Positions 1 through 27,826 of a stretch of 27,826 nt of DNA are shown here, one piece after another. The stretch's first letter is position 1. Each line of letters starts with the position of its first letter. A program made the translations under genes and the position numbers. Source of the DNA: a virus; the IMG/VR virus record IMGVR_UViG_3300030450_000059, positions 1-27,826 of that record. One strand, 5' to 3'. The notes beneath the pieces are model-generated. The model ran no database searches and was not told where the DNA came from. It saw only the letters and a program-made list of their open reading frames with translations.

Positions 1-462
1 CATTTTAAAAGGGATATATGAAAAGGATGGAATTTTAGGAATAACAAGATATGGAGCAGTTGCATTGAGGAGAGCGTTAACAAGCACTAGAAGCAATTTT
101 TATTATAAATATGAGAAATATTACACACATATTGATAGCTCTATTTATACTCTTAATTGTACTTATAACGATGATAATATATACTTTGACAATAATGTTA
201 ATAAAAGTTTACATAACATTCCGAATGAAGAAATAGACAACACACAATTAGAAAGATTGGAATTAATTGACCAGCAGCTCGACAAATTAGACTATTGGTA
301 TGATAGGGAATTATTTAAGCTTTATTATTATGAGGGTAACACATTAGATAGTTTAACAAAGAAAACAAGAATAAGTAGAAATAGCATATTTAGTACAATA
401 GATAAGGTAAGGAATATATTAAAGAAAAATTTAAATGAATAAGTTTTTTGTTCCTACTGAAG
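1..462. repeat. Left copy of imperfect terminal repeat (genome closure)
   Basis: Bases 1-462 align without gaps to 27365-27826. By eye I count about 34 mismatches (roughly 93% identity). Bases 1-66 and the last 77 bases (386-462) are identical, and all differences lie between. The repeat covers most of the sigma-like gene and the first codons of the Zn-ribbon gene in both copies. The simplest reading is a circular or terminally redundant genome assembled from a mixed population, with one variant at each end. A genuine tandem duplication is less likely, because gene order continues seamlessly across the junction. Confidence 0.9.
2..442 (+). CDS. Sigma-factor-like HTH protein, 5'-truncated by the window edge
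   Basis: The reading frame is open from the first bases of the window, with no start codon before position 65. The upstream residues match those of the complete copy at 27228-27806, so this is the C-terminal part of the same gene and not a shorter gene starting at 65. The C-terminus (TLDSLTKKTRISRNSIFSTI) resembles a region-4-type helix-turn-helix as in sigma-70 family proteins. Within the shared part the two copies differ at about seven residues, mostly conservative (Y/F, N/S, L/I, QQ/KE), as expected for strain variants of a functional protein. It likely acts as a transcription factor for phage genes; that role is inference. The stop overlaps the next gene's ATG by 8 nt. Confidence 0.7.
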   Translation: MLKGIYEKDGILGITRYGAVALRRALTSTRSNFYYKYEKYYTHIDSSIYTLNCTYNDDNIYFDNNVNKSLHNIPNEEIDNTQLERLELIDQQLDKLDYWYDRELFKLYYYEGNTLDSLTKKTRISRNSIFSTIDKVRNILKKNLNE

Positions 463-836
463 TATATGAAGATAGGTTGGAAATATGTAAATCATGTGTT
501 TATTATTTTAAACCAACAGGAACGTGTAAGCGGTGTTTGTGTTTTATGAAGCTGAAGTGCAGGTTGGCACCTATGGAGTGTCCGCAGGGGTATTGGCAAA
601 AAACAACAGACATTGAAACGCCTGATGATTTGCCGCAAGAAATAATAGAAGAAATATTAGATATGTGGAAAGATTTAAAAACAGGTAGAGCGAAAAACGT
701 ACAAGCAAAAAAAAGAATGATAGAAACATACAACGTAATACATATGACTAATTACAGCCCTACTACAAATTGTGGCAGTTGTATATCTACATGCTTTGAT
801 GGGATTAAAAAACTATATAATAAATATTCAGAATGA
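435..836 (+). CDS. Zinc-ribbon-type phage protein of unknown function
   Basis: A 133-residue protein with a dense cysteine pattern near its N-terminus: CKSC at about 18-21, then CKRCLC, a KLKC segment and a final ECPQGYW. This looks like a treble-cleft or zinc-ribbon metal site. The pattern C-x2-C...C-x2-C-x-C...C-P-x-G-x-W recurs in many small phage proteins of unknown role. A second cysteine group (NCGSCISTC) lies near residues 112-120. The start ATG overlaps the upstream sigma-like gene by 8 nt and the stop overlaps the next start (ATGA), so it is translated as part of a tightly packed early operon. The start of the same gene reappears at 27799-27826. Function is unknown; DNA or protein binding through zinc is plausible. 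Confidence 0.75.
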   Translation: MNKFFVPTEVYEDRLEICKSCVYYFKPTGTCKRCLCFMKLKCRLAPMECPQGYWQKTTDIETPDDLPQEIIEEILDMWKDLKTGRAKNVQAKKRMIETYNVIHMTNYSPTTNCGSCISTCFDGIKKLYNKYSE

Positions 837-1048
837 GCTATTTAACACATTTAAAAAGGAATAAGATGCACTATTCTAGCAGGTGGATTGTAAAGTATGA
901 TGATAATAATTTAGTTAGAGAAGTTAAATTAATATACAGTCCTGAAGAATATAGAAAGTCATCAAAATCAAGAACACTAAATACCCAAGAGGGTTTAATT
1001 AAAATATTAGAAAATGACAAAAATAGAAGATTACAAAATACAAACTGA
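833..1048 (+). CDS. Hypothetical small basic protein
   Basis: A 71-residue protein with many Lys and Arg residues and no recognisable domain. It starts inside an ATGA overlap with the Zn-ribbon gene, typical of translational coupling, and its 3' end overlaps the DUF3310 gene by 35 nt. There is no membrane segment and no signal peptide. I do not recognise the family. The support for it being real is operon position and coupling rather than homology. Confidence 0.6.
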   Translation: MSYLTHLKRNKMHYSSRWIVKYDDNNLVREVKLIYSPEEYRKSSKSRTLNTQEGLIKILENDKNRRLQNTN

Positions 1049-1292
1049 GCCACATTATTACATTGGTAGGCTTTATGGTTACTCCGCAAGGCGTATAGTT
1101 GATGACTTTGATTTGAATGCTTGGACTTCTCAGGCAGTTCAATACATATTAAGGTCAGGTAAAAAAGAAGGAAGCCCACCAGAACAGGATATAAGAAAAG
1201 CTATTAATGTTTTGCACTTTGAATTAGATAGAATACATAACGAAAGTAAAACAAGAACAGGAGGTTTGTCTGAAACAGGTGTAAGGTCATGA
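1014..1292 (+). CDS. DUF3310 family protein
   Basis: A 92-residue protein matching the DUF3310 pattern: an N-terminal EPHYYIG motif (about 12-18), then AVQYILRSGKK (about 41-51), an acidic/Pro loop and the IRKAINVLHFELDRI helix. The family is widespread in phage early regions, and its biochemical role is not firmly established. The length is normal for the minimal domain. The ATG at 1014 is the only sensible start and overlaps the preceding ORF by 35 nt. The stop overlaps the next start by 4 nt. Its place between small zinc proteins and the NinB/methyltransferase genes fits an early DNA-metabolism operon. Confidence 0.75.
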   Translation: MTKIEDYKIQTEPHYYIGRLYGYSARRIVDDFDLNAWTSQAVQYILRSGKKEGSPPEQDIRKAINVLHFELDRIHNESKTRTGGLSETGVRS

Positions 1293-1546
1293 CGCTATAT
1301 ACATGCCCATGTGGAGAGCAAGAGGAGGAGGTAAGCAAAGCAAAAATTATATTTAGAGATAATACATGGGTTGCAGATGTAATGTGTAAATGTGGTAAAT
1401 ATATGGATAGTAAACCGCTTGATGGAATGCCTAGCTTAAAAAGAACTGAAGCATCACTAAGTAAAAAAAAACGCCATGACAAACTTTGGGATGGAGCAAA
1501 AGAAAAGCTAATAGGAGAGCGTGGTATAAATGAATCATTTGACTAA
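1289..1546 (+). CDS. Small zinc-ribbon protein, unknown function
   Basis: An 85-residue protein with two CxCG knuckles (CPCGEQ at about 6-11 and CKCGKY at about 33-38) separated by a beta-type stretch, the layout of a zinc ribbon. The C-terminal half is charged (SLSKKKRHDKLWDG) and probably flexible. It overlaps both neighbours by a few bases (start within the DUF3310 stop; stop TAA sharing its last A with the next ATG). The function is unknown. It may bind nucleic acid or act as a small metal-binding adaptor; nothing in the sequence decides this. Confidence 0.6.
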   Translation: MTLYTCPCGEQEEEVSKAKIIFRDNTWVADVMCKCGKYMDSKPLDGMPSLKRTEASLSKKKRHDKLWDGAKEKLIGERGINESFD

Positions 1547-1929
1547 TGAAGTTTGTTATAAATTCTAATAAAGATAAACAAAGCTTAATTAACTATTTAA
1601 AAGAGTTAGAAAATAATTATTTGGTAGATGTAAAAAAACAAAGAAACAACAGGAGCAATATGCAGAACAATTATTACTGGGCATGTATAGTACAACCATT
1701 AGCAGAGGAGTTAGGATACTTTCCTGATGAAATGCATGACACTTTAAAAATTAAGTTTTCAAGTGAGTGGCAAAGCATAGAGATAAACGAAAGGCAGATA
1801 GGACTACAAAAGGTAAACAGCACAGCTAAAATGAATAGCAAAGAGTTTGAAGTATATGCAGACCAAATAAGGATTTGGGCTTTAACAGAATTAGGGGTAA
1901 GATTAATGTTGCCAAATGAATATAACTAA
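1546..1929 (+). CDS. NinB/Orf-like recombination protein (putative)
   Basis: A 127-residue protein with the pattern RNNRSNMQNNYYWACIVQP near residues 33-51, followed by an AEELGYFPDEMHDTLKIKF helix. The 'R-S-x-x-Q-N-x-y-W' core followed by a '...G...e.H..lK..F' segment resembles the NinB/Orf family, which in phage lambda is a single-strand-DNA-binding recombination mediator acting with host RecFOR-type functions. Length is close to the family norm. A NinG-like gene elsewhere in the early block (26452) supports a Nin-type recombination set. The start shares one base with the previous stop, and the 3' end overlaps the methyltransferase start by 14 nt. The family call comes from pattern recognition, so confidence is moderate. 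Confidence 0.5.
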   Translation: MKFVINSNKDKQSLINYLKELENNYLVDVKKQRNNRSNMQNNYYWACIVQPLAEELGYFPDEMHDTLKIKFSSEWQSIEINERQIGLQKVNSTAKMNSKEFEVYADQIRIWALTELGVRLMLPNEYN

Positions 1930-2554
1930 CGAGTGTAATATGAATTTAATGGCTAGGTATGAAGATAATTACTTTGACTTAGCAATAGTAGATCCTCCTT
2001 ATGGAATACTAAATAAAAACACAGTCATAAGTAAAACTCATAAGAACGGAACTAAAACTACTAACAAAAAACACTCTCCTATATTATGGGATAAATCACC
2101 TAATGCAGATTACTTTTTAGAACTATCAAGAGTGTCAAAGAATGTTGTAATATTCGGAGCTAATAATTTCGTAAATCATCTAGCTCCTAGTTCTGCTTGG
2201 GTGGTTTGGAATAAATTAGTTAGCAATGAAGTGCACTTTGCTAGTGCTGAGTTAATATATACTGATTTTAGTTGCTCAGTTAAAATTGTATCTATGAGTC
2301 CTTTTGATAATTTAAGAGGTGGTAAGGATAGAATACATCCAACAGAAAAGCCTGTTAAACTTTACGAGTGGCTTTTAATAAACTACGCAAAAGAAGGAGA
2401 TAAAATATTAGACACACACTTAGGTAGTGGCTCAATAGCAATAGCTTGCCATAATCTTAAGTTTGATTTAACAGCCTGTGAATTAGATAAAGAATACTAT
2501 AAAGCAGCTATGAAAAGAATAGAAAGACATAAACAACAATTAACTATGTTTTAA
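1916..2554 (+). CDS. DNA N6-adenine/N4-cytosine methyltransferase
   Basis: A 212-residue AdoMet-dependent DNA methyltransferase. The catalytic motif IV is DPPYG at 26-30, and the AdoMet-binding motif I appears late as LDTHLGSGS (about 165-173), preceded by HPTEKP (motif X region). This order (IV before I) marks the beta class of amino-methyltransferases. It would methylate adenine N6 or cytosine N4 in DNA. No restriction enzyme gene is adjacent, so it is best read as an orphan methyltransferase, perhaps protecting phage DNA from host restriction or marking it for regulation. It overlaps the NinB-like gene by 14 nt, and a second DPPY protein follows 11 nt downstream. Confidence 0.85.
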   Translation: MNITNECNMNLMARYEDNYFDLAIVDPPYGILNKNTVISKTHKNGTKTTNKKHSPILWDKSPNADYFLELSRVSKNVVIFGANNFVNHLAPSSAWVVWNKLVSNEVHFASAELIYTDFSCSVKIVSMSPFDNLRGGKDRIHPTEKPVKLYEWLLINYAKEGDKILDTHLGSGSIAIACHNLKFDLTACELDKEYYKAAMKRIERHKQQLTMF

Positions 2555-2565
2555 ACAAAACGAAT

Positions 2566-3096
2566 ATGACAATTAATAAAACATGGGCGATGCCTAATAA
2601 AAATACTTTTAAAATAAAACCTTTTGCCAATTTAATTGATAGATATAATTGTAAAAATTTATTTAATTATAAAGAAGATTTTATAAGTATTGATCCTTTT
2701 GCTAATGAAAATAAATTAGCTGTTATAACCAATGACCTAGACCATCAATACAATACTACTTACAATTTAGATGCCTTAGATTTTTTAAAGAAAATAAAAT
2801 CAAAATCAGTAGATTTAGTTTTGTATGATCCTCCATATAGCCCAAGACAAGTTGCAGAATGTTACAAGAAGTTGGGAAAAACAGTTAATATGGAAACAAC
2901 ACAATCTAGTTTTTGGGGAAACATGAAAAAAGAAATTGTAAGAATAACAAAAAAAGACAGCAAAGTTATTAGCTTTGGGTGGAACAGTAACGGAATTGGG
3001 AAAGAAAATGGGTTTGAGCAAATAGAAATTCTTTTAGTAGCTCATGGGGGAAATCATAATGATACAATTTGCGTAGTAGAAAACAAAATCAAGTAA
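2566..3096 (+). CDS. DPPY-motif adenine methyltransferase-like protein
   Basis: A 176-residue protein with DPPYSPRQ at about 88-95, the catalytic motif of amino-methyltransferases. It also has a characteristic N-terminal MPNKNTFKIKPF segment and the ETTQSSFWG and ISFGWNSNGIG segments. I recognise this as a compact phage family usually annotated as an adenine-specific methylase. A classical FxGxG AdoMet motif after DPPY is not visible. The conserved IDPFAN near residue 43 may supply that site ahead of DPPY, which would be a different motif order from the upstream methyltransferase. The annotated ATG is at 2566, but the second Met (2590, opening MPNKNTF) is an equally good start. The next gene is preceded by the first TCTATTATATA motif, so this is probably the last gene of the early operon. 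Confidence 0.65.
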   Translation: MTINKTWAMPNKNTFKIKPFANLIDRYNCKNLFNYKEDFISIDPFANENKLAVITNDLDHQYNTTYNLDALDFLKKIKSKSVDLVLYDPPYSPRQVAECYKKLGKTVNMETTQSSFWGNMKKEIVRITKKDSKVISFGWNSNGIGKENGFEQIEILLVAHGGNHNDTICVVENKIK

Positions 3097-3097
3097 G

Positions 3098-3113
3098 TTT
3101 CTATTATATAATA
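3098..3113 (+). promoter_or_regulatory. TCTATTATATA motif, copy 1 (candidate late promoter)
   Basis: TTTCTATTATATAATA lies in the gap between the methyltransferase-like gene and the small terminase gene. It is one of five exact intergenic copies of TCTATTATATA. Here it sits about 28 bp before the ATG at 3142, a comfortable promoter-to-start distance. It marks the switch from early genes to packaging and structural genes. Confidence 0.55.
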
Positions 3114-3118
3114 AAGAC

Positions 3119-3130
3119 TTGATTAATCAA
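3119..3130. promoter_or_regulatory. Perfect 12-bp palindrome, possible operator
   Basis: TTGATTAATCAA is its own reverse complement. It lies 5 bp after the end of late-motif copy 1 and 11 bp before the small terminase ATG. If copy 1 is a promoter, this palindrome would overlap the start of the transcript, where a dimeric repressor or activator could act. None of the other four motif copies has this palindrome next to it. Confidence 0.3.
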
Positions 3131-3141
3131 AATAATTCAAA

Positions 3142-3402
3142 ATGAACACACATGGGGGTAAAAGAGCAGGAGCAGGGCGTAAGGCTAAGGCAGAAGAACA
3201 AAAGTTAATAGAGAATCTAACACCAATGAATCCAATGGCTTTAGAATCACTTAAAAAAGGATTAGAGAAAAAAGAACAATGGGCGGTAAAATTATTCTTT
3301 GAGTATTTTTATGGGAAGCCACAACAAAGGGTAGATGTTACAACTAATGATGAAAGCCTAAACATGCCATTAATAAACTTTGTAGAAACTGAATCTGAGT
3401 AA
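3142..3402 (+). CDS. Terminase small subunit (putative)
   Basis: An 86-residue protein beginning with a GGKRAGAGRK motif (about 5-14), a basic Gly/Arg/Lys N-terminus common in small terminase and related DNA-recognition phage proteins. A helical segment (MALESLKKGLEKKEQWAVKL) and an FEYFYGKPQQ segment follow, the latter typical of small terminase C-termini. It would recognise phage DNA for packaging and regulate the large subunit. Its gene precedes the large terminase gene and is the first gene after late-motif copy 1. Its 3' end overlaps the deduced start of the large terminase, which lies in the +1 frame. Short for a small terminase but within the range seen in compact phages. Confidence 0.65.
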   Translation: MNTHGGKRAGAGRKAKAEEQKLIENLTPMNPMALESLKKGLEKKEQWAVKLFFEYFYGKPQQRVDVTTNDESLNMPLINFVETESE

Positions 3403-4591
3403 AAAATATAATCCACTATTTACATCTGATGCTAGATACTTTATCATAACAGGTGGTAGAGGATCAGGCAAATCATTTGCAGTAACTGTATTTTTAACTT
3501 TGCTAACTATGGCAGAGGGCATTAGGGTTTTGTTTACAAGATACACAATGGTATCAGCACATCTATCTATCATTCCTGAGTTTTTAGAAAAGATACAGCT
3601 ATTAGGATATGAGAATATATTTAGTGTAAACAAAGCAGAGGTAGTTAATCTTAAAAACAAATCAGATATATTATTTAGAGGTATTAAGACTTCAGCAGGA
3701 AACCAAACTGCAAGTTTGAAATCTTTACAAGGTATTAGTTGTTGGGTATTAGATGAAGCAGAAGAATTAATAGATGAAGATATATTTGATACTATTGATT
3801 TAAGTATTAGAGAGAAGAATATACAAAACAGAATAGTATTAATATTAAATCCTGTAACTAAAGAACATTGGATATATAATAGGTTTTTTCAAGACAAAGG
3901 TGTAGAAGCAGGTTTTAATGGCGTTAAAGACAATGTATGCTATATACACAGTACATACCTAGACAATAAAGAAAACCTATCTACGAGCTTCCTAGAACGT
4001 ATTAAGGCTATAAAGCACAGGAACTTTAAAAAGTACCAACATAAGATAATGGGTGGGTGGCTAGACAAAGCAGAGGGGGTCGTGTTTACCCATTGGAGTA
4101 TAGGTGAATTTAATCCTGATGGATTGCAGACATCATGTGGAATGGATTTTGGATTTAGTGTTGACCCTGATAGTTTAACAGAAGTTGCAATAGATAAAAG
4201 AAAGATGAAGATATATCTTAAAGAACATATCTATAAAAACGGATTAAAGAGCCATGACCTAGCAAAGTTAATATTAGACAAGGTTAACAATACGCTTATT
4301 ATTGCTGATTCAGCAGAACCAAGACTAATAGCAGATTTAAAACATTTAGGAGTAAACATAAAGCCTGTTAAAAAAGGAACTATTGAAAGTGGAATAACAA
4401 GGATGCAAGATTATGAATTAGTCATAACACCTGAATCAACTAATATAGCTAAGGAGTTAAATAATTACGCATATCAGGACAAAGGTTCTAAGCTATACAT
4501 AGACAATTACAATCATGCTATTGATGGGGCGAGATATGCTATTACATATCACTTAGACAATCCAAATGCAGGTAAGTATTTTGTGCAATAA
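3389..4591 (+). CDS. terL: Terminase large subunit (ATPase/nuclease), non-canonical start
   Basis: The DNA-packaging motor, about 400 residues if started at CTG 3389. Walker A GGRGSGKS lies at about 22-29 and Walker B VLDEAEEL at about 120-127. The C-terminal RNase-H-fold nuclease has acidic residues at D253 (MDFGFSVDPDS), D307 (IIADSAEP) and D379 (DGARYA). The first ATG, GTG or TTG in frame is TTG 3500, which would remove the Walker A motif and is therefore not the start. The frame is open back to a stop at 3383, and the only near-cognate starts are CTG 3389 and CTG 3395. CTG 3389 gives LNLSKKYNPLF, a sensible N-terminus. Alternatives are a +1 frameshift from the small terminase gene or a sequence error. 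The function is secure; the start is uncertain. Confidence 0.9.
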   Translation: MNLSKKYNPLFTSDARYFIITGGRGSGKSFAVTVFLTLLTMAEGIRVLFTRYTMVSAHLSIIPEFLEKIQLLGYENIFSVNKAEVVNLKNKSDILFRGIKTSAGNQTASLKSLQGISCWVLDEAEELIDEDIFDTIDLSIREKNIQNRIVLILNPVTKEHWIYNRFFQDKGVEAGFNGVKDNVCYIHSTYLDNKENLSTSFLERIKAIKHRNFKKYQHKIMGGWLDKAEGVVFTHWSIGEFNPDGLQTSCGMDFGFSVDPDSLTEVAIDKRKMKIYLKEHIYKNGLKSHDLAKLILDKVNNTLIIADSAEPRLIADLKHLGVNIKPVKKGTIESGITRMQDYELVITPESTNIAKELNNYAYQDKGSKLYIDNYNHAIDGARYAITYHLDNPNAGKYFVQ

Positions 4592-4595
4592 AAAA

Positions 4596-4617
4596 GGGGC
4601 GGCATTACGCCAACCCC
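4596..4617. other. GC-rich hairpin after the large terminase gene
   Basis: Just after the stop codon, GGGG-C-GGC pairs with GCC-AA-CCCC around an ATTAC loop, preceded by a run of A. On the + strand there is no U tract after the stem. On the - strand the hairpin is followed by six T, the geometry of an intrinsic terminator, but I see no - strand gene. It stands out in very AT-rich surroundings. It may slow read-through or protect the 3' end of the terminase mRNA before late-motif copy 2. Confidence 0.45.
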
Positions 4618-4673
4618 CTAACAAGATGAATGAAAACGTGGCAAATATAACAAAAAAAACTAAATATTAACTA

Positions 4674-4689
4674 TTTCTATTATATATTA
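4674..4689 (+). promoter_or_regulatory. TCTATTATATA motif, copy 2 (candidate late promoter)
   Basis: TTTCTATTATATATTA ends one base before the ATG of the tail chaperone gene (4691) and shares the 11-base core with four other intergenic sites. If it is a -10-type element, transcription would start at or just after the ATG, giving a leaderless or nearly leaderless message. This spacing weighs against a simple uniform promoter model. Confidence 0.5.
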
Positions 4690-4690
4690 G

Positions 4691-5290
4691 ATGAAGGTAC
4701 GAATTAAAAAACAAGGCAAAAAGCAGGAGTTTAATTTAATCAAGAGTTGGAAAGATGTTACGCTTGAAAAGTGGTTAAAGCTGATGGATTTTCAAGAGGG
4801 AAGAAAAAGCAAAGAAGCTAGCGAAACGATTGCAGCATTATCTGATATTCCTAAAACATTAATAAAGGAATTGACAATAAAAGATGTAGCAATTATATTA
4901 GGAGAGGTTGCAGAGTTACAAAGAAAGCAGGATAGTTCTTTAAAAAGGATTATAGAAGTAAAGGGTAAAAAGTATGGATTCCATCCTGACCTAGACCAAA
5001 TAAGTTTAGGGGAATATGCTGATTTGGAACACATGCTTACAAAAGACATGTATAAGTTCATGCCTGATATTATGGCTATTTTATACAGACCTGTTACAGA
5101 AGAGGGGGCTAATGGTGTTTATACGATAGAAGCGTATGATGGGAATATAAAGATAAGGGCGGAAGAGATGAAGAAAATGAGTGCGGAGCAAGTGCAATCA
5201 GCGCTGGTTTTTTTTTGGAATTTCGGAAGGGTATTGTCGATTCCTTTGGAGTTGTTTTTGATAAAAGCCACGAAGGAAATGAAGAGGTAA
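4691..5290 (+). CDS. Tail assembly chaperone, zero-frame product (gpG-like)
   Basis: A 199-residue soluble, mostly helical protein without membrane segments. The stretch with LGEYADLEHMLTKDMYKFMP (about 112-131) followed by AILYRPV and a YTIEAYDG strand is typical of unnamed tail chaperone-like phage proteins. The call rests mainly on architecture. Near its end the gene carries nine T at 5208-5216, a slippery U-UUU-UUU in the correct phase. The overlapping -1 frame (5215-5469) encodes a plausible C-terminal extension without its own good start. This is the lambda gpG/gpGT arrangement, in which frameshifting makes a small amount of longer chaperone needed for tail assembly around the tape measure. 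Unusually, it lies next to the terminase rather than directly before the tape measure gene, which starts at 12153. Confidence 0.6.
   Translation: MKVRIKKQGKKQEFNLIKSWKDVTLEKWLKLMDFQEGRKSKEASETIAALSDIPKTLIKELTIKDVAIILGEVAELQRKQDSSLKRIIEVKGKKYGFHPDLDQISLGEYADLEHMLTKDMYKFMPDIMAILYRPVTEEGANGVYTIEAYDGNIKIRAEEMKKMSAEQVQSALVFFWNFGRVLSIPLELFLIKATKEMKR
5209..5215 (+). promoter_or_regulatory. Programmed -1 ribosomal frameshift site (U UUU UUU)
   Basis: In the zero frame the codons read GTT TTT TTT TGG, so T-TTT-TTT fits X-XXY-YYZ exactly in phase at 5209-5215. Slipping back one base moves ribosomes into the frame that continues to 5469. Just downstream, GGAAT (from 5217) can pair with ATTCC across an 18-nt loop, but it is closer to the slip site than the usual 5-9 nt spacer. 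A nine-base homopolymer is also a possible site of sequencing or polymerase slippage. Confidence 0.65.
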
Positions 5291-5469
5291 TAGCAACAGA
5301 AAGCTTTGCAGAGAAGTGGAGTTGGTTTGGGGTTTTTTATAGACTTGCAGGGGGGCAGATAGTAAATTTAGAAACAATAACGAAATTAAATCTTTTAGAA
5401 GCTTTAACATGGTTAAGTTATGAAACAGATTTAGATTCACAAAATAGAGTAAAATATGGCAGTAACTAA
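5215..5469 (+). CDS. Frameshift extension of the tail assembly chaperone (gpT-like)
   Basis: This reading frame has no ATG at its beginning; its first possible start is a TTG inside the T run. It encodes about 84 residues, with EKWSWFGVFYRLAGG near the middle followed by an NLETITKLNLLEALTWLSYE segment. The 'W-x-x-x-x-R-L-A-x-G' followed by 'l..l..ea..wl.y' pattern resembles the T domain of chaperones from many phages. It would be translated as a fusion of about 259 residues after a -1 slip at 5209-5215. Its 3' end overlaps the next gene by 14 nt. An independent protein cannot be excluded, but start and context favour fusion. Confidence 0.65.
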   Translation: MEFRKGIVDSFGVVFDKSHEGNEEVIATESFAEKWSWFGVFYRLAGGQIVNLETITKLNLLEALTWLSYETDLDSQNRVKYGSN

Positions 5470-6004
5470 CAAGACATTTAATAACGTAATAGAAACTCTA
5501 GCAAGATTAGGGGAGTATCATGAGCAAATAGAAACTGTATCTGTTGGTGATATTTATGATGTGAATTTAGAAAAAAACGAATTATTTCCTTTGCTTCACA
5601 TAAATTATGTAAATGTATCAACAGGTGATGCCGAATTAGTTTATAATTTTCAAATCTTTATTATGGATTTAGTAAGTGAGAAAGACAACTGGCAAACCTA
5701 CAACGCAAAAGGATTGACAAAGCTAATAGACAATAAAAACAACGAACAACAAGTTTATAACCAAACATTAGAAATAGCAACAGATATAATAGGAATGCTA
5801 AGACATAGTACAAGACAATCATTAGCAGGTGTTGATGATATTAATGCGCCTATTTATTTTACTCAAGACCAATTCACAATAGAGCCATTTAGTGAAAGAT
5901 TTGATAACATGCTATGTGGTCAGGTATTTCAATTAGGAGTTAAGGTAATGAATGACTTTGACACTTGTACAATACCTGTAACTAATTTAGGTGCTGGCTA
6001 CTAA
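5456..6004 (+). CDS. Tail terminator / tail completion-like protein (putative)
   Basis: A 182-residue protein. The middle contains ELFPLLHINYVNVSTGDAEL and then YNFQIFIMDLVSEKDNW, after which comes a helix (QVYNQTLEIATDIIGMLRH) and an acidic C-terminus. The 'fPLl...n......L.YnF.i.imD' pattern followed by a helix is seen in unnamed proteins of Bacteroidetes phages and resembles the alpha/beta fold of tail terminators, which cap the tail tube and join it to the head. This is a contextual inference. The ATG at 5456 is preceded by an A-rich leader and lies inside the end of the chaperone extension. Confidence 0.4.
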   Translation: MAVTNKTFNNVIETLARLGEYHEQIETVSVGDIYDVNLEKNELFPLLHINYVNVSTGDAELVYNFQIFIMDLVSEKDNWQTYNAKGLTKLIDNKNNEQQVYNQTLEIATDIIGMLRHSTRQSLAGVDDINAPIYFTQDQFTIEPFSERFDNMLCGQVFQLGVKVMNDFDTCTIPVTNLGAGY

Positions 6005-6072
6005 TGTTTAAATTTAGAATATGGAAAATAGAAATACAATTAATACCACCAAAGATAACAATTAAAATATAA
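6004..6072 (+). CDS. Possible 22-residue micro-ORF
   Basis: An ATG overlapping the previous stop by one base (TAATG) opens a 22-codon frame beginning MFKFRIWKIEIQL and ending IKI. It fills almost exactly the gap between two structural genes. The coupling geometry matches that of real gene junctions in this genome. The peptide is basic and beta-prone, with no recognisable family. It could be a real small protein or simply an AT-rich spacer that happens to stay open. Confidence 0.3.
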   Translation: MFKFRIWKIEIQLIPPKITIKI

Positions 6073-6077
6073 TAATT

Positions 6078-6527
6078 ATGGCAAATTTAGTAGTAACAGT
6101 ATCTGAAAGCGTAACCATTAATGGAGCTTTAAGAGGTTCAACAAATAGCTTAACAGTTACAGATATAACAGATACTTTTGAAAGGGTAATAACATGCCCT
6201 CATTCAGCAACAACAACAATAGCAACATTCTCCTCAAATGTATATGATAGTGCAGGAGCAATAGATAAAGAAAACGTAAGATATATAAGGGTGTCTAATT
6301 TATCAGCTACTCATGATATTGAAATAGGAGTTGCAGGAGCAGCTTCAAACTATTCAATGTTAATACCTGCTGGTAACTCTCACCTTATAGCTAGAGCAGA
6401 TGATGTTATGTTGGCAGAAGCAGATGCAGTTCCTACATATGGTTCATTAGCAGATATAGCTAAATTAGAAGTAAGACCAACAGCGACAACAGATGTAGAT
6501 GTAGAAATATTTGTAGCTAGTATATAA
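6078..6527 (+). CDS. Structural protein, beta-rich, unknown role
   Basis: A 149-residue, Thr/Ser/Val/Ala-rich protein with alternating hydrophobic strands and almost no charged helix, consistent with a beta-sandwich virion protein. It opens with LVVTVSESVTINGALRGST. The middle carries YIRVSNLSATHDIEIGVAG and the end carries PTATTDVDVEIFVAS. Similar proteins are common but unnamed in uncultured marine phages. Its position between a terminator-like and a gp10-like gene suggests a tail or neck component; tube or decoration roles are possible. The ATG has an AT-rich leader and the stop shares its last base with the next ATG. Confidence 0.5.
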   Translation: MANLVVTVSESVTINGALRGSTNSLTVTDITDTFERVITCPHSATTTIATFSSNVYDSAGAIDKENVRYIRVSNLSATHDIEIGVAGAASNYSMLIPAGNSHLIARADDVMLAEADAVPTYGSLADIAKLEVRPTATTDVDVEIFVASI

Positions 6528-7093
6528 TGAGCTTAAAAAACTTAGAGAATTATCTAAATAGCTTTGGCAAACAAGTGGTCAAAGATGCTAAAAAGAATTT
6601 ATCTAGTGCAGGTAAAGGGGGTGGGGATTTAGAGAAGTCTATTAAGTTTAGTGTAGTAAAAAAGGGTGATTTGCTAGACGTTCAATTTTCAATGGCAGAT
6701 TATGGTACGTTTGTAGATAAAGGAGTTAAAGGAGCTGGAGGCACAATTAAGTCAGGAAAGCATAAAGGAAGGTGGGGAGGTAGAAGGCACTACATAACGT
6801 GGGAGGGTAAAAGAAAAGATAGCCCATATAAATTTGGAAGTGGGAAATCTAGCGGAAGTATATATAAAGGGATAGGGTCTTTTATTAGAAAAAAGGGATT
6901 ACAGCCAAGAAGTGAAGGAGGGCAATTTATGACCACAGCAGGATTAAAAATAGCAATAGTAAAAGTTCTATGGATAAAAGGTATTCATGGAATAAGTTTT
7001 TTCCAAAAGTCTTTAATGAGAGGGATGCAAGATTTTGCAGAAAATTATGGAAAGGCTTTAGGGGAGGATATTTTAGAAAGTATTAAACAATAA
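6527..7093 (+). CDS. HK97 gp10-like neck/tail completion protein (putative)
   Basis: A 188-residue basic protein. Its first third has the gp10-like layout: an N-terminal helix with KDAKKNLSSAGKGGGDLEKS, a strand pair ending in VQFSMADYGTFVDKGVKG (about 53-70), then a Gly/Lys/Arg-rich loop, and a C-terminal helix (FQKSLMRGMQDFAENYGKAL). The 'YG.fvdkGvkG' turn is the most diagnostic part. Such proteins sit at the head-tail joint or tail completion site. Its length is at the upper end for the family because of the long loop. TAATG overlap links it to the preceding gene. Confidence 0.5.
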   Translation: MSLKNLENYLNSFGKQVVKDAKKNLSSAGKGGGDLEKSIKFSVVKKGDLLDVQFSMADYGTFVDKGVKGAGGTIKSGKHKGRWGGRRHYITWEGKRKDSPYKFGSGKSSGSIYKGIGSFIRKKGLQPRSEGGQFMTTAGLKIAIVKVLWIKGIHGISFFQKSLMRGMQDFAENYGKALGEDILESIKQ

Positions 7094-7099
7094 AATAAT

Positions 7100-8530
7100 A
7101 TGTCAGTATCAAATTCAGTAATAGAGCAACAACCATTATATACTACTTTACCAGTAGGTCAAGATATTATATTTGTAATTTCAAATAATGATGCAGTTAC
7201 AAATCAAGCAAAAGTAAAATTTATAGTAGATATTCATGTTAGTAGTACAACACCACCTGATACTACAACTTTAAATGATTATGTAGGTACATACAAAACA
7301 ACACCAAACAATGCGGGGGTTGGAATGTTTGATTTGCGTAATGTTTTAGAAAATTATGTAGAAGCGGATAATATGGCTGCTGATGGTAGTAGTTATAAAA
7401 CAACAATAACAAGCCCACAGGAAAGGCATCCAATACATTTAATAGATAAGTATTCTATGAATAATAACTCAGCTAGGTTTATGGCTTTAGTCTTTGCAGT
7501 TGAATATTTAGGTGCAACAAATGCAGCAGGTGACCAAGATGATAATACAGTTCGTAGGCAGGTAGGAACAGAAGAAAATTCAGACCTTTTTAATTTATTT
7601 AATGGATATGTAAAACACACAGATGATTTAAAAATAGGAACTCCAGTAAATGATAATTTTGGTATTGATATATCTGAATTTGTTTTATCAGTACCAACAG
7701 ACAAATTTTTGACAAACGCGCCTTTAACACAATACGCAAATCTAGAAGATTACGGAACATTAAGCTTTTTAGCTGTAAATGACACTTTAGACCACATAGA
7801 CCTACAATATTATGATAGCGCAGGTTCTTTATTAAATACTGAATCAATAACAAGAAATTTAAGTAATGGAGCATACAACGCTTGGAGTGGTGAAATTAAT
7901 AAATACCTTTTGTTTTTTGGTTGCTTTCCTGCTAACTTACAAAACTGGAGTACAACATTTCAAGCTTTAGTAACAGCAGGTACAATACAGGGTGGAGAAA
8001 TACGTGTAGTTGGTAGAGATGTTTCTAATGTGGCGGTAACTAATTTTTACAAAATAAAACTAAACTGTCCTGAAAGTTTTGGATATGAGCAAATAAGGCT
8101 ATGCTGGATGAATCAATGGGGAGCTTGGGATTACTACACATTCACAAAAAAGTCAACTAGAACTATAACAACAAAAGGTACTACATATACGCAACTACCA
8201 GGAACTTGGAACTCATCTTTATATAGATTAGATTCTTATAAAGGCGGAAAAAAAGCATTAAGAAGAAATGCAACTGAACGTATTAGCATGAATACTGACT
8301 ATATAAAAGAGGATGAAAATGTGATGTTTGAAGAATTAATTAACAGTCCTGAAGTCTATTTATTAGAGGGCTATCAAACTGATGTTCCCTTTTCAGCTTT
8401 AAATAAATACGTTACACCTGTAACTTTAAGCAGTTCATCATTTACTAGAAAAACAGTAGCTAATGATAAACTAATACAATATTCTTTTGATGTTGAAAAG
8501 ACTAAAATGCTAAGAACACAATCTGTATAA
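7100..8530 (+). CDS. Large tail-associated structural protein
   Basis: A 476-residue protein. Residues 1-110 form a beta-rich domain opening with SVIEQQPLYTTLPVGQDIIF. A long acidic/polar middle follows, then an aromatic segment with QIRLCWMNQWGAWDYYTFTK (about 331-350), and a C-terminal basic part with KKALRRNATERIS. The 'CW.NqwGg.DyytF' segment recurs in large unnamed virion proteins of Bacteroidetes phages. There is no signal peptide or membrane segment. From its position before the hub-like 921-residue protein and the fibre it is probably a distal tail, tail-tip or baseplate component. I cannot assign an exact role. Confidence 0.5.
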   Translation: MSVSNSVIEQQPLYTTLPVGQDIIFVISNNDAVTNQAKVKFIVDIHVSSTTPPDTTTLNDYVGTYKTTPNNAGVGMFDLRNVLENYVEADNMAADGSSYKTTITSPQERHPIHLIDKYSMNNNSARFMALVFAVEYLGATNAAGDQDDNTVRRQVGTEENSDLFNLFNGYVKHTDDLKIGTPVNDNFGIDISEFVLSVPTDKFLTNAPLTQYANLEDYGTLSFLAVNDTLDHIDLQYYDSAGSLLNTESITRNLSNGAYNAWSGEINKYLLFFGCFPANLQNWSTTFQALVTAGTIQGGEIRVVGRDVSNVAVTNFYKIKLNCPESFGYEQIRLCWMNQWGAWDYYTFTKKSTRTITTKGTTYTQLPGTWNSSLYRLDSYKGGKKALRRNATERISMNTDYIKEDENVMFEELINSPEVYLLEGYQTDVPFSALNKYVTPVTLSSSSFTRKTVANDKLIQYSFDVEKTKMLRTQSV

Positions 8531-11295
8531 TGAATACACAACTAATATTATATCCACAGTCTTATAATGGGCAGTACAACACTACTACCAATACTTATAC
8601 AATAGGTTCTACTGAGTTTGTTGTTGATGGAATTAATTTTAATACTATAAATAGCGCACCTACTAATCAAATGGCTGCAATAGGCTATCCGCCCTCAATT
8701 ATTTCTGTTGCGCCACCCTCAATTATAAATTCATGGTATACGTTCAGATCACCTCTAACACCCCCACAACCATCTTACCCTATTGAAGCAGGAGGTACAT
8801 TAGCATTAAATATGCAAGGCGCTAATACTATGAGCGGAGTTTATCAAAGACTATCAGGCTTGACAATAGGACAAAATTATGATGTTGTTGTAAATGTCAC
8901 TTCTGTTACTAATGAGATTTTAGATATTAGAGTTTTAGATGGATTGTCACAAATTGCTTTTCAAATATCAGCAGCGCCAGTTACAGTAGGAACATACACA
9001 TGTACGTTTACTGCAACAGCAACTGACAATACAATCATTATATCTACTATTGGTATAGGAGGTTCTGGAAATATATTAATAGACAGTATATCAGTAGTAG
9101 AACAAGGAGCAGGAACAATAGTTACCTATCAGATGGAGGATGGGCAGGTAATTTGTGATTTATATGAAGATGAAAATATTCCATTAACATTAAGTGTTGA
9201 TGATTTTAAAAATGCAGCAGAGCAAGTTCAATCTTACTCAAAGGCTTTTAAGCTGCCAGGCACAAAAAAGAATAATTTAATATTTGACAATATATTTGAT
9301 GTTACAAGGTCAACAACTGGATTAGTGTTTAATCCATATGTTAAAACAAAAAGTATTTTAAAGCAGGATGGATTCATATTATTTGAGGGATATTTAAGAC
9401 TTATAGACATACAAGATAAAAATGGTGAGATTAGTTACAATGTTAATTTATATTCAGAGGTTGTTGCCTTAGCAGATATGTTAGGTGAAGCTACATTAGC
9501 TGATTTAGGTTTTGAAGAGTTAGAGCATGACTATGTTAAGTCTAACATTAAGAATAGTTGGAATACATCAGGAACAGGAATTACCTATACTAATTCTAAT
9601 GCATCAGGATTTAGAAAACCTAACAGCACAGTTAAATATCCATTTTGTGATTGGAACCACCAAATGATAATAGCTAATGGTTCTACAGGTTCAGCAGCTA
9701 CAATAGGTGACCCTGAGTTAACACAATTAGAACAAGCATTCAGGCCTTTTATACAAGCTAGATATTTAATAGATAGAATATTTTATCAATCAGGCTCACC
9801 ATTTAGTTATACGAGTGCTTTTTTTGATACTGATGAGTTTAAGGAATTATACATAGATTTTAATTGGGGTGAAGAGCCAACAGGAGCATCACCTGATAGA
9901 AACGATACCTTGTATAGAACAAGTGATTTATCAACTATACAATGGTTAAGTCAGAGTTTTGAAGCTGTACAACTACAAACTTTTGTAAGTGGTAATAATG
10001 CTTTGTGGGCAAACCACAGATTCACATCTGATGTTGCTAATTTAGAAGTGTCAGGGTCAGTTAGAATACAGGTGTCAAATACGGCTGCATCTTCTAGGGG
10101 TGGAGAATTGGGTTTTAGAAAGTGCAATCAAGGGGGGGCGGTAATTGAATATTTAGCTACGCAAAGTTACAATTTAGCGGCTAGTCCTTCATCAGCTTCT
10201 TTAAATGCTACATTTGATACTGTTTTAAATGCAGGGGAATATTTGGAATTAGTTGCAAAGCAAAATAATGCTGGCGCAACAGAGGTGCAGATTTCATTAA
10301 CACAAACATCCTATTTTAATGTTTCTTACAATAATCATTCAGCAACAGTAGAATCTTTATTAATAAAAGAACGTGGGGAATTGTCACAATGGGGATTAAT
10401 AAAAGGTATAATGACAATGTTCAACTTAGTATCAATTCCTGACAAATCAAACCCTAACAACATATTAATAGAACCTTATGAGGATGTGTTTATAAATAAT
10501 GCTAATAGTAAACAGGTAGATTGGACTAGCAAAATAGATGTTGAACAAGTTAAGCTAACACCGTTAACTGAATTAAATAGAAAAACTACTTTTAAATTTG
10601 TTGAAGATGATGATGACTATATGTTTAATGTTTACAAGCAGTCAGTACAGGGTCATTTATATGGTTCTAAATTATTTGATGCTTCATTATCAGGTAGTGG
10701 GCTGCCAACAATATTAACAGGAGAGGAAGAAATAATAGCGGAGCCTTTTGCTGCAACAGTACCCAAACCATTAATGACGCAATTTGCTGATTTTATAACA
10801 CCTGCTATTTATTCTTATAATGCTGATGATGGAACTTCTGAGGGCTTTGCAAATAGTCCTAGAATCATGTATAATAATGGTGTAAAGACTTTAACAAGTT
10901 GCACATACTTTATACCTGCTCAAAATACAGAAGCAGCAGAGCAAATGACCGATTTTTTACAGTTTAGTCATTTAACAGATATTCCAACAGTAACATCAAC
11001 TCCACCACAACCAACAGACACTAATGACTTTCATTTTGGTGATTGTCAATTAATTATACCTAACTCTAATGCAACAGTAAACAATCTATTTTATCTTTAT
11101 TGGTTGCCTTATTTAAATGAGTTATACAACCCTGATACAAGAACTATGTCATTGAAAGTTAATTTAACACCTGGCGACATGAACAGTTTTAATTTCTTTG
11201 ATACCGTATTTGTCAAAAACAGGGAATATAGAGTAAACAAAATAGATTATAAACCAGGTGATTTAGCAACCGTTGAATTTATACTTATAACATAA
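8530..11295 (+). CDS. Tail tip / hub-like protein with N-terminal carbohydrate-binding-like domain
   Basis: The largest protein, 921 residues. Residues about 60-195 look like a jelly-roll carbohydrate-binding module (LALNMQGANTMSGVYQRLSG, then YDVVVNVTSV and a VGTYTCTFTATATDN edge strand), ending before VEQGAG. A second part begins with PLTLSVDDFKNAAEQVQSYS and includes KAFKLPGTKKNN, NIFDVTRSTTGLVFNPYVKT and YLRLIDIQDKNGEISYNVNL, a signature shared by large tail proteins of Bacteroidetes phages. The C-terminal region is beta-rich with YRVNKIDYKPGDLATVEF at the end. It is likely the tail hub or tip that contacts the cell surface, with the N-terminal module as a glycan-binding addition. The start shares one base with the previous stop. 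Confidence 0.5.
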   Translation: MNTQLILYPQSYNGQYNTTTNTYTIGSTEFVVDGINFNTINSAPTNQMAAIGYPPSIISVAPPSIINSWYTFRSPLTPPQPSYPIEAGGTLALNMQGANTMSGVYQRLSGLTIGQNYDVVVNVTSVTNEILDIRVLDGLSQIAFQISAAPVTVGTYTCTFTATATDNTIIISTIGIGGSGNILIDSISVVEQGAGTIVTYQMEDGQVICDLYEDENIPLTLSVDDFKNAAEQVQSYSKAFKLPGTKKNNLIFDNIFDVTRSTTGLVFNPYVKTKSILKQDGFILFEGYLRLIDIQDKNGEISYNVNLYSEVVALADMLGEATLADLGFEELEHDYVKSNIKNSWNTSGTGITYTNSNASGFRKPNSTVKYPFCDWNHQMIIANGSTGSAATIGDPELTQLEQAFRPFIQARYLIDRIFYQSGSPFSYTSAFFDTDEFKELYIDFNWGEEPTGASPDRNDTLYRTSDLSTIQWLSQSFEAVQLQTFVSGNNALWANHRFTSDVANLEVSGSVRIQVSNTAASSRGGELGFRKCNQGGAVIEYLATQSYNLAASPSSASLNATFDTVLNAGEYLELVAKQNNAGATEVQISLTQTSYFNVSYNNHSATVESLLIKERGELSQWGLIKGIMTMFNLVSIPDKSNPNNILIEPYEDVFINNANSKQVDWTSKIDVEQVKLTPLTELNRKTTFKFVEDDDDYMFNVYKQSVQGHLYGSKLFDASLSGSGLPTILTGEEEIIAEPFAATVPKPLMTQFADFITPAIYSYNADDGTSEGFANSPRIMYNNGVKTLTSCTYFIPAQNTEAAEQMTDFLQFSHLTDIPTVTSTPPQPTDTNDFHFGDCQLIIPNSNATVNNLFYLYWLPYLNELYNPDTRTMSLKVNLTPGDMNSFNFFDTVFVKNREYRVNKIDYKPGDLATVEFILIT

Positions 11296-12146
11296 TGGCA
11301 TCAATACCTTACATATCAGGATTTTCAATAAAACCTGCAAAGATTAGCGGAACAGGAGTTGTAACATTTACAGATGGAACAAATGAGATAACACCAAATC
11401 AACGGCAATGTGAAGCATATGGATATACATATAACCCTACAACAGGGGTTTGTGAATCTTTTAAATATAGCTCTAATTTAAGTGTAAATCTAAACAACGA
11501 AAACAACAACATTCAAGGGTTTGGGAATGTAACAGGTGTAGGAACAAATAACACCTATGTAATGGGTGAGAATAATGAGGTTATTGACGTATCAAGAAAT
11601 AACATTTTAATAGGAAGCAGAAACAAGATTACCAAGCCAGTTAATAATACAGCAGTATTTGGAACATTAGGAGAAATAACAACATCTAATTCTCTTGTTA
11701 TTGGTGGTAATTCAACAGCAGATACGTTAGGAGAAAGGCAAAATACAACTATATTGTATGGAGGTCAAACAACTGATGGTGCTACAACAGAGCTGTATTT
11801 AAATAACACCACAGATAGTTATTTCCAACCTGCTATTAATAGTGTCTTTTATTTCCAATCTGAAATATTAGCGGTTAGGGTTGGAGGTTCATCAGCAGGG
11901 GGTGCTGTTGGTGATTATAAATCATGGGTAGAACGTGGTGTTGTAAAAAATGCAAATGGAACCCTATATATTAGGCGATCACAAACAGCTATTGTTTCAA
12001 CTGGAACAACTACAACTTGGGCGCCTGAAAATACAGTATCAGGCTCAGACTTTAAACTTACAGTAAATGGAATGCGAGGTATGACGCTTGAATGGGTTGC
12101 AACAATTAGGTTAACAGAATTAAGGACATCAGTAACATTAACATAA
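11295..12146 (+). CDS. Tail fibre / receptor-binding protein (putative)
   Basis: A 283-residue protein. After a short N-terminal part with two cysteines (QRQCEAYGYTYNPTTGVCES, about 36-55), residues 60-150 show short repeats rich in N-N and I/V-G pairs (NNIQGFGN, NTYVMGENNEV, NNILIGSRNKI, NTAVFGTLGEI, NSLVIGG), like the heads of trimeric autotransporters and phage fibre beta-helices. The C-terminal part is beta-rich and Thr-rich, plausible as a receptor-binding tip. It is placed between the hub-like protein and the tape measure. Trimerisation and receptor binding are inferred from repeat style only. A - strand open frame overlaps the end but is a shadow. Confidence 0.55.
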   Translation: MASIPYISGFSIKPAKISGTGVVTFTDGTNEITPNQRQCEAYGYTYNPTTGVCESFKYSSNLSVNLNNENNNIQGFGNVTGVGTNNTYVMGENNEVIDVSRNNILIGSRNKITKPVNNTAVFGTLGEITTSNSLVIGGNSTADTLGERQNTTILYGGQTTDGATTELYLNNTTDSYFQPAINSVFYFQSEILAVRVGGSSAGGAVGDYKSWVERGVVKNANGTLYIRRSQTAIVSTGTTTTWAPENTVSGSDFKLTVNGMRGMTLEWVATIRLTELRTSVTLT

Positions 12147-12152
12147 AAAGAT

Positions 12153-13790
12153 ATGGCAAAAGAAGTAATAGAAATGGAGGTAAAATCCAACGTTGGTAAA
12201 ATTACTAAAGACGTTGAGGGGTTAAAAAAAGAAAGCAAAAAAGCCGAAAAAGAAGTAATAGGTATAGGTGGTGCTTTTAACGTAGTAGGAAAAGCTATTA
12301 AGTCAGCAGGAATTGGTATTGTGGTTGCTCTAATGGCAAAGCTAATGGAGGTTTTTAGCAAGAATCAAAAGGTGGTAGATACATTTGAAACTACTATGAC
12401 TTCATTAAGTATTGCATTTAATGATTTGTTTGGTTTTTTAAGCGACAATGTGGGAAAGGTTACAGGGTTTTTTAAAGATTTATTTGAAAATCCAAAAGAA
12501 AATATTGTAGAGTTTGGAAAAGCTATAAAGGATAATCTTATAGAGCGATTTATGTCCTTATTAGATGTGTTTGGTCATTTAGGTACTGCCCTAAAAAACT
12601 TATTTGCGGGAGAATTTCAGGCTGCAATAGATAGTGTTAAAGATGCAGGGAAAGAATATGTAGATGTTTTAACAGGTGTAAATAATAGTGTAGATAGAGC
12701 AACAGATGTAGTTACAAAAGGAGTAGCAGCTATATCTGAATATACAAAAAGCACAATAGACCAAGCTAAGGCAATAACAGAAACAAACAAAGCTGCACAA
12801 TTAGCAGAGGTAGAATTTGCAAGATTAAACGCACAATATTTAAAAGATGCAGAGGTACAAAGGCAAATTAGAGATGATGAAACAAAAACCTTTGCAGAGA
12901 GAATAAAAGCTAATGAGGATTTAGGTAAGGTTTTAGAAAAGCAGCAAAATTTACAAAGGGCGCAAGTGCAAACACAAATAGATGCTGCACAAGCACAATT
13001 TGACATTAACGGAAGTATAGAAAATAGAATAGCTTTAGGGCAGGCACAAAACGCCATGTTAGAACTAGAAGAAACTATAACAGGGCAAATGTCAGAGCAA
13101 AAAACCAATCAGGTAGCTTTAGAAAAGGAACTTTTAGAAACGCAAAGAGAATTAAGGGCAGAAAGCCTAGAGGGGAATGAAAGAGAGTTAGAAGAGCTTA
13201 AAAATTCCTATGAGCAAAAAAAGGAAATGGCTAGAAAGTCAGGAGCTGATATTGCAGCTATCACAAAGATATACGAAAAGCAAAAAACAGAAATTCTAGG
13301 TAGAGAAGCACAAAAGCAAAAAGAGTTAGACAAAGCCAAATTAGATTTTGAAACAAGCATGGCACAGCAAGGGCTTCAGGTAATAAGTGATGCAGCAGGC
13401 GAAGGAACAGGAATAGCAAAGGCAGCCGCAATAGCACAGGCAACTATATCAGGTGTTCAAGGTGTTCAAAATGCCTTTACAGCAGCCAATGCGAATATAG
13501 GCGCAACAGCAGGTTCCTTTGGAACTTACCCTGTAACAATGGCAGCATTAGCTGGAACATTTGCCGCTTTTAACATTGCTAAAATAGCAAGTGGTGGTGG
13601 CGGCGGTTCTTCTCCTCCTCCTCCTCCTCCTCCTCCAGATGCAGAAATACCTGCACCACAAATGATGTCAGGAGCTTTTGAATTAGGTGGTGGATTAGCA
13701 CCAGAAGCTATGAAAGCGTTTGTTGTAACTGATGAAATGACTAATTCACAAAATCAATTAGCTAACATTAGAAGGCAGGCTACAATTTAA
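12153..13790 (+). CDS. Tail tape measure protein
   Basis: A 545-residue protein with tape-measure architecture: an N-terminal helix with repeated Lys (VKSNVGKITKDVEGLKKESK), a hydrophobic segment (SAGIGIVVALMAKLMEVFS, about 51-69), a long Ala/Gln/Glu coiled-coil region (about 190-400), and a hydrophobic small-residue C-terminal region (AKAAAIAQATISGVQGVQNA and TMAALAGTFAAFNIAKIAS). At about 0.15 nm per residue, the length predicts a tail near 80 nm, a short siphophage tail. A proline run of eight residues (CCT microsatellite) follows a Gly5 run near residue 482. The protein sets tail length and is ejected with DNA. The tail chaperone gene is about 7 kb upstream rather than adjacent. Confidence 0.8.
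   Translation: MAKEVIEMEVKSNVGKITKDVEGLKKESKKAEKEVIGIGGAFNVVGKAIKSAGIGIVVALMAKLMEVFSKNQKVVDTFETTMTSLSIAFNDLFGFLSDNVGKVTGFFKDLFENPKENIVEFGKAIKDNLIERFMSLLDVFGHLGTALKNLFAGEFQAAIDSVKDAGKEYVDVLTGVNNSVDRATDVVTKGVAAISEYTKSTIDQAKAITETNKAAQLAEVEFARLNAQYLKDAEVQRQIRDDETKTFAERIKANEDLGKVLEKQQNLQRAQVQTQIDAAQAQFDINGSIENRIALGQAQNAMLELEETITGQMSEQKTNQVALEKELLETQRELRAESLEGNERELEELKNSYEQKKEMARKSGADIAAITKIYEKQKTEILGREAQKQKELDKAKLDFETSMAQQGLQVISDAAGEGTGIAKAAAIAQATISGVQGVQNAFTAANANIGATAGSFGTYPVTMAALAGTFAAFNIAKIASGGGGGSSPPPPPPPPDAEIPAPQMMSGAFELGGGLAPEAMKAFVVTDEMTNSQNQLANIRRQATI
13614..13637 (+). repeat. CCT trinucleotide microsatellite in the tape measure gene
   Basis: Seven CCT codons followed by CCA encode eight consecutive prolines, directly after GGT/GGC codons for five glycines and two TCT serines. 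The repeat is in frame, so copy-number slippage would change protein length by whole prolines without breaking the gene. The proline run probably forms a stiff spacer near the C-terminal end of the tape measure. Confidence 0.85.
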
Positions 13791-13813
13791 AAATCAAATA
13801 ATTATTAATTAAA

Positions 13814-13826
13814 TCTATTATATAAT
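13814..13826 (+). promoter_or_regulatory. TCTATTATATA motif, copy 3 (candidate late promoter)
   Basis: TCTATTATATAAT immediately precedes the ATG of the XkdF-like protease gene (13827) in an otherwise plain AT-rich gap. It marks the passage from the tail module to the head module. As with copy 2, the motif abuts the start codon. Confidence 0.5.
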
Positions 13827-14549
13827 ATGCCATGTGAAGAATGTGAAAACGGAAAAGTAAAATGGGGAAAAACAGGAAGCTGTGAATATGATTCAATAGC
13901 TGAATGTGAAGCCGCAAACAAAGACTATTACGAAAAGACTACATCTATTGTAGAACTCGTTATTGATGAATCTAATGAATCTTTAGCAATTGATTGTATA
14001 AGTTTGGTGTCAGCACCTGCCATAGAGGAAAATATGGTTTATATGAGCAAAGCTAAAAATAATTTAACTTTAGCTAAAATAGATGAATCTAAGAGGGAGT
14101 TAATTTCTCCCGCCCTTATCCCTTCAAAGTCTATATATAGATATGATGCAGATACGGATTCTGACTATTATGTTTATTTTAGTAAAGATACGGTAAAAAA
14201 ATGTGCATATAGTTATTTAAAACATAACAATCATCATAAAGCAACCTATGAACATAAGGATAGAGTATCAGGTGTTTTAACGGTAGAATCATGGATTATT
14301 GAAGATCCTAAAAAAGATAAATCAGCTATTTATGGCTATAATCTTCCTAAAGGTACATGGATGGTAAAAATGTCTATAACCAATGAAGATCTTTGGAGTA
14401 AGATTAAAAGTGGAGAATTAAAGGGGCTTTCAATTGAGGGTTTTTTCACTTCAAAATATGAATCTATGCAAAAACAAGAGCCAACTGATGAAGAAATACT
14501 ATCAGCTTTAAATGAGATAATACAAGAAAATCAAACAAATTCAAAATAA
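13827..14549 (+). CDS. XkdF-like prohead serine protease (putative)
   Basis: A 240-residue protein. Residues 1-32 carry a Cys-rich element (CEECENGKVKWGKTGSCEYD), perhaps metal-binding. A protease-like domain follows: ELISPALIPSKSIYRYD (about 92-108), YVYFSKDTVKKCAYSYL, YEHKDR with H143, VESWIIED with S155, and LKGLSIEGFF with S202. The order 'sp..ip...iyR...y.v.fs...v......f........H.........eSwi.......Gy..p.GtWm..m.i.d..lw..ik.gel.GlSieg' matches the XkdF/prohead protease group. It would mature the capsid by trimming scaffold or capsid N-termini. Its place before an acidic scaffold candidate and the capsid gene supports this. I cannot say which serine is catalytic. Confidence 0.65.
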   Translation: MPCEECENGKVKWGKTGSCEYDSIAECEAANKDYYEKTTSIVELVIDESNESLAIDCISLVSAPAIEENMVYMSKAKNNLTLAKIDESKRELISPALIPSKSIYRYDADTDSDYYVYFSKDTVKKCAYSYLKHNNHHKATYEHKDRVSGVLTVESWIIEDPKKDKSAIYGYNLPKGTWMVKMSITNEDLWSKIKSGELKGLSIEGFFTSKYESMQKQEPTDEEILSALNEIIQENQTNSK

Positions 14550-14550
14550 A

Positions 14551-14561
14551 TCTATTATATA
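14551..14561 (+). promoter_or_regulatory. TCTATTATATA motif, copy 4 (candidate late promoter)
   Basis: TCTATTATATA starts one base after the stop codon of the protease gene and lies 22 bp before the ATG of the scaffold-like gene (14583). With copy 1 and copy 5, it has a spacing to the next start that suits an ordinary promoter with a short leader. Confidence 0.55.
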
Positions 14562-14582
14562 ACAGAACCTAAAACAATAATC

Positions 14583-15293
14583 ATGGATATTAAAGAACAA
14601 ATATTAGTAGCACTTGGCCTAAACAAAGCTGAGAAAGAAATTAAATTAGGATGGCAATCTAAGTCAGAAGATGGTGGAACAATTTTTGTTTCTACTGCTG
14701 AGGAGTTAGAAGCAGGCGTAGATGTGTCCGTTTTATTAGAAGACGGAACGACAATATTGGTTCCAATCGGAACTTATAAAACTGATACAGGCGTATCATT
14801 TAGAGTAGAAGAGGAGGGTGTTGTTTCAGAAGTTATTGAATCAGAAACAGAAGAGGAGGACACAGCAGATGATTTAGCAGAAGAAAAAGAAGAAATGGCA
14901 GAAGAAAAAGAAGATTATGATGAAGAGGCAGCAGTAGGTGACTGGGAAGGTATGGAGAAAAGAATCAAGAACCTAGAAGATGCCGTATCTGACCTTAAAA
15001 AACAAATAGGTGAAACAGGTGATGTAGAAGAAATGGCTGAAGAAACAGCAGAACCATCTACAAATCCTAAGTCTATTAAAACAGTAGAAACAATAGAATT
15101 TTCAGCAGAAGAGGAAATAGAAAATTTAAAAGCTGAAAACGAAAAGTTAAAAACGGAATTAGCAACAAGTCCTGCTGATGCTCCAATTAACACAAATAAA
15201 TTTAGTTCTGACAAAGCAAGACCTGTATTGTCAAAAAAAGAATACAAGAAGCTTTCTAAACAAGAAAGATTTTTATATAACTTAAATAAATAA
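14583..15293 (+). CDS. Acidic scaffold-like protein
   Basis: A 236-residue, strongly acidic protein. Residues 20-75 form a small beta domain (GGTIFVSTAEELEAGVDVSV and TILVPIGTYKTDTG). Residues 80-120 are almost purely Glu/Asp/Ala. Heptad-like helices follow at about 125-145 (MEKRIKNLEDAVSDLKKQIG) and 177-192 (EEIENLKAENEKLKTE), and the end is basic (KKEYKKLSKQERF). An acidic coiled coil with a basic C-terminal tail just before the capsid gene is what a scaffold for prohead assembly looks like; the basic tail would contact capsid protein. The N-terminal beta domain is unusual for a pure scaffold and might add a structural role. Confidence 0.55.
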   Translation: MDIKEQILVALGLNKAEKEIKLGWQSKSEDGGTIFVSTAEELEAGVDVSVLLEDGTTILVPIGTYKTDTGVSFRVEEEGVVSEVIESETEEEDTADDLAEEKEEMAEEKEDYDEEAAVGDWEGMEKRIKNLEDAVSDLKKQIGETGDVEEMAEETAEPSTNPKSIKTVETIEFSAEEEIENLKAENEKLKTELATSPADAPINTNKFSSDKARPVLSKKEYKKLSKQERFLYNLNK

Positions 15294-15317
15294 ATTAACA
15301 AATAAAAAACAAAAATT

Positions 15318-16250
15318 ATGGCATTTAATGTAACATCAAATTTTGCAGGAAAAGCAGCAGGGTTTTATATTTCTGCAGCTTTAAAAGAAGCAAAATCATT
15401 AGACTATATAACACAAATGAACAACGTGCGTTATAAATCTAATTTGCAATCTGTCGCTGGAGCATCTTTATTAAGGGACGCTACATGTGATTTTACAGAC
15501 CACGGAACACTTACAATGACCGAAAAGGTACTTGAAGTTAAGCCGTTACAAATTAATATCGACCTATGTAAGCAAAACCTAGTTAGCAGTTGGGAATCTT
15601 TGCAAATGTCAGGGCCTGGCGCTATGCCTCCTGCTTCATTTGAAGATTATGTAATTTCATACATGGGCGGAACTCTTGCAGAGGGTGTAGAGAACTCTAT
15701 ATGGAATGGAGTTACTGCAACGAATGGAGAATTTACAGGATTTTTAGGTGCAGCAGTTGGGTACCTTTTACCAGGTATTGATGGAACAGTTATCCAATCA
15801 ACTGCATCAGGTGCTTATTCAGCAGCTAACATTATAGCTAACTTACAAACTTTAACTACTGACATGGCTGCGAGTACTTCGGCTATTTTGGGGAAAGAAG
15901 ATTTGCATATATACATGAATAACAAAACTTACGCTTTCTACATTTCAGCAGTATCTACATTAGGTTATGTTAATGCTTACAACATGAACGGTGACTATGA
16001 GCCAGTATTTGAGGGGTACAAAATTGCAGTTTGCCCATCTATGCCAGACAACCAGTTAGTAGCAGCGCAAAAATCAAATTTATATTTTGGTGTAGATTTG
16101 GTTTCGGATTTTGGAGCAACAGGAACAGGGCCTAGAATAGCCCTAATGGATATGTCCTCACTTGATGGGTCAGATAATATTCGTTGTGTAGCACGTTTCT
16201 CAGCAGGTGTTCAAACAGGAGTAGGAGCTGACATTGTAAGACAATCATAA
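15318..16250 (+). CDS. Major capsid protein
   Basis: A 310-residue protein without signal peptide or membrane segments, encoded directly after protease and scaffold candidates and followed by a strong stem-loop, which is the usual setting of a highly expressed capsid gene. The composition (Ala, Gly, Ser, Asn) and the chain of strands with a helix (SFEDYVISYMGGTLAEGVEN) suit an HK97-type fold. The segment ILGKEDLHIYMNNKTYAFYI and the later YEPVFEGYKIAVCPSMPDN resemble the P-domain strands and loop of capsid proteins in Bacteroidetes phages ('...G.Kia.cpgmpd...v.a'). There is no obvious long N-terminal delta domain, in keeping with a separate scaffold. The ATG follows an A-rich leader. Confidence 0.7.
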   Translation: MAFNVTSNFAGKAAGFYISAALKEAKSLDYITQMNNVRYKSNLQSVAGASLLRDATCDFTDHGTLTMTEKVLEVKPLQINIDLCKQNLVSSWESLQMSGPGAMPPASFEDYVISYMGGTLAEGVENSIWNGVTATNGEFTGFLGAAVGYLLPGIDGTVIQSTASGAYSAANIIANLQTLTTDMAASTSAILGKEDLHIYMNNKTYAFYISAVSTLGYVNAYNMNGDYEPVFEGYKIAVCPSMPDNQLVAAQKSNLYFGVDLVSDFGATGTGPRIALMDMSSLDGSDNIRCVARFSAGVQTGVGADIVRQS

Positions 16251-16268
16251 TAAACTAAATTAACAGAT

Positions 16269-16295
16269 GCGAGGGCTTCGGCTCTCGCTTCTATA
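16269..16295 (+). terminator. UUCG-loop stem after the capsid gene
   Basis: GCGAGGGCTTCGGCTCTCGC folds into an 8-bp stem with one G-U pair and an extra-stable C(UUCG)G tetraloop, followed by TTCTATAACC. The T tract is weak, so this may be a partial terminator or a 3' barrier that stabilises the capsid message. It is one of the few GC-rich spots in the genome. Confidence 0.7.
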
Positions 16296-16316
16296 ACCTT
16301 TAAAACATAAAAAAAT

Positions 16317-16901
16317 ATGGCATGTACTAATTTAACTAAGGGTAGAGGTTTAGATTGTAATAGAATATCAGGAGGGATAAAATATGTTTATTTTGGTGTT
16401 TACGACCAATTTACAGCACCTATTGATGGAACAGGTATTGTTGTAGCTAGTGGAGAGATAACAGATATTGAAATGGGTGCAGGAACTGGCTTATATCGTT
16501 ACACAATGCCTTTGGGTGTTGCATCAGCTACGGATACTGTTGTAGGCTCAAGAGAAAATGGAACTATTTACTATACTCCAACAGTTGAGGTTATTTTCAA
16601 CAGATTGTCAAAAGAAGACCAACACGAAATTAAGCTTTTAGGAGCTACAAAAACTGTTGTATTTTGTCAATTAAACCAGCAATTAGCTAACGGACACGAT
16701 ATAATTATTGGAATGGGCGTTGTTAATGGAATGGAAATGAACGCAGGAACAGTTACAACAGGCGCAGCTTGGGGTGATAGAAATGGTTACAACTTAACAT
16801 TTGATGGCATGGAGGCAGAGCCTTTTGCTATGGTAGCTGACTATACTACAAATCCATTTGATAATGCAGCATTTACAAATGTATCTATAACTACATCATA
16901 A
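16317..16901 (+). CDS. Major tail tube-like protein (putative)
   Basis: A 194-residue protein starting MACTNLTKGRGLDCNRISGG, an N-terminus I associate with an abundant virion protein of Bacteroidetes phages. It contains TGLYRYTMPLGVAS (about 57-70), a YTPTVEVIFNRLSKEDQHEI strand-helix, DIIIGMGVVNGMEMNAG and GYNLTFDGMEAEPFAMVADY near the C-terminus. Alternating strands plus one helix are compatible with a tail tube fold, but a capsid decoration role cannot be excluded from the sequence. Its flanking by two stem-loops (16269 and 16936) makes it a near-monocistronic unit between the capsid gene and the downstream cluster, as expected for an abundant structural protein. Confidence 0.5.
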   Translation: MACTNLTKGRGLDCNRISGGIKYVYFGVYDQFTAPIDGTGIVVASGEITDIEMGAGTGLYRYTMPLGVASATDTVVGSRENGTIYYTPTVEVIFNRLSKEDQHEIKLLGATKTVVFCQLNQQLANGHDIIIGMGVVNGMEMNAGTVTTGAAWGDRNGYNLTFDGMEAEPFAMVADYTTNPFDNAAFTNVSITTS

Positions 16902-16935
16902 AACTTATCATTAGTTTTTATATATTCTTGATTAG

Positions 16936-16965
16936 GAGGGCTTTATGCCCTCTTTTTCTTTTATT
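16936..16965 (+). terminator. Rho-independent terminator
   Basis: GAGGGC-TTTAT-GCCCTC forms a perfect 6-bp stem followed immediately by TTTTTCTTTTATT. This is the clearest intrinsic terminator in the window. It closes the capsid/tail-tube transcription unit. Late-motif copy 5 begins about 20 bp after its T tract. Confidence 0.9.
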
Positions 16966-16984
16966 AGCAAATAAATAACAACTT

Positions 16985-17000
16985 TTTCTATTATATAGTA
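16985..17000 (+). promoter_or_regulatory. TCTATTATATA motif, copy 5 (candidate late promoter)
   Basis: TTTCTATTATATAGTA lies between the strong terminator at 16936-16965 and the next ATG at 17013. A new transcript must start here if the downstream genes are to be expressed well, which makes this copy the strongest argument for promoter function. Confidence 0.65.
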
Positions 17001-17012
17001 GGTACACTAATT

Positions 17013-17717
17013 ATGATACACGCTTTTACAAATACTGGATTTCTTGCGTATGTTCAAACAGAAGATACAAGGATAGATACAACTGCTACAACTGCTAATA
17101 TTAGACACTTAGTAAAGTTCACTAATGACATGAGCGGAGCAGTACAATATGCTTATGCAAAAACTGAAAATATTTATAATAGATATACAAGATTAGAATT
17201 TGCGTATAATGCTACACCTGATGTTTATGTAGGTAGGGTAGATTTAAAACCAGCAGGATATTGGAAATATGAAGTTTATGAGGTTGTATGGGGAAGTCTA
17301 GGGTCAGTAGATAGTAGAACAGCACCATCAACAGAATTAGCAGTTTTAACCCCTGCAAGCTCTATAAAAGGTGTGGTGAAAGGATTAGTGACAAAAGGCA
17401 AAATGTTAGTTTCTGAACAGATAGGAACGGAAGAGGTACAATATGTGCAAAATGGTGGAGAGGTAATTAGCTTGAATATTGCAACAGGTGGATTAGGATA
17501 TACATCAGCACCAGTAGTTACAATAACAGGTGATTGTATTACGCCTGCAACGGCTACATGTACTGTTTCAGGAGGTGTAGTCAATAGTGTTACATTAGTA
17601 AATGCAGGAAATGGTTACACATCTGACCCTGTTGTTACACTTTCAAATGTAGGAGAAACAACAACAGCTAGTATTACCGCTAGCATACAAGAAAACAATT
17701 ATATTTATAACGGATAA
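17013..17717 (+). CDS. Virion surface protein with GYTS repeat domain
   Basis: A 234-residue protein in two parts. Residues 1-105 are a beta-rich domain with aromatic residues (IYNRYTRLEFAYNATPDVYV and GYWKYEVYEVVW). Residues 145-228 hold a degenerate tandem repeat: GYTSAPVVTITGD (near 162) and GYTSDPVVTLSNV (near 201), each preceded by a GG/AGN turn and linked by TATCTVSGGVVNSVTLV. This repeat style is common in phage decoration, fibre and baseplate proteins and in bacterial surface adhesins. It lies downstream of the capsid genes and upstream of the portal, so it could be a head decoration protein. Attachment site unknown. Confidence 0.5.
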   Translation: MIHAFTNTGFLAYVQTEDTRIDTTATTANIRHLVKFTNDMSGAVQYAYAKTENIYNRYTRLEFAYNATPDVYVGRVDLKPAGYWKYEVYEVVWGSLGSVDSRTAPSTELAVLTPASSIKGVVKGLVTKGKMLVSEQIGTEEVQYVQNGGEVISLNIATGGLGYTSAPVVTITGDCITPATATCTVSGGVVNSVTLVNAGNGYTSDPVVTLSNVGETTTASITASIQENNYIYNG

Positions 17718-17727
17718 AAATTAAAAA

Positions 17728-18006
17728 ATGGCAATAGAAAACGTACAGCAATTATTAACAGAGCAATTAGGAAAAAACGGAAACACAGAGGTTGTTACAT
17801 CAGCAGCAGCAGCAACTAGCAAAGACTTTTATTGTGTTTATTTCCCTGTGGAAACTGTAGTGGCAGGAATTACAGCAGCAGACGTAACAGGTTTTGCATC
17901 ACTACAAACAACTCTTCCTGCTGGAACGACATTGTTCATGAATGTAACAGCATTAGAATTAACAAGTGGTATTGCGATTTGTTATAACGAGGGGCCTACA
18001 ACATAA
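17728..18006 (+). CDS. Small structural protein, unknown role
   Basis: A 92-residue protein with an N-terminal helix (IENVQQLLTEQLGKNG) and then beta strands rich in Ala, Thr and Val (CVYFPVETVVAGITAADVTG and ALELTSGIAICYNEGP). The end AICYNEGPTT resembles a small decoration or linker protein in related phage clusters. It lies 10 bp after the GYTS-repeat gene and 3 bp before the lectin-like gene, so the three are probably cotranscribed. No signal peptide. Function unknown. Confidence 0.5.
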   Translation: MAIENVQQLLTEQLGKNGNTEVVTSAAAATSKDFYCVYFPVETVVAGITAADVTGFASLQTTLPAGTTLFMNVTALELTSGIAICYNEGPTT

Positions 18007-18009
18007 GAT

Positions 18010-18690
18010 ATGTTATCACTAAGTCAAAAATTGAGTTTAACCAATATCAAAAATGCATCAGGTGCGGCTGCATGGTCACCTACTGATGAAACAAGCATAG
18101 AAGCATGGTATTCTAAGGGCGTTGGAGTTACTTTAAATGGATCAGATGTTAGTCAATGGAATGACAGCTCAGGTAACAATATTCACATGGCTCAATCCGT
18201 TGCATCAGCGCAGCCTGCATACTCTAATGGAATTTTAACCTTTGATGGTTCTGATGATCATTTAACATCAACAGGTCAAATTAGTATAACAGGTGATTTT
18301 GTAATTGGTGCAGTTGTTAATCCTACTTCACATAGTGGAGTTATTTTAGGTGATTTAAATACGCAAGGAGAATTTTTTAAATTTATAAATAGCACCTCAG
18401 TTAGATTAAAAATAAACAACGGCGCGAATGCTGACATAGCTCTTGATAGTGGCACTTTTGCACAGTCTAATCTAGTTTTAACAAGGAACTCAGGAACCGT
18501 ATCTTTGTGGCATAATGGTGTTTTACAATCTGATACAGAAACTTTATCAGGAACAGCAGACATTGACACCATAGGTAGAAGATTTCCAGGCGCAAGTCCA
18601 TTTGATGGTACTATAGAAGAAATACAAATATATAGTTCTTACTCTTCTGGACTGGTTACTAATGTAAACACATACTTAGCAGCATTATAA
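18010..18690 (+). CDS. LamG/concanavalin-like lectin domain protein
   Basis: A 226-residue protein. After about 25 residues the rest matches a LamG (laminin-G-type, concanavalin-like) jelly roll: IEAWYSKGVGVTLNGSDVSQ, then WNDSSGNNIHMAQ, ILTFDGSDDHL, FVIGAVVNPTSHSGVILGD, VSLWHNGVLQSD, TIGRRFPGASPFDGTIEEIQ and a terminal YLAAL. 'F-D-G-s-d-d' and 'f-d-G-t-i-e-E-i-q-i-y' are the hallmark segments. Such domains bind glycans or proteins. In a virion it could decorate the head and help the phage stick to polysaccharide, or be a fibre tip. No signal peptide, so it reaches the exterior as part of the particle. Confidence 0.7.
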   Translation: MLSLSQKLSLTNIKNASGAAAWSPTDETSIEAWYSKGVGVTLNGSDVSQWNDSSGNNIHMAQSVASAQPAYSNGILTFDGSDDHLTSTGQISITGDFVIGAVVNPTSHSGVILGDLNTQGEFFKFINSTSVRLKINNGANADIALDSGTFAQSNLVLTRNSGTVSLWHNGVLQSDTETLSGTADIDTIGRRFPGASPFDGTIEEIQIYSSYSSGLVTNVNTYLAAL

Positions 18691-18700
18691 AATAAAAAAT

Positions 18701-20695
18701 ATGAAAGACAATATTATTAACATAAATTTAGAAACTAGCACAGCTCCAATTATTTCTGAAACTAGAGGTAGAGATTGGATAGAGTATGGGACTGATGATT
18801 GGAGAAATTTATATCCACAGTTCTTAATAGACTTGTACTATTCTAGCTCTATTACAGCAGCAATTATAAATGCAACCTCAGAGATGATAGCAGGAGAAGA
18901 TATTATAATAGAAGATGAAGATGATAGAGATTTAGAGGCTAGGGTTAAGTTGCAAAATTTTATGGATAGGGCAAACGGAAATGAGAGCCTACATGAAGTT
19001 ATTAAAAAATTATCTTTTGATTTTAAATTACAGGGAGCTTTTGCACTTAATATAGTATGGAGTAAAGATAGAACACAAATAGCTGAAATATATCACGTAG
19101 CAGTAGAAAAAATTCGCTGCGCTAGGCCTAATGAGTTTGGTAAAACACCAGGATATTATATTAGCTCTGATTGGGGTAATACTAGGCAAAACAAACCTTA
19201 TTACGTTCCTGCTTTTAATGCTAATGATAGAACCTCAGCTAATCAAATAATGTATGCAGGTTTATACTCTCCTAATATGAACTCTTATTATACGCCTGAC
19301 TACGTATCTTGTAACAATTGGGCATTAATAGATTCTAGGATTAGCGAATTTCACCTTAATAATATATCTAGTGGATTTGCAGGTTCTTTTATGATTAATT
19401 TTTCAAATGGAATACCAACGCAAGAGGAGAGATTTCAAATTGAGCAGAGTTTAACAGATAAATTTACAGGGCAAAATAATGCAGGTAAATTCGTTTTAAC
19501 ATTTTCAGATGATAAGACTAGAACTCCAGAAATACAAGCAATAACACCAGATAAATTATCAGAGCAATATTTAGCATTACAAGAACTATTAACACAAAAC
19601 ATTTTAAGCGGTCATAGGGTAACATCTAAAACTCTAATGGGTATTGATAGTGCTAATGGCTTTTCTTCAAATACTGATGAACTAATAAATGCTGCTGATT
19701 TTTATAGGCAAACTGTTATTATGCCTTTCCAAGATATGCTAATCAAACAGCTTAGAAAGTTATTTAAAGTAAATGATATGGATATGCCTGTACGCTTTGT
19801 GCAGCTTAAACCAATTACAGTACAATTTGATTCTAAAACAATTAGGGAAGTTATGACTACTGATGAAATACGTGAGGAATTAGGGTTAGAACCGCTAGGT
19901 GATGAAGATACAGTAGAGCAGGATGTTAAGCTAAGCAAAGTTGGTATGATTGATGGAGAGCCTGTTTTTAGCACAATAGAAGAGGCTGAGGCTCATGCAA
20001 AGACAAAAGGGTGTGTAGGGTACCATGAGCATGAATATGAGGGGAAAACGGCTTATATGGCGTGTGAGGGGCATGAAGAGGCAACAGAGCTATCTAAGTT
20101 TATTGAGGAATTTGGTGAGGACATGCCTGATGATTGGGAATTGATAGAGGAAGAGGTTGTAGATGGCGAACACCAAGATTTTAATTTTGAACAGGTGTTA
20201 AATGAAGAGGCAAACAAAAAGATAGAATTAGCATCAACAGGAACAGCAAGACCAAATGCAAGAAGTAATCAAGATGGTACTAACAGGTCTGATAATGACT
20301 TTTACAAAGTTAGATATGTTTATACAAAAGATAATTTTTTAAGTCAAGAGGGTGAAACACGTGAATTTTGCAAATTAATGACAGCTAGCAGAAAAATTTA
20401 CAGAAAGGAAGATATTTTACAAATGACTAATAGGGCTGTAAATCCTGGCTGGGGGCCTAGAGGTGCTGCAACTTACTCAATATGGCTGTACAAAGGAGGG
20501 GGTAACTGCCATCACTTTTGGCTTAGACAAATTTATAAAACGTCTTTAAGGGGTGCTAAAGGTAATATATCATCTAAGCAATTAATATCATATACAAAGG
20601 CTAGAAGCGAGGGATTCACAGCAGAAAAGAATGACAACCTAGTAGCTAGACCACCAAAAAGAATGAAGAATAACGGATTTTTAGAACCAAGATAG
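18701..20695 (+). CDS. Portal protein with C-terminal minor-head-like extension
   Basis: A 664-residue protein; simple portals are usually about 400-550. Residues 1-400 look like a portal: a WIEYGTDDWRNLYPQFLIDLY start, SSITAAIINATSEMIAGED, a LSFDFKLQGAFALNI helix, EIYHVAVEKIRCARPNE, and LSEQYLALQELLTQNILSGH followed by the clip/stem part. Near 437 comes CVGYHEHEYEGKTAYMACEGH, a Cys/His-rich segment that may bind metal. An acidic linker (470-500) follows. A C-terminal domain at about 515-625 holds FLSQEGETREFCKLM, IYRKEDILQMTNRAVNPGWG and GGGNCHHFW. This last domain recurs in head-associated proteins of uncultured phages. The portal is the DNA entry and exit ring at one capsid vertex. Confidence 0.75.
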   Translation: MKDNIININLETSTAPIISETRGRDWIEYGTDDWRNLYPQFLIDLYYSSSITAAIINATSEMIAGEDIIIEDEDDRDLEARVKLQNFMDRANGNESLHEVIKKLSFDFKLQGAFALNIVWSKDRTQIAEIYHVAVEKIRCARPNEFGKTPGYYISSDWGNTRQNKPYYVPAFNANDRTSANQIMYAGLYSPNMNSYYTPDYVSCNNWALIDSRISEFHLNNISSGFAGSFMINFSNGIPTQEERFQIEQSLTDKFTGQNNAGKFVLTFSDDKTRTPEIQAITPDKLSEQYLALQELLTQNILSGHRVTSKTLMGIDSANGFSSNTDELINAADFYRQTVIMPFQDMLIKQLRKLFKVNDMDMPVRFVQLKPITVQFDSKTIREVMTTDEIREELGLEPLGDEDTVEQDVKLSKVGMIDGEPVFSTIEEAEAHAKTKGCVGYHEHEYEGKTAYMACEGHEEATELSKFIEEFGEDMPDDWELIEEEVVDGEHQDFNFEQVLNEEANKKIELASTGTARPNARSNQDGTNRSDNDFYKVRYVYTKDNFLSQEGETREFCKLMTASRKIYRKEDILQMTNRAVNPGWGPRGAATYSIWLYKGGGNCHHFWLRQIYKTSLRGAKGNISSKQLISYTKARSEGFTAEKNDNLVARPPKRMKNNGFLEPR

Positions 20696-20698
20696 ATT

Positions 20699-21262
20699 AT
20701 GGCATACGTATTATTTATATCAGAAGATAAACTAAAAGATTCAACAGCTTTGAATCTAAATATTGATCCTGCAATTTTATTGCCTTTTGTAAGAGAAGCG
20801 CAAAAGCTTTATATTGAAACTGCATTAGGAACGGATTTGACCGCACACTTAAAAGCACAGATAACAGGGGGAACCTTAGCAGGTGCAGATAAGACATTAG
20901 TAGATGATTATATTGCCGAATGTTTGCCAGGATATGCAGTCTATCATGCTATACCATTTTTGAGATTTAAATTTGAAAATGGGAATATATATTCTAAAAC
21001 ATCAGAAACAGGAACAGCATTAAGCACAGAAGAAGCACAACATCTTAGAGAAGAGGTTATGAACACAGCTAGTTATTATAGAGAAAGGCTAATAGACTAC
21101 ATTAGGAATAACGTGTCTAGCTTTCCTGCTTACAATACAAATAGCGGTGCTGATGTTAGCCCATCAACAGATAACTATTATGCAGGCATGAATCTTGAAA
21201 GACCATCTAACAAAAGTCCTAGATTAACATTAAGAGATTTTTTAACTCCTGATTTAACATAA
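20699..21262 (+). CDS. Head-tail connector / adaptor protein (putative)
   Basis: A 187-residue, mainly helical protein with the layout of a gp6-type connector: PAILLPFVREAQKLYIETAL near the N-terminus, LVDDYIAECLPGYAVYHAIP in the middle, and EAQHLREEVMNTASYYRERL as a long helix followed by an IDYIRNN segment and a flexible tail ('...FPAYNTNSG...'). Similar proteins are found after portal genes in Bacteroidetes phages (DUF6712-like, by my recollection). It would form a ring below the portal and link head to tail. It starts 3 bp after the portal stop, and its stop shares one base with the next ATG. Confidence 0.55.
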   Translation: MAYVLFISEDKLKDSTALNLNIDPAILLPFVREAQKLYIETALGTDLTAHLKAQITGGTLAGADKTLVDDYIAECLPGYAVYHAIPFLRFKFENGNIYSKTSETGTALSTEEAQHLREEVMNTASYYRERLIDYIRNNVSSFPAYNTNSGADVSPSTDNYYAGMNLERPSNKSPRLTLRDFLTPDLT

Positions 21263-21384
21263 TGAAAAAACATTATAAACCAAAAAATACAAATATAACT
21301 AAGCTTAAATCCTACCTGGAAACTAAGCCTAAATCAAATAAAAATGACAGATCTAAAAGACACAATACAAGTGGGGTTAGCTAA
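21262..21384 (+). CDS. Small basic hypothetical protein (40 residues)
   Basis: The start overlaps the connector stop by one base (TAATG). The 40-residue product is rich in Lys, Asn and Ser (starts MKKHYKPKNTNITKLKSYLE), with no hydrophobic segment. It overlaps the next small membrane protein gene by 41 nt. Coupled start and operon position argue for expression; I do not recognise a family. Confidence 0.4.
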   Translation: MKKHYKPKNTNITKLKSYLETKPKSNKNDRSKRHNTSGVS

Positions 21385-21505
21385 CGGTTCGGCAATAGGC
21401 TTTAGCTTAACAGATTGCAATGAAATATTAACTTTTGTATCCTTAGTTTTGGCAATAGGATTTACAATCTATAAATTTATAAAATATGAAAAAAATTCTT
21501 TGTAA
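21344..21505 (+). CDS. Small holin-like membrane protein (53 residues)
   Basis: ATG 21344 opens a 53-codon frame. The N-terminal half (MTDLKDTIQVGLANGSAIGF) is amphipathic, then ILTFVSLVLAIGFTIYKFI (about 28-46) makes one transmembrane helix, and the tail is basic (KYEKNSL). The profile fits a small holin or a holin-associated membrane protein. It sits at the end of the head module directly ahead of the DUF5675 lysis candidate and another membrane protein, as in many phage lysis cassettes. Membrane location is seen in the sequence; holin activity is inference. Confidence 0.55.
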   Translation: MTDLKDTIQVGLANGSAIGFSLTDCNEILTFVSLVLAIGFTIYKFIKYEKNSL

Positions 21506-21584
21506 AATAATAAACATAATAACAGGAGGTGTTTACTGTTTAAATTGGTGTGATAAAAACTGCAAGTTTGGTAAGAATATATAA
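21486..21584 (+). CDS. Cys-rich micro-protein (32 residues)
   Basis: Begins at an ATG inside the end of the holin-like gene (20-nt overlap) and ends one base before the next ATG. The product starts MKKILCKIINIITGGVYCLN and continues with WCDKNC, giving four cysteines in 32 residues and an amphipathic N-terminus. It could be a membrane-associated peptide or a spanin-like accessory factor, but lacks a clear lipobox. The tight packing is its main support. Confidence 0.35.
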   Translation: MKKILCKIINIITGGVYCLNWCDKNCKFGKNI

Positions 21585-21710
21585 ATGGCTAAAAAAGTTA
21601 TTACAAGAGCTTATAGAGCTACAAAAAAGAAACGTAAGGGTGTACACTCAAAAAACGCAAGCAAAGGACAAAGCGGATACAAACAAGCTTACAGAGGACA
21701 AGGGCGTTAA
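21585..21710 (+). CDS. Small, very basic protein ending YRGQGR
   Basis: A 41-residue peptide starting MAKKVITRAYRATKKKRKG and ending SKGQSGYKQAYRGQGR. About a third of the residues are Lys or Arg. I recognise the '...SKn.skgqsgYkkaYrGQGr' ending from many small ORFs of uncultured marine phages; to my knowledge the function is not known. It could bind nucleic acid or membranes. It lies in a different frame from the possible N-terminal extension of the DUF5675 gene, so only one of the two is likely to be translated over this stretch. The conserved ending favours this peptide. Confidence 0.6.
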   Translation: MAKKVITRAYRATKKKRKGVHSKNASKGQSGYKQAYRGQGR

Positions 21711-22113
21711 TCTTTTAATTCTTAGGGATACATTTACTGATGAAAGCACGTTAGGTGAATTATTTTTAGATGGTGAAAGATTTTGTGACACCTTAGAGTT
21801 GCCATGGAGAGATAACCAAAGGGGTGTTTCTTGTATTCCTGTTGGTGAATATAAAGTAAGATTTAGATACCCAAGGGAATCAGCAACAAGAGAATATTTA
21901 CATCTATTAGTAAAAGATGTTCCAAATAGAGATTACATTTTATTTCATAGAGGCAATTCAGCTAAAGATACAAGGGGCTGCATCCTAGTAGGACAAGGAA
22001 GCCAACATAACAAAGTTAATAACTCAACTTTAGCAATGGATTTATTAATGAAAGAATTGATAAATTGCGGACATGGAATTAAGAATATTAATTTAATAAT
22101 CAAAAATAAATAA
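21640..22113 (+). CDS. DUF5675 protein, candidate cell-wall-active lysis protein
   Basis: The recognisable DUF5675 domain starts at LLILRDTFTDESTLGELFLD and includes CDTLELPWRDNQRGVSCIPV, GEYKVRFRYP and FHRGNSAKDTRGCILVGQG. The H-x-G-N...D-T-x-G-C-I pattern recalls the His/Cys active site of L,D-transpeptidase-like enzymes, so action on peptidoglycan is plausible but unproven. It lies between holin-like genes and no other endolysin is visible. The start is unclear: GTG 21550 is the longest option but runs in another frame through the basic-peptide gene; GTG 21640 is given here; no start lies closer to the domain. A +1 shift at the basic peptide's stop (CGT TAA) is a further possibility. Confidence 0.65.
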   Translation: MYTQKTQAKDKADTNKLTEDKGVNLLILRDTFTDESTLGELFLDGERFCDTLELPWRDNQRGVSCIPVGEYKVRFRYPRESATREYLHLLVKDVPNRDYILFHRGNSAKDTRGCILVGQGSQHNKVNNSTLAMDLLMKELINCGHGIKNINLIIKNK

Positions 22114-22115
22114 TC

Positions 22116-22310
22116 ATGAACAACTTTTTAAACAAGTTTCTAATCGGCTCTATGCTTAAAAGCAGAAAGTTCTGGTACACAGTAATTGGAATTGTAACAA
22201 CTTTGTTAAGCGACACATTTGGATTAAATCCAGAAGAGGTTAAAAACATTTTAATAAGTATCGGTGCTTTAGTATTAGGGCAGGGCTTTGCAGATGCAGC
22301 AAAGAAGTAA
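22116..22310 (+). CDS. Holin-like small membrane protein
   Basis: A 64-residue protein with an N-terminal basic region (SMLKSRKFW), one or two hydrophobic segments (FWYTVIGIVTTLLSDTFG at about 19-36 and ILISIGALVLGQGFADAAKK near the C-terminus) and a short acidic loop with NPEEV. The 'S-r-K-F-W.t.igi......l.l..e.v..I....a..lGQG.aD..K' pattern is typical of small phage membrane proteins next to lysis genes in Bacteroidetes phages. It is likely a holin or holin partner. It begins 3 bp after the DUF5675 stop and overlaps the next gene by 17 nt. Confidence 0.65.
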   Translation: MNNFLNKFLIGSMLKSRKFWYTVIGIVTTLLSDTFGLNPEEVKNILISIGALVLGQGFADAAKK

Positions 22311-23022
22311 TAACAGATACAGATTAAAGCCGCAAGAGATAGCGGTAATTGAAAAAATGAGGGAAACCGAAGCTAGAAACATTCTAGTTATCGGTGACCT
22401 TCATGAACCATTTTGCTTAGATGGTTATTTAGAATTTTGCATAGAGCAGTACGAAACCTACAATTGTAATCATGTAATTTACATTGGTGACTGCGTGGAT
22501 TCACACGGATTTTCATATCATGAGCCTGACCCTGATGGAATGTCAGCAGGGAATGAATTATCTTTAGCTATCAAGAAAATATCTAAATGGTATGAAGCAT
22601 TTCCACAAGCAGATGTATGTATTGGAAACCATGATAGAATGGCTAGTAGAAAAGCTATGACAGGTGGTATTCCCTCAGCGTGGATTAAATCTTACAATGA
22701 AGTATTAGGAACCCCTAATTGGAACTGGGTAGAATCAGTAGTATATGATGATGTACTCTATGAGCATGGGGAGGGCGGACAGGCACAGGCTAAAGCAAAG
22801 AATAATCTAATGTCAAGTGTTTGCGGTCATACACATACAGAAGCATACTGCAAATGGTTTGTTGGAAAGAGATATAGAATTTTTGGAATGCAGGTAGGTT
22901 GTGGTGTGGATTCATCTACTTATGCTGCTGCATACGCTAAAAACTTTAAAAGACAAGCTATTGGTTGTGCAGTAGTATTAAACAATGGAACACTACCTAT
23001 TAATCTTTTAATGCCTTTGTAA
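22294..23022 (+). CDS. Calcineurin-like metallophosphoesterase
   Basis: A 242-residue protein from ATG 22294 (a TTG at 22288 is possible but less likely). The metal-site signature is complete: GDLHEPF (34-40) with D35 and H37, GDCVDSHG (65-72) with D66 and D69, GNHDR (111-115) with N112 and H113, and GHTHTE (178-183) with H179 and H181, with a further EHGEGG in between. These six or so ligands bind two metals in phosphoesterases. Substrates could be nucleic acids, phosphoproteins or small phosphates. It lies at the end of the late/lysis block with no obvious nuclease partner, so the role is open. The start lies inside the holin-like gene and the stop shares a base with the next small ORF (TAATG). 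Confidence 0.85.
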   Translation: MQQRSNNRYRLKPQEIAVIEKMRETEARNILVIGDLHEPFCLDGYLEFCIEQYETYNCNHVIYIGDCVDSHGFSYHEPDPDGMSAGNELSLAIKKISKWYEAFPQADVCIGNHDRMASRKAMTGGIPSAWIKSYNEVLGTPNWNWVESVVYDDVLYEHGEGGQAQAKAKNNLMSSVCGHTHTEAYCKWFVGKRYRIFGMQVGCGVDSSTYAAAYAKNFKRQAIGCAVVLNNGTLPINLLMPL

Positions 23023-23102
23023 TGACCGAAAAACAAATAAATATACGCCTTTTCATTTTATATATGCTTATTATATTAGGGGTGCTAATATTCAATTTGT
23101 AA
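23022..23102 (+). CDS. Micro-protein with one transmembrane segment (26 residues)
   Basis: TAATG overlap with the phosphoesterase stop opens a 26-codon frame. The peptide has a short polar start (MTEKQIN) followed by FILYMLIILGVLIFNL, a single hydrophobic helix. It is the last gene of the late block before a C10 tract and the early control region. It may be a small lysis accessory. The coupling and clean hydrophobic segment support it; no family is recognisable. Confidence 0.4.
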   Translation: MTEKQINIRLFILYMLIILGVLIFNL

Positions 23103-23115
23103 CCCCCCCCCCTTA

Positions 23116-23133
23116 GCCTTTTTAGGCACTTTT
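23116..23133 (+). terminator. Weak terminator-like stem after the late block
   Basis: GCCT-TTTT-AGGC makes a 4-bp stem followed by ACTTTT. It is weak by itself but sits exactly where the late transcript should end, just after a run of ten C (23103-23112), an odd feature in a low-GC genome. Confidence 0.35.
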
Positions 23134-23154
23134 AAAACTTTTTAATGGTAATGT

Positions 23155-23185
23155 ACTAGACAAGCCCTAAAGTTGCTAATCTAGT
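23155..23185. promoter_or_regulatory. Inverted repeat ACTAGA/TCTAGT, possible operator
   Basis: ACTAGA (23155-23160) and its reverse complement TCTAGT (23180-23185) flank 19 bases. The centre-to-centre distance is about 25 bp, a little over two helical turns. The site lies upstream of the candidate early promoters in the only sizeable non-coding stretch of the genome. Short arms mean chance is possible. Confidence 0.25.
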
Positions 23186-23214
23186 CAAAACACTATTAAC
23201 ACTTAAATTGTTAA

Positions 23215-23263
23215 TAACTTTGTAAGTAATTATGTTAGTAATTGATTTTTATGTGTACTTTTG
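23215..23263 (+). promoter_or_regulatory. Candidate early promoter(s), TAnnTTTG type
   Basis: Two matches to the Bacteroidetes -7 element TAnnTTTG occur before the ATG at 23290: TAACTTTG (23215-23222) and TACTTTTG (23256-23263). The second is partly embedded in a GTAC-TTTT-GTAC inverted repeat. Neither has a convincing TTG at the usual -33 position. The 187-bp gap 23103-23289 is otherwise unexplained, and a promoter is expected here to drive the replication genes. It carries no TCTATTATATA motif, consistent with host-type early transcription. Confidence 0.45.
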
Positions 23264-23289
23264 TACCATATTAATCATTAAAAAATAAA

Positions 23290-23538
23290 ATGTATAAAAT
23301 AACAAACAAGATAAGCGGAAATACACACATTATGAATCAAGAAGAAAAAGATATATTTTTTTCTCACAGTAAAACTCAAATGTCAAACTGGGATAAGTAT
23401 GGAAAGCGTAATATGCTAGAAGATTATGACATTAAAGAAATAACCTATTTAGACAAAATTCCACTTTGGCTAATAACAGGCGGAATATTTATAGCAGCTA
23501 TTTGTTCTATGTTGCTTCACATACAATTAAACTACTAA
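23290..23538 (+). CDS. Small membrane protein, unknown function
   Basis: An 82-residue protein with a charged, Asn/Asp-rich N-terminal two thirds (ITNKISGNTHIMNQEEKDIF and DKYGKRNMLEDYDIKEITYL), then one transmembrane helix (IPLWLITGGIFIAAICSMLL, about 57-76) and a very short tail. Orientation is probably N-in by charge but uncertain. As the first gene after the putative early promoter it is probably expressed right after infection; host take-over or superinfection exclusion are possible roles for small early membrane proteins. No family recognised. Confidence 0.6.
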   Translation: MYKITNKISGNTHIMNQEEKDIFFSHSKTQMSNWDKYGKRNMLEDYDIKEITYLDKIPLWLITGGIFIAAICSMLLHIQLNY

Positions 23539-23540
23539 TT

Positions 23541-23906
23541 ATGGAATTGATTTGTCAAGATTTTCACTTTTATAACAATGGAGTGTATAAAAATATATCT
23601 AAATTTTCACCTGATGGATGGTTTACCGACCTAGAAAAAGTAGAGCCTAGCATTAGAATCTTTGGAACGCAAGATCAAATTAATGAAGCCTTAGACACTT
23701 ATATAAAGTTAACAGGACTTAATTTGAATGAATGTTTTGATTTTAAGGCAGAGCCAAAAGGTTCATATTGGTATGAGCATAGAAAACGTAGATATGGAGA
23801 GAATGAAGCTATAACGCAAAATAAGATAGTAGAAAACAAACTAAAAGAATATAAAGAAAGATATAATAAACTAAGTAATAATAAAGCATTAATAACAACG
23901 ATATGA
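23541..23906 (+). CDS. Hypothetical early protein
   Basis: A 121-residue protein from ATG 23541. An in-frame TTG at 23466 lies inside the preceding gene and is unlikely. The sequence has an aromatic-rich N-terminus (CQDFHFYNNGVYKN), a middle with VEPSIRIFGTQDQINEALDT, and a basic C-terminal helix (KLKEYKERYNKLSNN). No motif is diagnostic. It overlaps the downstream annealing-protein-like gene by 4 nt (ATGA) and is probably part of the replication/recombination operon. Confidence 0.55.
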   Translation: MELICQDFHFYNNGVYKNISKFSPDGWFTDLEKVEPSIRIFGTQDQINEALDTYIKLTGLNLNECFDFKAEPKGSYWYEHRKRRYGENEAITQNKIVENKLKEYKERYNKLSNNKALITTI

Positions 23907-24289
23907 AGACAGAAATTTTAAAAGAAAAATATATTAAGTACGAATTAACAAAAGATGATGTGTTTAAGCATCCTAAACACTACATAATAATAACTAGAAG
24001 CGGCATAGAGAAAATACAAGCAATAGAAAATATACATATTACTTACAATGTAATTAAATGTGAAACTAATTTTGCTGCTGTTCAAGCAACTGCAATTAAA
24101 AACGAAAACACAATACAAACATTTGGATCTGCACTTAAAGGTGAAACTTTTAAGGAGGGTAACACAAACAGTTGGTATGTAATGGAGATGGCAGAAAAAA
24201 GAGCTATGAGCAGGGCAGTATTAAAGCTTACAGGCTTTTATGAACTAGGAGTATTTGGAGAGGATGAGAGCGAAGAATTTAAAAAATAA
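23903..24289 (+). CDS. ERF/Sak-type single-strand annealing-like protein (putative)
   Basis: A 128-residue protein with an N-terminal HPKHYIIITRSGIEKIQAIE segment (about 23-42), a strand pair (IHITYNVIKCETNFAAVQAT) and a strongly patterned end: YVMEMAEKRAMSRAVLKLTG followed by FYELGVFGEDE. 'A-E-K-R-A-x-S-R-A-v-L-k-l' is reminiscent of the conserved helix in ERF/Rad52-like phage annealing proteins and related DNA-binding factors. An SSB gene follows 28 bp downstream, the usual partner. Annealing activity is inference; the family call is moderate. Confidence 0.5.
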   Translation: MKTEILKEKYIKYELTKDDVFKHPKHYIIITRSGIEKIQAIENIHITYNVIKCETNFAAVQATAIKNENTIQTFGSALKGETFKEGNTNSWYVMEMAEKRAMSRAVLKLTGFYELGVFGEDESEEFKK

Positions 24290-24317
24290 TCAATAATAAT
24301 AAATAAATAAAAAAACT

Positions 24318-24650
24318 ATGGAGGTAAAAGGAAAATTAATTAAGAAGTTACAAGCAGAAGCAGGAACAAGTCAATCAGGGAAGACTTGGGAAAGTCAAAC
24401 AATTTTAGTAGATACTGAAGAAAAATTTAATAATATAGTTGCAATTAAATGTTTTGGGGATAAGGTGAAGAAAATGAATAAGTTAAAAGAGGGGGATATG
24501 GTTTCTGTAAGCTGCAATGTTTATTCAAGGGAATACAATGGAAAGTATTACAATCAAATTGATGGTTGGTTCTTTGTAAATCAAAATGAAAATCTAACTG
24601 ATAACAGGTCTGAATTTGTAACAACAGATGATGACAATTTACCATTTTAA
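24318..24650 (+). CDS. Single-stranded DNA-binding protein, DUF3127-like
   Basis: A 110-residue OB-fold-like protein. It starts with KGKLIKKLQAEAGTSQSGKT, has strands QTILVDTEEKFNNIVAIKCF and GDMVSVSCNVYSREYNGKYY, then NQIDGWFF, and ends in an acidic tail with DDDNLPF (104-110). That ending matches the SSB C-terminal tip that recruits replication proteins. The central layout resembles the DUF3127 SSB-like family, which is mostly found in Bacteroidetes and supports the host call. It would coat single-stranded DNA during phage replication and recombination. Confidence 0.8.
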   Translation: MEVKGKLIKKLQAEAGTSQSGKTWESQTILVDTEEKFNNIVAIKCFGDKVKKMNKLKEGDMVSVSCNVYSREYNGKYYNQIDGWFFVNQNENLTDNRSEFVTTDDDNLPF

Positions 24651-24652
24651 TT

Positions 24653-25162
24653 ATGACTGAAGAAATAAATTTTAAAGCTATTTGCAACCTCACTACAAGG
24701 GTAATGGGGTTGCCTAATGGTTCTCTTTCTTTAAAAAGCAGAAAACGTAAATTACAGGCATGTAGGTCAGTAGCAGCATACATTGCTCTAACAGAAGAGG
24801 ATATAAACAGAAATATAATTGCTAGAACTTTAAATAGAGATAGAACAGCAACATATCATTATGAGAGAAGTCACGAAAAAAACTTTAAGCATTGTATTAT
24901 TTATAGAACTGCATTTGACAAGATTTATAAAGCGTATAAAGATGTTGATAGTGAAAAAGATATATTTGTAAACAAAAGACAAATGAAAAATCATTTATTA
25001 CAAAATGGTGTAACTGAATCTTTTAATTCTGATGTAATATTAGAAGTTAAAAGCGGTCAAATAATTTGCAACATTAATACATCTTATTTTGATTTTTCAA
25101 ATCAATTAGAAAATATTAAGTTTGCAATGGAGAATTATCACTACACAATTAAAATAATATAA
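24653..25162 (+). CDS. DnaA domain IV-like DNA-binding protein
   Basis: A 169-residue protein whose residues about 28-80 (SRKRKLQACRSVAAYIALTE, then INRNIIARTLNRDRTATYHY) resemble the C-terminal helix-turn-helix of DnaA: an arginine-led helix with 'R..aAyial', then 'i...l.RdrtT...y'. There is no AAA+ ATPase part, so it is not a full DnaA. It may bind origin-like sites and load host replication proteins, or regulate transcription. The C-terminal half is unknown. It lies between the SSB gene and a winged-helix replication protein, in line with initiation. I did not find a cluster of DnaA boxes nearby. Confidence 0.65.
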   Translation: MTEEINFKAICNLTTRVMGLPNGSLSLKSRKRKLQACRSVAAYIALTEEDINRNIIARTLNRDRTATYHYERSHEKNFKHCIIYRTAFDKIYKAYKDVDSEKDIFVNKRQMKNHLLQNGVTESFNSDVILEVKSGQIICNINTSYFDFSNQLENIKFAMENYHYTIKII

Positions 25163-25803
25163 TGGATAAACCTAATTATTATGCTATAATTCCTGCTAAC
25201 GTAAGATACAGCAAAAAGCTAACACCAAATGCTAAATTACTTTATGCAGAAATAACTGCTTTGTGTAATATGAATGGCAAATGCACGGCATCAACACAAT
25301 ACTTTTGTAAACTTTATGAAGTCAGTAGGGGGGCAATTCAAAACTGGTTAAAATTACTAGAAGATAATAATTACATTGAACGTGTACTCATATATAAACA
25401 GGGTAGTAAAGAAATAAAGACAAGGTACATCAAATTAAATGACAAGGGTAGTACACAAATCTACACAGATAATAATAATATAAATATAACTAATACTAAT
25501 CTTACAGATAGTAATAATAAGGAGCGTTTTAAAAAACCTATTTTAGATGAAGTTAAAAATTATTGTATATTAAGAAAAAATAATATAGATGCAGAAGCTT
25601 TTATAGATTTTTATGAATCTAAAAATTGGATGGTAGGTAAAAATAAAATGAAAGACTGGAAAGCTTGTATTAGAACTTGGGAACGTAGAGAAACAAAAAA
25701 GCCTACTATGAGTAAAATCCACCAACATTTACAAAAAAATATTAATGTAAAAGAAAAATTAAAAAAACAATTTGAAAATGAGAATAATAAAAACAATGGG
25801 TAA
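25162..25803 (+). CDS. Winged-helix replication initiator/DnaD-like protein
   Basis: A 213-residue protein. Residues 1-95 fit the replication-protein helix-turn-helix domain (HTH_36-like): YYAIIPANVRYSKKLTPNAK, LLYAEITALCNMNGKCTAST, YFCKLYEVSRGAIQNWLKLL and NNYIERVLI. A polar Asn/Thr linker follows (about 103-118), then a DnaD-like C-terminal segment (EAFIDFYESKNWMVGKNKMK, DWKACIRTWERR). Phages use this combination to open the origin and recruit host helicase. With no phage helicase or polymerase visible, this is the likely hub for taking over the host replisome. Confidence 0.75.
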   Translation: MDKPNYYAIIPANVRYSKKLTPNAKLLYAEITALCNMNGKCTASTQYFCKLYEVSRGAIQNWLKLLEDNNYIERVLIYKQGSKEIKTRYIKLNDKGSTQIYTDNNNINITNTNLTDSNNKERFKKPILDEVKNYCILRKNNIDAEAFIDFYESKNWMVGKNKMKDWKACIRTWERRETKKPTMSKIHQHLQKNINVKEKLKKQFENENNKNNG

Positions 25804-26146
25804 TGAAGATTTACTAATGTGTTCAGTTGATTTAGTAAGTAAAACATATATAGAGTTAGGACAAAACAACGTAGAAGAGGATACAATTTCTATAATGGCT
25901 CAAAGTCTAGCTAATGATTTAAAAAGAATTTATAAGAACTTTTATTTTGAAGATGCTGAAAATGCATTTAATTTAGGCGTAAGAAGCCCTATTACAAGCG
26001 ATTTTATACATTTAACAGTTCCTACATATATGAAATGGCTAAGAAAGCATCAGCAGCTTATATGGGATGCTAGAGCAAGAGTAGACAAAGGCGAAAACCC
26101 AAAGCAAGTTCCGCATTTTAGAGAAGAGCCAAAACTATTAAGATGA
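25778..26146 (+). CDS. Hypothetical replication-region protein (helicase-loader-like position)
   Basis: A protein of about 122 residues from ATG 25778; ATG 25796 is an alternative, and TTG 25772 is unlikely. It overlaps the initiator gene. Residues 10-110 are helical, with IMAQSLANDLKRIYKNFYFE and GVRSPITSDFIHLTVPTYMK, then WLRKHQQLIWDARARVDKG. The protein is small, lacks Walker motifs and is not a clear member of any family I know. Following a DnaD-like initiator, it may help load the helicase, like small phage accessory proteins, but that is only positional inference. Confidence 0.5.
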   Translation: MRIIKTMGNEDLLMCSVDLVSKTYIELGQNNVEEDTISIMAQSLANDLKRIYKNFYFEDAENAFNLGVRSPITSDFIHLTVPTYMKWLRKHQQLIWDARARVDKGENPKQVPHFREEPKLLR

Positions 26147-26205
26147 TAGGGTGGGTATTAATAACAGCCATTGCTATGTGGCTAATAAGACAAATAAGAC
26201 AATAA
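26143..26205 (+). CDS. Possible 20-residue membrane micro-protein
   Basis: An ATGA overlap with the previous stop opens a 20-codon frame that is almost entirely one hydrophobic helix (WVLITAIAMWLI) with a basic end (RQIRQ). It fills most of the gap before the HTH gene. The overlap and the hydrophobic/basic pattern favour a real peptide, but the length makes chance possible. Confidence 0.35.
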   Translation: MIGWVLITAIAMWLIRQIRQ

Positions 26206-26233
26206 AAACTAATATTAATTTAAAAAAAAGAAA

Positions 26234-26452
26234 ATGAAAACATTAACACAAAAAGAAAGAATTTTAAGACACTTAAATGACAAAGGATCAATTACATCAT
26301 TAGAAGCTATGAAGGAATACGGAATAATGAGATTAACTTCAAGAATTTGCGAATTAAAAAAGGAGGGGTTTTTAATTAGAAGTGAATTTGTCAGTAGTAA
26401 AAACAGATACAACGAGCCTGTTTCATTTAGTAAATATTCACTAATGAATTAA
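26234..26452 (+). CDS. Helix-turn-helix DNA-binding protein
   Basis: A 72-residue winged-helix-type protein. Helices KERILRHLNDKGSITSLEAM (about 7-26) and EYGIMRLTSRICELKKEGFL (about 28-47), followed by a wing-like hairpin with YNEPVSFSKYSL, give a clear 'iL.hL...GsIt..eA....gi.RL..RI..L...G' pattern. This family of short HTH proteins is common in phage early operons. It probably regulates phage transcription. It has an A-rich leader and its stop shares one base with the next start. Confidence 0.7.
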   Translation: MKTLTQKERILRHLNDKGSITSLEAMKEYGIMRLTSRICELKKEGFLIRSEFVSSKNRYNEPVSFSKYSLMN

Positions 26453-26856
26453 TGAAAACAATAAGTAAATTAAAAAAAGAATTAGACAAATGGTTTAGTC
26501 TTTTTATAAGGCTTAGAGATGCTGATGATTTAGGTTTTGTAAAGTGCTACACTTCAGGGCGTTACTATCACTACAAGAGCATTCATGCAGGACATTTTAT
26601 GTCTAGGAAATGCTTATCTACTAGGTGGTGCGAGATTAACGTACAACCACAGTCAATAGCGGATAATCTTTTTGCTCAGGGCAGACAGTATCAGTTCGGT
26701 ATAAATTTAGATGCACAATATGGAGAGGGAACTGCTGAAAGTTTACAAATTAAATCTAGGCAAATACAGAAGTTTTCTAGGGTAGATTATGAAGAAAAGA
26801 TAAGTTATTACAAGGAGGCTGTTAATAAATTAAAAAAAGAAAAGGGAATTGAGTAA
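26452..26856 (+). CDS. NinG-like (Rap) recombination protein, zinc ligands mostly lost
   Basis: A 134-residue protein with clear NinG/Rap-like blocks: LDKWFSLFIRLRD (11-23), an IHAGHFMSRKCLSTRW segment (44-59), NVQPQ (63-67) and a later GEGTAESL. Lambda NinG is a Holliday-junction endonuclease. From memory of the family, the blocks around 'KC.tCGk' and 'QC..CN' normally give four zinc cysteines. Here they read KCYTSGR (C32, S35) and QSIADN (S68, D71), so three of four are replaced. C54 and C60 lie elsewhere and might substitute only with rearrangement. The gene is otherwise intact, so a metal-independent or altered function is possible. Confidence 0.65.
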   Translation: MKTISKLKKELDKWFSLFIRLRDADDLGFVKCYTSGRYYHYKSIHAGHFMSRKCLSTRWCEINVQPQSIADNLFAQGRQYQFGINLDAQYGEGTAESLQIKSRQIQKFSRVDYEEKISYYKEAVNKLKKEKGIE

Positions 26857-26878
26857 ACATTTATTATAAATTTGGCGT

Positions 26879-27235
26879 ATGCACAAGCCAATATACGCAA
26901 ATGAAGAACACAAATCTATTTTAGATGTTTATATTACTATGTGCAAACAATTTGTAGAAGATGTTACAACCAAAACAAGATATAATAATTATTTAGAAGT
27001 TGTTGATGTAATTATGGAATATTCTAATAACTATGGGAAAGGAACACATGAAAACAACTTTTATGACTGGATAATGATAATTCCTATAAACCTATCAGTA
27101 GCAACAAATGGTTTCTTTGCAGGGATAGAAACTAAGACAAATGCAGCAGTAGTAAGAGCGTACAAGGTTGTATTAGAGGAGATGCTATATGAGGTTGTGG
27201 AAAAGCTAGATAAACTAGAACCTAAACATGACTGA
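26879..27235 (+). CDS. Hypothetical early protein
   Basis: A 118-residue helical protein. N-terminal HKPIYANEEHKSILDVYITM, a middle with YNNYLEVVDVIMEYSNN, then WIMIIPINLSVATNGFFAG and a C-terminal helix (MLYEVVEKLDKLEPKHD). The hydrophobic stretch near residues 64-80 is not long enough for a sure membrane helix. It overlaps the sigma-like gene by 8 nt, which suggests coupled expression. No family recognised. Confidence 0.55.
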   Translation: MHKPIYANEEHKSILDVYITMCKQFVEDVTTKTRYNNYLEVVDVIMEYSNNYGKGTHENNFYDWIMIIPINLSVATNGFFAGIETKTNAAVVRAYKVVLEEMLYEVVEKLDKLEPKHD

Positions 27236-27806
27236 TATATATTTAGAAATAGCTAAATTGACAGATAAGTTTAGAACAATGGCATATGGATTAACAACAG
27301 ATGAAAACAAAATAAATGAAGCGGTGCAGGAATTAATGCTTTATTTTATGCAAATGAATCCTGACATTTTAAAAGGGATATATGAAAAGGATGGAATTTT
27401 AGGAATAACAAGATATGGAGCAGTTGCATTAAGAAGAGCGTTAACAAGCACACGGAGTAATTTTTATTATAAGTTTGAGAAGTATTACACACATATTGAT
27501 AGCTCTATTTATACTCTTAGTTGTACTTATAATGATGATAATATATTTTTTGACAATAATGTTTCTAAAAGTTTACATAACATTCCGAATGAAGAAATAG
27601 ACAATACACAAATAGAAAGGCTAGAATTAATAGATAAGGAATTAGACAAGTTGGACTATTGGTATGATAGGGAATTATTTAAGCTATATTATTATGAGGG
27701 TAACACGTTAGATAGTTTAACAAAGAAAACAAGAATAAGCAGAAATAGTATATTTAGTACAATAGATAAGGTAAGGAATATATTAAAGAAAAATTTAAAT
27801 GAATAA
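27228..27806 (+). CDS. Sigma-factor-like HTH protein, complete copy
   Basis: A 192-residue protein. The N-terminal part (IAKLTDKFRTMAYGLTTDEN, ELMLYFMQMNPDILKG) resembles a helical region-2-like part. A polar middle (about 85-115) with NDDNIFFDNN follows, then DYWYDRELFKLYYYEGNTLD (about 145-164) and a region-4-like helix-turn-helix (SLTKKTRISRNSIFSTIDKV). Related proteins in flavobacterial phages have the same 'elfkLYy.eg.TL..La.kT.IsrnSif.Ti' end. It lacks obvious -10 recognition motifs, so it may be a divergent sigma or an anti-/co-sigma factor. It is the natural candidate to read the TCTATTATATA motif. Its 3' three quarters correspond to the fragment at 2-442. Confidence 0.6.
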   Translation: MTDIYLEIAKLTDKFRTMAYGLTTDENKINEAVQELMLYFMQMNPDILKGIYEKDGILGITRYGAVALRRALTSTRSNFYYKFEKYYTHIDSSIYTLSCTYNDDNIFFDNNVSKSLHNIPNEEIDNTQIERLELIDKELDKLDYWYDRELFKLYYYEGNTLDSLTKKTRISRNSIFSTIDKVRNILKKNLNE

Positions 27807-27826
27807 GTTTTTTGTTCCTACTGAAG
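27365..27826. repeat. Right copy of imperfect terminal repeat (genome closure)
   Basis: Matches 1-462 without gaps, at about 93% identity. The final 77 bases are identical to 386-462. Substitutions concentrate in the middle of the sigma-like gene. Removing one copy leaves a unit of about 27,364 bp with continuous gene order across the join. Confidence 0.9.
27799..27826 (+). CDS. Start of the Zn-ribbon protein gene, cut by the window end
   Basis: ATG 27799 opens the peptide MNKFFVPTE, identical to the start of the complete gene at 435-836, and then the window ends. This shows that the order sigma-like gene then Zn-ribbon gene is the same at both ends and supports circular closure. Confidence 0.85.

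Follow-up and report, generated by a model that had tools for sequence, protein, structure and literature searches.

The 11-mer TCTATTATATA occurs five times in the window, the 27,826-nucleotide stretch of marine viral DNA analyzed here, and is, judged from its flanks in related phages, only the -10 half of a two-part element. The sequence-only reading of this DNA had suggested a phage-specific late promoter, and that reading is now strongly supported by sequence evidence, since the element has a fixed -35/-10 layout, precedes the same five late genes throughout its relatives, follows a terminator at copy 5 and does not match the host consensus. We consider it highly probable that the element serves a flavobacterial siphophage group as its late promoter, with the phage's own ECF-like sigma factor as its most likely reader. 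The features are collected in Table 1.

Table 1. Positions of the predicted promoters and associated features in the window (TSS, transcription start site; orthologue counts are sites above the matrix threshold)
Feature	Position	Strand	Sequence elements	Predicted TSS	ATG	Relatives and other evidence
Predicted late promoter 1 (small terminase, TerS)	3081..3113	+	weak -35 AAACAAAA 3081-3088; -10 TCTATTATATA 3100-3110	A3113	3142	element also at TerS orthologues, 76/96
Predicted late promoter 2 (tail block, g4691)	4657..4689	+	-35 AAACTAAA 4657-4664; -10 4676-4686	A4689	4691 (2 nt on)	114/115 orthologues
Predicted late promoter 3 (head protease)	13795..13827	+	-35 CAAATAAT 13795-13802; -10 13814-13824	A13827	13827 (TSS = A of ATG)	37/40 orthologues, 33 with ATG in the same place
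Predicted late promoter 4 (scaffold-like gene and major capsid)	14532..14564	+	-35 CAAACAAA 14532-14539 (in protease gene); -10 14551-14561	A14564	14583	63/64 orthologues
Predicted late promoter 5 (GYTS-repeat structural gene and onward)	16968..17000	+	-35 CAAATAAA 16968-16975; -10 16987-16997	A17000	17013	61/64 orthologues
Intrinsic terminator directly upstream of promoter 5	16934..16954	+	8-pair stem and T tail			37/50 relatives
Palindrome in TerS leader, between promoter 1 and TerS ATG	3119..3130	+	TTGATTAATCAA			conserved
Host-type -7 box before the two-gene operon that ends with the sigma gene	26867..26874	+	TAAATTTG, exactly 12 nt before ATG		26879
Likely phage sigma factor, 192 aa, regions 2 and 4, ECF-like; proposed reader	27228..27806	+				weak matches, model, co-occurrence, covariation
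Second, partial copy of the sigma gene	2..442	+				contig-end overlap

Layout and gene specificity of the element

A pattern search of the whole window returned the five exact copies of the 11-mer, all on the plus strand; the minus strand held none, and a reversed control pattern gave no match. These are the copies that the sequence-only reading had listed as always intergenic and on the coding strand, and both properties were confirmed for all five. That reading had also called for a scan against a shuffled background, which placed the motif far above chance: order-3 Markov shuffles of the window contained a mean of 0.06 exact plus-strand copies and a maximum of 1, versus the 5 observed. The 11-mer is the most repeated in the window, tied with a CTC repeat. 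Because copy 4 begins 2 nt past the protease stop, the -35 half that belongs to it falls within the protease gene. Copies with one mismatch are present in the window on the minus strand and look like chance occurrences.

We then examined 80 related IMG/VR contigs (844 kb) found via the major capsid protein. The 11-mer occurs in them 119 times on the plus (coding) strand versus 3 times on the minus strand, with about 1.1 expected. A flank profile from 99 distinct aligned sites in these relatives contained a second conserved box, CAAATAAA, at a fixed spacing of 11 nt before the 11-mer, together with an AT-rich spacer bearing a T tract and a conserved T and A at offsets 12-13. The full element thus consists of an A-rich -35 box of the CAAATAAA type, 11 nt, TCTATTATATA and a conserved purine 13 nt in. 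A 36-position bipartite matrix, built without the window, found 186 plus-strand sites versus 1 minus-strand site in the relatives. It also recovered all five copies in the window; copy 1 has a weak -35 half and scored 10.4, versus 27 to 41 for the other four.

To test gene specificity, we collected the orthologues of 41 window genes in 240 loci and scored the 150 nt preceding each with this matrix. Sites above threshold were found at the five genes counted in Table 1, and none were found at the orthologues of the 36 other window genes (up to 134 orthologues each). The claim that the copies precede only late genes extends to the relatives, where the motif is conserved at the same five genes; "late" is here a label taken from gene content, not timing. 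The 20 TerS sites that fell below threshold kept the -10 core and had an altered -35 half or spacing. We also ran a DNA-only IMG/VR search, free of protein bias, for CAAATAAA-N11-TCTATTATATA. The first 80 contigs listed held 96 copies, and 79 of these 80 contigs encode homologues of window proteins; among the matches listed, 90 of the 96 copies stand directly upstream of a GYTS, protease or scaffold gene.

Short AT-rich repeats can arise by chance, and a palindrome is also present in TerS leaders, so that one might see in the element a chance repeat or a repeated binding site for packaging, recombination or silencing. However, chance is ruled out by the shuffles and by the strand counts in the relatives (119 versus 3 and 186 versus 1), and the element occurs once per late unit start, on the coding strand only and at a conserved distance to the next gene. 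We find this explanation hardly credible.

Two smaller observations concern individual sites. The palindrome in the TerS leader at 3119-3130, which is found as TTGAWTAATCAA in 87 of 96 TerS leaders, is a possible operator or hairpin. Of the five promoters, that of the protease varies most, with an exact core in 16 of 37, and is perhaps tuned to be weaker.

Promoter reading and predicted start sites

The sequence-only reading had remarked on a clear terminator ahead of copy 5. This terminator is conserved upstream of the GYTS site in 37 of 50 distinct relatives, versus none of 50 control stretches; for the four remaining promoters, the count in relatives was 0 to 1 each. Known promoter types were compared as well. 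The pattern TTTG-N17-23-TAnnTTTG had no match on the plus strand of the window, and the host TTTG/TAnnTTTG type gave 0 to 1 match at the five late genes in relatives. A host (Bacteroidota SigmaA) promoter at the late sites was rejected, since its frequency in the window does not exceed that expected by chance and late genes almost entirely lack it; the stated mismatch between the element and the Bacteroidetes TAnnTTTG/-33 TTG promoter was accordingly borne out in both. An Escherichia coli Sigma70 promoter (TTGACA-N16-18-TATAAT) was likewise rejected, with no plus-strand hit at copies 3, 4 and 5 and a region count below that of shuffles.

The purine at offset 13 persists where the ATG is far downstream (92% A and 8% G in TerS; 94% A and 6% G in scaffold) and the base before it is usually T or C (about 90% in TerS and 60% in scaffold). 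For these reasons, we read it as the putative start site. With this base as +1, the CTATTATA part would span -12 to -5, and the -7 box of Flavobacterium johnsoniae occupies -12 to -5 from the start site (PMC6847099). The Bacteroidota SigmaA promoter is thus similar in that its box starts at about -12 (PMC6847099), whereas its letters differ and the host type stands, in this phage, upstream of the sigma operon and not of the five late units.

The predicted leaders in the window are 29 nt for copy 1, 2 nt for copy 2, 0 for copy 3, 19 nt for copy 4 and 13 nt for copy 5. In relatives, 33 of 37 protease promoters and 34 of 61 GYTS promoters have their predicted start right at the ATG, and the protease ATG appears genuine because the N terminus is conserved from residue 1 (MPCxxC). 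On the basis of the box-to-ATG distance and the conserved +1 purine, several late messages are predicted to be leaderless or nearly so. Of the two leaderless transcripts that had been suggested earlier, that of copy 3 stands as a prediction, and that of copy 2 would be only nearly leaderless. Cell messages in the phylum Bacteroidota mostly have leaders (PMC6847099), and leaderless late messages would be unusual for it because 87% of F. johnsoniae transcripts with a probable promoter have leaders of >10 nt (PMC6847099). If the leaderless starts hold, they allow leaderless translation to be tested in a phylum without Shine-Dalgarno signals.

Because the element abuts the ATG in the protease gene, g4691 and many GYTS genes, it might act on RNA, as a ribosome-loading or processing signal in the leader. 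We judge this very unlikely, given that the ATG is 23 to 57 nt from the motif start in TerS and scaffold, that the -35 half keeps a fixed spacing and lies inside the previous gene at copy 4, that the GYTS element sits right behind a terminator and that the element is absent from 36 other gene starts.

The phage sigma-like protein as candidate reader

The 192-amino-acid protein is likely an ECF-like sigma factor, as its predicted structure indicates. By sequence, it has weak matches to sigma factors and regulators, including a weak phrog sigma match. Pfam gave no sigma match for the window protein, and no curated cutoff was reached; Sigma70_r4 was weakly matched by 28 of 44 family members (best E value, 7.5e-4). 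A tblastn search for sigma homologues in named phages found none. A single-sequence structure was poor (pLDDT of 45) and was replaced by an AF2 model from an alignment of 44 homologues, whose overall confidence is modest (pLDDT of 75 and pTM of 0.41). ECF sigma factors came first among the matches of this model (6dv9_F; E value, 2.6e-4). Model residues 1 to 74 fit region 2 of SigL (68 residues; rmsd, 2.0), residues 127 to 190 fit a sigma region 4 (63 residues; rmsd, 1.8), and residues 1 to 81 and 124 to 192 superpose on ECF domains with an rmsd of about 2; there is no sigma3. The linker (about residues 90 to 123) is variable, and because it is loose, whole-protein alignments have a high rmsd.

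The protein resembles the ECF (group 4) sigma factors Mycobacterium tuberculosis SigL and E. coli SigmaE, its best structural matches, in having regions 2 and 4 and a linker but no region 3, and it differs from them in its low identity (10 to 23%) and in its long, variable linker. ECF promoters have an AAC-type -35 and a CGTC-type -10 element; the window promoter is AT-rich instead. The contig ends, 1-462 and 27365-27826, overlap by 462 nt with 92.9% identity, so the record is a near-complete genome of about 27.4 kb. The two ends seem to come from different strains, and the overlap accounts for the second, partial sigma gene.

The sigma gene and at least one exact 11-mer are found together in 36 of 42 records, and the 6 records without the sigma gene have no 11-mer; shared ancestry confounds this co-occurrence because these six are more distant relatives. 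A further comparison uses relatives in which the base at offset 1 (-12) is A rather than C. In C-type genomes, 129 of 129 sigma proteins carry Arg at residue 76; every A-type genome has Tyr or Asn there, with the exception of L120/L333, one contig in which Arg76 is kept, the promoter set is mixed and the TerS site has A. On a sigma tree built without the tested columns, Arg76 changed no fewer than two times, on branches with good support, and each time the base in the promoter shifted the same way; with only two independent pairs, a sign test cannot reach 0.05. Of 59 well-conserved sigma columns, only that of Arg76 is altered in both A-type lineages. The same pattern is seen in 2 of 522 conserved columns from eight control proteins, which corresponds to about 0.2 expected by chance in the sigma protein. 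Under a strict test, no conserved sigma column was altered in both A(-12) lineages until L120/L333 was set aside. Arg76 is at the end of the region 2 domain (model residues 1 to 81 fit SigR region 2), near the place at which region 2.4 contacts -12 in known sigma factors. We propose that Arg76 contacts the -12 base, and the covariation favors the phage sigma as the reader, supporting this role rather than proving it. In g26879 (26879-27235), the first gene of the sigma operon, Ala75 is changed to Met in both A(-12) lineages; its product may be a sigma partner, or the change may be due to chance.

A phage sigma-like protein had already been named as a possible reader from the sequence alone. 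That role gains support from the fold, from the co-occurrence (36 of 36 and 6 of 6) and from the residue-base covariation, short of proof. Alternatively, the reader of the late promoter could be a host sigma factor, or host polymerase aided by a phage activator, with some other role for the phage sigma-like protein. An own sigma factor is not universal among late phage systems and the sigma model is of medium confidence, which would fit such a reader. In contrast, the element is off the Bacteroidota consensus, sigma and motif are present or absent together in all 42 records, Arg76 tracks the -12 base and, in Nonlabens phage P12024L, another sigma goes with another box. A host reader is therefore improbable in our estimation.

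In the mechanism that we propose, the ECF-like phage sigma would join host RNA polymerase, with region 4 binding the A-rich -35 box, region 2 binding the TCTATTATATA -10 element and Arg76 reading the C at -12. The five late units (terminase, tail block, protease, scaffold plus capsid, and GYTS block) would then fire together. Initiation would be at the conserved purine that lies 13 nt beyond the first base of the 11-mer, such that the protease message and, in relatives, most GYTS messages would begin at the AUG itself. The sigma operon would itself be turned on by a host-type TAnnTTTG promoter.

The sigma operon, related phage groups and known systems

TAnnTTTG is present at exactly -12 from the ATG of the operon formed by g26879 and the sigma gene in 102 of 110 sequences, with variable middle bases; its -33 half is weak, a trait shared with host promoters. 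We propose, following the F. johnsoniae rule, that this operon is driven by a host-type promoter that starts on the ATG. Host promoters are also likely in the early block near 23.2 kb. These features could form a two-step cascade, in which a host-type promoter is followed by a fast-diverging phage sigma, both steps use promoters fused to start codons, and the sigma operon and key late proteins are expressed from leaderless messages. We give this cascade an even chance of being correct.

P12024L (genus Inhavirus) has a TerL 62% identical to that of the window and a sigma-like gene in the same place, annotated as a Sigma70_r2 protein a few genes upstream of TerL. This protein, P12024L_35, passes the Pfam Sigma70_r2 cutoff. 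Its match to the N terminus of the window sigma has an E value of 2.6e-4 but a probability of only 42%, and the two differ greatly, being about 20% alike over 50 residues. In P12024L, CGTTA[AT]TA lies exactly 12 nt before the ATG of 6 of 47 forward genes, which are late genes, and at no other offset from -30 to -1 in these 47. Each of the six boxes is preceded by an A-rich AACAA-type box, as in the window group, whereas the -10 box is CGTTAWTA rather than CTATTATA. The two sigma types never co-occur in the loci examined, and each pairs with its own box. In a third phage group, the gene that follows TerL carries [CT]GTTTATA at -12. Counting words de novo within individual P12024L relatives proved too noisy and was abandoned. 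As part of the cascade, sigma and promoter may change together between lineages, with CTATTATA in the window group, CGTTAWTA in the P12024 group and possibly CGTTTATA in a third; this belongs to the same reading and shares its even odds.

A phage sigma factor with its late promoter is a known kind of system. Phage-encoded sigma factors with their own promoters include T4 gp55 and, in Bacillus phage SPO1, gp28 and gp33/gp34. As in these phages, a sigma-type phage protein is proposed here to steer the host polymerase toward phage promoters that serve later genes. The window phage differs in that its host is most likely a flavobacterium, its sigma is small, two-domain and ECF-like, and its promoter sequence and layout are unlike TATAAATA (T4 late) and the SPO1 middle promoters. 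The openly accessible literature (subscription papers were outside the search) yielded no account of this motif or of any late promoter from a flavophage; in that literature, the two-part sequence, the start codon fusion and the divergence between phage groups appear undescribed. Marine Bacteroidota phages are abundant, and we found no description of their late-gene timing in the same literature. With P12024L as a cultured phage for testing, the present analysis provides a specific, conserved late promoter together with a candidate reader whose proposed contact residue is named. It also offers a small sigma-promoter pair off the host consensus, with natural covariation for the study of -10 recognition.

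Further observations concern TerL and the host. One close relative, L246 (PBGL02000003.1; TerL, 90%), is binned in a MAG titled Euryarchaeota. An archaeal host was rejected, and the bin probably holds a misbinned flavophage, because TerL is closest to those of Nonlabens and Riemerella phages. The TerL frame of the window (3383-3410 and 3500-4591) opens upstream of 3500, includes the Walker A sequence GGRGSGKSF and has no ATG, GTG or TTG start. Codon 3395 is CTG, CTT or CTA in relatives, and TerL may start at CTG 3389 or be reached via a frameshift from TerS.
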